The position numbers and the translations under genes are program-made. A DNA stretch of 64,000 bases from Alphaproteobacteria bacterium. GTDB lineage: Bacteria; Pseudomonadota; Alphaproteobacteria; Rhizobiales; GCA-2746425. This document shows, piece after piece, positions 1 to 64,000 of this stretch; positions within the stretch are counted from its first letter, which is position 1, and every line of letters starts with the position of its first letter. Below the pieces are notes generated by a model. That model made no database searches. It was given only the letters and a program-made list of their open reading frames with translations, and was not told the origin of the DNA. The stretch spans positions 124,001 to 188,000 of the forward strand of contig JANSWZ010000006.1 in NCBI GenBank assembly GCA_024743215.1, read 5' to 3'.

Positions 1-483
1 TGCAACCCGGCAATGGCCGAAGCACCAGTATTGCAGACACCTGCACCCGTTATTTATCTGGCCGACAATCTCGACGAGGTGGATGCGCTGGGTTGGTGCA
101 TCGATACCTTGGGACGGGGGTTCTCAGAGCAGCTTCAGGCCCATTCCTGCAAACCACAAGGTGGTGATGTGCAGTTTTCCTTTGATGGTGAAACCGGCCA
201 GATCAAATCCGCCGAATTCGCTGGCAAATGCATGACACTGAGTGAACCGGAAAACGAAGCTGTACCCTTTGGACTAAAGGATTGTCTGGAAAACGATGCC
301 AGCCAGCAATTCGCCTACGCCACTGAGACAATGCTATTCACCCTGACAAGCGACGAAACCCTGTGTGTCTCGGTTGCTGACACCAGTCGCAGCGCGGGGC
401 CATTCATGTCACGCGATCTGACATTGACACCATGCCAGAGCACAGACGCAATATTCATGCAGTGGGTCATCAAGAGCAGTTGA
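1..483 (+). CDS. Lectin-like exported protein, 5' end cut by window
   Basis: The frame is open from the first base, so the true start lies outside the window; an internal ATG at 13 is available but has no ribosome site. The first visible residues, C-N-P-A-M-A-E-A-P, look like a lipidated cysteine and short linker, so this may be the mature part of a lipoprotein. The rest has spaced cysteines and Q-x-F/Q-x-W style endings (DASQQF, IFMQW) about 50 residues apart, which is the pattern of a ricin-B-type beta-trefoil. No catalytic motif is visible. The fold is an inference from pattern only; binding target unknown. Confidence 0.55.
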   Translation, partial: CNPAMAEAPVLQTPAPVIYLADNLDEVDALGWCIDTLGRGFSEQLQAHSCKPQGGDVQFSFDGETGQIKSAEFAGKCMTLSEPENEAVPFGLKDCLENDASQQFAYATETMLFTLTSDETLCVSVADTSRSAGPFMSRDLTLTPCQSTDAIFMQWVIKSS

Positions 484-538
484 CCTGAGGGAAAACACAC
501 AACAATCTGGGCTAAATGTCCCAACAGGTCGTGGAATT

Positions 539-895
539 GTGCTGACACCCAAACTGCGCACATTTATTTTGCAGAATAAACTGACTGTCGGCTTCTGCGC
601 GGCATCCTTTTTGGCTTTGCTCTATTTTACTGGCAGTTTCGCGGCAGAACTCATCTACTTCAATGATCCAAGGCATCAAAATGAGGCCTTAAAACCCTGG
701 ATGACCCCTCGATACATATCGCTGTCCTATGATTTGCCTCGGGAAACGGTAGATCAAATCTTCGGGTTTACGGAGACATCTGAAGGCCCGCGGCGCATGC
801 GTTTTGTCGCTGAAAGGCTGGACGTCTCACTGGAAGAGTTGACGCAGATGGTTCGGGATGCGGCACAGGATTATCGTGAGCAGACAAATGACTGA
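539..895 (+). CDS. Hypothetical single-pass membrane protein
   Basis: A 118-residue protein beginning at GTG. Residues about 15-38 form one hydrophobic segment (GFCAASFLALLYFTGSFAAE), followed by a charged soluble tail that is probably periplasmic. The tail contains a short HTH-like or helical stretch near the C-terminus (RMRFVAERLDVSLEELTQMVRDAA), but nothing I recognise as a family. Its stop codon overlaps the start of the downstream DedA gene (ATGACTGA), so the two are probably translationally coupled. Function unknown; a partner or regulator of the DedA protein is possible but only suggested by context. Confidence 0.6.
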   Translation: MLTPKLRTFILQNKLTVGFCAASFLALLYFTGSFAAELIYFNDPRHQNEALKPWMTPRYISLSYDLPRETVDQIFGFTETSEGPRRMRFVAERLDVSLEELTQMVRDAAQDYREQTND

Positions 896-1502
896 CTATT
901 TTCTTGGCCTCATTCCTGACTATGGTCTGTGGATTGTCTTCGCCTGCGTCGCCATTGCCTGTCTGGGCATTCCGTTGCCTTCATCTGTCCTTGTGTTGAC
1001 GTCAGGAGGGTTTGCCGCTGCCGGTGATCTGGATGTTCTGAGTGTGCTTCTGGTAACTTTCACAGCTTTCGCTTTGGGCGATCAACTGGCGCTCAACGCG
1101 GCGCGCATTGTCGGCCCGTCCTTACTCGACAAGCTGCGATCAATTGGAAGGTTTCGTGGTCTGGTGGCGCGTGGCGAACTGCTTCTGGAGCAAAAGGGCA
1201 CGACCGCTATATTCCTCAGCCACACCATCCTGAGCCCGGTTGGCCCGTATGTGACGTATATTTGTGGTGCCAGTAAAATGAGCTGGCTCAAATTTTCCAC
1301 CACAGCCCTGATCGGCACAGCGCTCTGGACCATCACTTACACCATGTTGGGCTATCTGTTAGCGAGCCAGTTGACGACATTGACGGAAGCCGTTCGGAAC
1401 TTTCTTGGCATCGGCATTGCCTTGATATGCTTCAGCGCAAGCGCATTCGTGATCTATCGTAAATGGCTCGTCTTCAAAGCCGAACCCGGTCAACTAGTCT
1501 AA
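888..1502 (+). CDS. DedA family membrane protein
   Basis: A polytopic inner-membrane protein of 204 residues. Family features seen are the hydrophobic N-terminal segment followed by G-I-P-L-P-S (the DedA G-x-P-x-P motif), the re-entrant region with GD near residue 65, and the later segment G-T-T-A-I-F-L-S-H corresponding to the conserved basic/polar stretch before the last helices. DedA proteins are lipid scramblase/flippase-type transporters, for example of undecaprenyl phosphate or phospholipids. I chose ATG 888 because it overlaps the previous stop codon; the longer frame from 858 would add ten residues without a hydrophobic start. The 3' end overlaps the convergent hydrolase gene by nine bases. 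Confidence 0.8.
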   Translation: MTDYFLGLIPDYGLWIVFACVAIACLGIPLPSSVLVLTSGGFAAAGDLDVLSVLLVTFTAFALGDQLALNAARIVGPSLLDKLRSIGRFRGLVARGELLLEQKGTTAIFLSHTILSPVGPYVTYICGASKMSWLKFSTTALIGTALWTITYTMLGYLLASQLTTLTEAVRNFLGIGIALICFSASAFVIYRKWLVFKAEPGQLV

Positions 1503-2363
1503 CAGATGCAAGATTTCACGCGCGATGACTCCGTCTTTCAGACGTAACTCGTCGAGAACTGAATAATGATTCTTGTTCGCAACCAATAGGTGCCGCAGAT
1601 CTTTATGCGAGCCAGACAGGTGTGATGCATAATCCCGGCTTTGCCGCGTCAACTCGGGCAGTTCCAATTCACCTGCAAACAACAGAACTTTCTTGTTGTA
1701 GTCCAAATGCCTGTTAATCGGACTCAGGTCGAAGATTTCGGCATCCGACAATTTCAGCTTTTGATTCAGATAGCATTTTGAAATCGGCTCCAGATCAAAG
1801 ATACCGCTAATTGACACGAAGCCATTTACAGATGGATGCTCAGCCAGAACCGCAGACAAATGCCCACCTGCCGACCAGCCACCGATGTAAATTTTGCTGG
1901 CGTCAAACCCCAGCCTGTGATTCTCGCGCAGCAAATGCTCAATAGCGAGCGCAATTTCGGCAACAATCTCGCTCAGTGAAGCCTCAGGTGCCAGCGTATA
2001 ACCAACCGTTGCAACATTGACATGAGAGGCACAAAGGCCTTCGGCCACAAAGGCAAACATCTCCTTGTTGTTGCGCTGCCAGTAGCCGCCATGAATAAAA
2101 ATGAACAGGCCGCGATCTGGTAAACCCGCCTTGAAAAAGTCCAGTCTGTTTGCTGGATTCGGGCCATATTGCAGATTCAGAACAGCGTTCTTACCGCGCC
2201 GCACATCGGCACTTCGGGACATCCACAGATCCATGTGCTGAGCACTGTCATGCACTGCCTCGGTATTATTGTATCCGGCATCAAGTTCAGCGCGTGTCAT
2301 GCCGCGATAGATGCTTGCATCGGGTGTTTGACTTTCCTTGGGATCTGATTGGTCGCTATGCAT
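1494..2363 (-). CDS. Alpha/beta hydrolase, kynurenine formamidase-like
   Basis: A 289-residue soluble hydrolase. The oxyanion motif HGGYW (about residue 92) and nucleophile elbow G-W-S-A-G-G (about residue 165) are those of the esterase/lipase group that includes arylformamidases; the histidine is probably in the late K-N-H-Y segment. No signal peptide, so it acts in the cytoplasm. It is the last gene of an ABC importer operon: its start overlaps the end of the ATPase gene by eight bases, so it is probably translationally coupled. That points to hydrolysis of the imported compound, perhaps an N-formyl or ester group, but the substrate is not readable from the sequence. Confidence 0.8.
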   Translation of the reverse strand: MHSDQSDPKESQTPDASIYRGMTRAELDAGYNNTEAVHDSAQHMDLWMSRSADVRRGKNAVLNLQYGPNPANRLDFFKAGLPDRGLFIFIHGGYWQRNNKEMFAFVAEGLCASHVNVATVGYTLAPEASLSEIVAEIALAIEHLLRENHRLGFDASKIYIGGWSAGGHLSAVLAEHPSVNGFVSISGIFDLEPISKCYLNQKLKLSDAEIFDLSPINRHLDYNKKVLLFAGELELPELTRQSRDYASHLSGSHKDLRHLLVANKNHYSVLDELRLKDGVIAREILHLLD

Positions 2364-3180
2364 CTATTGCGTCTCTCACTTTGGGTGCCGCTGCAATGTG
2401 ACGTCTCAACTGATTGCTGACGTCACGCCTGAGATCATTGAATTCGATTGAAGATGGATCGCGCGGTCGTGGCAGATTGAGAGAAATGTCGGATTCAATG
2501 TGGCCAGGGCCCGCGCCCATGACAACAATCCGGTCTGACAGAATGACGGCCTCTTCAACCGAATGGGTCACGAATATCACTGTAAGATTGGTCCGTTCCC
2601 AGATTTCCAGCAGCTCTTCCTGAAGCTTTGCCCGTGTCAGCGCATCCAATGCGGCAAACGGCTCATCCATCAGCAGAATTTCGGCATCATTCGCCAACAC
2701 GCGTGCAATCGCCACTCTCTGCTTCATGCCACCGGAAAGCGTGTTTGGGTATTTTCCGGCAAATTGCGTCAGGCCCACCATCTGCATGTATTTTTGCGAG
2801 GTCTCCTTGATTTCGGATTTGGCCAAACCACGATGCTTCGGACCGAACGAAATATTTTCCGCAACGGTCAGCCAAGGGAACAGCGCATAGTCCTGAAACA
2901 CAACCCCGCGATCCGGACCGGGACTTTCAATAGGGGTGCCATAAATCTTTGCTGAACCATCACTTGGGTTCTCAAACCCTCCGACAATGCGCAGCAAGGT
3001 GGATTTTCCACAACCGGAGGCCCCAAGCAGGCAGACAAACTCCCCCTTGCGAACCTCAAGATTGATATTTTCAAGCGCATGAACATCGCCATCAGCGGAT
3101 GGAAAGACTTTTTCCAAACCCTCGATCGACAGAATTGGCAAGCCAGATGGCGCTTGCGCGGACGTATTGGTGCTAGGCAT
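2356..3180 (-). CDS. ABC transporter ATP-binding protein (nitrate/sulfonate/taurine type)
   Basis: The cytoplasmic ATPase of a substrate-binding-protein-dependent importer. Visible motifs: Walker A GASGCGKST (about residue 50), Q-loop VFQDYALFPW, ABC signature LSGGMKQR, Walker B ILLMDEP followed by the D-loop ALD, and the H-loop histidine in FVTHS. The sequence class is that of SsuB/TauB/NrtD. The start at 3180 (MPSTNTS) is preferred over the 15-residue longer frame because it overlaps the permease stop codon by eight bases, giving coupled translation. At 274 residues it has the usual length for the family. Confidence 0.9.
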   Translation of the reverse strand: MPSTNTSAQAPSGLPILSIEGLEKVFPSADGDVHALENINLEVRKGEFVCLLGASGCGKSTLLRIVGGFENPSDGSAKIYGTPIESPGPDRGVVFQDYALFPWLTVAENISFGPKHRGLAKSEIKETSQKYMQMVGLTQFAGKYPNTLSGGMKQRVAIARVLANDAEILLMDEPFAALDALTRAKLQEELLEIWERTNLTVIFVTHSVEEAVILSDRIVVMGAGPGHIESDISLNLPRPRDPSSIEFNDLRRDVSNQLRRHIAAAPKVRDAIDA

Positions 3181-3957
3181 GATGTTGTGGGCTCCATCGC
3201 AGCAGACGATTGTTGAGCAGAACAATCAATCGGTCTGACAGAAAGCCGGTGATACCGATAATAATCATTCCCGTGATAACCAGATCCGTTCTTGAAAGTG
3301 TCCTGCCATCCATGATGACGGCACCCAGACCTTCCGGTACGCCGGTCATTTCTCCGACAACAATCAGAATCCAGGCAAACCCGAGCCCCAGTCGCAAACC
3401 GTTGAAGATCTGAGGCGTTGCGGCAGGAATGACGACAGATCGAAACAGCTGCGATCCCTTGCATCCAAGCATGGCCGCAGCTTCAAAGAGCTTGTTGTCG
3501 ACTGATCTGACCCCGAACACCGTATTGAGTAAAATTGGATAGAACGCGCCAAGAAAGACGAGAAAAATTGCTGATTTGGGCCCAAGACCAAAAAATATCA
3601 TGGACAAGGGCAGCCAAGCCGTAACCGGGACAGGGCGCAGCAGCGACAAGGTCGGATCCAGCATGACCCGCAACAGCGCAAAGCGCCCAATCATCAGCCC
3701 CAATGGCACAGCCGTGATAACGGCCAACAAAAACCCGCCATAGACGCGTTGTATTGAAACCCAGAAATGCGTGAGAAGAGATGCGCTGAAAGCATCGTCA
3801 TAGATGCCACCAAACGCAAAGTCCCACATCATCACCGCCACTTCATAGGGCACAGGGATGAGACGGTTTTGGTCAACACGACTGCAAAGTGCCAGGAAAC
3901 AATCAAAAGTATCGGGAAGATGGCCCCAAGGACCACCTTCCAAACTCGATTTTCCAT
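3173..3957 (-). CDS. ABC transporter permease (SsuC/TauC type), apparent frameshift near N-terminus
   Basis: The inner-membrane permease of the importer. The main frame runs to 3173 and carries the binding-protein-dependent permease signature (EAAAMLGCKGSQLFRSVVIP, the EAA loop that docks on the ATPase) and five to six hydrophobic segments. In that frame the only upstream start is TTG 3943, and the N-terminus it gives is not membrane-like. In the other frame, ATG 3957 encodes MENRVWKVVLGAIFPILLIV and W-H-F-A-V-V-L-T-K, a typical first helix. Adding one A to the four-A run at 3867-3870 (T on the plus strand) would join the two frames into a normal permease of about 261 residues. Either the read has a one-base homopolymer error, the gene is broken, or ribosomes slip there. 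Confidence 0.75.
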
Positions 3958-4051
3958 AATTTTGGACGACACGGCATATTCCATTGTCTTTGAAGCTCGC
4001 AGTTACAGTCTGAGCTTATTATGGATGGGAGATATCAGAACGCGGCCAGAT

Positions 4052-5014
4052 CTATTCCGCTTCAATGGCATTGACGAAAGACGGGTCAATAAAGGTCGCA
4101 TAGTCCGGAAGCTGACGGATTTGCTTTTTATCAAGCATCTGCGTGCCGTAGTAATTGGCCTGCTCGATGAACTTGTCATCGATCTTCCATGTCAGTTCGA
4201 CATTAGGAGCCGCTTTCTCAATGGAAGGTTTGGTCTGGCCAAGCTTTTCCATTGCAACTTTGACAAAGTCTTCGCGGTTGGACATGGCGTATTCAGTCGC
4301 CTCACTGTGAATGGACAGCAGCATTTCGATCAACTCTTTGTTGCTGTCGATGTTCTCCTGTCGTGTGGTCAGAACCATGTTCAGCGAACCTGTCGGCGTT
4401 GTGTAGGGATACTCGACAATCTTGCCGACACCCTTGGCCAGACTGATGCCCGGTCCTGGTTCTGCACCGACATAGGCATCCAGATCTCCCCGTTCCAAGG
4501 CGGAGGCCATATCGCTGAATGAGACGCGAATTGGCTGAATGTCTTTAATCGTCATGCCTTCGGCAGCGAGGCGATCAAGAATGACAACTTCCTGAGTGGA
4601 ACCGGGCCAGATCCCGACTTTTTTGCCCGCCAGATCCTTGATGGTGTTGATGTCTGAATCAACGCCGGACACCACTGCCATCCCGCGGTTACAGGCAGCT
4701 CCGACCACCACAACCGGCTCACCGGCAGCTGCACCAAGCGTTGCCGCCGCCAGCCCATAAATGCCGAAATCAACAGTTCCAGTGACAACCGCGTTTTTAC
4801 CGTCGGTTGGGCTTTCAAAAGGGATCACTTCGATGGTGATCCCCTCCGGGGCAAATTTTTCATAGAAATAGGGAGTGATCCCGTGAATGAGTTTCAAAGT
4901 TCCAATTTTGATCGTCTTGTCCTGGGCAAAAGCCTGCGTGGACAGCGTGGCGAAAGTGCCGAGTGTTAGTGCAGCAGCCGTAAGGCCGAGAAAAATACGT
5001 CGTGTTGCAAACAT
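4052..5014 (-). CDS. ABC transporter substrate-binding protein (NMT1/SsuA-like)
   Basis: A 320-residue periplasmic binding protein. Residues 1-30 are a classical export signal with a basic start, a leucine/alanine core and cleavage after A-F-A. The mature part shows the NMT1/SsuA layout: K-I-G-T-L beta strand, P-F-E-S-P-T-D-G-K-N-A, then DLAGKKVGIWPGS (the second-lobe phosphate/anion-binding turn) and D-A-Y-V-G-A-E-P. It is the first gene of the leftward operon and diverges from a LysR regulator. Related proteins bind sulfonates, taurine, nitrate or pyrimidine precursors; the ligand here is not identifiable, but the hydrolase in the operon suggests an amide or ester. Confidence 0.85.
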   Translation of the reverse strand: MFATRRIFLGLTAAALTLGTFATLSTQAFAQDKTIKIGTLKLIHGITPYFYEKFAPEGITIEVIPFESPTDGKNAVVTGTVDFGIYGLAAATLGAAAGEPVVVVGAACNRGMAVVSGVDSDINTIKDLAGKKVGIWPGSTQEVVILDRLAAEGMTIKDIQPIRVSFSDMASALERGDLDAYVGAEPGPGISLAKGVGKIVEYPYTTPTGSLNMVLTTRQENIDSNKELIEMLLSIHSEATEYAMSNREDFVKVAMEKLGQTKPSIEKAAPNVELTWKIDDKFIEQANYYGTQMLDKKQIRQLPDYATFIDPSFVNAIEAE

Positions 5015-5134
5015 TGTGCGTGTCTCCAGAATTTGAGAGGAAATTCACTTAATGACCTCATCAACGTAGCTCGCAGGTGCAGCAAAAAAAAATTTATTCT
5101 TTAAATCATCTTCATAAATATATTTAATACAAAT

Positions 5135-6040
5135 ATGAAACAGACACTTGACCCAAAACTTCTGCAAGCCTTTGTTTTATTGGTTGAAACAGGAAGCGTA
5201 TCGGAAACCGCTCGCCGAGTCGGCCGAACCCAGCCCGCTGTAACGCTCCAAATCCAGCGTCTCGAAGCGGCTGCTGGCACCAAGTTGTTTTCCACAATTG
5301 GCAGGCGCTTTGTCCTCACATCAGAGGGTGAGTTACTGCTGGGCTATGCACGCTCAATATTGCAATTGCAAAACGAAGTTCATGTCCGGCTTGCGGCACC
5401 AAAGCTCACTGGTCAGGTGATATTGGGCGTGCCGGATTTGTATGCGGCTGCTCTGCTTCCGAATATTCTTTCAAGCTTCATTGCCGCCTACCCCAATGTA
5501 GAAGTAAATCTGCAAAGCAGCCTGTCCAGCCCCCTGGTAGCACGGGTCATGCAAAACGAGATTGACCTTGCACTGGTCACCGGAATGCGAGCATTCCCGA
5601 AGGGGCAAATCGTGGCAGAAGAGCCATTGGTCTGGGTGACTTCGGATATGAATTCCTCCTTCAATTTCGATCCCCTGCCCCTGGCAATGCTGCCTGTTGG
5701 CAATGTCTTCAGGGATATTGCGCTTGATGCATTGCAGGCCATCGGCCGCAAATGGAAAATCCAGTTGATCAGCGAAGGAATGGCTGGATTACAGGCAGCT
5801 GTGATGAGTGGAACCGTCGTCAGCGTTATCGCCAAAAGCGCACTTGTTCCCGGAATGCGGGTGTTGGGGAAAGCAGAGAGCTTCCCATCTCTTGCAAATG
5901 TTCAGCTGGTTCTTTACCAGGCGAGCGCCAAATCAAATCCGGCAGCCGATGCACTGGCGGATGTCATTCGGTCGCATTTGGCAAGCTCCGGCGCCATGAC
6001 CCGGAATGAGAAAACACAAGCTGGCAGCGGTTCGTTCTAG
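5135..6040 (+). CDS. LysR family transcriptional regulator
   Basis: A 301-residue LTTR. The N-terminal winged helix-turn-helix is clear at residues 5-60 (GSVSETARRVGRTQPAVTLQ followed by the wing with LEAAAGTKLF). Residues about 85-290 form the two-lobe effector domain, beginning G-Q-V-I-L-G-V-P-D. It is divergent from the ABC importer operon with a 120-base AT-rich gap. A perfect 12-base palindrome (TAAATATATTTA) at 5115-5126 sits just before its start and could be an autoregulatory site. By the usual LysR arrangement it probably controls the importer operon, with the imported compound or a product as effector. Confidence 0.88.
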   Translation: MKQTLDPKLLQAFVLLVETGSVSETARRVGRTQPAVTLQIQRLEAAAGTKLFSTIGRRFVLTSEGELLLGYARSILQLQNEVHVRLAAPKLTGQVILGVPDLYAAALLPNILSSFIAAYPNVEVNLQSSLSSPLVARVMQNEIDLALVTGMRAFPKGQIVAEEPLVWVTSDMNSSFNFDPLPLAMLPVGNVFRDIALDALQAIGRKWKIQLISEGMAGLQAAVMSGTVVSVIAKSALVPGMRVLGKAESFPSLANVQLVLYQASAKSNPAADALADVIRSHLASSGAMTRNEKTQAGSGSF

Positions 6041-6052
6041 CGCCTGTTTCGT

Positions 6053-7042
6053 TTAGCGGCGGAGCAGTTTTGTAAACAGCCCCTTTGGCTTGGCTTCTGC
6101 TTCCAATGGCTGGGGCATAGGTGTTTGCGCAACTGCGATGTCAGCCTGCGGCGCGGTTAACGGCGCACTCGGTGCTGTCATGGCAGATTCCATGGTCGGA
6201 ACGACCGCAATCGGAGATTGCGGCACATAAGCCTCACCGCGATGCTTGGCCACAGCCCGGCCAATGGATTCAGGAACCGTATAGGGCGGACAAACTTCAT
6301 CCGCGACAAATTCCTCGCCCTCTGCCGCAACGGCATTGAAGATGTAGCGTTTCTCACAAACATTCACCGTCGGCGGCTGTTTGGTTGCAGCAAAATGGTC
6401 CGACCCATCTTTCAGCATGCGCCAGAAATCAGCATGCGGGCTGTCGCTGTGGCGCGCAAGATTCTTGTCCGTCATACGGAACGGAAAGGCCTGAACCTGA
6501 AATGATTTCTGGCCAGCAGAAAAGCTTTCCCGTCCCAGCTGGTAGATTTCCTCAATCTGATCATCTTCCATGGCATAACAACCACGTGACGAGCATGATC
6601 CGTGAACCATCAAATGGCTTCCGGTCCGCTTGTGTGCCCTGTCAAATTCATTGGGAAAGCCCAGATTGAACGCCAGATAATAATTCGATCGGGGATTCAT
6701 CAAACCGGGCACAATTGTATAGAACCCTTCGGGAGCCTGACGGTCACCCTCTTTGATTTTCGGCCCTAGTTCACCTGAATAGGCGCAGATGTCGTATTTC
6801 TTGTACAGCGCATATTTGCGGTCAATCTTGCGCCATTTCCAGACTTCAAGTTCCGCCTCTTCCTTGTAGATCCGCACAATCATCGGCGACTTGGCATCCA
6901 TTTTCAGGTTTTCAAGCCGGGTCTTGGTGGCATTTGAAAGCGGCTTGGTGTGCCGGTCATCAAAGTCAAAATTCGGGTTGCAGGCAGCCAGAACAAGACC
7001 AAGAGACAGCGCAGCTGCAAGGCGCAAAGGTGAAGCTTTCAC
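6053..7042 (-). CDS. L,D-transpeptidase (YkuD) lipoprotein, YafK-like
   Basis: A cell-envelope enzyme that would act on peptidoglycan 3-3 crosslinks or their relatives. With the GTG start at 7042 the protein begins M-K-A-S-P-L-R-L and ends its signal peptide at the lipobox L-A-A-C, residue 21; the longer frame from TTG 7102 would put an odd hydrophobic leader in front. The YkuD/YafK catalytic block is H-G-S-C-S-S-R-G-C-Y-A-M with the active-site histidine and cysteine both present. The last 80 residues are proline/alanine-rich with a basic end. It converges with the LysR gene, with only 12 bases between them. Confidence 0.82.
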   Translation of the reverse strand: MKASPLRLAAALSLGLVLAACNPNFDFDDRHTKPLSNATKTRLENLKMDAKSPMIVRIYKEEAELEVWKWRKIDRKYALYKKYDICAYSGELGPKIKEGDRQAPEGFYTIVPGLMNPRSNYYLAFNLGFPNEFDRAHKRTGSHLMVHGSCSSRGCYAMEDDQIEEIYQLGRESFSAGQKSFQVQAFPFRMTDKNLARHSDSPHADFWRMLKDGSDHFAATKQPPTVNVCEKRYIFNAVAAEGEEFVADEVCPPYTVPESIGRAVAKHRGEAYVPQSPIAVVPTMESAMTAPSAPLTAPQADIAVAQTPMPQPLEAEAKPKGLFTKLLRR

Positions 7043-7297
7043 AAATGAAACAGATCGAAACAGGGTCAAAAGAATAGTCACCAAAAAAATTCTGTTGATC
7101 AAACGTTGCAGAATAGGGTTGATATTACGTTAGCGCAAATCACGGAATTGTGGGGAAGTTTGGGCCGCGCTGGCGTGACTCCTCAGTATTTTCAGGGTAA
7201 TCCAACACTCAATCATGGGTCATGACTGACTGCTGTCATATCGAGATCAACCATCAAACAATCCACCTTCATCACGGTTTTCCACCATTTGACCTAT

Positions 7298-8107
7298 ATG
7301 TGGCGTTGTCTGGCAACGGCTCTGTCATGTGCCTTGTGGTTGACCATGACTGCCAATGCGGCAGGAAATGATCTGGTAGAATGCGGCCTCAAGCCCACGG
7401 ACCCTGGAACCATTGCTGCGGCACACGGCATGGACACATTGTCTCTGCAGGACGGCAGAAAACTGAAACTGGCTGGTGTCAGAATTGCAACATCCCAAAA
7501 TCCGCTTACCGATTTTCTGGGGCAAACCATAATTCCCTATCCGGCAGCCAAAAAGCCTGATCGAACTGGGTTTACGCCAGCGCACATTCTGTTTTCGTCA
7601 AAAACGGAAAATCAAACGCCCGTCTGGCTCCAGCAAAAGCTGTTGCAACAGGGAAGCGCCTTTATCTATATCTATCCGGATCAGATCAGCTGCGCCAACG
7701 CGCTCCGCTCAGCTGAAAAAACCGCCCGGCAATCTGGCTTGGGCATCTGGAATTTGGATTTATTGCACCCAACACCCATTTCTACACCAAAAGACACTCA
7801 GCCGTTCTTTCTGAGCTCAGTCGGTCATTTTGACACGGACCGCGCTGTAGGCCATTACGGAATCATTAGGGGCCTTGTGCTAAGCACGGGCAGCGCCGGA
7901 CGCTGGCGTTATCTGAATTTTGGAAGAAACTACACGCAGGATTTTACGGTGAGATTGACTGCAAATGTGGAAAAACGTTTGAGTGAACACGGTTTCACCT
8001 TAAAAGGGCTGAAAGACAGAACTATCGAAGTGCGGGGCATCGTCCAGTCAAACGGCGGCCCCTTGATTGATGTGTTTGACACAGCACAAATTGTGATCAT
8101 GGAGTAA
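7298..8107 (+). CDS. TNase-like (staphylococcal nuclease fold) exported protein, probably catalytically degenerate
   Basis: A 269-residue protein with a signal peptide (residues 1-22, ending T-A-N-A-A). Residues about 40-155 follow the SNase layout: D-T-L-S-L-Q-D-G-R-K-L-K-L-A-G-V, then A-L-R-S-A-E-K-T-A-R-Q-S-G-L-G-I-W at the end of the fold. The usual D-x-P-E after the first strand is missing (R-I-A-T instead), so nuclease activity is doubtful. The C-terminal 100 residues form a second beta-rich domain common to alphaproteobacterial proteins of this type. I used ATG 7298 because the upstream TTG 7289 only adds three residues. The next gene starts 15 bases later, so they are probably cotranscribed. 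Confidence 0.7.
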   Translation: MWRCLATALSCALWLTMTANAAGNDLVECGLKPTDPGTIAAAHGMDTLSLQDGRKLKLAGVRIATSQNPLTDFLGQTIIPYPAAKKPDRTGFTPAHILFSSKTENQTPVWLQQKLLQQGSAFIYIYPDQISCANALRSAEKTARQSGLGIWNLDLLHPTPISTPKDTQPFFLSSVGHFDTDRAVGHYGIIRGLVLSTGSAGRWRYLNFGRNYTQDFTVRLTANVEKRLSEHGFTLKGLKDRTIEVRGIVQSNGGPLIDVFDTAQIVIME

Positions 8108-8121
8108 GCAGACTTGCCACT

Positions 8122-9639
8122 ATGACAGGTCCGGTTGTTCAAATGGGGCTGAAATCCCGCCAACAGGCAATCAACCTTGCGAATCGCATCGATTCGCGAG
8201 CGAAGGATTTGCTGCGCGTAATTCGCCCACTGATTGTTGTATGTCTTGCGGTGCCTCTGCTCGCTGCCTGCGTATCGTTTGGGGGTTCACCAAGCCTGAC
8301 CGGCCTTGCGCCGGGTGCAGGTGCTTCCATTGGTCAGCGCGAACATCCGCGTGTAGTGGCCGCCTATGGCGGTCGTTACCGCGACAAAAAAGTCGAATCA
8401 CTGCTCGGTGATGTGACGAAGCGGCTGGTCGCCGTGTCCTCAACTCCGAACCAGAACTACCGCCTCACGGTCCTCAATTCACCAGTGGTCAACGCCTTTG
8501 CCCTGCCCGGAGGCTATCTCTATGTCACCCGTGGATTGCTTGCTCTTGCAAACGACACATCGGAAGTGGCTGCTGTCCTGTCTCATGAAATGGCTCATGT
8601 AACCGAAAATCACGCCTTCCAGCGTCAGCAACGCGCACGCCAGGCCAAACTGGTCAACAAGGTTGTGACAGACGTCATTGCCGACGAGCAGGAAGGCCAG
8701 ATTGCTCTCACCTCCAGCCAGGTCTCACTGGCCAGCTTCTCACGCGGACAGGAATTGGCAGCTGATCGCATTGGTGTTGAAATGATGGCAAAAGCCGGTC
8801 TCGACCCCTATGCTGCAGCGCGTTTTCTGACCAGCATGGGACGCTTCAGCCGGTTCCGGGCGGACAGCCTGTCCAGCAATGCAAACAGCCCCAATTTCCT
8901 GGCTTCGCATCCGGCAACACCGGCGCGCATATCACAAGTTATCGAAACAGCCCGTGGCTTCACATCTCAAACCAATCGTGCCGAAGAACGCGCCAATTAT
9001 CTTGAGGCCATTAACGGCCTGACATTTGGCGATGATCCGTCCGAGGGTTATGTTCGGGGCCGCTCTTATTTGCATCCCAAATTTGGCTTCTCATTTGAAT
9101 TGCCGGCCGGCTACACGTTGGAAAACACCTCAGAAGCTGTTCTGGCGGCCGACAAGAATGGCACCGCCATGCGCTTCGACGGCGTTGAAATCCCTCCTCA
9201 GCAATCGCTGGTGGACTATATGGGATCAGGTTGGATTGGCGGCCTCATTCCCTCATCCATTGAAGGCCGCACGATCAATGGCCTTGAAGCCGCAACAGCT
9301 GACGCTCGCGCCAAGGGCTGGCGTTTCCGCATTGTGGTCATTCGCCTGCGCGGCGCCACATATCGCTTCCTGTTTGCAAACGCAGATGCGACGACCAACT
9401 TGAAGACCGATGCCGACAAAACCCTGGCCAGTTTCCGCCGTCTTGGTCGTATCGAACGGGCCAAATTGAATCCCCTGTCGCTGAAAGTCGTAAAAGTGCG
9501 TAATGGTGACACCGTCTCCTCCATGGCCGCCCAGATGGATGGTGTAGATCGCAAACGCAGTCTGTTCCTGATTTTGAACGGTATTCAGGAAGGCGCTCAA
9601 TTGCGCACTGGAAGTCTTGTCAAAATCGTGGTGGATTGA
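8122..9639 (+). CDS. M48 family metalloprotease lipoprotein with C-terminal LysM-like region
   Basis: A 505-residue zinc protease of the BepA/LoiP type, which handles outer-membrane protein quality control. A hydrophobic stretch at residues 35-50 ends in the lipobox L-A-A-C. The zinc motif H-E-M-A-H lies near residue 156 and the third ligand is in E-L-A-A-D about 55 residues later. A middle region of about 150 residues has no clear family match, and the last 50 residues (V-R-N-G-D-T-V-S-S-M-A ... L-R-T-G-S-L-V-K-I-V) look like a LysM-type peptidoglycan-binding domain. The basic 35-residue N-terminal extension before the hydrophobic core is long for a signal peptide, so a later start is possible. 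Confidence 0.85.
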   Translation: MTGPVVQMGLKSRQQAINLANRIDSRAKDLLRVIRPLIVVCLAVPLLAACVSFGGSPSLTGLAPGAGASIGQREHPRVVAAYGGRYRDKKVESLLGDVTKRLVAVSSTPNQNYRLTVLNSPVVNAFALPGGYLYVTRGLLALANDTSEVAAVLSHEMAHVTENHAFQRQQRARQAKLVNKVVTDVIADEQEGQIALTSSQVSLASFSRGQELAADRIGVEMMAKAGLDPYAAARFLTSMGRFSRFRADSLSSNANSPNFLASHPATPARISQVIETARGFTSQTNRAEERANYLEAINGLTFGDDPSEGYVRGRSYLHPKFGFSFELPAGYTLENTSEAVLAADKNGTAMRFDGVEIPPQQSLVDYMGSGWIGGLIPSSIEGRTINGLEAATADARAKGWRFRIVVIRLRGATYRFLFANADATTNLKTDADKTLASFRRLGRIERAKLNPLSLKVVKVRNGDTVSSMAAQMDGVDRKRSLFLILNGIQEGAQLRTGSLVKIVVD

Positions 9640-9730
9640 ACCCGCACCGTAAAGCTTTCGCCCTGGCCTGTCAGGCACTACAATACGCTTCTTTTTCATC
9701 AACCATTCTACTCAACAAAAAGCCAATTCC

Positions 9731-10960
9731 ATGTCGACCATTGCCCTATCGCCACTGGCACCAGAAACAACACCGCAATTGCCCATTTTGGATGGACTCA
9801 AAATCTCGACCGCGGAAGCTGGCATCAAATATCGTGGACGTCATGATGTTCTGCTCGTTCAGTTTGAACAAACAGCGCAAATTGCTGGCGTCTTTACCCG
9901 CTCACGCTGTGCCTCTGCACCTGTTGAATGGTGCAAATCCAACCTTGGAGCTGGCACGGCCCGGGCGCTGCTGGTCAATTCCGGCAACGCGAATGCCTTT
10001 ACCGGCCGTGAAGGCCGAACGGCAGTGGAAACATCCGCAAAACTGACAGCTGAAGCCATTGGTTGTGCACCTGAGGAGGTCTTCCTTGCCTCAACCGGTG
10101 TAATCGGAGAGCCGCTGCCGGCCCAGAAATATGCTGCCATCATGGATACGCTGGCCACCAATGGTGCAATGACTTCGGCTGCCTGGGAAGCGGCTGCCCG
10201 CACCATCATGACAACCGATACATTCCCGAAACTGGCAAGTCAGACATTTGAGTTGGAGGGCACGCGCTACACCATTAACGGCATGGCCAAGGGCTCCGGC
10301 ATGATACAGCCTGATATGGCGACCATGCTGTCCTTCCTCTTCACCGACGCACCTTTGCCAGCTTCTATTCTGCAAACCGCTTTATCGGGCAACGTCGACC
10401 GCACCTTCAACTCCATAACTGTGGACAGCGACACATCCACCAGCGACACGATTCTGCTCATCTCTCTGCCCGGAGAAAGAGCCCTGATCGAGCCTGCGGA
10501 TACTTCCGGATTTGAAGCCGCGCTGTCTGCGCTCATGAAGGATCTTGCCCTGCAAGTGGTGCGTGATGGCGAGGGGGCACGCAAGCTTGTGGAAATCACG
10601 GTCACTGGCGCAGAAAGCGAAGCCTCCGCCCGAAAAATTGCTTTTTCCGTTGCCAATTCACCGCTGGTCAAAACGGCCATTGCCGGGGAAGATGCCAATT
10701 GGGGCCGCATCGTCATGGCCATCGGCAAGGCAGGCGAGCCAGCAGACCGCGATCTGTTATCAATCTATTTCGGTGATGTCAGAGTGGCCGAAAGCGGCAC
10801 ACGGTTTGACGGCTATTCCGAAGAAGCGGCAGGCGCGGTCATGCAACGCGATGAAATTCCCATTCGGATTGACCTGGGACTTGGTTCCGGCAGTGCCACT
10901 GTGTGGACCTGCGATCTCACCAAAGAATATGTAGCGATCAATGGCGACTACCGGAGTTAA
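9731..10960 (+). CDS. argJ: Bifunctional glutamate N-acetyltransferase/amino-acid acetyltransferase
   Basis: This enzyme transfers acetyl from N-acetylornithine to glutamate, and in the bifunctional form also uses acetyl-CoA, so it feeds the cyclic arginine pathway. It belongs to the Ntn-hydrolase fold and cuts itself between A197 and T198: the site [14 protein letters not shown] is intact, so the new N-terminal threonine would be the nucleophile. Other family landmarks are the oxyanion turn S-T-G-V-I-G and the C-terminal N-G-D-Y-R-S ending. At 409 residues it has the expected length. The following acetyltransferase gene overlaps its last 20 bases. Confidence 0.95.
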
Positions 10961-11717
10961 CCCATCCATAAAAGCGCTTGAACAGGCAGGCTTTGCTTCC
11001 TGGCCAGCTGCAGAGGTGTTTGATGATGGCGCATGGCATATCCGCCTTGCACCATCGCTTCCCTATAAACGCACCAACTCCATCAATTGTCTGGATCAAG
11101 CAGACGGGAAGAACACGGAACAGCGCCTCGCTTCAGCCATTTCACGTTTCAAGACCGCAGGTGTGAAGCCTACTTTGCGGGTCACGCCGCTCACCCCACC
11201 GGAACTGATCAAAGCTTGCAGCACAGATGATTGGTCCAGACCTTACTCTGAAAGCCTTGTGATGACGGCGCCTCTGCAATCTGAATTCAATCACGGTGCC
11301 TTCGAAGGTTTTGATACGCCGGTGCCGGAATGGATTGCCAATTACAAAGCGTTGACCATGAACCAGGACATTGATGGCGCTGCGATCACAAACACATTGA
11401 ACGCAATAGAAAAGCCGGTTCATTTCTTCCAGATTGCCTCACCGGATCAATGTCTTGGTGTGGCCGTTGCCGTGGTTCAGGCAAAGCTGGTTGGTCTCTT
11501 CGGTCTGGCGGTCGCAAAACCTGCCCGCCGCACCGGCCTTGGCCGCGCGCTCAGCCATGCAGCGCTGGCCTGGGGCGCCGATCAGGGCGCAAACACAGCC
11601 TGGCTTCAGGTCGAGACTGATAACAGGCCTGCACGACAGCTCTATCAAGCCCTTGGTTTTACCGAGCACTACCGCTATGCCTATCGCAGTTTCATTGGGC
11701 AGTTTACATATGACTGA
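10941..11717 (+). CDS. GNAT family N-acetyltransferase
   Basis: A 258-residue cytoplasmic protein with the GNAT fold in its second half: the acetyl-CoA pyrophosphate loop is R-R-T-G-L-G-R-A (about residue 195) and the closing segment is [13 protein letters not shown], typical of the family. The N-terminal half is divergent and may be a second, degenerate GNAT-like lobe. The ATG at 10941 lies inside argJ, and its own end overlaps mutT, so argJ, this gene and mutT form one overlapping transcription unit. The acceptor substrate cannot be named from the sequence. Confidence 0.85.
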
Positions 11718-12135
11718 CAAAAAGATTTTGCTCGTCGCTGCCTGCGCCTTGCTGGACTCAGACAACCGCATTTTGCTGGCACAGCGCCCGGAAGGAAAAT
11801 CCATGGCGGGCCTGTGGGAGTTTCCCGGCGGCAAGGTGGAGCCAGGTGAAACACCGGAAATCAGCCTGATCCGCGAATTGCACGAAGAACTGGGTGTCAC
11901 AGCAACCGTTCCCTGTCTGGCACCGCTGACCTTTGCAAGCCACACCTACGAAAAATTTCATCTTCTGATGCCGCTTTATATTTGTCGCCGATACGAAAGC
12001 CCACCCGGGTTTGGCTCTGGCAGCGGACGCGAAAATCAGGCACTGAAATGGGTGCGGGCACGCGACCTGAAGAACTATGACATGCCGGAAGCTGACATTC
12101 CGCTTATACCGCATCTGGTTGAACTGCTCGGCTGA
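11710..12135 (+). CDS. mutT: 8-oxo-dGTP diphosphatase / Nudix hydrolase MutT
   Basis: A 141-residue Nudix enzyme that sanitises the nucleotide pool by hydrolysing 8-oxo-dGTP. The Nudix box is complete: G-G-K-V-E-P-G-E-T-P ... R-E-L-H-E-E-L-G-V, with the metal-binding R-E-x-x-E-E. The preceding L-W-E-F-P is also characteristic of MutT. ATG 11710 overlaps the stop of the acetyltransferase gene (ATGACTGA), which fixes the start. A short stem (GGGC-TACT-GCCC) followed by six T at 12137-12156 could end the transcript. Confidence 0.9.
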   Translation: MTDKKILLVAACALLDSDNRILLAQRPEGKSMAGLWEFPGGKVEPGETPEISLIRELHEELGVTATVPCLAPLTFASHTYEKFHLLMPLYICRRYESPPGFGSGSGRENQALKWVRARDLKNYDMPEADIPLIPHLVELLG

Positions 12136-12138
12136 GGG

Positions 12139-13053
12139 CTACTGCCCGGTTTTTTCGCCGGCCGGCGTCTCCGCAACGCCCAATGCGTCCGCCAACCGGG
12201 TTTTCGCAGATCCCGGCTGCAAAGGTTTTTGCTGGCTTTCGTGGGGTGCCCAACCCGACAGCGAGACAATCTGAAACGTCGCTGGCACTTTACCGTCAGC
12301 TTCAGAAAACCGCTCCTTGTAAAGCGCCATGGCACGCAACAGCACATCGCGGCGCAATGGACGGCGCGCGCCGGATTTCAGAATATTGGTGGCACCCATG
12401 GCACGCAAATCCGACAAGAGACGCAAAGGGTTGCCATAACGCACAACCAGGGTGTCGATATCTGCCACCGGCAAGGCGAATCCCGCCCGCTGCAGCAGCG
12501 CACCCATGTCTCGAACTTCACCGAACGGAAGAACCCGGGGCGCCGCGCCACCAAGAACTTCGCTTTCAGCCTCCAGTAATACCTCACGAAGTTCAACCAG
12601 CGTATCCCCGCCAAACACGGCCCCTAAAAACAAGCCATCCGCTTTGAGCGCGCGTCGAAACTGGATCAGCACGCCGGGCAAATCATTGGCAAACTGCAGC
12701 GACAGAACAGACGTGATGAGATCGTACCGACCGCTCCTATCTTTACTGTCGCCAAGAGGCAGACCGGTTTCATCTTGAGGGCGATCAATGTCAGCACCTG
12801 CAAAGCCGGTTCCGACGGAAACCTTCTCCACTTTGCCTGTGGCCAACAGCGCTTCCGCCAAAGCACGGTCCGGCGCATCCACATCCAGAGAATGTGCGAA
12901 GCTGCGGTTCACAGCATCCAGCCGCTCCGTCAAATCAAAGAGGGCTGACTGTCTGAGAAATCCCGCATCTGCAAAAGCAACGGGTTGTGCCAACGCACGA
13001 CTGCGCCGCGCAGCCAGCAATGCATGATCAAAAAGCGCTGGGACGTTAGACAT
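12139..13053 (-). CDS. SAM-dependent methyltransferase, BioC/NDUFAF5-like
   Basis: A 304-residue class I methyltransferase. The region D-L-I-T-S-V-L-S-L-Q-F-A-N-D-L-P (about residue 112) is motif III/IV of the methyltransferase_11 domain, and the N-terminal FDHALLAARRSRAL segment is typical of the alphaproteobacterial and mitochondrial proteins related to NDUFAF5. Those hydroxylate or methylate an arginine of a complex I subunit; BioC methylates malonyl-ACP. I cannot decide between these. The usual glycine-rich motif I is weak here, with only V-G-T-G-F-A-G-A-D. It follows zapA with 26 bases between them and is likely in the same operon. Confidence 0.8.
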   Translation of the reverse strand: MSNVPALFDHALLAARRSRALAQPVAFADAGFLRQSALFDLTERLDAVNRSFAHSLDVDAPDRALAEALLATGKVEKVSVGTGFAGADIDRPQDETGLPLGDSKDRSGRYDLITSVLSLQFANDLPGVLIQFRRALKADGLFLGAVFGGDTLVELREVLLEAESEVLGGAAPRVLPFGEVRDMGALLQRAGFALPVADIDTLVVRYGNPLRLLSDLRAMGATNILKSGARRPLRRDVLLRAMALYKERFSEADGKVPATFQIVSLSGWAPHESQQKPLQPGSAKTRLADALGVAETPAGEKTGQ

Positions 13054-13079
13054 GAAATCTGTTTGCCAAAATTGAAACT

Positions 13080-13439
13080 TTAAAGGCCCTCAAGGCGCTC
13101 AGCCATCTCGTTGATCAGCCGGGCAGCTTCATCCATCTGCGTGACAAGCTGTGCTTCGCTTTGCTGTACCCGATCCATCATCTGATCACGGGTTCCGCGC
13201 AACCCTTCGAGTTCTTTTTCCAAAACAGAGACCTTGTTGCGCAGATCAAACACTTCGTCCTGACCCATCACACCGGCCATGACGGTCAAACGCTGATCAC
13301 CGATTTCGCCAAAGGATGTGCGCAACTGTTTAACCATGGCGTCAAATTGCTCGGCCAGAAGCTGCAGATGCGCCTCCTGACCGTCCTCGCAAGCCATCCG
13401 ATAGCTGCGGCCATTAATGTTGACTGTGATTTGAGCCAT
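13080..13439 (-). CDS. zapA: Cell division protein ZapA
   Basis: A 119-residue cytoplasmic protein that crosslinks FtsZ filaments at the division ring. The N-terminal ZapA domain starts A-Q-I-T-V-N-I-N-G-R-S-Y and has the conserved C-E-D-G-Q-E-A-H-L block, followed by a long coiled-coil from about residue 65 (V-S-V-L-E-K-E-L-E-G-L). It lies between a DUF4164 protein and the methyltransferase, the DUF4164-zapA pair being common in rhizobia next to tkt. Confidence 0.88.
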   Translation of the reverse strand: MAQITVNINGRSYRMACEDGQEAHLQLLAEQFDAMVKQLRTSFGEIGDQRLTVMAGVMGQDEVFDLRNKVSVLEKELEGLRGTRDQMMDRVQQSEAQLVTQMDEAARLINEMAERLEGL

Positions 13440-13465
13440 AATCCGCCCGCTCTACTCCCTGCAGC

Positions 13466-13870
13466 CTATTGCGCCTGATTTTCCAGAACCGTGCGGATTG
13501 TCTCCATAGCGGCACCCAGCCTCCGCGACACATCCTGATTGACCTGCTGCATGGCCTGTCCCCGACCTTCTGCCTGATCAAGCCGCGCCGCAAGACGTTT
13601 CCGTTCGTCATTCATCTTGTTGAATTCAGAGCGTAATTCGCCCTGATTTTCATCCAGTTTCAAACGATATTCTACGGCAGCACGCAAATGCTGCACAGAG
13701 TTTCCAAGCCGCTGCAGGGACGCGCTGACATCTGATTGCATGGAAGCGTCTTTCGGCAACGCAGTTTCCTTTGTTGCCGCTTGTTGCACGTCCAAATCGC
13801 TCTCGGCAGCATTTTGCGCAGCCGGCTTTGGATTTCTCGCAAAAGTTCCTGAAAAAGGTCTTTGGGCCAT
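13466..13870 (-). CDS. DUF4164 domain protein, coiled coil
   Basis: A 134-residue protein with an unstructured N-terminal half (rich in A, Q, K, P) and a C-terminal heptad-like coiled coil of about 85 residues (S-L-Q-R-L-G-N-S-V-Q-H-L through the end). That length and position just upstream of zapA match the DUF4164 family of Hyphomicrobiales. A role with ZapA in division is inferred from context only. Its start diverges from the tkt operon across 523 bases. Confidence 0.75.
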   Translation of the reverse strand: MAQRPFSGTFARNPKPAAQNAAESDLDVQQAATKETALPKDASMQSDVSASLQRLGNSVQHLRAAVEYRLKLDENQGELRSEFNKMNDERKRLAARLDQAEGRGQAMQQVNQDVSRRLGAAMETIRTVLENQAQ

Positions 13871-14393
13871 CAGATGCTAATGTGTTGCGCCAGAAGACCG
13901 ATCGGATATTCATCTCGCGGCTTCGGCTGGTTTTGACCAAAGTCATCAATCAAGCCTTCATTTCCCGAGGCTTGAAGACTCACTAAAGTGCAGTTTCATA
14001 AACATTCATACTCAGAAGCAGGCAATTGTGCGGCAAAGCTACTTTCAGCACCCTTCGCCAAAGCAGCTTGCCACCCTGCCGATCCTGCACATGCGGCTAT
14101 TGGGTGAAGTTTGCCTCTTTGCACGGATTCGCACAAGTCCTTTTATGACAATGGCTTGGTCAAATTTCATTATATGGTGCTGTAAGCCGCATCAGATATT
14201 TTGGGATCATCAGCGATCCTGGCTGTTACGCCAGGCCGCGACACTGGCAGCTGCCCGATTGACTCACCGGTGCCAGATGCTATGTGTCTGCGCAAAATAA
14301 CAACAGGATCAAATCATCGGTCTGCGGGTACGATGCCGCGCGTATTGGCCCTGTCCAACACATGACCCAACCGGGATTGAAGAGACACTCTCT
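13871..14393. other. Divergent intergenic region between DUF4164 and tkt, with two hairpins
   Basis: No convincing gene. It must hold the divergent promoters for the zapA group and the tkt operon. At 14218-14235 there is a perfect six-pair hairpin (CCTGGC/GCCAGG), and at 14244-14276 a second one (CTGGCA/TGCCAG with a 21-base loop). Both lie 118-176 bases upstream of tkt, so they would be in a long 5' leader or a small RNA. A 90-codon open frame at 14028-14300 has no recognisable content or ribosome site. Confidence 0.4.
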
Positions 14394-16385
14394 ATGACAA
14401 ACAGTGAAAAACACAACAGCATGGCCAATGCCATTCGCGCCCTTTCAATGGATGCCGTCCAAGCGGCCAATTCCGGCCATCCGGGCCTGCCAATGGGCGT
14501 TGCAGATATCGCCACGGTGCTGTTCACCAAATTCATGAAATTTGACCCTGTTGATTCAAAATGGGCAGACCGTGACCGATTTGTTCTGTCTGCGGGCCAT
14601 GGATCAATGCTGCTGTATTCCCTGCTCTATCTGCTGGGTTACGAAGACATGACCCTGGAAGAACTCAAAAATTTCCGCCAAATGGGATCAAAGACAGCAG
14701 GCCACCCGGAATATGGCCATGCAACAGGTATTGAAACCACCACCGGTCCATTGGGTCAGGGCATTGCCACAGCAGTTGGCATGGCCATGGCAGAAAAGAA
14801 GATGGCCGATGAATTTGGCTCAGGCATCGTCGATCACCACACCTATGTCGTGGCATCCGATGGTGATTTGATGGAAGGCATCAGCCATGAAGCCATTTCG
14901 CTGGCCGGACATCTTGGCCTCAGCAAACTGATCGTATTGTTCGATGATAATGGCATTTCAATTGACGGCCCGTTGACCCTGTCGGAATCCGGCGACCAGA
15001 TCAAACGCTTCGAAGCGGCAAACTGGAACACCATATCTGTTGACGGTCACGACGCAGAAGCCATCGCAGAAGCCATTGAAGCGGCGCAGAGCAGCGACAA
15101 GCCCACGCTGATTGCCTGCAAAACCATCATCGGTTACGGCGCACCAAACAAAGCTGGCAAATCAGCAGCGCACGGCTCACCACTTGGCCCCGAAGAGATT
15201 GCTGGTGCACGCAAAAGCCTTGGCTGGGATCATGAACCGTTCGACATTCCAAGCGATGTTCTGGATGCATGGCGCATTGCTGGACTGCGGTCCTCGCAGG
15301 CGCACAAGGAATGGAACAAACAATTCGCGAAACTCGATTCTGACGTCCGGTCCGAATTTGAGCGCCGCACCAACGGCAGACTGCCAGCCGGTTTTGGTCA
15401 GGCGATCCTGGACTACAAGAAACAACTCTCTATCGAACCACCGACAATGGCAACGCGGAAATCATCCGAAGCTGCGTTGGAAGTGGTCAACGCCGCAATT
15501 CCGGAAACCATCGGCGGCTCTGCCGATCTGACTGGGTCCAACAACACCCGCACCAAGGACATGGTCGCTTGGACTGCTGACGACTTTTCCGGGCGCTTTG
15601 TCCATTATGGCATTCGTGAACATGGCATGGCAGCAGCCATGAATGGGATGGCCCTGCATGGTGGTCTCATTCCCTATTCTGGCGGCTTTCTGATTTTCTC
15701 CGATTACTGCCGGCCATCCATTCGCCTGGCAGCTTTGATGGGCATCCGCGTTATTCACGTGCTTACTCATGATTCCATTGGCCTTGGCGAAGATGGTCCG
15801 ACCCATCAGCCCGTTGAACATCTGGCTGCTTTGCGCGCCATTCCAAACCTCAATGTTTTCCGCCCTTGTGATGCAGTGGAAGCTGCAGAATGCTGGCAAC
15901 TGGCTCTGGAAAACGAGGCCGCGCCAAGTGCAATGGCGCTCACACGCCAGAACCTGAAGCCTGCCCGTCTTGAATTTGACACCGAAAACCTGTGCGCGCG
16001 CGGCGCTTACGAGGTCGTCATTTCTGAAGGCGAGACCGCAGATATTACTCTGTTTGCATCCGGCTCCGAAGTCGAGATTGCAATTGAGGCCAGCGAATTG
16101 CTCAATCAGGCCGGTCACAGCACACGTGTTGTTTCGGTGCCATGTTTTGAGTTGTTTGAAGCCCAGAGCGCCGAATACAAAGCAGCCACCATCGGCAACT
16201 CGAAGGTCAAAATCGCCATCGAAGCCGCTATAGAAATGGGCTGGCGTCGCTTCATTGGAGACAATGGAGAATTTGTCGGAATGACCGGCTTCGGTGCATC
16301 GGGACCGTACAAGGAATTATACGAACATTTTGGAATCACAGCCGAGGCCGTTGCAAAACTGGCGACCACAAAGCTGTCCAAATAG
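14394..16385 (+). CDS. tkt: Transketolase
   Basis: A 663-residue thiamine-diphosphate enzyme of the pentose phosphate pathway that moves two-carbon ketol units between sugar phosphates. Landmarks: [11 protein letters not shown] near residue 22, the ThDP motif G-D-G-D-L-M-E-G-I ... with N (D-D-N-G) around residues 155-185, and the C-terminal [15 protein letters not shown] block. It begins a run of central carbon genes on the same strand (tkt, gap, DUF924, pgk, fba). Length is normal. Confidence 0.96.
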
Positions 16386-16449
16386 GGCTATAGGCCTGAC
16401 CTTAAATTGAAGAACTGATAGATCTCCCATTCGGGAAAGGAAAATAGGA

Positions 16450-17451
16450 ATGACTGTAAAAGTTGCCATTAATGGTTTTGGGCGTATTGGCCGCAATGTT
16501 CTGCGGGCCATCATTGAATCGGGCCGGACCGACATTCAGGTCATTGGCATTAATGATCTGGGTCCGGTTGAAACCAATGCGCATCTGATGCGCTATGATT
16601 CCGTTCATGGCAGATTCCCGGGCACCGTAACGGTAGCTGACGACACCATTGACGTTGGCCAGGGGCCAATCAAGGTCACCGCAATTCGCGACCCGAAAGA
16701 ACTGCCATGGGGTGATGTCGATGTCGCTTTGGAATGCACAGGTATTTTCACCAACCGCGAAATGGCTGGTTTTCATCTGGCAAACGGGTCCAAGAAAGTG
16801 CTGATTTCGGCACCGGGCGGCAACGATGTAAAAACCATCGTCTATGGCGTCAATGATGAGAGCCTGACTGCAGATGACAAGATTGTCTCCAACGCCTCTT
16901 GTACCACCAACTGCCTGTCACCCGTCGTCTATGTGCTGAACAATATCATCGGCATCGACAAGGGCTTCATGACAACGATCCACTCTTACACAGGTGATCA
17001 GCCAACTCTGGACACGATGCACAAGGATCTTTACCGAGGCCGTGCAGCAGCACTGTCCATGATCCCGACATCCACTGGCGCTGCCAAGGCTGTTGGTCTG
17101 GTATTGCCGGAATTGAATGGCAAGCTGGATGGTGTTGCCATCCGCGTGCCAACACCGAATGTCTCGGTTGTTGATCTGACCTTCAATGCCTCACGCGCAA
17201 CCAGCGTTGAAGAAATCAACAACGCCATCCGCGCTGCCGCAGACGGCGAGTTGAAGGGTATTTTGGGCTATACGGACGAGCCACTGGTTTCCTCCGACTT
17301 CAATCATGACAGCCATTCATCCGTATTCCATATGGATCAGACCAAAGTCATGGACGGTACCATGTGCCGGATTTTGACCTGGTACGATAATGAATGGGGT
17401 TTCTCCAATCGAATGAGCGATACAGCCGTTGCAATGGGCAAACTGAACTGA
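16450..17451 (+). CDS. gap: Type I glyceraldehyde-3-phosphate dehydrogenase
   Basis: A 333-residue NAD(P)-dependent enzyme of glycolysis/gluconeogenesis. It has the Rossmann start [11 protein letters not shown] and the active-site [10 protein letters not shown] with the catalytic cysteine; the later H-S-Y-T-G-D-Q holds the catalytic histidine. The D-L at the end of the second strand (I-N-D-L-G) leaves NAD preference likely. A clear terminator follows, so tkt-gap may form a separate transcript from pgk onward. A good AAGG-type ribosome site lies at 16434-16440. Confidence 0.96.
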
Positions 17452-17453
17452 TT

Positions 17454-17481
17454 AAAAAGGGTTGCTTCGGCAGCCCTTTTT
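17454..17481 (+). terminator. Rho-independent terminator after gap
   Basis: A 12-pair stem (one G-T pair) closed by the stable TTCG tetraloop at 17466-17469, with A-rich left arm and T-rich right arm. It begins three bases after the gap stop codon. Confidence 0.85.
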
Positions 17482-17521
17482 CTTGGTCCCTCCACACCTC
17501 AGCCTCTAATGGGGAGCAGTC

Positions 17522-18061
17522 ATGTCGCCCGAAAACATTTTGACATTCTGGTTTGAAGAACACACCCACGACGATTGGTTTGGCGGAAAAGCAGCCTTCG
17601 ACGATGAGGTGAAAGCCCGCTTCGGTGATCTTGTGCCGCAAGCAGAAGCAAGTGAGCTGTTCGACTGGCGGAAATCACCGCAAGGCCGTTTGGCTGAGAT
17701 CATCATTCTGGATCAATTCACCCGCCAATTGTTCCGCGGAGAGGCGAGAGCCTTTGCCAGCGATTGCATGGCTCTGGCGCTGGCGCAGGAGGCCGTCGCA
17801 AACGGCGACGACCTGAAGCTGACAGAAGTGCAGCGGTCATTTCTCTACATGCCCTACATGCATTCTGAAAGTCTGGTCATCCAGCACGAAGCCGTTCGGA
17901 TTTTTGCCCAGCTGGATGAAGAGAATTTGAAATTTGCCGAAAGCCACCGTGACACCATCCAGCGCTTCGGACGTTTCCCCAAACGCAATGAAGCCCTGGG
18001 GCGCACATCCACGCAAGAAGAACGCGACTACATTGCCGATTCCGGCAGTTCCATGTTTTAA
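17522..18061 (+). CDS. DUF924 family protein
   Basis: A 179-residue soluble protein of the DUF924 family. Typical features are the start P-E-N-I-L-T-F-W-F, the block [14 protein letters not shown], and Y-M-P-Y-M-H-S-E followed by R-F-G-R-F-P-K-R-N. The fold is an all-helical TPR-like bundle of unknown biochemical role. GGGGAG at 17511-17516 is a strong ribosome site for ATG 17522. It sits between gap and pgk and only ten bases before pgk, so a link to sugar phosphate metabolism is suggested by context. Confidence 0.85.
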
Positions 18062-18071
18062 GGACCCCCAA

Positions 18072-19268
18072 ATGTCTGAATTCAAAACGTTTGATGATCT
18101 GGACCCATCCGGCAAAACCTGCCTTGTTCGAGTTGATCTGAACGTACCAATGGCCAACGGAAAAGTGGCGGACACCACCCGCATCGACCGCATTTTACCC
18201 ACGATCCGCGAATTGTCAGAAAAGGGCGCCAAGACGGTTCTGCTCGCCCATTTCGGACGCCCCAACGGTCAGGTCGTGCCCGACATGTCTTTGAAGCAGG
18301 TCGTTCCCGCACTCACCCACGCAGTGGGAAAACCCATTGCCTTTGCCGCTGACTGTGTTGGCGCAACAGCGGAACTGGCGATAGCTGGCCTGATGCCAGG
18401 CGATATCATACTGCTGGAAAACACCCGGTTCCACGCCGGTGAAGAGACAAACGACCCCGAGCTTGCCCGCGACATGGCAAAGCTTGGCGATGTCTATGTC
18501 AATGACGCTTTTTCAGCCGCGCACCGCGCCCATGTGTCCACAGAAGGACTGGCCCATCTGCTGCCAGCCTATGCCGGTCGCACCATGCAGGCGGAACTGG
18601 AAGCCCTCTCGGCTGGCCTTGGCAATCCGGTTGCGCCGGTGATGGCCATTGTCGGCGGCGCAAAGGTCTCCAGCAAGCTGGACCTTCTGCAAAACCTGAT
18701 GACTCAGGTTGATATGCTGGTAATTGGCGGTGGTATGGCCAACACATTTTTGGCCGCCATGGGCAAGGATGTCGGAAAATCTTTATGCGAACATGATCTG
18801 GCCGAGACAGCCCGCCATATTATGGACACGGCAGCAGAGAACCAATGCGAAATCATTCTGCCGGTTGATGCAATCATAGCCCGCGAATTCAAGGCAAATG
18901 CCGCAAATGAAATCGTATCGGTCGATCAGGTCCCGGCCGATGCCATGATGCTGGACGTGGGACCAGAAACAGTAACCCTGATCAGCACCAAGCTGGATCA
19001 CACTAAAACCCTTGTATGGAATGGGCCGCTCGGCGCGTTTGAAATGGAGCCTTTTGACAAAGCCACCGTGGCAACCGCCCAACATGCTGGAAAGCTGACA
19101 GAAGCTGGAAAGTTGATCTCCGTAGCCGGTGGTGGCGACACCGTCTCTGCCATGAACCACGCAGGCGTTGGCAATCAGTTGAGCTACATATCAACAGCTG
19201 GCGGCGCATTTTTGGAATGGATGGAAGGCAAGCCCCTTCCAGGCGTAGATGCACTCAAAGCCGCTTAA
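18072..19268 (+). CDS. pgk: Phosphoglycerate kinase
   Basis: A 398-residue two-domain enzyme that makes ATP from 1,3-bisphosphoglycerate. The N-terminal substrate motif is V-R-V-D-L-N-V-P, with the catalytic arginine in this region, and the nucleotide lobe has the G-P-L-G-A-F-E and V-A-G-G-G-D-T segments. ATG 18072 is chosen because the mature N-terminus (M-S-E-F-K-T) starts there; an upstream in-frame ATG at 17934 would overlap the DUF924 gene heavily. A terminator hairpin overlaps its stop codon. Confidence 0.96.
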
Positions 19269-19279
19269 GCGGCGTTTTT
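19260..19279 (+). terminator. Terminator-like hairpin overlapping the pgk stop codon
   Basis: GCCGC-TTAA-GCGGC followed by G and five T. The pgk TAA stop is inside the loop. Ribosomes ending pgk would cover it, so it may lower readthrough into fba only when translation is uncoupled. Confidence 0.6.
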
Positions 19280-19296
19280 CAAGAAGGAGCACTTTC

Positions 19297-20313
19297 ATGA
19301 GCACAATTCACGACATAGCTTCCGCAATGGTAAAACCGGGACAGGGCCTTCTGGCTGCTGACGAAAGCACCGGCACGATTAAAAAACGCTTTGACAGCAT
19401 CAATGTCGATTGCACGGCTGCCAGCCGCTGTGACTACCGCGAAATGCTGTTCCGCAGCGATGCTATGAAAGAGGCCGTTTCAGGCGTCATTCTGTTTGAA
19501 GAAACACTGAGTCAGGTTGGATCGGACGGCACCCGCCTGGTCGATCTGATCACGGCCACGGGAGCCATTCCCGGCGTCAAGGTTGACAAGGGTGCAAAGC
19601 CTCTTGCGGGCCATCCCGGAGAAACCGTAACAGAAGGTCTTGATGGACTACGCGAGCGGCTCGCGGAGTATCATGACAAAGGCGCCAGATTTGCAAAATG
19701 GCGCTCTGTCATTTCCATCGGCGATGGTCGACCAAGCTGGAATGCAATCAAGGCCAATGCCCACGGCCTTGCTCGCTATGCAGCGCTCTGTCAGGAAGCC
19801 GGGATCGTGCCCATGGTGGAGCCGGAAGTTGCCATGGACGGACCGGACGCCAAACATGATATTGATCAATGTGCGGAGGTCTCCCGGTGGGTGCTGAGAG
19901 CTGTTTTCAATGAACTCTATGATGCCAGGGTGGATCTTGAAGGCATGATCCTCAAGCCAAACATGATTGTCCCCGGTCAGCACAGTGCAAAACGCGCCAG
20001 CGTTGAAGAAGTGGCAGAGAAAACCATTGCCTGTTTCAAAGCTGAAGTACCGGCGGCGGTTCCCGGCATTGCCTTCCTGTCCGGGGGCCAGACCGATATA
20101 GAAGCCACGGCACATTTGAACGCAATGAATGCAGCCTATGATCTGCCCTGGACCCTGACCTTCTCCTATGGTCGTGCATTGCAAGCCGCTGCCCTGAAAA
20201 CATGGTGTGGCAAGTCAGAAAATACGGCAGCAGCCCAAAAAGCATTCGATCATCGCGCACGCATGAATGGTTTGGCTGCCTGCGGCAAATGGTCAGACAG
20301 TCTGGAAGTATAA
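19297..20313 (+). CDS. fba: Class I fructose-bisphosphate aldolase
   Basis: A 338-residue Schiff-base aldolase that splits fructose 1,6-bisphosphate. The class I signature is seen in L-L-A-A-D-E-S-T-G-T-I-K-K-R-F at the N-terminus and in the active-site region L-E-G-M-I-L-K-P-N-M with the Schiff-base lysine. No metal-site histidines of class II enzymes are present. AAGAAGGAG at 19281-19289 sets the start at ATG 19297. The stop codon overlaps the start of the ThiE-like gene (TAATG). Confidence 0.95.
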   Translation: MSTIHDIASAMVKPGQGLLAADESTGTIKKRFDSINVDCTAASRCDYREMLFRSDAMKEAVSGVILFEETLSQVGSDGTRLVDLITATGAIPGVKVDKGAKPLAGHPGETVTEGLDGLRERLAEYHDKGARFAKWRSVISIGDGRPSWNAIKANAHGLARYAALCQEAGIVPMVEPEVAMDGPDAKHDIDQCAEVSRWVLRAVFNELYDARVDLEGMILKPNMIVPGQHSAKRASVEEVAEKTIACFKAEVPAAVPGIAFLSGGQTDIEATAHLNAMNAAYDLPWTLTFSYGRALQAAALKTWCGKSENTAAAQKAFDHRARMNGLAACGKWSDSLEV

Positions 20314-20954
20314 TGGTTGCAAATTCACGCCCCGGCGCTCAGCTGTTTCTGGTGACGCCACTCTTTGACGACAGGGATGCTTTTGCAGCCCTGTTGGAAA
20401 CCGTGCTCAAAACAGCTGAAGTCGCTGCCGTGCTGATCGCACCCAGAGGCCCGGACAATGTGTCCGATACCTATCAAAATGACTGCAAGCAACTGGTGCC
20501 CATTGCCCAGAAACATGGCGCCGCAGCGCTGACCATGAATGACACACAAATCTGCGGTCGTGCCAATGCGGACGGCATCCATTTGACCGGTAATCTGAAA
20601 GAATTGAAGGACGTCACCAGCCGATTTCAACCAAAGAAAATTGTCGGTGCCGGTGCCATCAAGGACCGGCATGATGCCATGGAAAAGGGTGAAGCCCTGC
20701 CAGATTATCTGTTGTTTGGCGATGTGTTTGAAAGCGGTGAGAGTGACCTGGAAACAACGCTGGAATTGGCCGACTGGTGGGCTGAGTTGTTTGAAATACC
20801 CTGCGTGGCGATGGCTGGCAAAAATCTTGACGATGTAAGCAACGCGCTGGCAACAGGCGCAGATTTCATTGGCGTTGGTAGCTTTGTCTGGCAGCACCCC
20901 GATGGCCCAGAAACTGCCATAATGGAAGCCCATAAATTGCTGCAAGGCGAATAG
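20313..20954 (+). CDS. Thiamine phosphate synthase-like protein, degenerate active site
   Basis: A 213-residue TIM-barrel protein of the TMP-TenI family. The barrel strand pattern is present, including D-G-I-H-L-T-G and G-V-G-S-F-V, but the ThiE pyrimidine-pyrophosphate and phosphate motifs are altered: the Q-x-R-x-K near the start is replaced by A-A-V-L-I-A-P-R, and the G-x-S-x-H segment by G-A-G-A-I-K. It therefore probably does not make thiamine phosphate. Its start overlaps the fba stop, so it is translationally coupled to aldolase, an arrangement that recurs in rhizobia. Real function unknown. Confidence 0.75.
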   Translation: MVANSRPGAQLFLVTPLFDDRDAFAALLETVLKTAEVAAVLIAPRGPDNVSDTYQNDCKQLVPIAQKHGAAALTMNDTQICGRANADGIHLTGNLKELKDVTSRFQPKKIVGAGAIKDRHDAMEKGEALPDYLLFGDVFESGESDLETTLELADWWAELFEIPCVAMAGKNLDDVSNALATGADFIGVGSFVWQHPDGPETAIMEAHKLLQGE

Positions 20955-20987
20955 GGCATTGCCCGTCTGCCATCACATTCAGGATTT

Positions 20988-21980
20988 TTGATCATCTTGC
21001 AGCGCGCGCTTCTGACAGTGTTTGTTCTTACCGGATTGGCCTGTGCTCCGGCTCAAGCCCAGCAGGCGGATGCTGCCAACCCAAACGCAACGCCAGAACC
21101 TGCCGAAGATATTTCCGGTGCAACAGCCGAAACGGCAGCGGTCAAGCTGCCTCCTCCCATTTTGGACCCAGCCTTTGGCGCTTATCAGCGTGGATACTTC
21201 CTGGAAGCCTTCGGTCTGGCTTTGGAAAAGGCGGAGCAAGGTGATGCACCATCCCAGACCTTGGTAGGCCAGATCCTCTACCAGGGTGAGGGAATGGAGA
21301 AGAATTATCGTCAGGCAGCAGACTGGTTTCGACTAGCTGCAAAGTCCGGCGATCCCCAAGCAAAATTTGCGCTCGGCATGATGCATCTGCGCGGTCATGG
21401 CGTCATTCCGGACAAGGCGATAGCTGCACAAATGTTTCGCGAGGCCGGTCAGACCGGCCATGCGGACGCGCTCTACAATTTGGCGCTTCTCTTTCTGGAA
21501 GGCGAAGTGGTGGACCGCAATGTGGGCGTGGCCGCAGCCTATTTGCGCCGTTCAGCCCTTGCAGGACATGCACAGGCCCAATATGCGCTGGGCGGCGCTT
21601 TTGATGAAGGTGCGGGTGTTGCCCGTGATGAAAGTGTCGCGGCTGAATGGTATCAGAAAGCTGCAGAACAAGGCCTGGCCGATGCTCAGATCGACCTGGC
21701 GACCATGCTCTTTGAGGGGCGGGGCATTGAACAGGATCAAAAGGCCGCTGCTGGCTGGTTTCTGCGCGCCGCAAACGCTGGCAACCCGGTGGCCCAATCC
21801 CGCATTGCTCGGTTGATGGCAACCGGCAGTGGCATCGAACGAAACCAGATCGAAGCAGGCAAATGGCATCTCATTTCCCGCCGTTCAGGTCTGGAAGATG
21901 CATGGCTGACAGACTGGTTCAAAGACCTGACGGATGATGAAAAGTCAGCCGCGTTCGATCTGTCGCAAAGCTGGCAATAG
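20988..21980 (+). CDS. Sel1-like repeat (SLR/TPR) exported protein
   Basis: A 330-residue protein with a signal peptide (residues 1-24, ending A-Q-A-Q-Q). From about residue 60 it has five or six Sel1 repeats of roughly 36 residues: A-x-x-x-G-x-G-V-x-x-D-x-x-x-A-A-x-W-x-x-x-A-A, with clear copies at A-L-G-M-M-H-L-R-G-H-G-V and L-A-T-M-L-F-E-G-R-G-I. Such proteins are scaffolds for envelope complexes or signalling. The start codon is TTG 20988; a second TTG at 20997 is possible. It closes the tkt-fba region. Confidence 0.85.
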   Translation: MIILQRALLTVFVLTGLACAPAQAQQADAANPNATPEPAEDISGATAETAAVKLPPPILDPAFGAYQRGYFLEAFGLALEKAEQGDAPSQTLVGQILYQGEGMEKNYRQAADWFRLAAKSGDPQAKFALGMMHLRGHGVIPDKAIAAQMFREAGQTGHADALYNLALLFLEGEVVDRNVGVAAAYLRRSALAGHAQAQYALGGAFDEGAGVARDESVAAEWYQKAAEQGLADAQIDLATMLFEGRGIEQDQKAAAGWFLRAANAGNPVAQSRIARLMATGSGIERNQIEAGKWHLISRRSGLEDAWLTDWFKDLTDDEKSAAFDLSQSWQ

Positions 21981-22004
21981 ACCCCACCGGAAACCGGACG
22001 CCTT

Positions 22005-22376
22005 TTAGAAATCTGGAACCATATCCAGGGTCGTTACCAGGGAAATGATCTTGCCGCCCGAAAGATGAAACACATTTGTACCGCTGCCCTGTCCACCGGG
22101 AATGGCCTTTGAAATACATGTCCACCGTACCGTGATCATCTCGCCTGAAACCACCACGCTGCCAAGTGTGATCACGGCATCATCAAAATCATCACTGCGA
22201 CTATTCTCAAAGGCCTGCAGAATGGCGGCGCGACCACGATGCGGCTCCGAACTGCCTGAAAACGGCTCGGTGTATTCAGCATCATCTGAAAACAAGGCTC
22301 CCAGCAAATCCAGTCCCGATGGTCCGGCCTGCATTGCAAGGAAGAAATTTGTGATCTCTAATGGCATGTGAGTCAT
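22005..22376 (-). CDS. SnoaL/NTF2-like protein
   Basis: A 123-residue single-domain protein with the NTF2-like cone fold pattern: N-terminal helix F-F-L-A-M-Q-A-G-P-S-G-L-D-L-L-G-A-L-F, then D-A-E-Y-T-E-P-F-S-G and R-G-R-A-A-I-L-Q-A-F, and strands ending in K-I-I-S-L-V-T-T-L-D. Members range from small-molecule isomerases to ligand-binding proteins. It is divergent from and nearly touching the LuxR-type regulator, suggesting a shared control region. Confidence 0.7.
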   Translation of the reverse strand: MTHMPLEITNFFLAMQAGPSGLDLLGALFSDDAEYTEPFSGSSEPHRGRAAILQAFENSRSDDFDDAVITLGSVVVSGEMITVRWTCISKAIPGGQGSGTNVFHLSGGKIISLVTTLDMVPDF

Positions 22377-22394
22377 AAAATTGGTCCTGTTCCT

Positions 22395-22799
22395 ATGTCC
22401 GTTGATCCAAAACTTCTCAGTGCCCTGTCATCTGTGGTGGCGGAGCTTGGAAACGTCCCGACAAGACCCATTCCACAATCCATTATCAAAACCCTTGCCC
22501 CATTGGTCCGGCCCGGACTGGAATTGACAATTGATCTGGACGCCAGCCAGGCGATTGGCGCTCCACTGGTGATGCTGTCAGATAAGTCTGCTGAAAGCCC
22601 GCTTCTGTCCGCACTGACACCACGCCAGAGACAGGTCGCGAAGCTGGTGACGGAAGGAAAGACCAATCGCCAGATTGCTGCTGAACTCGGCATTACCCTT
22701 GCTACGGTCAAAGACCATGTTCATGCCATTTTGCAGCGACTGAAGCTCCCGTCCCGCGCAGCACTGACAGCGGCACTGAACAACTCACAAAAAGCGTAA
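22395..22799 (+). CDS. LuxR-type helix-turn-helix regulator, short
   Basis: A 134-residue protein whose C-terminal 65 residues are a LuxR/GerE DNA-binding domain: L-T-P-R-Q-R-Q-V-A-K-L-V, then N-R-Q-I-A-A-E-L-G-I-T-L-A-T-V-K-D-H-V-H. The first 60 residues are not a known receiver (no phosphoacceptor aspartate pattern) and may be a small sensing domain. Start choice is uncertain: GTG 22368 adds nine residues but would overlap the divergent gene's start. Probably regulates itself and the neighbour at 22005. Confidence 0.75.
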   Translation: MSVDPKLLSALSSVVAELGNVPTRPIPQSIIKTLAPLVRPGLELTIDLDASQAIGAPLVMLSDKSAESPLLSALTPRQRQVAKLVTEGKTNRQIAAELGITLATVKDHVHAILQRLKLPSRAALTAALNNSQKA

Positions 22800-22820
22800 A
22801 TCATCCAATCAAGGCGCACA

Positions 22821-22838
22821 ATCCATCCAAGGATGGAT
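22821..22838. terminator. Perfect palindrome between convergent genes
   Basis: ATCCATCC-AA-GGATGGAT, an 8-pair perfect stem placed between the ends of two convergent regulator genes. It lacks a T tract but could act as a bidirectional terminator. Confidence 0.45.
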
Positions 22839-22840
22839 GC

Positions 22841-23629
22841 TCAACGACTGATCAGACGCGCATTTTCAATGGCAATGACACTTTGATCGGCAAACATTTG
22901 CGCCGTTTCAAGCGCCTTGTCGTCAAACGGACGAACCGTTTGACGATAGACGGAAAACGCCCCGATCAACCGATCACCTGACAGCATCGGTATCGCCGCA
23001 AAGGACCGGGCACCGCCCAGATCCGCAGTGGCGTAACGCAAGGGATCGCCGGTGTGATAGATCATCTCGGAACGCACATCGGAAATATTGATCACTTCAT
23101 GAGCAGCAATCACACGGCCAAGTCCGGTTTTCGGGCCAACATGAAAGGACCCCATCTCCGACAACCAGTCGGAAAAAGCTGCAGGAATACCGCGCATGTA
23201 ATTCGCCCGATAGCCGGAGGTTGAATCATATTCAAACAGAATGCCAAACTCCGCATCACACAGCTCCAGCGCGTAGCCCAGCACAGAGGCGATCACCTCA
23301 TCCAATTGTCCGTTTGAGCGGCTGATAATCCGTAGTACCTCACCCAGAACCCGCTCCCGCCGCACAGCTTCTTCCAGACTAAGCGCCAGCTCCGAAATCA
23401 GTGCGGCCTTTTCCGCATCATCAGACGGCTGCACCTGCGCCTCACCGTTCAGAACACCGTATAATTCAATTTTTGAGGATACGCCGAGCTTGCGATAAAT
23501 CGTTGTCAGATGCGTGCGCACAGTGGAGGGCGCAATTCCCAATTCCCCGGCAATTTCATGATAGTTATCACCGCTGGCATAGGCCGCTGCAATCTCATGC
23601 TCCCGCGATGTTAGCGTCTCTTGTTGCAC
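22841..23629 (-). CDS. LuxR HTH-GAF regulator
   Basis: A 262-residue protein with the order HTH then GAF. Residues 1-60 are a LuxR-type domain (S-R-E-H-E-I-A-A-A-Y-A, E-I-A-G-E-L-G-I-A-P-S-T-V-R-T-H). Residues about 85-262 are a GAF domain (L-C-D-A-E-F-G-I-L-F near 135, A-I-P-M-L-S-G-D-R-L-I-G-A-F-S-V-Y later). It stops right after A-I-E-N-A-R-L-I, the usual junction to a following domain such as a nucleotide cyclase, so it may be a shortened version of a longer family architecture. Ligand unknown. Confidence 0.8.
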   Translation of the reverse strand: MQQETLTSREHEIAAAYASGDNYHEIAGELGIAPSTVRTHLTTIYRKLGVSSKIELYGVLNGEAQVQPSDDAEKAALISELALSLEEAVRRERVLGEVLRIISRSNGQLDEVIASVLGYALELCDAEFGILFEYDSTSGYRANYMRGIPAAFSDWLSEMGSFHVGPKTGLGRVIAAHEVINISDVRSEMIYHTGDPLRYATADLGGARSFAAIPMLSGDRLIGAFSVYRQTVRPFDDKALETAQMFADQSVIAIENARLISR

Positions 23630-23834
23630 GAACAGGCCTCTCGTTGCACAGCTTGGGTTTGGATTTTATGACCGCTTTGGCCGCCGCTTCCTATACAGCA
23701 AATGCAGTAGCAAATATCTGCAAATGCGTATGAAAATACATCATACGCCCGATAGGCGCGCCACCGAAAGTCTTATAGCACTGCAAGGAAGATGCCGATC
23801 AAAGGCGGGCAAGACGTGTATCGGGGCTAGAAAA

Positions 23835-25028
23835 ATGACAAATCGTTGGCACGTTCTGGCCTTGCTGTTCAGCATTCGCGTCGCCATGGCCTTTCAGTTT
23901 CAGGCCGTCGCCGCCCTGTCTCCATTTTTCATGGAAGCCTACAAGATCGGCATTGCTGATATCGGTCTGTTGATCGGTCTCTATCTGTCACCAGGTATTT
24001 TTCTGGCCCTGCCTGGCGGGGCCATCGGCAAACGCTTTGGCGAAAAACAGGTTGTTCTGGCGGGTCTGTTGCTGATGGGCGTCGGCGGGTTGATGGTTGC
24101 AATCGGGAGCACTTGGGAAATGCAATTGGTTGGCCGGGTGTTGGCGGGTATTGGCGGCGTCTTGCTGAATGTCCTGATGACCAAAATGGTCACGGACTGG
24201 TTTGCCGGACGTGAAATTGCAACCGCCATGGGCATCTTTGTAAATTCCTGGCCGGTCGGCATTGCGCTCGCCCTGCTGGTTCTGCCGGGCCTTGCGGACG
24301 CAACCGGCCTGAACATGGCCTTGCTGATGGTTGCGGTTCTGACCATTTGCGGCTTTGCCTTGCTGGCCACAGCCTATGAGGCCCCTGCCGGCCTCAGCGC
24401 GCAAGACATACAGCCCGTTCCGCTGCAGGGCACAACCTTGTGGCTGGTCATCTGCGCCGGGTTTATCTGGGGCCTTTACAATGCCGCACTCAGCATGGTT
24501 TTCAGTTTTGCGCCCGCCATGCTGGCGGAACAGGGCTGGACGGCCACTGCCGCCAGCTCAATCACCAGTATTGTGCTTTGGGTCATGGCCATCTCGATCC
24601 CTCTCGGCGGCATAATTGCAGATCGCACCAAACGCGTAGACGCTGTGCTGATGACGGGCCTCATATTGTTCGCAATCATGCTGGTCATAGCGGCACGCAC
24701 AGACGCCATTCTGCCAAGCTTCATACTGATGGGCACAGTTGCAGGCCTTTCAGCCGGCCCGATCATGAGCTTGCCGTCACGCATATTGCTGCCCGGCAAC
24801 CGAGCAGTTGGCATGGGTGTATTTTTTACAATCTTCTACATATTCGTCGTGCTTGGACCGTTGACGGCAGGATACCTTGCCGATCGAACCGGTCGCATCA
24901 GCATTGCCTTTGATTTAGGCACACTCATGCTGATTGTCTGCACAATTCTACTTATGGTATTCAGACACCAAACCACCACACGCAAATCTGCCAGCATCCC
25001 TCAGGTTGCGCCGCGTTCAGCGGGTTGA
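23835..25028 (+). CDS. MFS transporter, CynX/NimT-like
   Basis: A 397-residue major facilitator with 12 predicted helices. The helix 2-3 loop motif is G-A-I-G-K-R-F-G-E-K (residues about 57-66), and the repeated loop between helices 8 and 9 is G-G-I-I-A-D-R-T-K-R. The ATG at 23835 gives M-T-N-R-W-H-V-L-A-L-L-F; the longer frame from 23724 would add 37 hydrophilic residues that do not look like part of the protein. The cyanate/nitroimidazole transporter group is a resemblance only; substrate unknown. Confidence 0.82.
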   Translation: MTNRWHVLALLFSIRVAMAFQFQAVAALSPFFMEAYKIGIADIGLLIGLYLSPGIFLALPGGAIGKRFGEKQVVLAGLLLMGVGGLMVAIGSTWEMQLVGRVLAGIGGVLLNVLMTKMVTDWFAGREIATAMGIFVNSWPVGIALALLVLPGLADATGLNMALLMVAVLTICGFALLATAYEAPAGLSAQDIQPVPLQGTTLWLVICAGFIWGLYNAALSMVFSFAPAMLAEQGWTATAASSITSIVLWVMAISIPLGGIIADRTKRVDAVLMTGLILFAIMLVIAARTDAILPSFILMGTVAGLSAGPIMSLPSRILLPGNRAVGMGVFFTIFYIFVVLGPLTAGYLADRTGRISIAFDLGTLMLIVCTILLMVFRHQTTTRKSASIPQVAPRSAG

Positions 25029-25142
25029 CACGACGCGCTCTCACCCCGCGCACATGTGCAATAAAACTAGCCACCCTGTCTATTTTTCAGGCAATTTGAT
25101 CCGCAATATCTCCAATTTACAGCAAATTTTCGCCCTTTCAAC

Positions 25143-25158
25143 TGGCACGAAAATTGCT
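25143..25158 (+). promoter_or_regulatory. Sigma-54 promoter of glutamine synthetase III
   Basis: TGGCACG-AAAA-TTGCT matches the RpoN consensus exactly: GG at -24 and GC at -12 with the right spacing. It lies 33 bases before the ATG of the gene, leaving room for the ribosome site AGGAGA at 25180-25185. This places the gene under nitrogen (NtrC-type) control. Confidence 0.88.
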
Positions 25159-25190
25159 TCTCAGCCATAGAGTTCGAATAGGAGAATATT

Positions 25191-27371
25191 ATGAGCGGCA
25201 ATACCGTGCGTTTGAATGCCATTTCAGCAATTACATCGACGCCAACCGTTGAGTCCGGTTTTGATTTTGTATCAAGCCCGACCAGCAGTGTTTGGGGCGA
25301 TAATGTTTTCAGTTTAAACGAAATGGAGCAGCGCCTGCCAAAAGCGATCTTCAAATCGCTTAAGAAGACCATCACTTCAGGTGAGGAACTGGACCCGACC
25401 ACGGCAGATGCGGTCGCCGAGGCCATGAAGACATGGGCCATTTCAAAGGGCGTGACGCATTATGCACACGTATTTTATCCGCTCACCGGCCTGACAGCCG
25501 AAAAACACGATTCCTTCTTTGATCCCGATGGCAATGGCGGCACGATTGCCACATTTGCCGGCAAAGCGCTGATCCAGGGCGAGCCAGATGGCTCTTCCTT
25601 TCCAAATGGCGGCATTCGCCAGACATTTGAAGCCCGTGGATATACCATTTGGGACGTAACCAGCCCAGCCTACATCATCGAGAATCCAAACGGCACGACG
25701 CTCTGCATTCCCACAGCTTTTGTGTCCTGGACCGGCGAAGCGCTGGACAAGAAGACCCCGGTTCTGCGCTCCATGCAGGCGCTTAACAAACACGCCCAGC
25801 GCGTCCTGAAATTCTTTGGAACAGATGGTCCGTTCATCTCGTCCTCTGCCGGTGCCGAGCAGGAATATTTCCTCGTCGACAACCACTTCTATTATGCACG
25901 CCCCGACCTTCTGGCCGCCGGCAGAACTCTGTTCGGCTCTCCGCCACCCAAAGGACAGGAATTCGACGATCACTATTTCGGAGCCATCCCGGAGCGGGTT
26001 CAGGCGTTCATGTTTGAGGTGGAACGCGAATGCTTCAAACTCGGCATTCCGGCAAAAACACGCCACAACGAAGTGGCGCCCGGCCAGTTTGAATTGGCCC
26101 CTGTTTATGAAATGGCCAATGTGGCAACCGATCACCAGCAATTGGTGATGACGACCCTGCGCAAGGTTGCTGCAAAATATGGCATGACATGCCTGCTGCA
26201 TGAAAAACCATTTGCCGGCGTCAATGGCAGCGGAAAACACGTCAACTTCTCCATGGGCTCTCCAAAAGCTGGCAATCTGTTTGATCCCGGTGAAACACCT
26301 GCGGAAAACGCCCAGTTTGTGGTCTTCTGTGCAGCCATGATTTCAGCCGTTTACAAACACGCAAAACTGCTGCGCTCCGTTGTTGCTTCAGCTTCAAACG
26401 ACCATCGCCTCGGCGCCAATGAAGCACCACCTGCCATTCTGTCGGTCTTCCTTGGCACAGAGCTGAACGAAGTCATGGAATCCATTGTCAACGGGACACC
26501 GATTACATCCAAAAGGGTCCCGCTGAACCTGGGTGTTGATGTCCTGCCATCCATTCCAAAAGATTCCGGTGACCGTAACCGCACCAGCCCGATGGCCTTT
26601 ACCGGCAACCGGTTTGAATTCCGCGCCGTTGGCTCCAACCAGTCCATTGCCGGTCCAATGGTTGCGATGAACACCATCATGGCTGAAGCGCTGGATGAGG
26701 CGGCCACATCGTTGGAAGCGGCTGACACGTCCAACACCGAGAAACTGGGCGCAGCTGTTGCCAGCTACGTCAAGAAGGTGTGGGGAGAATGTTCAAACGT
26801 TGTCTTCAATGGTGATGGCTACGCCGATGAATGGCAGACGGAAGCTGCCAAGCGCGGCCTGCCAAACCTTGTCACAACACCCGATGCGCTGGGCGTTCTC
26901 AAAGAACAGACTTACATTGATCTGTTCGACAAATATGACGTTCTGTCCGAGCGCGAGCTGGACTCTCGCTATGAGGTCTATGCCGAGCAATACATTTCTG
27001 CAGTCAATGTGGAATCCAATCTGGTTGTGGAAATTGCCAAGACAATGGTTTTCCCGGCAGCTGTCCGCTATCAGGGCCAGTTGGCATCAAGTCTGGCCAG
27101 CCTGAAAGCCATTGGCGTCGAAACCGACCACGACACAATTTCCAAAGTCACCGACCTGATCAAGAATCTGCAGGATTCAGTGGCGGAACTGGAAGCTCTC
27201 AAAGCCAGTGAGCATGACGCGGAAAGCGTGGCTGCCCATTGCTTCATGATCAAGGATAAGGTGTTGCCGAAAATGCTCGAAGTCCGGGGCTATGTCGACG
27301 CTTTGGAAGCCATGGTCGCCGATGATTTGTGGCCATTGCCTACCTATCAGGAAATGCTCTTCATCAAATAA
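25191..27371 (+). CDS. glnN: Glutamine synthetase type III
   Basis: A 726-residue enzyme that makes glutamine from glutamate, ammonia and ATP. Its length is that of the GSIII class (about 700-730), not GSI (470) or GSII (350). Class features are the N-terminal [26 protein letters not shown] with the metal-binding glutamates, [13 protein letters not shown], and the glutamate/ATP region [12 protein letters not shown] perfect sigma-54 promoter precedes it, and a strong terminator follows. The enzyme is probably a nitrogen-starvation isozyme alongside GlnA elsewhere on the genome. Confidence 0.95.
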
Positions 27372-27399
27372 GAGCAGACCACAATTCACAGACACAATT

Positions 27400-27428
27400 A
27401 AGAGCCCGCTATTCCACAGCGGGCTCTT
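27400..27428. terminator. Terminator between glnN and the convergent ankyrin gene
   Basis: An 11-pair perfect stem (AAGAGCCCGCT/AGCGGGCTCTT) with a 7-base loop, starting 29 bases after the glnN stop. It sits 17 bases from the end of the convergent ankyrin gene, so it can serve both strands. Confidence 0.85.
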
Positions 27429-27444
27429 TGCTATTGGCACACAA

Positions 27445-28998
27445 CTACGCTGCGCCACCTTCCACAACCTGCTCCGGATGCGCCTGTGCCCAATCGGCCA
27501 GAAACGCCGCGACCGCCTCTTCACCAGCCAACTCCGCGGCACGGCGCGGCAAGCCTATTCCTTCGTTCAAAGCCAGTCTGAGGCAGGAGACATGATCACG
27601 CTCGGCCCGCATCGGACAATTTTCCGAGCCATGAACAATGGTGCCGAGCAGCGTTCCACCATAGCCATTGATGTGGTTGAGATCCGGTTTCAAGCTTAAC
27701 AGATAGGCCATTTCATCAGGAAGCCCTTCCCAACCGGCCAGTTGCACAGGTGTCAGTCCATCACCATCCGGACGGTCATAGTCCAGTCCCAGCATCACCA
27801 ACCGCTTCACATGGTCCAGCTTGCCATATCCCTTGGCATCAGGCAGATGCAGGATCATGCGAATGATATTCTGATAGGCCTTGGGCAGTATTTCAGGATT
27901 AATCGTCTCACCATCCAATTCCCCGCCATCTGCAGCTTTCGCCAGCAATATTTCTTCCGGAGTCAGGTCTACGGAAAATCCACGCGCTTCAATGGCCTGA
28001 GCCACGGCCGCATTGCCGAACACCCGTGCATAACCATAGGCCGAACTGCCTTCAAACTGGCGTGTGGGATCCGCGCCCGCATCCAGCAGCACATTGGCCA
28101 TGTCGGAGCCACACATGCGCCGCGCCGCCTGATGCAGGGCCGGCACCACAATGGGAAGTTCGCCACCAACAGGCGCATCACTATACTCGTCGGCCAACGC
28201 TCCGGCATCCAGCAACATTTGAACCGCCTCCAGATCATGAAAATCCATGGCTCGCAGCATGGCGTTGGTGCCTGTCGGATCGGCTTTGTGCTCAAGCAGC
28301 ATACGCAGCCCGTCATGATGACCAAGCTCGGTGGAATGATACAGTGATTCATTGTCATTGGGGTCGGCACCATGCTCCAGCAACCAGCGTCCCAGCACCA
28401 TATTATCTGAATGCCCGATGGCGAAATACAGCGGCGATAGCAGATGCTCACTGCCTTCATATGCCGGAGAGCCAAGATTGACGTCAGCCCCATTGGCCAG
28501 CAACAGCTCCGCAATTGCCAGCATGTCCGCTTCCCGCTCGGGCCACAGTTTGATCATCCGCGAATGCGCCAGATGGATCAGCGGCGGCGCCATGCCAAGT
28601 ATCTCTGTTGCCCGGCCCGGCTCTGTCTGCAGCGCAGCTTCCACTGCCTCGCGCCGATACAGCGCAATCTCCAGCCCCAGATCGCCATCAGCCAGTGTCG
28701 GCGTGTCCGCCAGCAATTGCTCCACCACCTTGAACTGGCCATGATGCACGGCAATTTTCAGCCGCTGCCGCTTGGCAGCCACATCCATGCCCAGCATGTC
28801 CACCGCCAGCTTCAGAGATGGCCAGCTTGCAAAACTGTTTTCGCGCGCAATCACATGCAGAAAATCTGAATGTTTCAGGTCCGTCCCATCCGGGCGCGGC
28901 GCAGCGCTGGCAATGCGTGATCGCGCATGCGCCTCTCCCGCTTCATGGGCTTTCTTCAACGCCTTGGCATCACGGCGCAATTGTTCAATGGATTTCAT
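27445..28998 (-). CDS. Ankyrin repeat protein
   Basis: A 517-residue soluble protein without a signal peptide. After a basic N-terminal region (residues 1-70), ankyrin repeats run from about residue 80 to 500, best seen in A-I-A-E-L-L-L-A-N-G-A-D-V-N, G-R-W-L-L-E-H-G-A-D-P-N-D, M-L-L-E-H-K-A-D-P-T and M-A-N-V-L-L-D-A-G-A-D-P. Such proteins bind other proteins; no catalytic domain is visible. It stands alone between glnN and the RND efflux operon. Confidence 0.88.
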   Translation of the reverse strand: MKSIEQLRRDAKALKKAHEAGEAHARSRIASAAPRPDGTDLKHSDFLHVIARENSFASWPSLKLAVDMLGMDVAAKRQRLKIAVHHGQFKVVEQLLADTPTLADGDLGLEIALYRREAVEAALQTEPGRATEILGMAPPLIHLAHSRMIKLWPEREADMLAIAELLLANGADVNLGSPAYEGSEHLLSPLYFAIGHSDNMVLGRWLLEHGADPNDNESLYHSTELGHHDGLRMLLEHKADPTGTNAMLRAMDFHDLEAVQMLLDAGALADEYSDAPVGGELPIVVPALHQAARRMCGSDMANVLLDAGADPTRQFEGSSAYGYARVFGNAAVAQAIEARGFSVDLTPEEILLAKAADGGELDGETINPEILPKAYQNIIRMILHLPDAKGYGKLDHVKRLVMLGLDYDRPDGDGLTPVQLAGWEGLPDEMAYLLSLKPDLNHINGYGGTLLGTIVHGSENCPMRAERDHVSCLRLALNEGIGLPRRAAELAGEEAVAAFLADWAQAHPEQVVEGGAA

Positions 28999-29179
28999 GT
29001 CGGTTTTCCCTTGTGTGCACCCATTGGTTCGCTGATCCGGGTGAGAGAAAAATCCGAGTTTGCAAAGCTCAGTCTAAAAAAGAGGCGCCGATGACAGCTG
29101 TCCGCGAACCTGGGTGCCACCTCTTATGGCAACCGTAAGCATAACGGATTTAGCAAGGTCTGAAAATGGGTCACCGGAC

Positions 29180-29410
29180 TTAAAATTCGACCGGGGTTTC
29201 ACTTTTTGACAATCGGCCAAAATTTAACCCTGACGATTTTCGGTGACTGACTTCAATCAGGTAGCTTCCAAATCCGAACCCAACCACCGCAGGGGGCAAG
29301 GCGTCTTTTTCAACACCAGTATGGGACTCTGAAGCTGGCTCAAACGACGCGCTGCCATGGATTGAAGTGCGGGCTGTTTCAACCTCATCAGTCAATCGAT
29401 GTTTGGACAT
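29180..29410 (-). CDS. Small hypothetical protein downstream of the RND pump
   Basis: A 76-residue frame starting ATG 29410, preceded by a near-perfect ribosome site (AGGAGGTTCAAC then ATG), which decides that it is real. It begins 11 bases after the end of the RND pump gene. The sequence is hydrophilic with a short V-V-G-F-G-F-G-S-Y-L-I-E-V stretch; no domain recognised. Probably the last gene of the efflux operon. Confidence 0.55.
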   Translation of the reverse strand: MSKHRLTDEVETARTSIHGSASFEPASESHTGVEKDALPPAVVGFGFGSYLIEVSHRKSSGLNFGRLSKSETPVEF

Positions 29411-29420
29411 GTTGAACCTC

Positions 29421-32400
29421 CTATTCGGCAGCCAATGGAGCCGGATTAATGAGTGGCGCCTGTAGAGCTTTGCCATGCAGAATACTGAACAGCACGGGGA
29501 CCACACCCAGCGTCAAAACCGTTCCGACCGCCAATCCCCAGGCCATGATGCTGGCCATCCCGTAAAACAGCGGATCGCGTGCGATAATGAGTGGCATCAG
29601 GCCCAGAATGGTTGTGATCGTCGTCATGATGATCGGCCTCAGACGCACGACAGATGCATTGATGATGGCATCCATGCCACTGGTTCCGGACTTCAATTCC
29701 AGATCAATGCGATCAATCAAGACAATCGCATTGTTGATAATGATACCAGCCAGAGACAGCAGGCCCAGAATGGGCATGAAACCGAAATCTGCCCGCATGA
29801 GGTGAAGCCCCATCGCAACACCAATAATAATCAGCGGAATAGTGGCCAACACTGCAGTTGCGCGCCGCAGCGAGTTGAATTGTCCGACAAGCAGGATGGT
29901 GACCAGCGCTAGAGCCAGAGGCACATTGGCCGCCAGCGCCGCTTTACCATCGGCGGAATCGGTGACGATGCCCGTGACGGCAGCCGCATGCCCAATTGGC
30001 ATGGATGCCGCAATCTCGGCCAGCCCCTCTTCAATGTAAGGGACCATCTGTTCAGCGTTCATGATCGCCGAGCGGCCTTCGATTGTCACCGCAAATTCAA
30101 GGTTCTTGCGCTCAATTCTGGAATAGGCATTCACCGGCCTGATCGAAGCGACCTGTGACAAAGCGACACTCGTTCCACCTGCACCAAAGACAATCAGACT
30201 TTCCAGCTCAGAAGGGTCGCTTCGCACATCATCAGGGCCGTATAACAGGATCGGCAGGACATCATCACCTTCACGATATTCGCCCAGCGGCGCACCCGCG
30301 ATGGTGCCGTAAATGGCCATGTTGATGTCGCTCGTCGTCACCCCTGCATCGCGCGCCTTGGCCTGGTCGATCACGACATCCAGCCGCGGAACACGTGTTT
30401 CCCAGTCGATCCGAATGCCCGTGGCCTGCGGCACTCCGGCCAACAAATCCTCAACCCGTTCAGCGGCCTGATAGACAAAGTCCATGTCAGCGCCGGTGAT
30501 TTCAATTTCCAGAACATTGGTGTCGCTCGGCCCCAGAAACATCCGGGTTACCCGCGCCATGACCTCAGGATGGTTTTGAGAAAAATGCGCATTCAAATCG
30601 GCAATCGCGCCGTCCATTTCTTCCAGTGAGACGACATTGGAAACAATCACGGCGCGATTGGGCGCAGGATCAACCGGCGCCAGCGACAACACGAAACGCG
30701 GCCCGCCAAAGCCAACATAGGAAACGCTGCTTTTGAGCCAGTCGAAGCTGGCTTGCCCAATGGATGCGTTGATGGCTTTGATGGCCTTGTCAGTCGCTTC
30801 AGCCGTGGCACCAGCCGGCAGATCGATATAGGTGATGATCTGGCTTCGGTCAGAGTCTGGAAAGAACCGTTGGCTGGCCTGCGACATACCGAACACACCA
30901 AGGCCAAGGGCCATCATGACCCCCACCAAAAACAGACCCCGATGACGCAGCACGCCACCCAGAACCGCCCTGTAGGACCGGTTCAGCGGACCAAACATGC
31001 GTTCATTGAAGGGGATAGGATCATCCGCTTCTGGCAGTTTCAGAAACTGGTGGCACAGGATCGGCGTCACCGTCATCGCCATCAACCAGGAGATGCTCAG
31101 CGAAATGGCAATGACGATGGATACCGAGCGCGTATATTCACCGGCGGCATGTTGTGCCAGCATCAGTGGCAGGAAAAACGCAATGGTGCTGACTGTCGAG
31201 GCAAGAAGTGGAATGGCCAGTTCACGCCCGCTATTGACCAGCGCAGCATCCCGGCTTTCGCCAGCGCTGATGCGGCGCTTGAAATCCTCGGCCATGACAA
31301 TGCCATTATCAACCAAAAGCCCAAGCGCAATCACCAGCGTGGCCAGGCTCATACGCTCCAGCGGCAGTTCAATGAAACCCATGATGGCGATTGTCGCGAG
31401 CATCACTCCCGGCACAATGGCACCAACAATCAGCCCGGTGCGCACACCCAGCAGGATCATCACCACCCCCAGAACAATGACAATGGTCTGAAGCACATTG
31501 ATCGACAGGCCGAACACGGCAGCGCTGACCTGCTCGGCTTGATAGGTGACGGTCTGGAATGCATAGCCCGCAGGCAAGACCCGCTCGATGTCTTCAAGAC
31601 GTGCCAGAATGGCCGGGCCGAAATCCAGCACACGCACACCATCATTCATCGATATCGCCAGAATGATGGATTGCTGATCATTCAAATAGGCTTTGCGTGG
31701 CGCCGGGTCCGCAATGGTCCGCACAATGTCGGCAAGGTCACGCAGAGCAATTTCAGAGCCATCAGGTCCCGAGACCAGAAGCTCTTCTATATCTTCAACC
31801 GTGTCGAAATCTCCGGTCGGAACGACCAGCAGGGACCGCTCGCCCAGAGCCATTTCCCCACCTGGCCGAATGGTATTTTGTGCAGCCAGCGCCTGCGAAA
31901 TCGCATCAACACTCAAGCCTCGTTCCGCAAGTCGGGCACGGTCCATGCGCACCTCGATCAACTCTGGCACAGACCCTAATATGTCGATGTTCTTGACCCC
32001 GTCGACGGCATAAAGCCGGTCCCGAACCACAACCGCCATCTCCTGAACTTCGGCAATGGAATAGCCATCACCGGTCAGCGCGGTAGTGACCACCGAAACA
32101 TCGCCAAATGTGTCATTGATTTCGGGCGTTCCTGCGCCGTCGGGCAGACTGCCTTCAGCTTCAGTTATGCGCTCCCGCAAGGTCGACCAGATTGGATCAA
32201 GGTCATGAAACCTGTCCTCCACGGTTATCTGAATGATCGAAACACCCGACAGTGACGATGATTTGATGTCTTTGATTTCCGGCACTCGCCGGGCTGCCTG
32301 CTCCAGCGGTCGTGTGATGAGCTTTTCAACCCGCTCCGGCGGCAGACCGCGATATTGTGTGATAATCATAGCCTGGCGAATAGCAATCTTCGGGTCTTCC

Positions 32401-32501
32401 TGAGCCGGCAGCGTAAAGTAGCTGAAGGACCCGAACAGCATCAATGTGCCGACGATCACAAAGACAAGGCGGCGATGATGATTGGCAAGTCTGGTGAGCA
32501 T
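29421..32501 (-). CDS. RND efflux transporter permease
   Basis: A 1026-residue inner-membrane proton-driven pump of the AcrB/HAE1-CusA superfamily. The layout is one N-terminal helix (L-V-F-V-I-V-G-T-L-M-L-F), a large periplasmic loop, six helices around residues 330-540 with the proton-relay aspartate region V-D-N-G-I-V-M-A-E-D, then a second loop and six more helices. ATG 32501 is preferred over ATG 32531 because GAGGA lies seven bases before it while the longer form would overlap the adaptor gene. Substrates cannot be predicted; a divergent TetR regulator suggests induction by toxic compounds. Confidence 0.92.
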   Translation of the reverse strand: MLTRLANHHRRLVFVIVGTLMLFGSFSYFTLPAQEDPKIAIRQAMIITQYRGLPPERVEKLITRPLEQAARRVPEIKDIKSSSLSGVSIIQITVEDRFHDLDPIWSTLRERITEAEGSLPDGAGTPEINDTFGDVSVVTTALTGDGYSIAEVQEMAVVVRDRLYAVDGVKNIDILGSVPELIEVRMDRARLAERGLSVDAISQALAAQNTIRPGGEMALGERSLLVVPTGDFDTVEDIEELLVSGPDGSEIALRDLADIVRTIADPAPRKAYLNDQQSIILAISMNDGVRVLDFGPAILARLEDIERVLPAGYAFQTVTYQAEQVSAAVFGLSINVLQTIVIVLGVVMILLGVRTGLIVGAIVPGVMLATIAIMGFIELPLERMSLATLVIALGLLVDNGIVMAEDFKRRISAGESRDAALVNSGRELAIPLLASTVSTIAFFLPLMLAQHAAGEYTRSVSIVIAISLSISWLMAMTVTPILCHQFLKLPEADDPIPFNERMFGPLNRSYRAVLGGVLRHRGLFLVGVMMALGLGVFGMSQASQRFFPDSDRSQIITYIDLPAGATAEATDKAIKAINASIGQASFDWLKSSVSYVGFGGPRFVLSLAPVDPAPNRAVIVSNVVSLEEMDGAIADLNAHFSQNHPEVMARVTRMFLGPSDTNVLEIEITGADMDFVYQAAERVEDLLAGVPQATGIRIDWETRVPRLDVVIDQAKARDAGVTTSDINMAIYGTIAGAPLGEYREGDDVLPILLYGPDDVRSDPSELESLIVFGAGGTSVALSQVASIRPVNAYSRIERKNLEFAVTIEGRSAIMNAEQMVPYIEEGLAEIAASMPIGHAAAVTGIVTDSADGKAALAANVPLALALVTILLVGQFNSLRRATAVLATIPLIIIGVAMGLHLMRADFGFMPILGLLSLAGIIINNAIVLIDRIDLELKSGTSGMDAIINASVVRLRPIIMTTITTILGLMPLIIARDPLFYGMASIMAWGLAVGTVLTLGVVPVLFSILHGKALQAPLINPAPLAAE

Positions 32502-32511
32502 GGTCCGGTCC

Positions 32512-33801
32512 TCAAAGATCAAACCGGGCAATGCCCGTGCCGATCAGTTCCACACGCTGGCCATCGCGCAGCAAATTGACACCACGTGTGGCAATGATGG
32601 CCCCCGTATCAGGCGCGCCACTGACTGAAACCGTATCGGCCTTCAAACCAACCAGCGCGACTTCCACTTTCTCCACCAGACCCGTGTCGGGGCTGTAGAC
32701 GAACAGATGCGTTCTATCGCCAGTGCCGGATACAATGGACGTCAAAGGCACATCGACCAGATCATTTGTTTCAGGCTGGAATGAAAAGGCAACGCGGGCG
32801 GTCATGCCGGGCTTCAAACCCGCAGCGTGCGCAAGCACAGCCAGCGTCACCGGAAAGGTGCTTTCCCCGGCATTGCGCGACCCCATTTCAGTGATCATGC
32901 CGATTTGTTTCGCCCATGACCCGAATTGCACTGCGTGTTCCTGCCCGATAGCCAGATGGCGGAAAACATCTTCCGGCACGGCGACCTCGAGTTCGGGGGC
33001 AATATCGCGGTTTTCCAGAGTGACAATGGATTGGCTGGCTGCAACGGTCTGAAAGTTTTCCACACTCACATCGGCTACAAATCCGGAAAACGGCGCAACA
33101 AGTTCTGTCTGCGACAGTTGCTCTTCAGCTATCGCCAGGGCCTGCCGGGCAAGATCCACGCGGCTCGTTGCACTGGTCAGGGAAGCCTGAGCACTGTCCA
33201 GACTGGCTTTGGCCTCAACGCCTTTGTCGTGAAGGGTTTTCTTTCGCTTAAAGTAGGCCTGTGCCTCAACCAGAAGCGCCTCTGCTTCCACAAGGCTGGC
33301 TTGCCGTTCATTGACGGCCAGAATTGCTGTTGTCTGGTCAAGCACGGCAATCATGTCGCCCTGGTTCACCTGCTGACCCACCTGCACATTGATCTGGCTG
33401 ATGGTTCCCAGCCGCTCAAAGGCAAGCGGCGTGATCGCACCAGCCTGCACGGTGGCGGAAAAGGTTCGGCTCAAACGCGCCGTGCGGTCCGGAATTTCCT
33501 GCCAGTAGATCAAGGTCGGATTTGCCCCTTGCAGCGGTTCAATACCCGGCACCGTCGGCCCTTCTTCGGCAGGTTTCAAATCCTGCGGGATTTGCGGCGC
33601 GGCACGCGGCGCAAGCGCCTGAAAACCCAATGCAACAGTCCCGCCAGCCGGATCACCGGAGAGAAAACCGGATATCAGGATCGCGCCCCATGCAGAAAGC
33701 GCCATACCTGCCAGCGAGATGATTCCCCTGTGAAAACCCCGGCGCAGCCCGAAGCCGACAAGCGCCAAAAGAAGCGCAACAACAACCAAACCAAAAGCCA
33801 T
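32512..33801 (-). CDS. RND efflux periplasmic adaptor (HlyD/MFP)
   Basis: A 429-residue membrane-fusion protein that links the RND pump to an outer-membrane channel. The lipoyl/biotinyl region G-T-I-S-Q-I-N-V-Q-V-G-Q-Q-V and the coiled-coil hairpin from about residues 165-235 (E-A-E-A-L-L-V-E-A-Q-A-Y-F-K-R-K-K-T-L) are clear. Its N-terminus is unusual, with two hydrophobic segments (residues 1-18 and 27-45) instead of one signal peptide or anchor. The stop is followed 11 bases later by the pump start. The upstream gene ends directly at its start codon. Confidence 0.88.
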   Translation of the reverse strand: MAFGLVVVALLLALVGFGLRRGFHRGIISLAGMALSAWGAILISGFLSGDPAGGTVALGFQALAPRAAPQIPQDLKPAEEGPTVPGIEPLQGANPTLIYWQEIPDRTARLSRTFSATVQAGAITPLAFERLGTISQINVQVGQQVNQGDMIAVLDQTTAILAVNERQASLVEAEALLVEAQAYFKRKKTLHDKGVEAKASLDSAQASLTSATSRVDLARQALAIAEEQLSQTELVAPFSGFVADVSVENFQTVAASQSIVTLENRDIAPELEVAVPEDVFRHLAIGQEHAVQFGSWAKQIGMITEMGSRNAGESTFPVTLAVLAHAAGLKPGMTARVAFSFQPETNDLVDVPLTSIVSGTGDRTHLFVYSPDTGLVEKVEVALVGLKADTVSVSGAPDTGAIIATRGVNLLRDGQRVELIGTGIARFDL

Positions 33802-34254
33802 TTATGCCTCCCCGTTTCGTTTAATACAGGCCAGGAACTCAAGACCTTTCAGGTAAAACGGCGCGCTGGCAAACAGCAGCAGCACAAACACAACCAGAAA
33901 GCCCGGACCGCTGACCCACATCAGATAGGCCACAACTGCGCCCAACACGGTGAAGACCAGAACGGCCAGGCTGAGCCATATTTCCAGCCCTTCAAAGGGC
34001 GCATGAGCGGCGGCATCATCAATAATTCCGCGCGAAGGATGTTCCGGTTCTGAAGCGCTGGCCTGTCGGGTTCTGGCGTTCATCCACCCCGCACTGGCCA
34101 CATTGGCCACCCCCGAAGGGCTGGAACACAGAGCCGAACCCGCAAGCCCGCTTTGCCCAAGATGTCCGGTGTATCCGGTCGCAAAAAGCAATTCCGGTAG
34201 CTGCAGCTCTGTGTTCAGAACATTGAATTGTCGTGCATCTGACATCACATCCAC
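33802..34254 (-). CDS. Hypothetical two-helix membrane protein, first gene of the RND operon
   Basis: A 150-residue protein: a hydrophilic N-terminal half with S/G/A-rich stretches and two close hydrophobic segments at about residues 92-115 and 117-135 (W-L-S-L-A-V-L-V-F-T-V-L-G and L-V-V-F-V-L-L-L-F). Its TAA stop touches the ATG of the adaptor gene, so the two are translationally coupled. It lies just downstream of a TetR-type operator. No family recognised; a small accessory subunit of the pump is possible. Confidence 0.65.
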   Translation of the reverse strand: MDVMSDARQFNVLNTELQLPELLFATGYTGHLGQSGLAGSALCSSPSGVANVASAGWMNARTRQASASEPEHPSRGIIDDAAAHAPFEGLEIWLSLAVLVFTVLGAVVAYLMWVSGPGFLVVFVLLLFASAPFYLKGLEFLACIKRNGEA

Positions 34255-34263
34255 TCCATAATA

Positions 34264-34280
34264 AACTAAACCGTTCAGTT
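34264..34280. promoter_or_regulatory. TetR-type operator, site 1
   Basis: The 17-base near-palindrome AACTAAACCGTTCAGTT, ten bases upstream of the efflux operon start (ATG at 34254, minus strand). It matches the second site at 34329-34345 under the pattern AACTRAACSGTTYAGTT. Confidence 0.7.
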
Positions 34281-34328
34281 CATTTTTGTGATATAATCCG
34301 CAGCAAGCTTGAAGTCAACAGAAAAATG

Positions 34329-34345
34329 AACTAAACGGTTCACTT
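34329..34345. promoter_or_regulatory. TetR-type operator, site 2
   Basis: AACTAAACGGTTCACTT, one mismatch from the shared 17-base pattern. It lies 18 bases upstream of the TetR gene start, so the regulator probably represses both itself and the pump operon. Confidence 0.7.
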
Positions 34346-34362
34346 CATAAAGGAGCGTAGTT

Positions 34363-34980
34363 TTGTTGAACACCGGCACAGCCAGAGCCCAGAAAAAAGC
34401 CCATCAGATCATGGAAGGGGCCGCTGAAATTTTTGATCAGCACGGATTTGAAGGCGCGAGTGTCGACATGATTGCCGAAGCTGCTGACGTGTCAAAAGCC
34501 ACGCTTTACAAATATTTTGCCAACAAGCAGGAACTGTTCAAGGCCGTCATTCAGCGCCAATGCAAATTCTATAGCGGCAGAATTGCAGAACTGAGTGAAG
34601 TGGATGGAACGCTGGAAGACAATCTGCGCGCCATCGCCAGAACCATTGGCCAGACCTTTACGTCTCCGGTGCTGGCCAATCTGTATCGACTGGCCATCGC
34701 CGAGGCCACCCGCTTCCCGGAAGCCGGCCGCACCTTCTATGAATCAGGCCCCCAAACCGGTGAGGTTCTGACGGCCAAAATTTTGCAGAAACACATTGAT
34801 TCCGGTGAACTCGACATAGACGATGTGCCTTTAGCAGCGCGCCAGTTTCAGGAACTGATCAAAGCCGATTTCTTCCACGTCGCAATCTTCGGCATCCGCA
34901 CCGATTTCACGCAAGCGGACATCGAAAAAAGCGCAGAAGCCGCCGTCCAGACATTTCTGAAGGCCTATCGTGCGCGGTGA
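34363..34980 (+). CDS. TetR/AcrR family repressor of the efflux operon
   Basis: A 205-residue regulator. The N-terminal HTH is at residues about 12-60 (I-M-E-G-A-A-E-I-F-D-Q-H-G-F-E-G-A-S, V-S-K-A-T-L-Y-K-Y-F-A-N-K). The C-terminal region is the ligand-binding TetR_C type. It begins at TTG 34363 or 34366, with AAGGAG at 34350-34355. It diverges from the RND operon, and two copies of the same palindrome lie in the gap, so local repression with release by a pump substrate is the expected mode. Confidence 0.9.
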   Translation: MLNTGTARAQKKAHQIMEGAAEIFDQHGFEGASVDMIAEAADVSKATLYKYFANKQELFKAVIQRQCKFYSGRIAELSEVDGTLEDNLRAIARTIGQTFTSPVLANLYRLAIAEATRFPEAGRTFYESGPQTGEVLTAKILQKHIDSGELDIDDVPLAARQFQELIKADFFHVAIFGIRTDFTQADIEKSAEAAVQTFLKAYRAR

Positions 34981-35196
34981 AGAATGGGCGGTCAGCCCAC
35001 TGTAAAATCCACCACCAACAGCATTCTGCGGACCACATTTCGACTTACACAGATTCCTGAAAGGGAGTCAGATATTTGACGGGGTCTTTACGGCTGCGTG
35101 AGACCAGTGTGTGTTGCGCCCATCAATTGATGCCCGGACAAAAACCGGTCAGAGTATCTGATACGTTGGAGCTCAATGAAAATGGAAGATTTATAA

Positions 35197-35682
35197 ATGG
35201 ACGAAAAGGGGTCTTTCCCAACCATAAAAATTTCTCTGGGACCGCGCCCTGGCAAGAAATCGATCAAGCGGTTGCAAGAGCTCAATCTCACCCATTGCTG
35301 CACGCTGCTGAGCGAAAGAGAGGGCGGACGGCAAATAGCTAAAGTCTGCAATCAATTAGGTACTGGCGAAATGCCGTGCGAATGGATTTGGCTGCCAATG
35401 GAAGGTGGCAATCTGGAGGTTCTTCGTCAGACCGATATCTTGTCACTGGTAGCTACGTTGAAAGAAGCAATCGAAGACCAGGTGGACGCACACATTTATT
35501 TTCACTGTTCAGCTGGCATCCATCGCACAGGTTTCCTGGTCTACATCCTGTTGAGGCGAATGGGACATGACCGCAGCACCGCTTTGTTGAAACTCGCCGA
35601 ATTGAGACAGGTCACGGCTGAGCAAGTCGGTGATGACAGAATAGAACTGGCAGAAGATTTTATTGCAAATTCCAGAATTTGA
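35197..35682 (+). CDS. Dual-specificity/tyrosine phosphatase-like protein
   Basis: A 161-residue cytoplasmic protein with the phosphatase P-loop H-C-S-A-G-I-H-R-T-G (C-x5-R, about residue 110), preceded by a conserved aspartate/glutamate-rich segment, as in bacterial members of the DSP/PTP superfamily. No signal peptide or partner domain. It is separated from the TetR gene by 216 bases in which I see nothing. The physiological substrate is unknown. Confidence 0.8.
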   Translation: MDEKGSFPTIKISLGPRPGKKSIKRLQELNLTHCCTLLSEREGGRQIAKVCNQLGTGEMPCEWIWLPMEGGNLEVLRQTDILSLVATLKEAIEDQVDAHIYFHCSAGIHRTGFLVYILLRRMGHDRSTALLKLAELRQVTAEQVGDDRIELAEDFIANSRI

Positions 35683-35787
35683 CCGCATCTGAATTTGTCA
35701 TACTGGTAGAGAGAATGATCGGTGCGGGCCCGGAGCCACAGCAGCGACACGTGCCAGAAAACACATATTTCAAAACGGAGAGACCGT

Positions 35788-36327
35788 ATGGAATTTGTTT
35801 CAGGCCACACAGGCCGAGAACACGATATTCATGAACTTTTTCGTCAGACCTTTGCAGCATCCGAAGGGGCTAATGAAGGTGATGTCATTGGCAGCTTCGT
35901 TGATGATTTGATGAAGAGGACACCCGAAAAGGACCTGTTTGCTTTTTTAGCCTACGAAAAAGATACTTTGGTAGGCGGTGTTTTCTTTTCGCGCCTGATT
36001 TATCAGCAAGACAGCCGAACAGTTTTTATCTTGTCCCCCATGGCGGTAAACACCAACAGGCAAAAAAGGGGCATCGGACAAAGGCTGATAGCTTACGGTT
36101 TGGATGAGTTGCGTAAAAAAGGGGTCGATGTCGCAGTCACTTATGGTGACATAAACTTCTACTCCAGGATTGGCTTTCGGCAAATTTCGAAAGAGCAAGC
36201 CAAGGCACCGCTTAAACTCAGTTTTCCGGAAGGCTGGTTGGCGCAGTCGCTGACGGAGGACGATTGGAAGCCATTCATTGGTTTGCCAACCTGTGTTGAG
36301 GCGTTGAACAAGTCTGAGCTTTGGTAA
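35788..36327 (+). CDS. GNAT family N-acetyltransferase
   Basis: A 179-residue single-domain acetyltransferase. Acetyl-CoA binding loop R-Q-K-R-G-I-G-Q-R-L (about residue 93) and the closing block N-F-Y-S-R-I-G-F are those of the family related to YhbS. CGGAGA at 35776-35781 sets ATG 35788. Substrate unknown. Confidence 0.88.
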   Translation: MEFVSGHTGREHDIHELFRQTFAASEGANEGDVIGSFVDDLMKRTPEKDLFAFLAYEKDTLVGGVFFSRLIYQQDSRTVFILSPMAVNTNRQKRGIGQRLIAYGLDELRKKGVDVAVTYGDINFYSRIGFRQISKEQAKAPLKLSFPEGWLAQSLTEDDWKPFIGLPTCVEALNKSELW

Positions 36328-36439
36328 AAGCCACTGCCAACAATTCTCCGCGACCCGAGTCTCGACAACAAGCGCTCGACTTCGAGGCGGACGATCTGTA
36401 TCGAAACCAGACCGGAACACCGACCAAATGGAGAATTGT

Positions 36440-37042
36440 GTGAAGAATATCGTTTTTGACATCGGCAATGTCTTGATTGCCTGGGACCCACATGCGGCGT
36501 TCCGCGCGGCTTTTCCAGATGATGCGACGATTGATCAATTTTTTGCAGAGATCAGCTTTTACGATTGGAATCTGGAGCAGGACCGTGGCCGGTCGCGCCC
36601 GGAAGCCGTGGCTGCCATACATGCAAAATGGCCTGAACATGCCCCACTCCTTGATCAGTTTTTTGACCGGTTCCCCGATACCATCCATCAGAAAATCACC
36701 GGCAGCTGGCAGGTTTTAGATGATCTGAAAACAGCAGGGCACCGCATATTCGGATTGACCAATTGGGGCGCGGAGACCTGGCCCCAGGCAAAACAGGTCC
36801 ATCCCGAATTGAACACCATCTTTGAAGATGTCGTCGTATCTGGCCATGAAAAGCTGATCAAACCGGATCAGCGCATCTATGAGGTGCTGACAGGCCGAAA
36901 CAATCTGCAACCTGATGCGTGCCTGTTTATCGACGATAGCCCTAAAAATGTCGAAGGGGCACAGATCGCAGGCTGGCAAGCACTGCATTTCACCGGGCCG
37001 GATGAATTACGCAATTCCTTGAAGGAGTTGGGACTGTTGTGA
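36440..37042 (+). CDS. HAD family hydrolase
   Basis: A HAD-IA type phosphatase/dehalogenase of about 200 residues. Motif I is V-F-D-I-G-N-V-L-I (the second D of D-x-D is replaced by G-N as in YihX-type glucose-1-phosphatases), the K-P-D-Q-R-I-Y lysine is motif III, and F-I-D-D-S-P-K-N-V is motif IV. The start is probably GTG 36440, six bases after GGAG; an ATG at 36428 adds four residues without a ribosome site. YihX-like sugar phosphatase activity is the best guess. A small hairpin (CCGGAA/TTCCGG) follows at 37050-37069. Confidence 0.85.
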   Translation: MKNIVFDIGNVLIAWDPHAAFRAAFPDDATIDQFFAEISFYDWNLEQDRGRSRPEAVAAIHAKWPEHAPLLDQFFDRFPDTIHQKITGSWQVLDDLKTAGHRIFGLTNWGAETWPQAKQVHPELNTIFEDVVVSGHEKLIKPDQRIYEVLTGRNNLQPDACLFIDDSPKNVEGAQIAGWQALHFTGPDELRNSLKELGLL

Positions 37043-37164
37043 TCAGAAACCGGAAAATCTAGCTTCCGGCTATCCAAATTTTGGTCTCAGTGCAGAGAGT
37101 TGGGTCTCAGGTCAGTGAGCACTCCGGAAGCCGCGCGTATGGGGCAACTAAACAGACCGTTCTT

Positions 37165-37650
37165 TCATTCACATCCGCGCATCAACACATGCATTCTTTT
37201 GAGAACCATGAGCATAGTCAGCATAAAATTCATTCCAACAAAGTAGATAATCGGTTCGATCATCAACTGAATTGAGCCATCAATAAAAAATAGTACCGTG
37301 AGAAGTACAACAGCCAACAAACAAGACATTATTGCAAACGATATATTTGCAAAAGTTTGCCGAACGAGCCTAACTAGCATATCATCTTTTTCTCCATCAG
37401 ATCCCGTAATGCTATATATCAAAACAAGAACGTTGAATAAAAGTCCAGAAAAAATAGCAAATGCTGAAATAAGAGCCCCAATATAATCATCTCTTATATG
37501 GTAACCAGACAGGCTCACTATGATAGATAGAGTAGCTGGCAAAACCAACATCACGCAAAAATCTACTTTACTGTATTTTTGGGTTGATTCGTCTTTAAAT
37601 GTGGAAAAATGCTCAGTAATGATAACCAAAACATTTATTTTGGCGGTCAT
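37165..37650 (-). CDS. Four-helix membrane protein, RexB-like (candidate defence effector)
   Basis: A 161-residue protein with four predicted membrane helices at about 29-50, 54-81, 99-123 and 127-155, and a short charged cytoplasmic loop (G-S-D-G-E-K-D-D) between helices 2 and 3. In layout and size it resembles lambda RexB, a 144-residue four-helix ion channel, though the sequence is not identifiable as that family by eye. Its ATG overlaps the stop of the upstream gene (ATGA), so the pair is translationally coupled. AT-rich base use is unlike the neighbours. As a membrane depolariser it would be the effector of a two-gene system; this is inference. Confidence 0.55.
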   Translation of the reverse strand: MTAKINVLVIITEHFSTFKDESTQKYSKVDFCVMLVLPATLSIIVSLSGYHIRDDYIGALISAFAIFSGLLFNVLVLIYSITGSDGEKDDMLVRLVRQTFANISFAIMSCLLAVVLLTVLFFIDGSIQLMIEPIIYFVGMNFMLTMLMVLKRMHVLMRGCE

Positions 37651-38582
37651 AACCTGATCCCTCCGCGCCTTGCTAGATCCGTCACAATTTTGTTGAACTC
37701 GACTTCCAAGCTTTTGGGAGTGGGGTAACCGTCTGGGCCAATTACGACATCATTCGAAATATCAAAAGAAGAGGAGATGGAATCCGGCTTCGTGAGATTT
37801 ACCATCTTGATTTCTTCGCCAATACGAATTTTAGTTTTAACGACATCAAACCCATTATCATCAAATTCGAATACGTCCTCAAGTTTTCTCTCCCCCTTAG
37901 CAAATGCGATTAAACCATCTTTCTTTAAAATATTGGGAGCAAGTATGCCGGTTTTGGGCTGTATCGAGTAGACAAATTTTCCAGGATACGACTTATTGCC
38001 AGCACCAAACCTATCTGCGATATCTGAGGGTATTTCGTGCTTTTCAACAATTATCTCTTCAACTGAACCGTTATTAAGAAGCTGAGAAAGCGTGTCGGAC
38101 ACTGTCAGTTGCCTAACGTGCAATCGGTAGTTTGGATGCTGCGTTTCAAACAGCCCAACGACGGCAGTTTCGAAAATACCTTTAACACCTGCTAATCCCG
38201 TCTGCTGAAGGCACACTATGCCGCGTTTTTCACTATCTGGCACCGCAATGTGGAAGCAGAAAGGCTCTGAAAGGGCCTCCGATTTTTTCATCTTGTGAGC
38301 GGTTTTCCCATTGGTAGCTTCAATTATTTCACCAGCCTGCCCGTAATCTCCAGACATGAAACGTCCAACCAATGGACCACTGTTACTCTTGTTTAGTTCA
38401 ATTTTAAATAATTTCTCATGAATATTTAGTTTCTGATATTTTGAATACTTATTCAAAATACCAGAAATAACAGCTCTCAAAGAATTAACCCCATCAAAAT
38501 CTCCAAATCTAAGATTTTCACTTGATTTAGATCTTAATTTTCTGACCTCAATAAGGTAAGCTACAGCCCTACAACTCTTCAT
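37647..38582 (-). CDS. Cytosolic partner protein, RexA/DUF4747-like architecture
   Basis: A 311-residue protein without signal peptide or helices. I see no catalytic motif. The central part (residues about 110-185) alternates strands and helices in the same order as lambda RexA as I remember it: a hydrophobic strand F-C-F-H-I-A, then G-I-V-C-L-Q-Q-T-G-L-A-G-V-K, a helix, and the strand L-H-V-R-Q-L-T. The N-terminal third is lysine-rich and could contact nucleic acid. ATG 38582 is chosen because GGGGG precedes it by six bases; a TTG at 38594 adds four residues. It is upstream of, and overlaps, the membrane gene. Similar two-gene systems (RexAB, and Kiwa with a DUF4868 protein) act against phages. 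Confidence 0.5.
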   Translation of the reverse strand: MKSCRAVAYLIEVRKLRSKSSENLRFGDFDGVNSLRAVISGILNKYSKYQKLNIHEKLFKIELNKSNSGPLVGRFMSGDYGQAGEIIEATNGKTAHKMKKSEALSEPFCFHIAVPDSEKRGIVCLQQTGLAGVKGIFETAVVGLFETQHPNYRLHVRQLTVSDTLSQLLNNGSVEEIIVEKHEIPSDIADRFGAGNKSYPGKFVYSIQPKTGILAPNILKKDGLIAFAKGERKLEDVFEFDDNGFDVVKTKIRIGEEIKMVNLTKPDSISSSFDISNDVVIGPDGYPTPKSLEVEFNKIVTDLARRGGIRL

Positions 38583-39139
38583 ATAAACCCCCAAAAATCC
38601 TTATAATTTATTATATAATCAAATTATCAAAGCTTATGCTTTCTAAACACCCGTACTGACTTTCAAAACTGGATTTTTCTTATTCCACACACTAATCCCA
38701 TTCCAATAGGATAAGTGTGCAAAGTCGTGACAAAAACATACCAATAAGGAGGCAGTGATATGTTTGTTGGCGAATAATACGGTCAATAGACACACAACCA
38801 GGTCTATTGCTCTACACTGACACAATTGGTTAACCTCACGATTGGATTGTGCCAGTCGAATTCGACATCAAGCAATACCCTGGAATTGTTCTCCGAAAGA
38901 TTTCAACTTTTAGCAGTACAACATACTATAGAAATTTCCAATTGGACGGATGGGGATGTGATTCCATTCGGAGCCGTAGATCAACTTATCGATCTTATCT
39001 TAGCGCACACTCAACTGTTCAGCATAAGCATTTACGTACATTGCTGATCCCCACCAAACACCCCACCCCTTGCAAAAACCCACCAAATGTGGTGCAGACG
39101 CCCTCAATCATTTGAAAACGTCACAAAAGACAAAAATCC
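38583..39139. other. AT-rich intergenic region upstream of the two-gene island
   Basis: No convincing gene in 557 bases. The leftward promoter of the island is probably at 38602-38632 (minus strand TTGATA, 17 bases, then an ATTATA-type -10). A strong AAGGAGG at about 38746 precedes only a 5-codon frame (ATG 38760) and is not used by a longer gene. Frames of 73 codons (38826-39047) and 88 codons (38849-39115) lack starts with ribosome sites and recognisable content; they may be remnants. Confidence 0.4.
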
Positions 39140-39703
39140 ATGAAAATCAACGGTAATGAAATTCGCCCCGGCAATGTGATCGAGCATCAGAACAGTATCT
39201 GGGCGGCGGTCAAGGTTCAGCATGTCAAACCCGGCAAGGGCGGCGCGTTTGCGCAGGTGGAGCTGAAAAACCTGCTGGATGGCCGCAAGCTGAATGAGCG
39301 GTTCCGCTCGGCAGCAACGGTGGAGCGGATACGCCTGGAGCAGAAGGACTTTCAGTTCCTTTATGCGGAAGGCGATATGCTGGTATTCATGGACACCACA
39401 ACTTACGAGCAACTGGAATTGCAGGCCGAATTTGTGGGTGACCGCGCCGTGTTCCTGCAGGACGGTATGCAGGTGACCGTGGAAATGTATGAAGAGCGCC
39501 CCATTGGCGTGGCGCTGCCCGATCAGGTAACGCTGGAAGTGTCCGAAACCGAGCCCGCGCTCAAGGGTCAGACCATCTCATCCTCCTACAAACCGGCGAT
39601 CATGGATAATGGCGCACGCGTTATGGTGCCGCCTTTCATCACTGTCGGTGAGCGCATTGTGGTGGATACCAATGAGCTGATTTATCTGCGACGCGGCGAG
39701 TAA
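39140..39703 (+). CDS. efp: Elongation factor P
   Basis: A 187-residue tRNA-shaped protein that rescues ribosomes stalled at polyproline. The KOW-like first domain ends in [10 protein letters not shown], whose lysine (residue 33) is the position modified in many bacteria. The OB domains follow with Y-E-E-R-P-I-G-V and the C-terminal G-E-R-I-V-V-D-T. Base composition returns to the normal level of the window exactly here. The next gene starts 13 bases later. Confidence 0.95.
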
Positions 39704-39715
39704 GGTTTTTCAGGC

Positions 39716-40507
39716 ATGGCACGCAGTGCACTTTTGAACATCATGGTTCAGGCCGCCACCAAGGCAGGCCGCAGCCTCACCCGCGATTTTGGCGAGGTCG
39801 AACAGCTACAGGTGTCCGTCAAGGGACCGGGGGATTTTGTCTCCGCAGCCGACACGAAGGCTGAAGAGATCATTGTTGAATCCCTGCAGAAATCCCGTCC
39901 TGACTGGGGCTTTCTGCTGGAAGAAGGCGGCGAGATCAAAGGCAGTGATCCGCTGCATCGCTGGATTGTCGATCCGTTGGACGGCACCACAAACTTCCTC
40001 CATTCACTGCCTTTCTTTGCGGTCTCCATTGGACTGGAGCGACAGGGGCAGCTGGTGGCCGGTGTGATCTATAACCCGATCACCGAAGAATTGTTCACCG
40101 CCGAAAAAGGTGGTGGCGCATTCATGAATGACCGGCGCATGCGCGTCGCCGCCCGCCGCAAATTGGCCGATGCCGCACTCAGCACCGGCATTCCCAATAT
40201 GGGCAGCAAGGCCCTTGGCCGCTATCTGGAAGAAGCAAAAGTCGCCAGCGCCCACGCATCAGCCGTGCGCGGTTTCGGCTCCGCAGCCATGAGCCTTGCC
40301 TATGTGGCAGCAGGTCGTCTGGATGGCTATTGGGAACATACGCTCAAGCCATGGGACATGGCAGCCGGCATCGTGCTGATCCGGGAAGCTGGCGGTTTCA
40401 TATGTGATATGTCCGGCGGTGAGCGCATGATGGAAACCGGCGGCATCATTGTCGGCAATGAAACCATCCGCGATTCCATCCGCAAAAACATCATTGAGCG
40501 AAACTAG
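39716..40507 (+). CDS. suhB: Inositol monophosphatase family protein
   Basis: A 263-residue magnesium-dependent phosphatase. Metal-binding motifs are intact: E-E-G-G, W-I-V-D-P-L-D-G-T-T-N-F (about residue 82) and W-D-M-A-A-G (about residue 220). It is of the SuhB group that cleaves inositol-1-phosphate and related sugar phosphates. It follows efp closely and is followed by an inverted-repeat element. Confidence 0.9.
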   Translation: MARSALLNIMVQAATKAGRSLTRDFGEVEQLQVSVKGPGDFVSAADTKAEEIIVESLQKSRPDWGFLLEEGGEIKGSDPLHRWIVDPLDGTTNFLHSLPFFAVSIGLERQGQLVAGVIYNPITEELFTAEKGGGAFMNDRRMRVAARRKLADAALSTGIPNMGSKALGRYLEEAKVASAHASAVRGFGSAAMSLAYVAAGRLDGYWEHTLKPWDMAAGIVLIREAGGFICDMSGGERMMETGGIIVGNETIRDSIRKNIIERN

Positions 40508-40545
40508 AATTTTTTAGCCAATTTGCAGGTTTAGGCTCATCCTAA

Positions 40546-40709
40546 GTGGACCCTCGGAACAAGTCCGAGGGTGACGTTGGGAGGGTGTGGCAACTCCGGT
40601 ACTAAGCTGCGTCTGCTGGGATCAGCTTACCGCACCTCTCCTACCATCAATTTGAGCCGATACCTGATACCGCCGCCGCCGTCATTCTCGGATTTATTCC
40701 GAGAATCCA
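40546..40709. repeat. Paired inverted palindromic repeats, copy 1
   Basis: Two palindromic units facing each other: CCCTCGGA-ACAAG-TCCGAGGG at 40551-40571 inside TGGA...TGAC, and TTCTCGGA-TTTAT-TCCGAGAA at 40685-40705 inside GTCA...TCCA. Separated by about 106 bases. It sits between the convergent suhB and L,D-transpeptidase genes. Similar pairs are at 42709-42850 and 50869-50959. Confidence 0.8.
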
Positions 40710-40718
40710 GACAACGTC

Positions 40719-41264
40719 CTAACCAATCCGCATTTTTGAACCACGCCGCGCAAAGCTGAGCGCGTGGTTCATGGTGGCGTGTGAAACCGCAATGCAGCCT
40801 TCTGTCGGGGTAAAGCCCGGCGCGGCAATGTGGAAGAAAATGGCACTGCCTCCGCCCGGCCTGCGCGGATGGATATTCTGGTCCAGCACCACAACCACAT
40901 CATATAATTGATCATCCCGCCACAACGTCTCATGACTGCCCGCAAAGGGCAGCGTTATGAGTTGATTGTAGCGCGCATCATGCGGGTCATCACACCAGCC
41001 ATCCAGCTCCAGCATGGGCCGCATCGGCAACTGCGTCACGGGCTTGGCCAGCCGGTCCGCCCGATAAAACCCGCAAAGCAGCGTGTAGGCCCCGGCAGGG
41101 CTGGCGCCATCGCCTTCGCGCTTTTGGGTGGTGATGCCACTGCGCCCCAGCGCACAGTCAAAACTGCGCCCGCCAAACTGCAACTGTCCTGTTGTCGCAG
41201 CCCGGTGCATGCATCGCACCTGAAAATCATGCTGCTGCACAGGATCAGGATCGGAAACCTGCAT
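40719..41264 (-). CDS. L,D-transpeptidase (YkuD) family protein
   Basis: A 181-residue protein with the YkuD catalytic block F-F-H-I-A-A-P-G-F-T-P-T-E-G-C-I-A-V, so the catalytic His and Cys are present. It lacks a signal peptide in the start used (ATG 41264, preceded by AAAGGG), which is unusual for an enzyme that should act on periplasmic peptidoglycan; the longer frame from 41351 does not add one either. A cytoplasmic or atypically exported role is possible. Confidence 0.78.
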   Translation of the reverse strand: MQVSDPDPVQQHDFQVRCMHRAATTGQLQFGGRSFDCALGRSGITTQKREGDGASPAGAYTLLCGFYRADRLAKPVTQLPMRPMLELDGWCDDPHDARYNQLITLPFAGSHETLWRDDQLYDVVVVLDQNIHPRRPGGGSAIFFHIAAPGFTPTEGCIAVSHATMNHALSFARRGSKMRIG

Positions 41265-41457
41265 AAAAAACCCTTTCCATCCCTTCACGCCCCCCTCACA
41301 GTGATTTGACAAAATGTCACCGCATCCACAGGGCACGCTTGCTTGCGCCATATTTCAAACAATGTTCTAAGACTGTTAAGCTTTTAACTCAATCGGACGT
41401 TTGAATTCCAACAACGCCCTGCTAGTTTCCCTGCCAGTTTCGGTGATGAGGCCCCTG

Positions 41458-42141
41458 ATGAATGAACGTAAAATTCTGATCGTCGATGATGACACAGATC
41501 TGCGCGAAGCCCTTGTAGAGCAACTTGCGCTGTATGAAGAGTTTGAGATTGCCGATGCGGACACAGCCGCCACCGGCATGGCCGCGGCACGCGATGGTCG
41601 GGTCGATCTGATGGTGATGGATGTGGGCCTTCCCGATATGGATGGCCGCGAGGCGGTGAAACTGCTGCGCAAAAACGGCTTTCGTGCCCCCATCATCATG
41701 CTGACCGGCCATGACACCGATGCCGACACGGTGCTGGGTCTGGAAGCGGGTGCTAATGATTATGTGACAAAACCCTTGCGGTTTGCTGTGCTGCTGGCAC
41801 GTATTCGCGCTCAGTTGCGCCAACATGAACACAGCGAAGACGCCACATTCTCCATCGGCCCTTATAATTTCCGTCCAAGCGCAAAGCTGCTGACCACCGA
41901 AGGCGGTGACAAGGTGCGCCTGACCGAAAAGGAAACAGCCATTTTGAAGTTTCTGCATCGTGCTGGTGACAAGGTTGTCACGCGCGATGTCTTGCTTCAC
42001 GAGGTCTGGGGCTATAATGCTGGTGTAACGACCCATACGCTGGAGACCCATATTTATCGCCTCCGCCAGAAGATCGAGGATGACCCGTCAAATGCGGAAA
42101 TCCTTGTCACTCAGGATGGTGGCTATAAGCTGGTTCCTTAA
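41458..42141 (+). CDS. cenR: OmpR-family response regulator, CenR-like
   Basis: A 227-residue regulator: receiver domain at residues 5-118 with D-D-D near the start, phosphoacceptor aspartate in V-M-D-V-G-L-P-D-M-D-G-R-E and conserved K-P-L; winged-helix DNA-binding domain at about 130-225 ending in V-T-T-H-T-L-E-T-H-I-Y-R-L-R-Q-K. The sequence is that of CenR of alphaproteobacteria, the cell-envelope regulator of Caulobacter. ATG 41458 is used, with GAGG six bases upstream. No histidine kinase is adjacent. Confidence 0.82.
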   Translation: MNERKILIVDDDTDLREALVEQLALYEEFEIADADTAATGMAAARDGRVDLMVMDVGLPDMDGREAVKLLRKNGFRAPIIMLTGHDTDADTVLGLEAGANDYVTKPLRFAVLLARIRAQLRQHEHSEDATFSIGPYNFRPSAKLLTTEGGDKVRLTEKETAILKFLHRAGDKVVTRDVLLHEVWGYNAGVTTHTLETHIYRLRQKIEDDPSNAEILVTQDGGYKLVP

Positions 42142-42215
42142 GTCCTGAACAACGGGATATTTGGGTACGAACTGTAGGTAACACGCATTAGGCACCACAT
42201 TGGGAAAGACATGTT

Positions 42216-42671
42216 GTGACAATCGAGCGCGACATTGAGGCACTGCGTCAGGTAATGATGTTTTCAGAGCTGAACAGCGAGCAGTTGCGTCTGCTTGCCT
42301 TCAGCGCGGAATCCGTAAAACTGGCCCCCAAGGAAATCCTGTTTCAGGAAGGCGATGTCGCCGGCTCCGGCTTTGTTGTTACCGAGGGCGAGATTCAGCT
42401 GCTTCAGCGCAGTGATGGAAGGTCCGTCTCTGTGGGCCGCTTGGGTCAGGGCTCGGTGGTCAATGAGCTGGCTTTAATCAGCGAAACATTGCGCCCGGCA
42501 ACAGCCATTGCCACCCAGGCCAGCGAAGTCATCAAAATTCGCCGCTCGCTGTTCGGCCGCTTTATCAATGAATATCCTGATATTGCCGTGCGGCTGGAAC
42601 AAAGCCTGCGCGGACGGCTCCAGGAAACCATCGGCCAACTGAAACGCGCCCAGCGCTCGCTGAAATACTAG
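42216..42671 (+). CDS. Cyclic nucleotide-binding domain protein without HTH
   Basis: A 151-residue protein consisting of a Crp/Fnr-type cNMP-binding fold: K-E-I-L-F-Q-E-G-D-V-A, G-E-I-Q-L-L, and L-G-Q-G-S-V-V-N-E-L-A-L-I (phosphate-binding region), then a C-terminal helix. The helix-turn-helix of true Crp/Fnr regulators is missing. Begins with GTG 42216. It follows the CenR-like gene on the same strand after 74 bases. Confidence 0.8.
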   Translation: MTIERDIEALRQVMMFSELNSEQLRLLAFSAESVKLAPKEILFQEGDVAGSGFVVTEGEIQLLQRSDGRSVSVGRLGQGSVVNELALISETLRPATAIATQASEVIKIRRSLFGRFINEYPDIAVRLEQSLRGRLQETIGQLKRAQRSLKY

Positions 42672-42708
42672 GGTCTGGATTCAACGCTCCATCTGCGCGC
42701 TACGGCCT

Positions 42709-42850
42709 GTGGATTCTCGGAACAAGTCCGAGAATGACGGCGGTGGGCGGCATGAGCTGTTAGCGTGAAATGTTGGCGTGAGACGTTGCGGTAAAACCAG
42801 CCTGGTTCACGCGCTTAACCGTCTCCCTCGGACTTGTTCCGAGGGTCCAC
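42709..42850. repeat. Paired inverted palindromic repeats, copy 2
   Basis: TTCTCGGA-ACAAG-TCCGAGAA at 42714-42734 (inside TGGA...TGAC) and the inverted CCCTCGGA-CTTGT-TCCGAGGG at 42825-42845 (inside GTC...TCCA). Located between the convergent cNMP-protein and MarR genes. Confidence 0.8.
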
Positions 42851-42861
42851 GCCGCCCAAAA

Positions 42862-43317
42862 TCACCGCTGCTCCAGATGATCCAGCCCGGATATCAGCGC
42901 ATTTGACGGGCCCTCCCCCAGCGCCTGCAACACATCCGCTTCAAATTTTCTGGCTTCCTCTATCAACGCTGCATAAACACGCCAGCCCTTTTTCGTCAGG
43001 GCCAGATGCTCGATACGCCGGTCAGCCCCGTCACTGGTACGCGCCAGCCATCCGCGTTGCTCCAGCGACACCACCGCACGGCTGACCTTGGTTTTATGCA
43101 TTGAGGAATGCTGTCCGATAAAGGTGGCGGTCACCGTGCCAAATTGGCCAATCGTGGCAAAAGCCCGCCATTCCGGCCGGGTCATGCCGGTATGTTTCTT
43201 GTAAATATCGGCAAATTCACGGCTCATGATTTCCGCAGCCCGTGCCAGACGGTAGGGCAGAAATTCTTCCAGCTTCAAAACCGTCTCAATTTCAGGTGCA
43301 GATGCCTGTTTTCCCAT
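42862..43317 (-). CDS. MarR family regulator, probably of homogentisate genes
   Basis: A 151-residue winged-helix regulator: helices around F-L-P-Y-R-L-A-R-A-A-E-I, DNA recognition region F-G-T-V-T-A-T-F-I-G-Q-H-S-S-M-H-K-T-K-V-S-R-A-V, and wing G-W-L-A-R-T-S-D-G-A-D-R-R. It is divergent from hmgA with 113 bases between the starts, which contain an inverted repeat. An HmgR-type local regulator of tyrosine/homogentisate catabolism is the natural reading. Confidence 0.85.
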   Translation of the reverse strand: MGKQASAPEIETVLKLEEFLPYRLARAAEIMSREFADIYKKHTGMTRPEWRAFATIGQFGTVTATFIGQHSSMHKTKVSRAVVSLEQRGWLARTSDGADRRIEHLALTKKGWRVYAALIEEARKFEADVLQALGEGPSNALISGLDHLEQR

Positions 43318-43346
43318 GACCGGTTCTCCCCCTCGCGCCGGTTGAT

Positions 43347-43377
43347 AGTTACATTTTCAATTGTTACAAATGAAACT
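43347..43377. promoter_or_regulatory. Inverted repeat between marR and hmgA, candidate operator
   Basis: Arms AGTTACATTT and AAATGAAACT (one mismatch) separated by 11 bases, with a direct repeat GTTACA at 43348 and 43363. It lies in the divergent promoter region, suitable for a MarR dimer. Confidence 0.55.
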
Positions 43378-43430
43378 AATAAAATCAATTGCGTGCGCGC
43401 CCCGGCGCGTCACCCAAAAGGGGATGGAAA

Positions 43431-44777
43431 ATGTCGGACCAGACCGCAGACAAGCCTGCCGCTGCATCAAACGCCGTCAGCTATATGCCCGGCTTTGGCA
43501 ATGATTTCGAAACCGAGAGCCTGCCCGGTGCCCTGCCCCAGGGCCAGAACAGCCCCCAGAAATGCGCTTATGGCCTCTATGCCGAGCAACTATCCGGTTC
43601 GCCCTTCACCGCACCACGCGGCACCAATGAACGCTCATGGCTCTATCGCATCCGCCCCAGCGTGCGCCACACCAGAGACTTTGTGGCGGTTGCGCGCCCG
43701 AACTGGAAAACAGCGCCCATTCATCTCGATAAAGCCCCCCCTCTTGGCCAGTATCGCTGGGACCCGGTGCCAATGCCGGACAAGCCTGTGAATTTTCTGG
43801 AGGGCCTTCAAACTGTCACAACAGCTGGCGATGCGCAGGGCCAGTCCGGCATGGCGTCTCACATCTTTGTCTGCAATGCCCCCATGGTGGATGATTACTT
43901 CTTCAACGCCGATGGGGAATTGCTCATTGTGCCGGAGATGGGTGCTTTGCGCATTTTCACGGAAATGGGCATCATGGATGTGGCATCCGGCGAAATTGCC
44001 CTGTTGCCACGCGGCATGTTCTTCAAGGTGGAACCACTGACAAAGAGTTGCCGCGGCTATGTCTGCGAGAATTACGGAGCCAAATTCACGCTGCCGGATC
44101 GCGGCCCCATTGGCGCAAACTGCCTTGCCAATCCGCGTGATTTCAAAACTCCTGTCGCCGCTTATGAAGACAAGGAGACCCCCTGCCGCGTCCACGTCAA
44201 ATGGTGCGGCTATTTCTATCAGACCGAGATCGGCCATTCACCACTGGATGTGGTGGCCTGGCACGGCAATTACACGCCTTACAAATACGATCTGGCCACC
44301 TTCTCGCCGGTTGGAGCCATCCTGTTCGATCATCCGGACCCATCCATCTTTACCGTCCTCACAGCCCCCTCAGGCGAAGAGGGGACAGCCAACATCGATT
44401 TCGTGATTTTCCCGCCACGCTGGATGGTGGCCGAACACTCCTTCCGGCCACCCTGGTATCACCGCAACATCATGAGCGAATTCATGGGGCTTATCTGCGG
44501 CCAGTATGATGCCAAGGAAGAGGGCTTTGTGCCCGGTGGCTTCAGCCTGCACAATCTGATGCTGCCCCACGGACCGGATCTGGATGCCTTTGAAAAAGCC
44601 GCCAATGTGGATTTGAAGCCGGTCAAGCTGGACGACACCATGGCCTTCATGTTCGAAACCCGCTTCCCGCAGCAGGTCACCGATCTGGCGATGCAGATGC
44701 CAACGCTGCAAAAGGATTACATTGATTGCTGGGCGGGTCTGAAAAAACATTTCAACGGCACCAAAGAGGGTTGCTGA
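43431..44777 (+). CDS. hmgA: Homogentisate 1,2-dioxygenase
   Basis: A 448-residue iron dioxygenase that opens homogentisate to maleylacetoacetate. Clear family segments: [12 protein letters not shown] at the start, [21 protein letters not shown], and N-F-L-E-G-L; the C-terminal half has [20 protein letters not shown] with an iron-binding His region and [13 protein letters not shown] 43431 follows GGGATGGAAA. No maleylacetoacetate isomerase gene is in the window. Confidence 0.96.
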
Positions 44778-44822
44778 GTGGTCCCGTGTGTTGTGGTGGC
44801 ATGCGTTCCCGATGCGCCTCGG

Positions 44823-45392
44823 TCAGCCGCCCATTTGCCAGGTTTTTACCGCTTCGACCGGCCACAAAAGCATCAGCACATTCAGCGCCAGCCCGTCGCG
44901 GATGATCCACATGGTTACCGCTTCAAACACCAGCACCAGCATCACCGTGGCGGCAACGGGCAAGCGCCGCGCCAGGTAGAACCCCAACAGCATAGCAAAA
45001 ATATCAGAGACGGAATTCAGCACGGAATCGCCAAAATAATCCAGCGAAATGGTCACTTCACGGTAGCGTTGAATGACGTAATTCGTGTTCTCGGCAATCT
45101 CCCAGGCCGCCTCCAGCGCAATCGAAATCAGCGCCTTGTTGCCAACAGAGCCCCTGCGCCAGACCAGCCACAGCACGAAATAGAAAATCATGCCGTGGAT
45201 CATGTGGGACGGCGTATACCAATCGCTGATGTGCTGGGAGCTTTCCGAACTCAGCGCATCCGCATGCCACAATTTGATGGTGCCGCAACTGCAGATCGGC
45301 TCGCGCCCCATCAGCAGCAAAATGATGGCAGTGCCGACAATCAGCCCCAGACCAATCAGAATGTGTTTGGACCGCATCCAGGTAAATCCCAT
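44823..45392 (-). CDS. DUF2585 (UPF0314) membrane protein, copy 1
   Basis: A 189-residue integral membrane protein of four to five helices. Family core: P-I-C-S-C-G-T-I-K-L-W-H, S-S-E-S-S-Q-H-I-S-D-W-Y-T-P-S-H, and S-L-D-Y-F-G-D-S-V-L-N-S-V. Two close cysteines (C-S-C) and several histidines suggest a metal or heme site. It follows copy 2 with six bases between them and shares the same layout, so the pair is a tandem duplication. Function unknown. Confidence 0.85.
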   Translation of the reverse strand: MGFTWMRSKHILIGLGLIVGTAIILLLMGREPICSCGTIKLWHADALSSESSQHISDWYTPSHMIHGMIFYFVLWLVWRRGSVGNKALISIALEAAWEIAENTNYVIQRYREVTISLDYFGDSVLNSVSDIFAMLLGFYLARRLPVAATVMLVLVFEAVTMWIIRDGLALNVLMLLWPVEAVKTWQMGG

Positions 45393-45398
45393 CTGACT

Positions 45399-45992
45399 CT
45401 ATTGCCCCCACTGCCAAGCGCGCACCGCATCCATCGGCCAGATCAGCATCAATGTGCTAAGACCAAGACCATCGCGGATCAACAGCATCATGCTGCCTTC
45501 CAACGCCAATGCAAGCACAAGTGTCGCATAGATCGGCAGATACCGTGCCAGCACAAAGCCAGCCATCATGGCGAACAGGTCAAACACGGAATTGATGATA
45601 CTGTCGCCCAGATAATGCTGCGATACGGTGACAATGCGAAACCGTTCTATGACAAAATTCGTGTTCTCGACAATCTCCCACGCAACCGCCGTCAGCGTGC
45701 CGATGGCAAACCGCGTTTCCAGGGCCATACCTGGCCAGAAACGGGCCAGCAGCGCATAGGCCAGAATGCCGTGCAACATGTGCGAGAAAGTATAGAAATC
45801 GGCCACATGCTGAGAATTCTCGTAGCTGAAAACCTCATGCTGCCAAATCTTCACGGTGCCGCAAAAACAAATCCAGTCGCGACCCATCCACAACAGCAGC
45901 AACGCCGTGGCCAGGGTGACAAGAAGTGCACCGACAATCACGGGACCCACAGCCAAATGCGTGTTTTTGAGAGAAGGCGTCGACAAATGCAC
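45399..45992 (-). CDS. DUF2585 (UPF0314) membrane protein, copy 2
   Basis: A 197-residue paralogue of the downstream gene, with I-C-F-C-G-T-V-K-I-W-Q-H, S-Y-E-N-S-Q-H-V-A-D-F-Y-T-F-S-H and S-Q-H-Y-L-G-D-S-I-I-N-S-V in matching positions. The second helix region is more alanine-rich. It is the first gene of the two-gene leftward unit between hmgA and the FAH-family gene, both of which run rightward. Confidence 0.85.
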   Translation of the reverse strand: MHLSTPSLKNTHLAVGPVIVGALLVTLATALLLLWMGRDWICFCGTVKIWQHEVFSYENSQHVADFYTFSHMLHGILAYALLARFWPGMALETRFAIGTLTAVAWEIVENTNFVIERFRIVTVSQHYLGDSIINSVFDLFAMMAGFVLARYLPIYATLVLALALEGSMMLLIRDGLGLSTLMLIWPMDAVRAWQWGQ

Positions 45993-46063
45993 AAAAGTCC
46001 CCGAACATCACCCCAAGAATTCCTTGCAGACCCTGCAAGACAATCAAGAAGGAAAAATGGCGA

Positions 46064-47071
46064 ATGAAACTTGCCTCACTCAGAAATGACACGCGAGACG
46101 GGCAATTGGTGGTGGTCTCAAAAGATCTGACCCAATGTTCTGAGGTCAGTCACATAGCCGATACACTTCAGGAGGCACTCGACAATTGGCCCGTGCTGGC
46201 ACCGCGCCTCCAACGTGTTGCCGATGGCGTTGAAACCGGTGCCCAGCCAACACAGCGTTTTCGGGAGCATGATGCGCTCTCACCCCTCCCCCGCGCCTAT
46301 CAATGGGCTGACGGTTCGGCCTATGTGAACCATGTGGAACTGGTGCGCAAAGCGCGTGGTGCAAACATGCCTCCCTCGTTCTGGGAAGATCCGCTGATGT
46401 ATCAGGGCGGCTCGGATTCCTTCATCGCACCCCGTGATCCCATCAAGCTGGCCGATGAGGCCTATGGCATTGATATGGAAGGTGAGCTGGCCGTTATTGT
46501 TGATGATGTGCCCATGGGCTGCGACATCGCCACAGCCAGCGCCGCCATCCGCCTCATCATGCTGGTCAATGATGTGTCCCTGCGCGCTTTGATTCCCGGT
46601 GAATTGGGCAAGGGCTTTGGCTTCTTCCACTCCAAACCCTCCAGCGCCTTCTCTCCAGTTGCTGTCACCCCCGATGAATTGGGAGATGCATGGGATGGCA
46701 GCAAACTTCATCTGCCTCTGGATGTGGATTTGAATGGAGAGGCTTTTGGCCGCGCCAATGCAGGCATCGACATGACCTTCGATTTCGGCCAGCTCATTGC
46801 CCATGCGGCCAAAACACGGCCCCTGGGCGCCGGGACCATCATCGGTTCAGGCACCGTTTCCAACAAGCTGAATGACGGACCCGGCAAACCGGTTTCAGAA
46901 GGCGGTGTTGGCTATTCCTGCATTGCCGAAATCCGCATGATTGAAACCATCGAAGACGGCACACCGGCCACGCCTTTCATGCAGTTCGGCGACAGCGTGC
47001 GCATCGAAATGAAAGACAAGGATGGCCATTCCATTTTTGGTGCCATTGAACAAAGCGTGGAGAAAGCATAA
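46064..47071 (+). CDS. Fumarylacetoacetate hydrolase family protein
   Basis: A 335-residue FAH-family enzyme, expected to cut fumarylacetoacetate to fumarate and acetoacetate as the last step of homogentisate breakdown. Metal-binding glutamates are in the D-M-E-G-E-L-A-V-I-V-D-D-V region (about residue 145), followed by V-N-D-V-S-L-R and P-L-G-A-G-T-I-I-G-S-G-T-V-S-N. The N-terminal domain is longer than in the short FAHD1-type proteins, as in bacterial FahA. Its stop overlaps the MBL start (TAATG). Confidence 0.9.
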   Translation: MKLASLRNDTRDGQLVVVSKDLTQCSEVSHIADTLQEALDNWPVLAPRLQRVADGVETGAQPTQRFREHDALSPLPRAYQWADGSAYVNHVELVRKARGANMPPSFWEDPLMYQGGSDSFIAPRDPIKLADEAYGIDMEGELAVIVDDVPMGCDIATASAAIRLIMLVNDVSLRALIPGELGKGFGFFHSKPSSAFSPVAVTPDELGDAWDGSKLHLPLDVDLNGEAFGRANAGIDMTFDFGQLIAHAAKTRPLGAGTIIGSGTVSNKLNDGPGKPVSEGGVGYSCIAEIRMIETIEDGTPATPFMQFGDSVRIEMKDKDGHSIFGAIEQSVEKA

Positions 47072-48021
47072 TGGCCAAGGCATTCGCATCTGCCGGAGAC
47101 ATGGCAGACAAGAAAATCTCCTTTTCCGAAATCGGTGAAGGCCTTTGGGCATTCACCGCCGAAGGTGATCCGAACACCGGCGTCATCATCGGCGATGACA
47201 GTGTCATGATTGTCGACGCACAGGCCACACCGCGCATGGCTGCACAAGTCATTGAGAAAATTCGCACAGTCACTGACAAACCCATCAGCCATGTGGTCCT
47301 GACCCATTATCATGCAGTGCGCGTGTTGGGCGCGTCAGGCTACAATGCCACAGACATCATCATGTCCGAAAAAGCCCGCTCCATGGTGGTGGAACGCGGT
47401 CAGGAAGACTGGGATTCAGAATTTGCCCGCTTTCCGCGCCTGTTTCAGGGCCATGAAAGCATTCCCGGCCTCACATGGCCGACACTCACCTTCAATGACC
47501 GCATGACCGTCTATCTGGGCAAGCGCCGGGTTGATCTCATGTTTATGGGCCGCGCCCATACAGCAGGCGATATTGTGGCCTATGTGCCTGATCAGAATGT
47601 CATGTTCACCGGTGACATCGTGGAATATCACTCCGCCTGCTATTGCGGCGATGGTCATTTCCATGACTGGCCTGGCACATTGCAGAAAATCCGCAATTGG
47701 GATCTGGATGCCATTGCGCCAGGCCGTGGCGATGCGCTGGTTGGCACACAAATGGTCAATGCCGCGCTGGATTCCACCGCAGATTTTGTCACCTCGACCT
47801 ATCGCAGTGTCGCGCGCATTGCTCTGGCTGGCGGTTCCCTGAAAGAAGCGTTTGAAGCCTGCCGTGCCGCCTGTGACAGCAAATTCGGCGACTACGCGAT
47901 CTACGAACATTGCCTGCCGTTCAATGTTGCCCGCGCCTATGATGAAGCACGCGACATCGACACACCCCGCATCTGGACAGCGGACAGAGACCGGGAGATG
48001 TGGGAAAGCCTTCAGGGATAA
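47071..48021 (+). CDS. MBL-fold hydrolase with altered metal motif
   Basis: A 316-residue metallo-beta-lactamase-fold protein. The expected H-x-H-x-D-H is here H-Y-H-A-V-R, so the second-site aspartate/histidine are missing; the downstream H (G-R-A-H-T-A-G-D) and D (F-T-G-D-I-V) ligands are present. It may bind only one metal or have another activity. It overlaps the FAH gene before and the FAD monooxygenase after (TAATG both times), so it belongs to the aromatic catabolism operon. Substrate unknown. Confidence 0.82.
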   Translation: MAKAFASAGDMADKKISFSEIGEGLWAFTAEGDPNTGVIIGDDSVMIVDAQATPRMAAQVIEKIRTVTDKPISHVVLTHYHAVRVLGASGYNATDIIMSEKARSMVVERGQEDWDSEFARFPRLFQGHESIPGLTWPTLTFNDRMTVYLGKRRVDLMFMGRAHTAGDIVAYVPDQNVMFTGDIVEYHSACYCGDGHFHDWPGTLQKIRNWDLDAIAPGRGDALVGTQMVNAALDSTADFVTSTYRSVARIALAGGSLKEAFEACRAACDSKFGDYAIYEHCLPFNVARAYDEARDIDTPRIWTADRDREMWESLQG

Positions 48022-49625
48022 TGGCCTACAGCTACAAGACACAGCCCTATGTGCCTCCCAAAGCCCTGACAGAGGCCGAACCACGCCACAGGGTCGCCAT
48101 CGTGGGTGCAGGACCCATTGGCCTTGCCATGGCCATTGACCTTGCCCTACACGGCGTTCCAAGCGTTATCTTTGCGCAAGGGAACAGTGTATCGGTTGGG
48201 TCACGGGCCATTTGCTGGGCCAAACGCACCCTGGAAATTTTTGACCGGTTGGGCGTTGGCGACCGCATGCTGGCAAAAGGCATCACCTGGAAAATCGGCC
48301 GCCTGTTTCACGGCAAAAAGGAAGTCTACAGCTTCGATCTGCTGCCCGAAGAGGGCCACAAAATGCCAGCCTTCATCAACCTCCAGCAATATTACGTCGA
48401 GGACTATCTGATCGACCGGATTGCCGATTTCCCGGACCTGATTGATCTGCGTTGGCAAAATGAAGTGGTGAGCCATACAGACAAGGGCGACCATGTTGCC
48501 CTGCAGATCAGCACACCCGATGGCACATATGAGGCGGAAGCCGATTATTATCTGGCTTGCGATGGCGCGCGCTCCCCAACCCGCAAACGCATGGGGCTGC
48601 GCTTTACCGGCGAAACCTTTGAAGAACGCTTTCTGATTGCCGATGTGCACATGCCGCAAAGCCCGTTTGGCGACGGCCCGGCAGAACGCTGGTTCTGGTT
48701 CAAGCCGCCGTTTCATCAGGGCCAGTCGGCACTGTTGCACAAACAGCCCGACGATATTTACCGCATTGATCTGCAGCTTGGTTTTGATGCGGATCCGGAT
48801 GTGGAAAAACAGCCGGATCGTGTGATACCGCGCATTCGCCAAATGGTTGGCGATCTGCCCTTCGAGCTGGACTGGGTATCGGTCTACACCTTTACCTGCG
48901 CACGGTTGGAGCGCTTCCTTCATGGCCGAGTGATCTTTGTCGGCGACAGCGCACACATCGTCTCACCCTTCGGCGCCAGAGGCGGCAATGGCGGCATTCA
49001 GGATGTGGATAATCTGGGCTGGAAACTGGCCGCAATTCTGCAGCAGCGGGCCAGTGAGGAATTGCTGGAAAGCTACAATGAAGAACGCACGTTCGGCTCT
49101 GACGAAAACATCCGCAATTCAGCCCGCGCGACCAATTTCATGACGCCCAAAACGGATATGGAACATATTTTCCGCGATGCGGTACTGGATCTGGCCAAAA
49201 CAGAACCCTTTGCCCGCAAGCTGGTCAATTCCGGACGCCTGTCGACACCCTGTTCCTTGAATGGCCTTAACCTTCAGAGCAGTGCAAATGATAATCTCAT
49301 CGGTCAGGCCTGCCCGGACGCGCCTCTAGGTGCGCTCAGCCAATCAAACTGGTTGCTGACTGAAATCGCACACACAGACATGAACACGTTCAAACTCCTG
49401 CTGCCATATGGGTGGACCAGCCCAAGCATGTCAGATGTGCCAGACTTGCCAGACATAGCCGTCATCAACATCGACGAGGCAAATCTGCACTACCAGAACC
49501 GGTTTGGCCCTTCAGCCATATTGCTGCGGCCGGATCAGCATGTGCTGGCAAGATTTACCACACAGGCGGATCTTGAAGCCGGATTGCAATTCACTGTGAA
49601 AACCATACTGGATCAACGAACATGA
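48021..49625 (+). CDS. FAD-dependent aromatic monooxygenase (MhpA/PheA-type)
   Basis: A 534-residue flavoprotein hydroxylase. FAD-binding motifs: V-G-A-G-P-I-G-L-A-M-A (GxGxxG, about residue 28), the D-G-A-R-S segment, and G-D-S-A-H-I-V-S-P-F-G-A-R-G-G-N-G-G-I-Q-D (GD motif). The C-terminal thioredoxin-like domain of phenol-type hydroxylases is short. Together with hmgA and FAH it probably hydroxylates an aromatic acid, but homogentisate synthesis itself normally uses Hpd, which is not in the window. Confidence 0.88.
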   Translation: MAYSYKTQPYVPPKALTEAEPRHRVAIVGAGPIGLAMAIDLALHGVPSVIFAQGNSVSVGSRAICWAKRTLEIFDRLGVGDRMLAKGITWKIGRLFHGKKEVYSFDLLPEEGHKMPAFINLQQYYVEDYLIDRIADFPDLIDLRWQNEVVSHTDKGDHVALQISTPDGTYEAEADYYLACDGARSPTRKRMGLRFTGETFEERFLIADVHMPQSPFGDGPAERWFWFKPPFHQGQSALLHKQPDDIYRIDLQLGFDADPDVEKQPDRVIPRIRQMVGDLPFELDWVSVYTFTCARLERFLHGRVIFVGDSAHIVSPFGARGGNGGIQDVDNLGWKLAAILQQRASEELLESYNEERTFGSDENIRNSARATNFMTPKTDMEHIFRDAVLDLAKTEPFARKLVNSGRLSTPCSLNGLNLQSSANDNLIGQACPDAPLGALSQSNWLLTEIAHTDMNTFKLLLPYGWTSPSMSDVPDLPDIAVINIDEANLHYQNRFGPSAILLRPDQHVLARFTTQADLEAGLQFTVKTILDQRT

Positions 49626-49807
49626 CCGCTACTCCGGACAATCTCAGCCCTCACGGTGATGAGTTCTATGCAGCCTTGATGCAGGCCCATGAAGGGTTGG
49701 CGCTTGCGGACAGTCAGGCACTGAACGCCCGTCTCGTGCTTTTGCTGGCCAATGAAGTGGGTGATCTGAAGCGGCTGAAGCAGCTTCTCGATAAAGCAAA
49801 ACCATAA
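49622..49807 (+). CDS. DUF2783 small protein
   Basis: A 61-residue helical protein. Its ATG overlaps the monooxygenase stop (ATGA), so it is coupled and probably an accessory of that enzyme. DUF2783 proteins of this size occur next to FAD monooxygenases in homogentisate clusters; the core is F-Y-A-A-L-M-Q-A-H-E-G-L and L-L-L-A-N-E-V-G-D. Confidence 0.8.
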   Translation: MTATPDNLSPHGDEFYAALMQAHEGLALADSQALNARLVLLLANEVGDLKRLKQLLDKAKP

Positions 49808-49875
49808 CGCCAGCCCTTAACAATTGGGCAAGCGGAACCGGTTAATATGGTGGGTATCAAAACACCGGAGCCAGC

Positions 49876-50844
49876 ATGTCCCAGGCCCTCACATTTGCCG
49901 ATCCAAAGCTGCTTGATCACCGACGGGCCTGGCTCAGCCATCTTGAAAATGGCAAACGCCACACCCCAAAGACCATTGAGGCCTATGAGCGCGATTCCCG
50001 TCAGTTTCTGACATTCCTGTCGCAGCATCTGGGCGCATCAGCCGGCGTGCGGCACCTGCGGGAATTGAGAATTACCGACTTGCGCAGCTTTCTGGCGTCC
50101 CGGCGTGGCAGCGGCAGTGGCGCACGCTCATTGGCGCGCAGCCTTGCTGGTATCCGTTCATTTTTTGCCTTTTTGCGCAAACAGAACATTGTCGATGTCA
50201 CGGCTGCAAATGCGCTGACGACTCCCAAACAACCCAAAAGCCTGCCCCGTCCGGTAGGCGCTTCAGAAGCCAGCGCAATGCTGGAAGAAGCGCTTGAGCC
50301 AAACGTTGAGTCCGAGGCCTGGGTCGGTGCCCGTGATGCCGCAATTCTCAGCCTGCTCTATGGCTGCGGATTACGTATTTCCGAGGCTTTGGGCCTATCT
50401 TTAAAAGATGTGGATGCACTTCAAACAGGAGTGATGAAGGTTACCGGCAAAGGCGGCAAGGAACGCCTTGTACCCGTTCTACCAGCAGTCATCGAAGCGG
50501 TCAGCCTGTATGGTTCGCTCTGCCCCTTCATTATCGCCTATGCCGACAATCCCGAAGCACCCCTGTTTTTCGGTGTGCGCGGCAAGCGGTTGAACCCGCG
50601 CATAGTCCAAAAAGCCGTGGAAGATTTGCGCATGCGTCTTGGCCTGCCGTCCAGCGCCACGCCCCATGCCCTGCGCCACGCCTTTGCAACCCATTTGCTG
50701 GCAGGTGGCGGCGATCTGCGCACCATTCAGGAACTTCTGGGCCATGCCAGCCTGTCGACGACGCAAATCTACACGCAAGTGGATACACGGCATCTGCTGT
50801 CTGTTTACACCAAGGCGCATCCCCGCATGATTGCGGGTGAGTGA
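49876..50844 (+). CDS. xerC: Tyrosine recombinase XerC
   Basis: A 322-residue site-specific recombinase that resolves chromosome dimers at dif. N-terminal SAM-like core-binding domain at residues 10-110, catalytic domain after that with R (G-L-R-I-S-E-A-L-G), K (G-K-G-G-K-E-R), H-x-L-R-H (H-A-L-R-H-A-F), H (L-G-H-A-S-L-S-T) and the tyrosine in T-Q-I-Y-T-Q. Full length, and beside lolA and ftsK, so it is the housekeeping enzyme rather than a phage or integron integrase. GGAG precedes the ATG. Confidence 0.92.
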   Translation: MSQALTFADPKLLDHRRAWLSHLENGKRHTPKTIEAYERDSRQFLTFLSQHLGASAGVRHLRELRITDLRSFLASRRGSGSGARSLARSLAGIRSFFAFLRKQNIVDVTAANALTTPKQPKSLPRPVGASEASAMLEEALEPNVESEAWVGARDAAILSLLYGCGLRISEALGLSLKDVDALQTGVMKVTGKGGKERLVPVLPAVIEAVSLYGSLCPFIIAYADNPEAPLFFGVRGKRLNPRIVQKAVEDLRMRLGLPSSATPHALRHAFATHLLAGGGDLRTIQELLGHASLSTTQIYTQVDTRHLLSVYTKAHPRMIAGE

Positions 50845-50868
50845 GGAACTTTGCAGGCGGTCAAAGCT

Positions 50869-50959
50869 AGGTTCTCGAAACAAGTCCGAGAACGACGGCT
50901 GGTTTGGGGTCGAAAACATCGCCACCACCGTCATCCTCGGACTTGTTCCAAGGATCCAC
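50869..50959. repeat. Paired inverted palindromic repeats, copy 3
   Basis: GTTCTCGAAACAAGTCCGAGAAC-like unit at 50871-50893 and the inverted TCATCCTCGGA-CTTGT-TCCAAGGATCCA unit at 50931-50958. The arms are more diverged than in copies 1 and 2, and the pair is closer together. It lies between the convergent xerC and lolA genes. Confidence 0.75.
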
Positions 50960-50976
50960 AGCGGCGCGTCAGAAAC

Positions 50977-51654
50977 CTATTGCCGTTCGGAAATCGCAAT
51001 CCGGCCATAGGGAATCTTGAACAGCTCTTTGTTCCAGTCCATGCCACCCTTCAGATTATACACAGCGACCGTCGTATCCAGTCCCTGAGCATCGGTTACG
51101 GTCCATTGCCGCAATTCCTTGGTGGCGCGGTCAAACAGCAATGTCACCCTGCCTTTTCCGAACATGCTTTCCTCGACCATTGTCACGGTAACAATATCGG
51201 CTTCAACCTTGATGTCATTAACTTTGGAATCGTTCAGGAAATCCACCTTGTCGGACAATAGAAACCGCAAAGGTGTTTTTGACAAAGGCCACAAATCCCA
51301 GGTTTGCAAAGCGCGATCGTGAATCACCACCGATTTGCCATCCGACATGATCTGAATCTTGGATGGGGAATCGTAACGGAAGTGAATCTTTCCAGGCCGA
51401 TCCAGCGCAAACACGCCTTCTGCCTTTTCACCATTGGGGCCAAACTGGACAAAATCGCCACCCATAGTCCGCATGTCGTTCAGACTTGCAGCAATGTCTT
51501 GCACCACCTGACCATTTGTCTGCGCCCGTGCCGGCTGAATCATCGTAGCAAGTGCCAGCATGATCACAAACCACAGCGAGAACAAGCCAAAAGCCAGTCG
51601 CACATTTGATGTCACAGCTTTGACCCTTGCGGTCTGCGATGAATTTTGAGTCAT
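50977..51654 (-). CDS. lolA: Outer-membrane lipoprotein carrier LolA
   Basis: A 225-residue periplasmic chaperone that carries lipoproteins from the inner to the outer membrane. Long N-region, then hydrophobic core A-F-G-L-F-S-L-W-F-V-I-M-L-A-L-A and cleavage near A-R-A-Q. The mature domain has the LolA eleven-strand pattern, with D-R-P-G-K-I-H-F-R-Y and L-R-Q-W-T-V-T-D-A-Q-G. ATG 51654 is used instead of TTG 51666. It lies downstream of ftsK on the same strand. Confidence 0.9.
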   Translation of the reverse strand: MTQNSSQTARVKAVTSNVRLAFGLFSLWFVIMLALATMIQPARAQTNGQVVQDIAASLNDMRTMGGDFVQFGPNGEKAEGVFALDRPGKIHFRYDSPSKIQIMSDGKSVVIHDRALQTWDLWPLSKTPLRFLLSDKVDFLNDSKVNDIKVEADIVTVTMVEESMFGKGRVTLLFDRATKELRQWTVTDAQGLDTTVAVYNLKGGMDWNKELFKIPYGRIAISERQ

Positions 51655-51750
51655 GTCACTTTCCAATCGACAACGTATTTCGCTCTTATGAATCAGCTAG
51701 GAAGCTACTGTGGCAAAATCACGGCTGCCACAAAATGGAACTAATCCGAT

Positions 51751-54615
51751 TCAAATGGTCTCTTCTGCATTGCCAACCAGAATATCACGTTTTCCGGCAT
51801 GGTTGGGCGCACTAATCACGCCTTCTTCTTCCATTTTTTCAATGATGGACGCCGCACGATTATATCCGATCGAGAGCCGTCTTTGCACATAGCTGGTTGA
51901 GGCCTTCTTGTCCCGCAGCACGATGGCAACGGCCTGATCATAAAGATCACCCTCGCCGCCGTCGCTGCTGCCACCGGTCATGGCCTCCAGAACAGCAGAG
52001 GTTTCAACTTCATCCTCATTGGTAATGGCTTCAAGATACTCCGGCACGCCCTGACTTTGCAGATGCGCAACCACTTCTTCAACTTCATTGTCACCCACGA
52101 ATGGACCGTGGACACGCTGAATACGCCCGCCACCGGCCATGAACAACATGTCACCCATGCCCAGAAGCTGCTCAGCACCCTGTTCACCCAGAATGGTTCG
52201 GCTATCGATCTTGGACGTCACCTGGAACGAAATCCGAGTTGGGAAGTTGGCCTTGATCGTTCCGGTAATGACATCCACAGACGGACGCTGTGTGGCCATC
52301 ACCACATGAATACCGGCAGCACGCGCCATCTGCGCAAGTCGCTGAACGGTGCCTTCAATTTCCTTGCCGGCGACCATCATCAGATCTGCCATCTCGTCGA
52401 TGATCACAACGATATATGGCATTGGCTCGAGTTTCAGCTCTTCCTGCTCGTAAATCGCCTCACCCGTCTCATGGTCAAATCCGGTCTGGACGGTACGGGT
52501 GATCACTTCGCGTTTTTTGGATGCCTGTTTCACCCGGCTGTTGAAGCCATCAATGTTTCGCACGCCAAGCTTGGACATTTTCTTGTAGCGGTCTTCCATT
52601 TCCCGCACAGTCCATTTCAGCGCCACAACCGCCTTTTTCGGGTCGGTCACAACAGGTGTCAGCAAATGCGGAATACCGTCATAAACCGACAGCTCCAGCA
52701 TTTTTGGATCAATCATGATCAAGCGACATTCTTCAGGCCGCATCCGGTACAGGATCGACAGGATCATGGTATTGATCGCAACGGATTTACCAGACCCTGT
52801 AGTACCAGCCACCAGCAAATGCGGCATCTTTGCCAGATCAGCAATAACGGCCTCACCGCCAATGGTTTTACCAAGGCACAAGGCCAGCTTCGCCTTGGTT
52901 TTCTCAAAATCGGTGGAATCCAGCAATTCGCGTAAATACACAGTTTCACGCTTTGAATTTGGCAACTCGATACCAATGGCATTGCGGCCGGGAATGACAG
53001 CTACACGGGCAGCAATAGCGCTCATGGAACGGGCAATATCATCGGCCAATCCGATCACACGGGAGGATTTGATGCCCGGTGCCGGCTCCAGCTCATAAAG
53101 CGTGACAACGGGACCAGGGCGAACATTGATGATTTCGCCGCGTACACCAAAGTCTTCCAGCACACCTTCCAGCAATCTTGCATTCTGCTCCAGCGCATCT
53201 GTGTTCAAATTGGCACTGGCAGTCGTTTGCACTGGCTCGGACAGAACATGCAACGATGGCAATTCATAGTCAGCATTACCCAGTAAATCCGGTTGTGCTT
53301 CGCGGCTGGCGCGGCGACCCGGTTTAGGCTTGGCCTTGGGCACGGTCACGCGATTTTGAGGCGCTGCCTGCGCACGTTGTACCGGTTCGCGCTGTGCAGG
53401 AGCCCGTTGCGCCGGTGGTCTTTCAGCAGTTGTACGCTGCATCGGCACAGGACGCGCAGCACTTACCTGAGTGGCCAGAGGATTAATCCTGACCTCCTGG
53501 TCTTGATAAGGCGCTTCATTGGCCCAGGCTCCACCCGGCTGATCATATTGATCAAGCTCGGCTTGCTGATCTTCATAAGCCGCCCACTCACCATCTGCCC
53601 ACTCGCCCTCTGGCATGTGCTCTTCCTGATCCCATGCTTCCTGCATTTGGTCTTCGTAATAATCCGCCGATTCCTGAGGAACCGCTTGATGAGCCGCAGA
53701 CATGACTGGCTCATTGCGTTGCATCACACGCACGCGCGATTTCCGGTTTGCGGTTGGTTTTGGGCGGGCAGACACGATCTTTCGAAAAGACCGTGCGCCC
53801 AGTGCTTTCGTGCTCAGCGCCATATGGGTCAGCGCGCCAAAACCATAGGCAACTGCCGATCCAACACCAAACCCGCGGGAGACTGGTTCGTCAAACTCAT
53901 CCAGTGGCGCGTCCATAGGCGACGGTAGATCTGGTTCAGATTGTGGCGAAATGGACCCTGCAGGAGATCGGCTCCAGGCGGTCAGAACAAAACATGCGAA
54001 ACACGCCACTCCCAGTATCAGAGCCGTCAGATAGCCAATTACGCCTTTGAACAGATCTCCAAAGGCGGCAACGGGCAGCCAGATCATGACATCCCCAACC
54101 ACGCCGCCAAGCCCCATCGGCAATGGCCAATTGGACGTCACCGGAAGCGCAGACATGGTGCCAGCAGCAAACACCATCGCCAGAACCGTATAGCCAAGTC
54201 GGCGCTTGAAACGATAAAGGCTTTGGCCAAACATCATGCGCCAGCCCCATATCGCCAGTATCAGGACAAGAAGAATGGAGCCAAGACCAAAGAACTGCAT
54301 GAACAGATCAGACGCAATTGCGCCTGGCGCACCCAAAGCATTTTGAACCGGGCCCGAGGCCGCAAAATTGAGGCTGGGATCCTCAACTGACCATGTGGCA
54401 AGAGCAGCTGCTGCTGCTGCGGCTCCTGCAATCAGAATCAGGCCTGTGGCCGCCGACAAATTACGCCCAAGCCAGTAACGAAAGCCACGTCGCTCGGAAA
54501 TTGCCGGAGCCTGATTGGCATAGGCCAGTTGCTCTGCAATTTGTTGATCGGCGTCATAGTCCACATAATTCAGTGGGCCGGCCGTATGGGCTTGAAAAGA
54601 AGCAGCATTACGCAT
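51751..54615 (-). CDS. ftsK: DNA translocase FtsK
   Basis: A 954-residue divisome protein. Four hydrophobic segments in residues 45-260 anchor it at the septum; a proline/glutamine/arginine-rich linker (repeats of P-A-Q-R type) follows; the motor has Walker A G-T-T-G-S-G-K-S and Walker [12 protein letters not shown]; the gamma domain at the end ([16 protein letters not shown]) recognises KOPS and activates XerCD. ATG 54615 overlaps the aminotransferase stop codon; the frame from 54681 would lie inside that gene. xerC lies close by, fitting its partnership in dimer resolution. Confidence 0.94.
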
Positions 54616-55945
54616 GAGACTTACCTGTCTGCTTGGATCGATTTTGTGATTTTGAAATATTTTTCTTCGGCAATTGGTCAAGACACTGCCTGAAACGGGT
54701 CATGGCAATCTCCGTCGTTGCCAGATCGTGGACCAGCGCCACACGAATCCGGCCATCGGATCGATTGATGGGTCCATTTGTCGGATGCCGGTCTATTCCC
54801 GCACCTGAACTGTCAGGCTCGTCTGCAGTCAGATACGCGCCTGGGACAACCCGCAGACCTGCGCTCTTCCAAAGGTGCAGCGCCATGTCTTCACCGCACA
54901 TATATGGGCTGCAATCAGCCCAAAGGAAAAACCCGCCATCGGGAATATCCAGCGGCAGCGCATCGGAAAGGATGGTTCGGGCCAGTTCAAATTTTTCATT
55001 GTAGAGCCGCCGGTTTTCGGCCACATGGACTTCATCGCCAAAGGCTTTGGCAGCCACAGCCTGTAGCGGCATCGGTACCTGCGGGGCAGCCATATTGCGA
55101 AACTTCGTGACATCGCTCACAAACTGCGCATCGCCCGCCAGAAAGCCAACCCGCAGCCCTGGCAAACTGGAGCGTTTGGACAGGGAATTGAAGCTGATAA
55201 TGTGACTGGCCGAACCCGTCAGCTTTGCCGCTTCCAGTATGCCCTGGGGCGCCACGTCACGATAGATTTCCGAATAGCACTCATCAGCGAGAATCATGAA
55301 ATCATGCTGCCGGGCCAGCGCAATCAAATCCTGCCAATAGCTCATCGGCGCAGAATTACCTTGCGGATTGGCCGGTGAAGCAATGTAAACTGCAATTGTT
55401 TCTTTCAGAACCGAAGGCGAAAGAGCCGAAAAGTCCGGCAGTCCATCCAAATTGTCTGAAGCTGATTCTGGCGGGCTGAGAAAACGGCATCCAGCCGCCT
55501 GCGCCGCTGCTGCATAGGTCTGGTAAAATGGATTTGGCGAGAACACCACAGGTGCAGCCACAGGCTTTCGGCGTTTGGCCTCAAAGAGCGCGTAGAACAG
55601 ACCTTCCCGCGACCCGTTTAATGGCAATATCGCATCTTCATCGATGAAGCTGTCCAGCCCGTATCTGTTGTCCAGCCATTGACGCACAGCGTTGCGGAAT
55701 TCGGGCGTTCCCTTGATTGCAGGATAGCGACCAAAACCATTCACATTTTCTGCAAGAACCGATGCAACAAAGTCTGGAATTGCGTGTTTGGGTTCACCAA
55801 CCCCCAGATCGATTCTGGACTGTCCTGGCTCATGCCCGCTCAAAAGCGCAGTTAGCCGCTGAAACGGCGACCCCGGTAACACCAGAGACACCGCACCACC
55901 ATCTTCACCATGACTTTTTGACTTATCGGACTGGGCCGAACCCAT
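54608..55945 (-). CDS. PLP aminotransferase class I/II, DapC-like
   Basis: A 445-residue fold-type I aminotransferase. PLP-binding lysine in [13 protein letters not shown], with A-S-P-A-N-P-Q-G-N (substrate/PLP asparagine) and [11 protein letters not shown] (PLP aspartate). The class resembles N-succinyl-diaminopimelate aminotransferase DapC, which fits the lysine/peptidoglycan pathway, but other class I aminotransferases cannot be excluded. It overlaps ftsK by eight bases and a basic tail of 25 residues ([11 protein letters not shown]) is unusual. Confidence 0.82.
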
Positions 55946-55990
55946 GAAACACTACCTGAAAATACGCAGAACTAGCCTGAATAGTAGGGG

Positions 55991-56019
55991 CTTTTGGTTA
56001 AGCGCTCTTTAACCAAAAG
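55991..56019. other. Perfect hairpin upstream of the aminotransferase gene
   Basis: CTTTTGGTTAA and TTAACCAAAAG arms with a 7-base loop, 46 bases from the aminotransferase start. It could be an operator or a leader hairpin; it directly abuts the amtB terminator. Confidence 0.45.
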
Positions 56020-56021
56020 AA

Positions 56022-56050
56022 AAACCCGGATTGGGAGCCAATCCGGGTTT
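56022..56050 (-). terminator. Rho-independent terminator of amtB
   Basis: A 13-pair perfect stem (AAACCCGGATTGG) with a 3-base loop, followed on the minus strand by TTTTTCTTTT. It lies 86 bases after the amtB stop. Confidence 0.88.
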
Positions 56051-56092
56051 CATACGCTGCCAAAAGGAGGAGAAAGCAGCGCAGTTTCAAAA

Positions 56093-56120
56093 TTGTCCGG
56101 CGAGGCTGCCCGCCGGACAA
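56093..56120 (-). other. GC-rich hairpin just after amtB
   Basis: TTGTCCGGCG and CGCCGGACAA arms (10 pairs, perfect) with an 8-base loop, 16 bases after the amtB stop. It lacks a T tract and may protect the 3' end of the transcript. Confidence 0.5.
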
Positions 56121-56135
56121 ATCATTTCAGAAGGA

Positions 56136-57488
56136 TCAAAGGCGTTGGCTGCCCTGACCAAATTCAGGATAGGCTTCGACACCAACTTCTGCCTTATCCA
56201 TACCCATGGTTTCTTCTTCCTCGGAAGGACGCAGACCCATTGTGCCTTTCAAGATGGCCCAGACAATGCCTGATGCCACGAAGGTGAAGATACCGATGGC
56301 GGCAACACCAAGGAATTGAACACCATAAGAGGCATCGCTGTTGCTGAATGGTACAATCAACGTACCCCAGATACCTGCCAGAAGGTGGACAGGAATCGCG
56401 CCAACAACGTCATCGATTTTCATCTTGTCAAGCATTGGCACAGCAAACACAACGATCGCACCACCGACAGCACCGATAATAACCGACGTGAAGATGCCAG
56501 GCGCAAGCGGCTCAGCAGTAATCGATACCAGACCGGCCAGAGCACCATTGAGTGCCATGGTCACATCGACCTTCTTGTAGATAATCTGTGTCAGGATCAC
56601 CGCAGTCACAACACCGCCACAGGCGGCAAGGTTGGTGTTGACGAAGATGCGGGAAATATCTGTCACATCGCCAATCGTACCCATTGCCAGCTGGGAGGCA
56701 CCGTTAAAGCCGAACCATCCGAGCCACAGAATGAATGTACCAAGCGTTGCCAGCGGAATGGAGGAACCTGGCATTGGATTGACCTGGCCGTTAGGGCCGT
56801 ATTTGCCAATACGTGCACCCAACAGGATCGCACCGGACAAAGCAGCCCAGCCGCCAACAGAGTGAACCAGTGTGGAACCGGCAAAGTCGGAGAAGCCCAG
56901 ACCGTCAAGCCAGCCTGCACCCCATTCCCAGGAACCTGTGATCGGATACAGAATACCGGTCAGAATTGCTGTGAAGATAAGGAAAGGCCACAGTTTGATG
57001 CGCTCAGCCAGCGTACCGGACACGATGGAGGCGGTTGCTGCACAGAACACCATCTGGAAGAACCAGTCAGAGGCTCCGGAGTAACCTGTGCCCAGATCAC
57101 TGCCACCAACTGGCTCGATCATTTTTGGCGAAGGCGTTCCGAAATATCCACCATCAACACCGGAATACATCAGATTGTAACCGACGATCCAGAACATCAG
57201 GCCGGCAATTGAATAAAGAGAGATGTTTTTGAGGCACTGCATGGACACGTTTTTGGTCCGCACCATGCCAGCTTCCAGCATGGCAAAGCCCGCAGCCATA
57301 AACATCACCAGGAAACCACCGATCAAAAACAGCAGCGTGTTGAAGATATAGGCTGTATCAGAGGCCAGAGCGTACTCTACCGCCTCAGCAGCTTCTGGAG
57401 CCGCCGCATCCTGACCAAGGGCTGTCCCAGCGCTGAGCGCCAGAACCCCAACAGCCAGGCCTGTTGTTCTAAAAGTTGAAGACATCAT
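56136..57488 (-). CDS. amtB: Ammonium transporter AmtB
   Basis: A 450-residue ammonium channel of the inner membrane with an N-terminal signal peptide (cleavage near A-L-G-Q) and eleven predicted helices. Family features include the stretch D-F-A-G-S-T-L-V-H-S-V-G-G (signature) and the twin-histidine pore region A-C-G-G-V. The cytoplasmic C-terminus is the GlnK-docking region. It is downstream of glnK with 42 bases between, the standard glnK-amtB order. Confidence 0.95.
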   Translation of the reverse strand: MMSSTFRTTGLAVGVLALSAGTALGQDAAAPEAAEAVEYALASDTAYIFNTLLFLIGGFLVMFMAAGFAMLEAGMVRTKNVSMQCLKNISLYSIAGLMFWIVGYNLMYSGVDGGYFGTPSPKMIEPVGGSDLGTGYSGASDWFFQMVFCAATASIVSGTLAERIKLWPFLIFTAILTGILYPITGSWEWGAGWLDGLGFSDFAGSTLVHSVGGWAALSGAILLGARIGKYGPNGQVNPMPGSSIPLATLGTFILWLGWFGFNGASQLAMGTIGDVTDISRIFVNTNLAACGGVVTAVILTQIIYKKVDVTMALNGALAGLVSITAEPLAPGIFTSVIIGAVGGAIVVFAVPMLDKMKIDDVVGAIPVHLLAGIWGTLIVPFSNSDASYGVQFLGVAAIGIFTFVASGIVWAILKGTMGLRPSEEEETMGMDKAEVGVEAYPEFGQGSQRL

Positions 57489-57530
57489 GTTACTTATTCC
57501 TTGGGACTAAATCTTTAAACCGCGCCAGCT

Positions 57531-58183
<653 letters not shown>

Positions 58184-59110
58184 TTAGGCAATTTTCCGTA
58201 TCAAGCCTTCCTGAGCAACAGATGCAATCAGGTTTCCATCGTTGCTGTAAAAGGATCCGCGGCAGAATCCGCGCGCATTGGAAGAGCTTGGACTGTCCTG
58301 GACATAGAGCATCCAGTCATGCGCCTCAAAAGGGCGGTGGAACCACATGGCGTGGTCCAGGCTGGCCATTTGCAGCCGCCCGGAAAACATGTTCAGTCCG
58401 TGAGCAAACAGGGATGTGTCCAGCAATGTCATGTCAGACATATAGGCCAGGGCACATTTCTGCAGCGCCGGGTCGACCGGCAATGGGCTGCTGCTACGCA
58501 CCCATATCTGCTGCCGGGGCGGCAGCTTTTCACGACTGACATAATGGGTCAGATCAATGGGTCGAAATTCAATCGGCCGATCGCGTTCCCAGTAGCGTTT
58601 GACCGGCTCTGGAACATTCGGACGGCTCAGCATCATGGCTTTCATCTCAGCCTCACCCGGCAGTGTCTCCGGCCCAGGAACAGCGTCCATATCCATGTCA
58701 ATCTGATGCTCCAGTCCCTCTTCAACGATCTGAAAGGAGGCGGACATGATAAAAATTTCCTTGCCATGCTGAAAGGCAACGACACGCCTGGTGCAAAAAC
58801 TCTTGCCATCACGCACCCGCTCAACCTCATAAAAGATCGGGATGGTGGGATCACCTGGGCGCAGGAAGTACCCGTGCAGCGAGTGCAATTGTCGGTCCGT
58901 AACGGTTCGAGAGGCCGCGACCAGTGCCTGACCAATCACCTGACCGCCATAGACCCGCTGCCAGCCATCCTGCGGGCTTTGCCCACGATAGCGGTCCGCC
59001 TCAATCTGCTCCAGATCAAGGATCGACATCATACGATCAACAGCAGCGCTGTTTGTGCTTTGCATGTCGGGTTTCCCGCTCACGCCTTCTTCAAAATCCG
59101 ACCCGCTCAT
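58184..59110 (-). CDS. tesB: Acyl-CoA thioesterase II (TesB)
   Basis: A 308-residue double-hotdog thioesterase. Family segments: V-Y-G-G-Q-V-I-G-Q-A-L-V-A-A (first hotdog helix), H-S-L-H-G-Y-F-L-R-P-G-D, D-T-S-L-F-A-H-G, and S-L-D-H-A-M-W-F-H-R-P-F with the catalytic aspartate region. GAAGGAG precedes ATG 59110, which decides the start. It hydrolyses medium to long acyl-CoA and has a wide role in fatty acid balance. Confidence 0.92.
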   Translation of the reverse strand: MSGSDFEEGVSGKPDMQSTNSAAVDRMMSILDLEQIEADRYRGQSPQDGWQRVYGGQVIGQALVAASRTVTDRQLHSLHGYFLRPGDPTIPIFYEVERVRDGKSFCTRRVVAFQHGKEIFIMSASFQIVEEGLEHQIDMDMDAVPGPETLPGEAEMKAMMLSRPNVPEPVKRYWERDRPIEFRPIDLTHYVSREKLPPRQQIWVRSSSPLPVDPALQKCALAYMSDMTLLDTSLFAHGLNMFSGRLQMASLDHAMWFHRPFEAHDWMLYVQDSPSSSNARGFCRGSFYSNDGNLIASVAQEGLIRKIA

Positions 59111-59258
59111 ACAACGCTCCTTCGGCAATTCTGCAGCCACATGTAACAACTGTCCGACTCAACGCCAATCCGCCTTAGGAAAATCTACACCCTGCGTTGA
59201 AAGCCGTGCTAGAAAACCCATCTTTACCAAGAGTAAGCACGCAACGCGGAACAGCAAT

Positions 59259-60557
59259 ATGGCCCAGACAAAATCAGCCGATCTGACCGAAGAACAGCTG
59301 CAAAAACCCTTTGATGTGGTCATTGCGGGTGCCGGATATGCCGGCCTTGCCATGGCGCTGGCCTTGAAGACCTCCGTGCCGGAATTCAGTGTTGCAATTG
59401 TCGACCCGCGTGACCCGCGCCAGGCATCCAGGGATCAGCGTTCATCAGCCATAGCCGCTTCGGGCAGAAATCTGTTTCAGGCTCTGGGTATTTGGGATGA
59501 AATGCTGGCTTCCGCACAACCCATTAACGAAATGATTGTGACGGACAGTGAAACGGGCGATGCAGTGAGGCCGGTTTTCCTGACCTTTGAAGGCCCTGAA
59601 TCCAGTGGCACAACAGATAGTAGCGCGCCCGATGCGGCAGCGCCGTTTGCCCATATGGTGCCCAACCAGACAATGGTGCGCGCACTAGCCAAAGCCGGTG
59701 CCGAGCACGGGCTGCATTTCCTGGCCCCCGATCGCGTGACCCATTTCAGCGAAACCGGGCCGTTTCAACAATTGACGCTCGACAGTGGCAAAACCATCAA
59801 GACCCGCCTTTTGATCGCTGCCGATGGCGTGCGCTCCGCCCTGCGCGAACTCTCCGGCATCAAAACCGTTGGCTGGCAATATGGTCAAAGCGCCATCGTC
59901 TGCACCATTGGCCACACAGAACCGCATAATGGTCGGGCATGGGAGCATTTTCTGCCCGCCGGGCCTTTCGCCATTCTGCCCTTGCCTTCAGATGGAGAGC
60001 AGCATCGCTCCTCACTGGTATGGACAGAGGCAAATTCGGACGCACAGCGTCTGGTAAAGGGCGACGAATTTACCTTCCGCATGGAATTGGAGCGGCGCAT
60101 AGGCCATGAGCTTGGCACTCTGTCGGTCCTCAGCCCACGACAATGCTTTCCATTGGGTCTGATGGTCGCCCGCGATTTTGTAAGGCCACGCTTTGCCCTG
60201 TTGGGAGATGCCGCCCATGGCATCCATCCGATTGCCGGTCAGGGTCTCAATCTGGGCCTGCGTGATGTCGCGGCCCTGTCAGAGACAATTATCGACGCTG
60301 CCCGGCTGGGCCTGGATTTCGGAGCAGAAGATGTCCTGAAAACCTATGAACGCTGGCGCCGTGCCGATACAGTGCAAATGGCCGCCACCACTGACATTCT
60401 CAACCGCCTTTTCTCCAACAATCTGGCGCCTGTCCGTCTCGCACGCACCATAGGTCTTGGTTTGGTAGACCGCATGCCTGGCCTCAAAAAACGCTTCATC
60501 GGAGAAGCCGCAGGCTTTGCTTCACAGCCAAAACTCCTGCGCGGCGAGCCAATCTAG
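59259..60557 (+). CDS. UbiH/UbiF-type FAD-dependent hydroxylase
   Basis: A 432-residue flavoprotein of ubiquinone biosynthesis. FAD motifs: V-I-A-G-A-G-Y-A-G-L-A-M-A, D-G-V-R-S-A-L-R, and L-L-G-D-A-A-H-G-I-H-P-I-A-G-Q-G-L-N-L-G-L-R-D with the UbiH-type signature. In alphaproteobacteria these enzymes (UbiL/UbiH/UbiF) hydroxylate ring positions C1, C5 or C6. ATG 59259 gives a proper start; longer frames overlap tesB. Confidence 0.9.
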   Translation: MAQTKSADLTEEQLQKPFDVVIAGAGYAGLAMALALKTSVPEFSVAIVDPRDPRQASRDQRSSAIAASGRNLFQALGIWDEMLASAQPINEMIVTDSETGDAVRPVFLTFEGPESSGTTDSSAPDAAAPFAHMVPNQTMVRALAKAGAEHGLHFLAPDRVTHFSETGPFQQLTLDSGKTIKTRLLIAADGVRSALRELSGIKTVGWQYGQSAIVCTIGHTEPHNGRAWEHFLPAGPFAILPLPSDGEQHRSSLVWTEANSDAQRLVKGDEFTFRMELERRIGHELGTLSVLSPRQCFPLGLMVARDFVRPRFALLGDAAHGIHPIAGQGLNLGLRDVAALSETIIDAARLGLDFGAEDVLKTYERWRRADTVQMAATTDILNRLFSNNLAPVRLARTIGLGLVDRMPGLKKRFIGEAAGFASQPKLLRGEPI

Positions 60558-60561
60558 GATC

Positions 60562-61059
60562 ATGCAACACCGACTCGCTGCCTATAATTTCGGGATCTTC
60601 ACGCAGCGGGCAGAACATTCTGCCAATGAAGGCTGGCGTCAGCGCCACGACCCCCTCATGGAACTGGTCGAAAAAGCCCCCGGCTTCATTGCCCGCTCCG
60701 GTTATGATGGGGAACCAGGGCCCGATAGCTGGGGCAAGCAGATTGTTCCGCGCTTTTACAAAGAACGCGGTGATGGTTGGTCACCCGCCACACTGTCTTT
60801 GTGGGAAAACCCGCAATCACTTTTCAACTTCACCTATAAAGGTCTCCACCGCGAAGCATTTGCATTGGGCAAAAGCTGGTTCGAGCGCGGTGAGTGGCCA
60901 CCCTATGTCCTGTGGTGGGTACAAAGTGCCCACACGCCAGACTGGACAGAGGGCGTCGCAAGGTTCGAACACCTCCACGACCACGGCCCAACCCCACATG
61001 CCTTCAACTTCAAACAGGCGTTTGGTTCCGACGGGCAAGCGACAGCCATACAGCCTTGA
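60562..61059 (+). CDS. DUF3291 domain protein
   Basis: A 165-residue soluble protein with the DUF3291 pattern, a ferredoxin-like antibiotic-monooxygenase-type fold: L-A-A-Y-N-F-G-I-F near the start, A-P-G-F-I-A-R-S-G-Y, and S-L-W-E-N-P-Q-S-L-F-N-F-T-Y. It begins four bases after the UbiH-like gene stop, so it is cotranscribed with it. Function unknown. Confidence 0.8.
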   Translation: MQHRLAAYNFGIFTQRAEHSANEGWRQRHDPLMELVEKAPGFIARSGYDGEPGPDSWGKQIVPRFYKERGDGWSPATLSLWENPQSLFNFTYKGLHREAFALGKSWFERGEWPPYVLWWVQSAHTPDWTEGVARFEHLHDHGPTPHAFNFKQAFGSDGQATAIQP

Positions 61060-61210
61060 TACAACACAGAGCGAAGATGTCAGCTAAAGAGTTCCATTGA
61101 TGCCGGAAGTCTAAATGTGCTGAAATTCAGCATTTGCCGAGTGGTGACTTCCATCGGATAGGCTCAAATTTCAGGCTGGGTTTTCCAAGCTGGGTTTTTC
61201 AGGCCGCCCA

Positions 61211-61561
61211 CTACTTTTCCGCCCGCAGCCACCAATTATGCATGGCATGAAACATCTCTTCCAGATCCAGCGCGCGCTTTGTAGCTGTATATTCCACTCT
61301 GGGCGGAACCTCAGCGTAGACTTTGCGTGACACCAGCTTGTGAGCCTCCAATGCGCGCAACTGATTGGTGAGCATTGTCTGCGTTACGCCTGGGATCATC
61401 CGGCGCAACTCGTTGAAGCGTTTTGTGCCTTTGAAGATCAGGATTTGCAGAATGATGAGCTTCCATTTGCCACCGATCAACTTCGCGATGTCTGGCATGG
61501 GGCACATATCAGCCAGTTCGGGGTGCTGTTCCAATGCTTCGGCTTCACTGGTCGTGGCCAT
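61211..61561 (-). CDS. HxlR family regulator
   Basis: A 116-residue winged-helix protein: C-P-M-P-D-I-A-K-L-I-G-G-K-W-K-L-I-I-L-Q-I-L with the conserved cysteine near residue 20 (often redox-sensitive in this family), R-F-N-E-L-R-R-M-I-P-G-V-T-Q-T-M-L recognition helix, and Y-A-E-V-P-P-R-V-E-Y wing. ATG 61561 is 11 bases after GGAGG; ATG 61588 is a possible alternative. It is divergent from a membrane protein gene and an inverted repeat lies at its start. Confidence 0.85.
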   Translation of the reverse strand: MATTSEAEALEQHPELADMCPMPDIAKLIGGKWKLIILQILIFKGTKRFNELRRMIPGVTQTMLTNQLRALEAHKLVSRKVYAEVPPRVEYTATKRALDLEEMFHAMHNWWLRAEK

Positions 61562-61578
61562 GTTCTGATCTTCCTCCA

Positions 61579-61600
61579 ATAGTATCATTTTCACTACTAT
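61579..61600. promoter_or_regulatory. Inverted repeat, candidate HxlR operator
   Basis: ATAGTA and TACTAT, perfect arms with a 10-base spacer, 18 bases upstream of the HxlR start and in the divergent promoter region. Confidence 0.5.
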
Positions 61601-61702
61601 ATCCAAAAAAACTGCCTTCTTGCAACAGGATACCGTGTTCGTATCTCTGGTCTTGATCGATTGCCAGGCCTGTCACTGCGATCGACAAAAAGGAGATTTG
61701 AA

Positions 61703-62116
61703 ATGACAAAAGTACAAATAACAGCGCTGACCGGCGCCTTCGCGATTACGTCCTGCTTTGCGGTCTTGTGGCACGTCGTTCTGTTTGAGCAACAATTCTT
61801 GTCCTCCGGAGTGTTCACCCGCATGGATGATCCGGTTTATGCGTTAGGTGTTACCGCATGGGTGATTGAAAGCCTCGCAATCGTCCTGCTTTATTTCAGG
61901 ACTGATTGGCGTAACAACACTTGGATCGATGCCTTGATCATCGCCTGGCTTGTCGGATTGTTTTCTGCCGCCAGTGGATTGTTTGGCATGGCCGCAAAGA
62001 CGCACATCAACAATCAGCCGCAGTGGTTTTTGCTCACAGGTGGCTTCATATTCCTGCACACAAGCCTGTTAGGACTGTGGTTGTCATTTGTATCAAGCAG
62101 GTTTGACACACACTAA
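61703..62116 (+). CDS. Hypothetical four-helix membrane protein
   Basis: A 137-residue membrane protein with four hydrophobic segments (about 5-27, 45-66, 75-98, 107-130). AAGGAG at 61690-61695 fixes the start. It is probably under control of the divergent HxlR gene. No family recognised with confidence. A strong hairpin follows. Confidence 0.65.
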   Translation: MTKVQITALTGAFAITSCFAVLWHVVLFEQQFLSSGVFTRMDDPVYALGVTAWVIESLAIVLLYFRTDWRNNTWIDALIIAWLVGLFSAASGLFGMAAKTHINNQPQWFLLTGGFIFLHTSLLGLWLSFVSSRFDTH

Positions 62117-62125
62117 ATCGAAACT

Positions 62126-62154
62126 CGTACAGCCCGACAATTTCGGGCTGTACG
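62126..62154. terminator. Hairpin between convergent genes
   Basis: A 12-pair perfect stem (CGTACAGCCCGA/TCGGGCTGTACG) with a 5-base loop, ten bases after the membrane protein gene and nine before the end of the convergent DUF1330-like gene. Bidirectional terminator likely; no long T tract. Confidence 0.7.
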
Positions 62155-62162
62155 AAAAGACT

Positions 62163-62603
62163 TCATGCCGCAGCAATCAGCACTTTTTGCTGCAAGCAGG
62201 CCGCCCGACGATGCACGAATGCGTCGCGGTAGCCCGCGTCCTGATAAAGATCAAGAAAAGCCCGTTGATTTGGATAGGCCCCAATCGCAATCAGATCCCA
62301 ATCCTCATCAGCCCCGATCAATGCCGCCTGAAACGGTGCAATCAACAGGAATTTTCCGCCAACACGCTCCATCGTTGGAACACTTACCAAAGCATAGCGA
62401 TCGAACGCTACAGTCCCGGGCGCATCGTTTAGTTCCTTGCCATAATCTGCAACCTCCCTGAACTTGAAGAAATTGACCAATGTAATGGGTTGATCGGGGG
62501 GCCTATTCAGGATGCGCTCCCATTGATCCGGCCGCGGCGCCGAGCCATCTGAGCCGTTCCCGTATAACTCTACAAACTGATCCCGTATGCTGGTCTTGTT
62601 CAT
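62163..62603 (-). CDS. DUF1330-like protein
   Basis: A 146-residue soluble protein with a DUF1330-type dimeric alpha/beta barrel pattern: I-T-L-V-N-F-F-K-F-R-E, then F-D-R-Y-A-L-V-S-V-P and W-D-L-I-A-I-G-A-Y-P-N-Q-R-A-F, ending in D-A-F-V-H-R-R-A. Two adjacent ATG codons (62606, 62603) follow GAAGGA; the second has the better spacing. Function unknown. Confidence 0.72.
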   Translation of the reverse strand: MNKTSIRDQFVELYGNGSDGSAPRPDQWERILNRPPDQPITLVNFFKFREVADYGKELNDAPGTVAFDRYALVSVPTMERVGGKFLLIAPFQAALIGADEDWDLIAIGAYPNQRAFLDLYQDAGYRDAFVHRRAACLQQKVLIAAA

Positions 62604-62736
62604 CATTGTTCCTTCGTTTTGAACTTTCGCTTGGCAATTCTCTATTGATCGAACTTGCACGCCTCATCTGCCGCAGGTTCGCGCAGTAGATTGGTGAATC
62701 GCAGATATCGAAACAGCTCTGTTCCAATGCCAGCGT

Positions 62737-63498
62737 CTAGAAAGCCACCGAAACAAACAGATAAAGAGAAGCCGCAACACACAGCACTCCGATCAACGCG
62801 GAAAATACAAAAGGGTGTTTCAACCACTTTTCCAGGGCGACAAGGGCTGCAAGAATGCCCATCCAGTAAATGTTCATGACGCCGAATACCAACATCAGCA
62901 ACATCAGCACGGCGGAGGAGCCAAGACATTGCAGGCCATAGAAAAGCCCATCGCCAAAAGCCCGGTTTGAAGCGGAAAATCTGAGACAGGCTGTCAGGTA
63001 TCGGGTTTTCCACGGCGATAGCTGATAGAGACCCACAAGACCCAACAGGCAGGCGTTCAGGATGCCGCTGGTGCTCCACATCATCGTCTCATGCAGCAAA
63101 TCACTGGACACCAGATACAGTTGAATCACAGCAGCGGCGGCGGAAAACAAAAGCCAAATTCCGGCGTAACCCATCCAGAAAGCAACAATCCTGGAATCCG
63201 CTGAACGCGACCGCCCTGCCTCCAGGGGCAAGTGCTTCATCGTGCCTGGCATCATCATGGCCATCATCATGACCCACCACATCACCAGATAGGCGAGAAA
63301 ACCGGAAGGCATCATGGTCATATTCGGTTGGGGCGTGATAGCCGGAAAGCTCAGTGTCGACATGGACCAAATGCTCATACCCATTCCAGCGCCCGACAAC
63401 AGAAATGACCAGAATGCCAGAACCGTGAAAATGGAAGCCGCCCCCGCGAGGGGAGCGGCACGCAGCAGCGGGCGCAAGCCAGATTCAATAGCTGTCAT
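62737..63498 (-). CDS. DUF2182 membrane protein
   Basis: A 253-residue integral membrane protein with about six helices. The methionine-rich stretch M-W-W-V-M-M-M-A-M-M-M-P (about residue 78) and later W-K-x-x-Y-L and G-L-x-x-G are DUF2182 features, suggesting metal (copper-type) handling. ATG 63498 overlaps the end of the DUF899 gene by 14 bases; the long frame from 63675 would lie inside it and is rejected. Confidence 0.82.
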   Translation of the reverse strand: MTAIESGLRPLLRAAPLAGAASIFTVLAFWSFLLSGAGMGMSIWSMSTLSFPAITPQPNMTMMPSGFLAYLVMWWVMMMAMMMPGTMKHLPLEAGRSRSADSRIVAFWMGYAGIWLLFSAAAAVIQLYLVSSDLLHETMMWSTSGILNACLLGLVGLYQLSPWKTRYLTACLRFSASNRAFGDGLFYGLQCLGSSAVLMLLMLVFGVMNIYWMGILAALVALEKWLKHPFVFSALIGVLCVAASLYLFVSVAF

Positions 63499-64000
63499 GG
63501 TGCCTGACCCACGCCATTGGATTGCCTTCGGCGGGTTCACCACGCCCTTTCGGAACCATGTCGATGTAACTATAGGCTGCGTTTGTAGCATCCAGACCCC
63601 GTCCATAGGTGGAGTAGGTGTGGTAAACTGTGCCATCCGCATCCCTGGCAAACACGCTGGTTCCATGCGCCTCATCCATTGGATAAAAAGTGTCTTCCTT
63701 GAAATTATAGGTCACCGGGTCTTCCGGCTTATGCAACGAACCAAAACTCACATCGAAGTCCGCGTTGAAGTCGTTTTCAAAAGAAGACACCCAGTCAAAT
63801 GACCAGCCCATGCGTTTCTTGAATGACAACAGCTTGGACATGGGAGCGCGTGATACCGCGGCAAAGGCAATATCACGGTCATTCAGATGAGGTTGCAACC
63901 CGTTGAAGCTGTCAGCCCAGAACGAGCAACTTACGCAACCTGCGTCCCACTCTGGCCCAAACATGAAATGATAGACAATGAGTTGAGTTCTTTCGCCAAA
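63485..64000 (-). CDS. DUF899 family protein, 5' end cut by window
   Basis: The frame is open to the last base of the window, so the N-terminus is missing; an internal ATG at 63964 is not the start. The visible 171 residues carry the DUF899 (thioredoxin-like) block Q-L-I-V-Y-H-F-M-F-G-P-E-W-D-A-G-C-V-S-C-S-F-W with a C-x-x-C, then G-L-Q-P-H-L-N-D-R-D. It is upstream of DUF2182 with overlapping ends. Confidence 0.85.
   Translation of the reverse strand, partial: FGERTQLIVYHFMFGPEWDAGCVSCSFWADSFNGLQPHLNDRDIAFAAVSRAPMSKLLSFKKRMGWSFDWVSSFENDFNADFDVSFGSLHKPEDPVTYNFKEDTFYPMDEAHGTSVFARDADGTVYHTYSTYGRGLDATNAAYSYIDMVPKGRGEPAEGNPMAWVRHHDSY

Follow-up and report, generated by a model that had tools for sequence, protein, structure and literature searches.

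Inverted pairs of CGTC-tagged REP units at convergent gene junctions of an alphaproteobacterial genus: inheritance in place and inverted spacers

The window, a stretch of 64,000 nucleotides from a Rhizobiales genome, carries one palindrome twice, in opposite orientation, at each of three gene junctions. What kind of element are these pairs, and how do they come to stand, and to stay, between genes that run toward each other? We examined the genome of the window (G000) together with four further genomes of its genus (G001 to G004), among which G002 is the sister species and G003 is more distant.

Paired hairpins and their gene junctions

The three hairpin pairs (W1, W2, and W3; Table 1) were all confirmed. 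Each is a head-to-head dimer of units of about 30 bases, and each lies at a convergent junction according to gene calls made with our own dicodon script, which are not a curated annotation. The arrangement given in the preliminary description is thus present and far beyond chance; its interpretation of the pairs stands in part. The exact 17-base core CTCGGAACAAGTCCGAG occurs in three of the six window arms and the remaining arms are one or two bases off. The TGGA and TGAC borders are found in four arms; the W2 right arm has AGAC for TGAC, and the W3 left arm has TAGG and CGAC. No larger conserved element was seen around the window dimers, and Rfam returned nothing above the gathering score in the window and six loci.

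Table 1. Arms, spacers, and flanking genes of the window dimers (window coordinates)
Feature	Position	Strand	Description
Inositol monophosphatase family gene	39716..40507	+	left of W1; Inositol_P (Pfam)
W1 left arm	40547..40576 (29-mer 40548-40576)	+	tail TGG, 9-bp stem, outer pairs CCC/GGG, loop ACAAG, tag GACG, head inward
W1 spacer	40577..40679	.	103 b
W1 right arm	40680..40709 (29-mer 40680-40708)	-	outer pairs TTC/GAA, loop ATAAA
YkuD L,D-transpeptidase-domain gene	40719..41351	-	right of W1 (Pfam)
Cyclic-nucleotide-binding-domain gene	42216..42671	+	left of W2; cNMP_binding (Pfam)
W2 left arm	42710..42739 (29-mer 42711-42739)	+	TTC/GAA; paired change TAC/GTA in G002
W2 spacer	42740..42819	.	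80 b
W2 right arm	42820..42849 (29-mer 42820-42848)	-	CCC/GGG, tag side AGACG
MarR family gene	42862..43317	-	right of W2 (Pfam)
Phage-integrase-family gene	49876..50844	+	left of W3; Phage_integrase (Pfam)
W3 left arm	50868..50897 (29-mer 50869-50897)	+	8 differences from G002 counterpart, highest among 18 arms
W3 spacer	50898..50928	.	31 b
W3 right arm	50929..50958 (29-mer 50929-50957)	-
LolA gene	50977..51666	-	right of W3 (Pfam)

The same preference extends over the genome. In the 5.09 Mb of G000, the exact core occurs 17 times, against about 0.0007 expected by chance, and 28 times with up to two mismatches, against two for the pattern read backwards. The genome has 11 dimers, of which 10 lie at convergent junctions, compared with 44 of 309 background junctions (P ~3e-8); within the window, 11 of 59 junctions are convergent. 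A 400-kb background sample of G000, made up of twenty stretches at offsets that we set rather than drew at random, held no REP unit, its 44 convergent junctions included. Three of the 11 dimers fall inside 10.4 kb (simulated P = 0.002, with contigs treated as one line). With solos included, 14 of 18 clusters in G000 are convergent (3 unidirectional, 1 divergent), as are 23 of 33 in G001 (8 unidirectional, 2 undetermined) and 13 of 15 in G002 (2 unidirectional). Neighboring units less than 300 b apart are mostly in the +- arrangement: 11 in G000, beside one ++ case of decayed units in direct orientation; 18 in G002, beside 4 -+; and 43 in G001, beside 13 -+ and 2 --. The -+ neighbors are located within arrays. 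Cores with up to one mismatch number 77 in G001 and 37 in G002; the locus analysis covered the G002 cores apart from three (1876313, 1996780, and 4591810), and in G001 it did not extend to further BLAST matches at 87426, 2185499, and 3683315; one G001 locus (L109) gave no unit past the filter.

Paired, REP-like units at convergent junctions are therefore what the genome-wide count returns, and neither random gene orientation nor a predominance of single units, the outcomes named beforehand as contrary, was found. The dimers follow closely on stop codons, near where the two converging transcripts have their 3′ ends; among the 10 convergent dimers of G000, 7 have both stop codons within 40 b of the arms. 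The earlier suggestion that they mark insertion where harm is low is compatible with these data but is not proven by them.

An old repeat family, inherited in place

The window pairs belong to the CGTC-tagged REP super-family (Di Nocera et al. 2013, PMC3733652), whose units they join head to head. The tag GACG, which is CGTC on the other strand, is present in 145 of 154 units, a set limited to units with at most two mismatches on the tag side. Nine stem pairs, a 5-base loop, and a TGG/CCA tail match the 8–9 bp stem, 4–5 b loop, and CCA-like tail of CGTC-REPs. Head-to-head dimers predominate and the junctions are convergent and unidirectional, again as in that family; the tag is not of the GTAG class that marks REPINs and RAYT-associated repeats. 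The pairing of the 9-bp arm hairpin has been kept through paired changes: both sides changed in 52 cells, compared with 18.6 in shuffles, and 92.9% of cells are paired, a fraction inflated by the unit filter, which tolerated no more than two stem mismatches. The outer stems of the two arms are unlike in 52 of 72 dimers. PMC3733652 describes CGTC-REPs in every alphaproteobacterial order, with no dedicated transposase, and sees no obvious reason why unlike-arm dimers are so frequent, although it proposes that unlike arms may protect dimers from enzymatic clearance.

Synteny shows the orthologous junction to be occupied as well in G002 for 10 of the 11 G000 dimers and in G001 for 7; for one dimer (C16), whose orthologue was absent among the fetched loci, orthology was counted as not established. 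In G003, the orthologous junctions of W1, W2, and W3 are empty, with just 6 b between both stop codons at W1. Arms differ between G000 and G002 at 26 of 522 positions (5%; 18 arms), and spacers diverge clearly more, their forward identities omitting C14 and C15 because these are inverted and W1 because G002 carries an array there. Arm-specific stem variants are stable between species, as at C3:86k, where the left arm has TCC and the right arm CCC in G000, G001, and G002. For most sites, synteny thus shows that dimers already stood at these junctions before G000, G001, and G002 split and were passed down there from then on.

Spacers, in turn, can change orientation. Comparing G000 with G002, the C14 spacer scores 10 forward and 44 in reverse (best of 200 shuffles, 17), and the C15 spacer scores 14 forward and 88 in reverse (best of 200 shuffles, 16); the flanking genes at both sites keep their orientation. 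The three window spacers show no inversion relative to G002, and that of W1 aligns forward with spacers 1 and 4 of a four-dimer array at the orthologous G002 junction. Two sites alternate between dimer and solo while keeping the same stem type: C12:457k is a solo in G000 and a dimer in G002, and C4:472k is the reverse. Both solo units are symmetric. Across the 13 sites at which G000 and G002 were compared, a flip or a symmetric solo occurs at four of six like-arm sites and at none of seven unlike-arm sites (Fisher P = 0.02), with classes drawn by hand after the data had been seen and single-arm loss (one site per class) excluded. If an array copy that is inverted at one unlike-arm site is included, the comparison becomes four of six versus one of seven (P = 0.10).

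Reshaping in place and its alternatives

We consider it probable that these are old CGTC-REP dimers that were remodeled where they stand, through template switching in replication or through arm-to-arm recombination. Two inverted arms would offer a substrate for DNA rearrangement during replication, either through template switching at the hairpins or through short arm-to-arm recombination, and the products may be inverted spacers, tandem arrays, and symmetric solos that resemble two joined half-arms. Against this reading, some 29 b of arm is short for RecA recombination. In addition, free exchange should make arms alike, yet 52 of 72 dimers have unlike outer stems. The unflipped window dimers and the one direct pair of decayed G000 units also count against it. 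In its favor, template switching is reported to invert spacers and homogenize arms in yeast (PMC8604942), and a further study reports that such switching can both generate and repair hairpin stems (PMC8794818). The inversions are known from comparison between species and between copies, and the direction of change is judged from a few species. A tentative extension, to which we give somewhat less than an even chance, is that like-arm dimers undergo spacer flips or reduction to a solo whereas unlike-arm dimers are frozen, making these slow, enzyme-free invertible and collapsible hairpin pairs; such freezing would account for the many dimers with unlike arms.

Arm conservation could equally reflect selection for an RNA or DNA function, and the dimers near transcript 3′ ends may be mRNA 3′ structures or may merely be tolerated there. 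The preliminary description had proposed bidirectional terminators. Between 36000 and 55900 of the window, we found 22 terminator-like sites, none of them on a dimer; shuffles give 21.8, and because the number is no higher than this the scan is a weak test. On that test the canonical intrinsic terminator, a GC-rich hairpin with a T-run, is rejected, which leaves room for a role at mRNA 3′ ends. In such a role, each single arm or else the long hairpin would shield or terminate the two transcripts that converge there, and the arms would be kept by selection. The closeness of the dimers to both stop codons, their very stable folds (z of -5.0 to -7.9 for five strands folded), the lower divergence of arms than of spacers, and their persistence at orthologous junctions all agree with it. 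However, besides the lack of terminator-like sites, only about a dozen junctions in the genome are so equipped and none of the 44 convergent sample junctions is, so the dimers are not a general device, and G003 does without them at the same three junctions. The outer three stem pairs are Watson-Crick within an arm in 62 of 66 cells in G000 and 102 of 108 in G002, but between arms in only 40 of 66 and 58 of 108, which disfavors selection for the long hairpin as the sole force. We regard selected mRNA 3′ elements as possible, though doubtful.

REPIN-type dimers, which a RAYT moves in trans, have the same anatomy, a pair of inverted REPs around a hairpin-forming spacer (PMC3116915), and the family is indeed amplified in the genus, but the tag is CGTC rather than GTAG, the G000 sites are mostly common to G002 rather than new, and the matching REP transposase that the preliminary description proposed to look for was not found. 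PF01797 gave no RAYT at E<=0.001 in G000 and none over its cut-off of 23 in G001–G004, the weak matches there being 14.2 bits in G004 and 11.9 bits in G003; NF047646 gave none at E<=0.01 in the five genomes. The search was confined to RAYT and to these two models, which, as controls, place 5 of 14 known genomes over cut-off (PF01797, E<=0.001) and match 6 of 14 with one over cut-off (NF047646), leaving room for a RAYT too diverged for both or since lost. RAYT mobilization in the present genomes is rejected on this ground, and the dimers are probably not moved by RAYT now; the REPIN account as a whole is improbable. Two candidates for an autonomous element among the fetched loci also failed: the four proteins scanned from a 7.2-kb G001 island between units (sulfatase, TctB, Peripla_BP_3, and TctC) include no transposase, and the gene with units on both sides (G001 L113, G000 L065) is a porin (Porin_2), again with no transposase.

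The MITE-like aspect proposed early on finds no larger element at the window dimers; what does exist is a MITE-like, dimer-carrying element in G001, not found in the other four genomes. It measures 450–540 b, has a REP dimer inside and related ends (TAG-TGTG...CAATAGGTTG), and two of its copies have orthologous sites without it in G000 and G002, at which no clear target duplication was seen. Among its 16 copies, 4 have the inner segment turned around relative to the outer flanks, and BLAST gave pieces on both strands. When a partner element was sought by its terminal-repeat pattern, G001 yielded 13 sites and G004 two, with one control hit in each; 10 of the 13 fall in the 16 aligned copies, and the sites read were those other than 4474798 and 4638491. 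The G000 dimers might then be MITE remnants, mobilized through their own terminal repeats by an IS transposase and reduced to their REP arms. We think this unlikely: a search started from one copy leaves the element body unmatched in G000, G002, G003, and G004, where the matches listed comprise only units and a few adjoining bases, and the closeness of both stop codons to the arms (within 40 b in 7 of 10 convergent dimers of G000) leaves no room for the outer flanks of such an element. Least likely of all are invertons, in which a site-specific recombinase would flip the spacer. Spacers do invert between inverted arms, but the integrase-family gene beside W3, which we take to be XerC-like, is the one case seen in a look at part of the sites, W3 is unflipped, and flips occur mainly at like-arm dimers, which fits homology or hairpin pairing.

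Significance and relation to known systems

The kind of dimer is known from CGTC-REPs; its spacer behavior appears new, as no description of spacer inversion in REP dimers was found in the literature searched, including the consulted text of PMC3733652 and, by word search, PMC12306157. Within one genus, dimers can be traced junction by junction, showing that they can persist by inheritance while their hairpins stay paired and their spacer can flip. A mutational origin of dimer conservation thereby becomes testable against selection for function. More broadly, inheritance in place with a changing, sometimes flipped spacer hints at how REP repeats persist without a known transposase.

Enterobacterial BIMEs are tandem arrays of alternating REPs; the arrays of G001 and G002 are built likewise, with another tag and sequence. 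The yeast template-switch system (PMC8604942) shares spacer inversion between short inverted arms, but concerns inverted repeats in yeast genes rather than a dispersed bacterial repeat family. Pseudomonas REPINs (PMC3116915) likewise pair inverted REPs across a spacer that is less conserved, and they too show a predicted hairpin and paired changes; they are RAYT-associated, whereas the dimers here carry the CGTC tag and no RAYT was found. The CGTC-REPs of PMC3733652, in the sections used, agree in tag, 9-bp stem, 5-base loop, CCA tail, head-to-head dimers, convergent and unidirectional junctions, common unlike-arm dimers, and no transposase linkage. Beyond what we found reported in those sections, the dimers of this genus also display orthologous persistence between species, spacer inversion, and symmetric solos that may be read as collapsed dimers.

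REP dimers at convergent gene junctions

The three inverted pairs reported for the window in a preliminary description are real, and they are members of the described super-family of CGTC-tagged REPs. Read from its tag end, a unit consists of CGTC, a 9-bp stem, a 5-base loop (CTTGT, more rarely TTTAT) and CCA, and the CGTC ends of each window dimer point at each other across the spacer. The alphaproteobacterial host genome (G000; 5.09 Mb, 19 contigs) contains 28 cores at ≤2 mismatches, including 17 exact ones; chance alone would give about 0.0007 exact cores, and the backwards pattern used as a control gives 2. Its units comprise 11 head-to-head dimers together with solo and decayed units, and two decayed units stand in direct orientation.

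The location between convergent genes, also noted in that description, holds genome-wide: by our own gene calls, 10 of the 11 G000 dimers occupy convergent junctions. The stop codons of both genes lie 7–65 bases from the dimer in eight of these ten, and 70–140 bases away in the other two. The genes on either side of the eleventh dimer are codirectional, and the end of the upstream one extends into the left arm of the dimer. As background, twenty 20-kb stretches of G000 contained 309 junctions, of which 44 (14%, with 13% of the intergenic bases) were convergent, and no unit. Against this sampled background, the probability of at least 10 convergent dimers in 11 is 3e-8 or 1e-8. The window itself has 59 junctions, 11 of them convergent.

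Positions of REP dimers and associated features (L-numbers, loci examined; G001 and G003, congeneric genomes)
Feature	Location	Position	Observation
W1 dimer	Window	40547-40709	Spacer 103 bases
W2 dimer	Window	42710-42849	Spacer 80 bases
W3 dimer	Window	50868-50958	Spacer 31 bases
Local cluster	Window	40548-50957	3 of the 11 G000 dimers inside 10.4 kb; simulated P = 0.002
Neighboring dimers	G000, C4		Two further dimers 6 kb apart
Units on both sides of porin gene	G000	L065:5929-8043	Decayed
Units on both sides of porin gene	G001	L113:2996-6839	Long alternating arrays; putative orthologue of the G000 porin
Duplicated lolA 3′ end	G001, W3 junction	L133:16000-16650	Second dimer, spacer unrelated to the first
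MITE-like element	G001	16 loci among L093-L121	REP dimer inside
Island	G001	L120:3081-10299	7.2 kb; sulfatase, TctB, Peripla_BP_3 and TctC genes, with a dimer on each side (spacers similar, 93 and 94 bases); only one REP site at this junction in G000 and G002
Variant units	G003	L180-L183	CCCCGG-type stem and further variants; group of units at L183

Inheritance junction by junction

Four congeneric genomes were searched for the core at ≤1 mismatch: G001 has 77 copies, the sister species G002 has 37, the more distantly related G003 has 6 and G004 has none. Two of 16 genomes from other families of the order hold one copy each, which is background level because two others give one backwards control match each. 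The loci examined covered all listed G001 sites, 34 of the 37 G002 cores and the G003 sites, and junction orthology was assigned from reciprocal best proteins around G000 sites (median amino-acid identity of flanking proteins 94% for G000–G002, 70 pairs; 87% for G000–G001, 44 pairs). The orthologous junction is occupied for 10 of the 11 G000 dimers in G002 (once by a solo unit) and for 7 of the 11 in G001; none of the loci examined contains an orthologue of the C16 dimer. At the W2 junction of G001, the MarR and homogentisate dioxygenase (Pfam) genes are missing from the stretch and there is no unit. The orthologous junctions of W1, W2 and W3 carry no unit in G003, where the two stop codons at the W1 junction are separated by just 6 bases, and no unit was found in the G004 stretch examined for the window junctions. 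Because these G003 junctions are empty, the dimers were gained before the split of G000, G001 and G002, or else were lost in G003.

Each arm tends to retain its own stem variant, designated by the outer three stem bases. The dimer at C3:86k has a left TCC and a right CCC arm in G000, G001 and G002, and that at C4:466k likewise has CCC and TTC in these species; the exception, C4:472k, has unlike arms in G001 only. Such retention speaks against repeated fresh insertion. Over nine orthologous dimers (18 arms), comparison of G000 with G002 gives 26 arm differences in 522 positions (5.0%), and a single W3 arm accounts for 8 of these. Spacers aligned forward are 67–88% identical over aligned columns and the short outer flanks 62–100%, and the majority of spacers cannot be aligned between G001 and G000 or G002.

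In a set of 69 distinct units, pairing holds in 92.9% of the stem cells, and 52 cells are changed on both sides relative to the commonest pair, versus 18.6 in shuffles, counts that the admission filter of ≤2 stem mismatches biases toward pairing. Neither value was reached in 500 shuffles; 12 of 500 reached the number of pairs with double-sided change and 39 of 500 that of further pair types. The entire dimer is also predicted to be able to fold as a single long hairpin (five strands, z −5.0 to −7.9). However, the outer three pairs are Watson-Crick within arms in 62/66 cells of G000 and 102/108 of G002, versus 40/66 and 58/108 between arms, a contrast that is weaker in G001 (217/258 versus 193/258). 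Thus, the best-maintained structure is the short hairpin of each arm, since pairing is kept more within than between arms.

Spacer flips, solo units and a composite element

At two sites, the G000 spacer matches the reverse complement of its G002 counterpart (C14, score 44 versus 10 forward, best of 200 shuffles 17; C15, 88 versus 14, best of 200 shuffles 16), and the flanking genes keep the same orientation in both genomes. At C3:86k, G002 has two dimers, with the spacer of the second inverted relative to the first. C12:457k holds one symmetric unit (TGGA...TCCA) in G000 and a dimer with two TAC arms in G002; C4:472k holds a dimer with two TCC arms in G000 and a symmetric unit in G002. A symmetric solo would be the expected remnant if two like arms lost their inner halves. 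One whole arm has been lost in G000 at each of two further sites. There are also arrays, one of four dimers at the W1 junction of G002 and others at several sites in G001. The window dimers all have unlike arms and show no spacer flip relative to G002. With arm classes drawn by hand after the data were seen, flips or symmetric solos occur at 4 of 6 like-arm versus 0 of 7 unlike-arm sites (13 compared; P = 0.02), or versus 1 of 7 if the inverted array copy is counted (P = 0.10), a hint that unlike arms protect dimers against flipping and collapse.

In G001, 16 dimers have a common spacer (roughly 70–80% identical) and common outer flanks, one of ∼100 bases and the other of ∼150, giving an element of ∼450–540 bases. 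In 4 of the 16 copies, the stretch that the arms enclose is flipped with respect to the two flanks, and BLAST accordingly returns opposite-strand pieces at 655k, 1051k, 1754k and 2913k. With one copy as query, the matches listed comprise only units and a few neighboring bases in G000, G002 and G003, and none in G004. For two copies, the orthologous sites in G000 and G002 lack the element, and at one of them the two stop codons in G000 are ∼3 bases apart. A third G001 dimer, outside the element, is absent from both genomes in an alignment too diverged to place its ends. The element ends tend to begin TAG-(A/C)TGTG...CAATAGGTTG, and this relatedness suggests a MITE-type element that acquired a REP dimer. 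No clear target duplication was seen at the element and no autonomous partner was found. Separately, the G001 island possibly integrated through recombination between REP sites.

Mobility, mechanism and function

A search for a matching REP transposase had been suggested; two models (PF01797 and NF047646) found no REP-associated tyrosine transposase (RAYT) over cut-off in the five genomes (G000–G004); PF01797 gave two weak sub-cut-off matches, in G003 and G004. Spacer inversion and stem mending have both been described as products of replication template switching (PMC8604942, PMC8794818). We infer that the dimers are probably old and currently immobile, and that template switching driven by the hairpins, or recombination between arms, probably reshapes them, because no RAYT was found over cut-off in the five genomes and both flips and stem mending are described products of template switching. 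As to the suggestion that the dimers act as bidirectional terminators, none of 22 terminator-like sites at 36000-55900 lies on a window dimer, in a scan whose shuffles give 21.8 sites, so termination in its classical form is unlikely. The dimers may protect mRNA 3′ ends, or may simply be tolerated there.

In the literature searched, we found no description of dimers that are inherited at individual junctions and undergo spacer flipping and collapse, or of the hinted protection by unlike arms. CGTC-REPs have been reported to lack a dedicated transposase (PMC3733652), and the finding of no RAYT over cut-off in G000–G004 agrees with that report.
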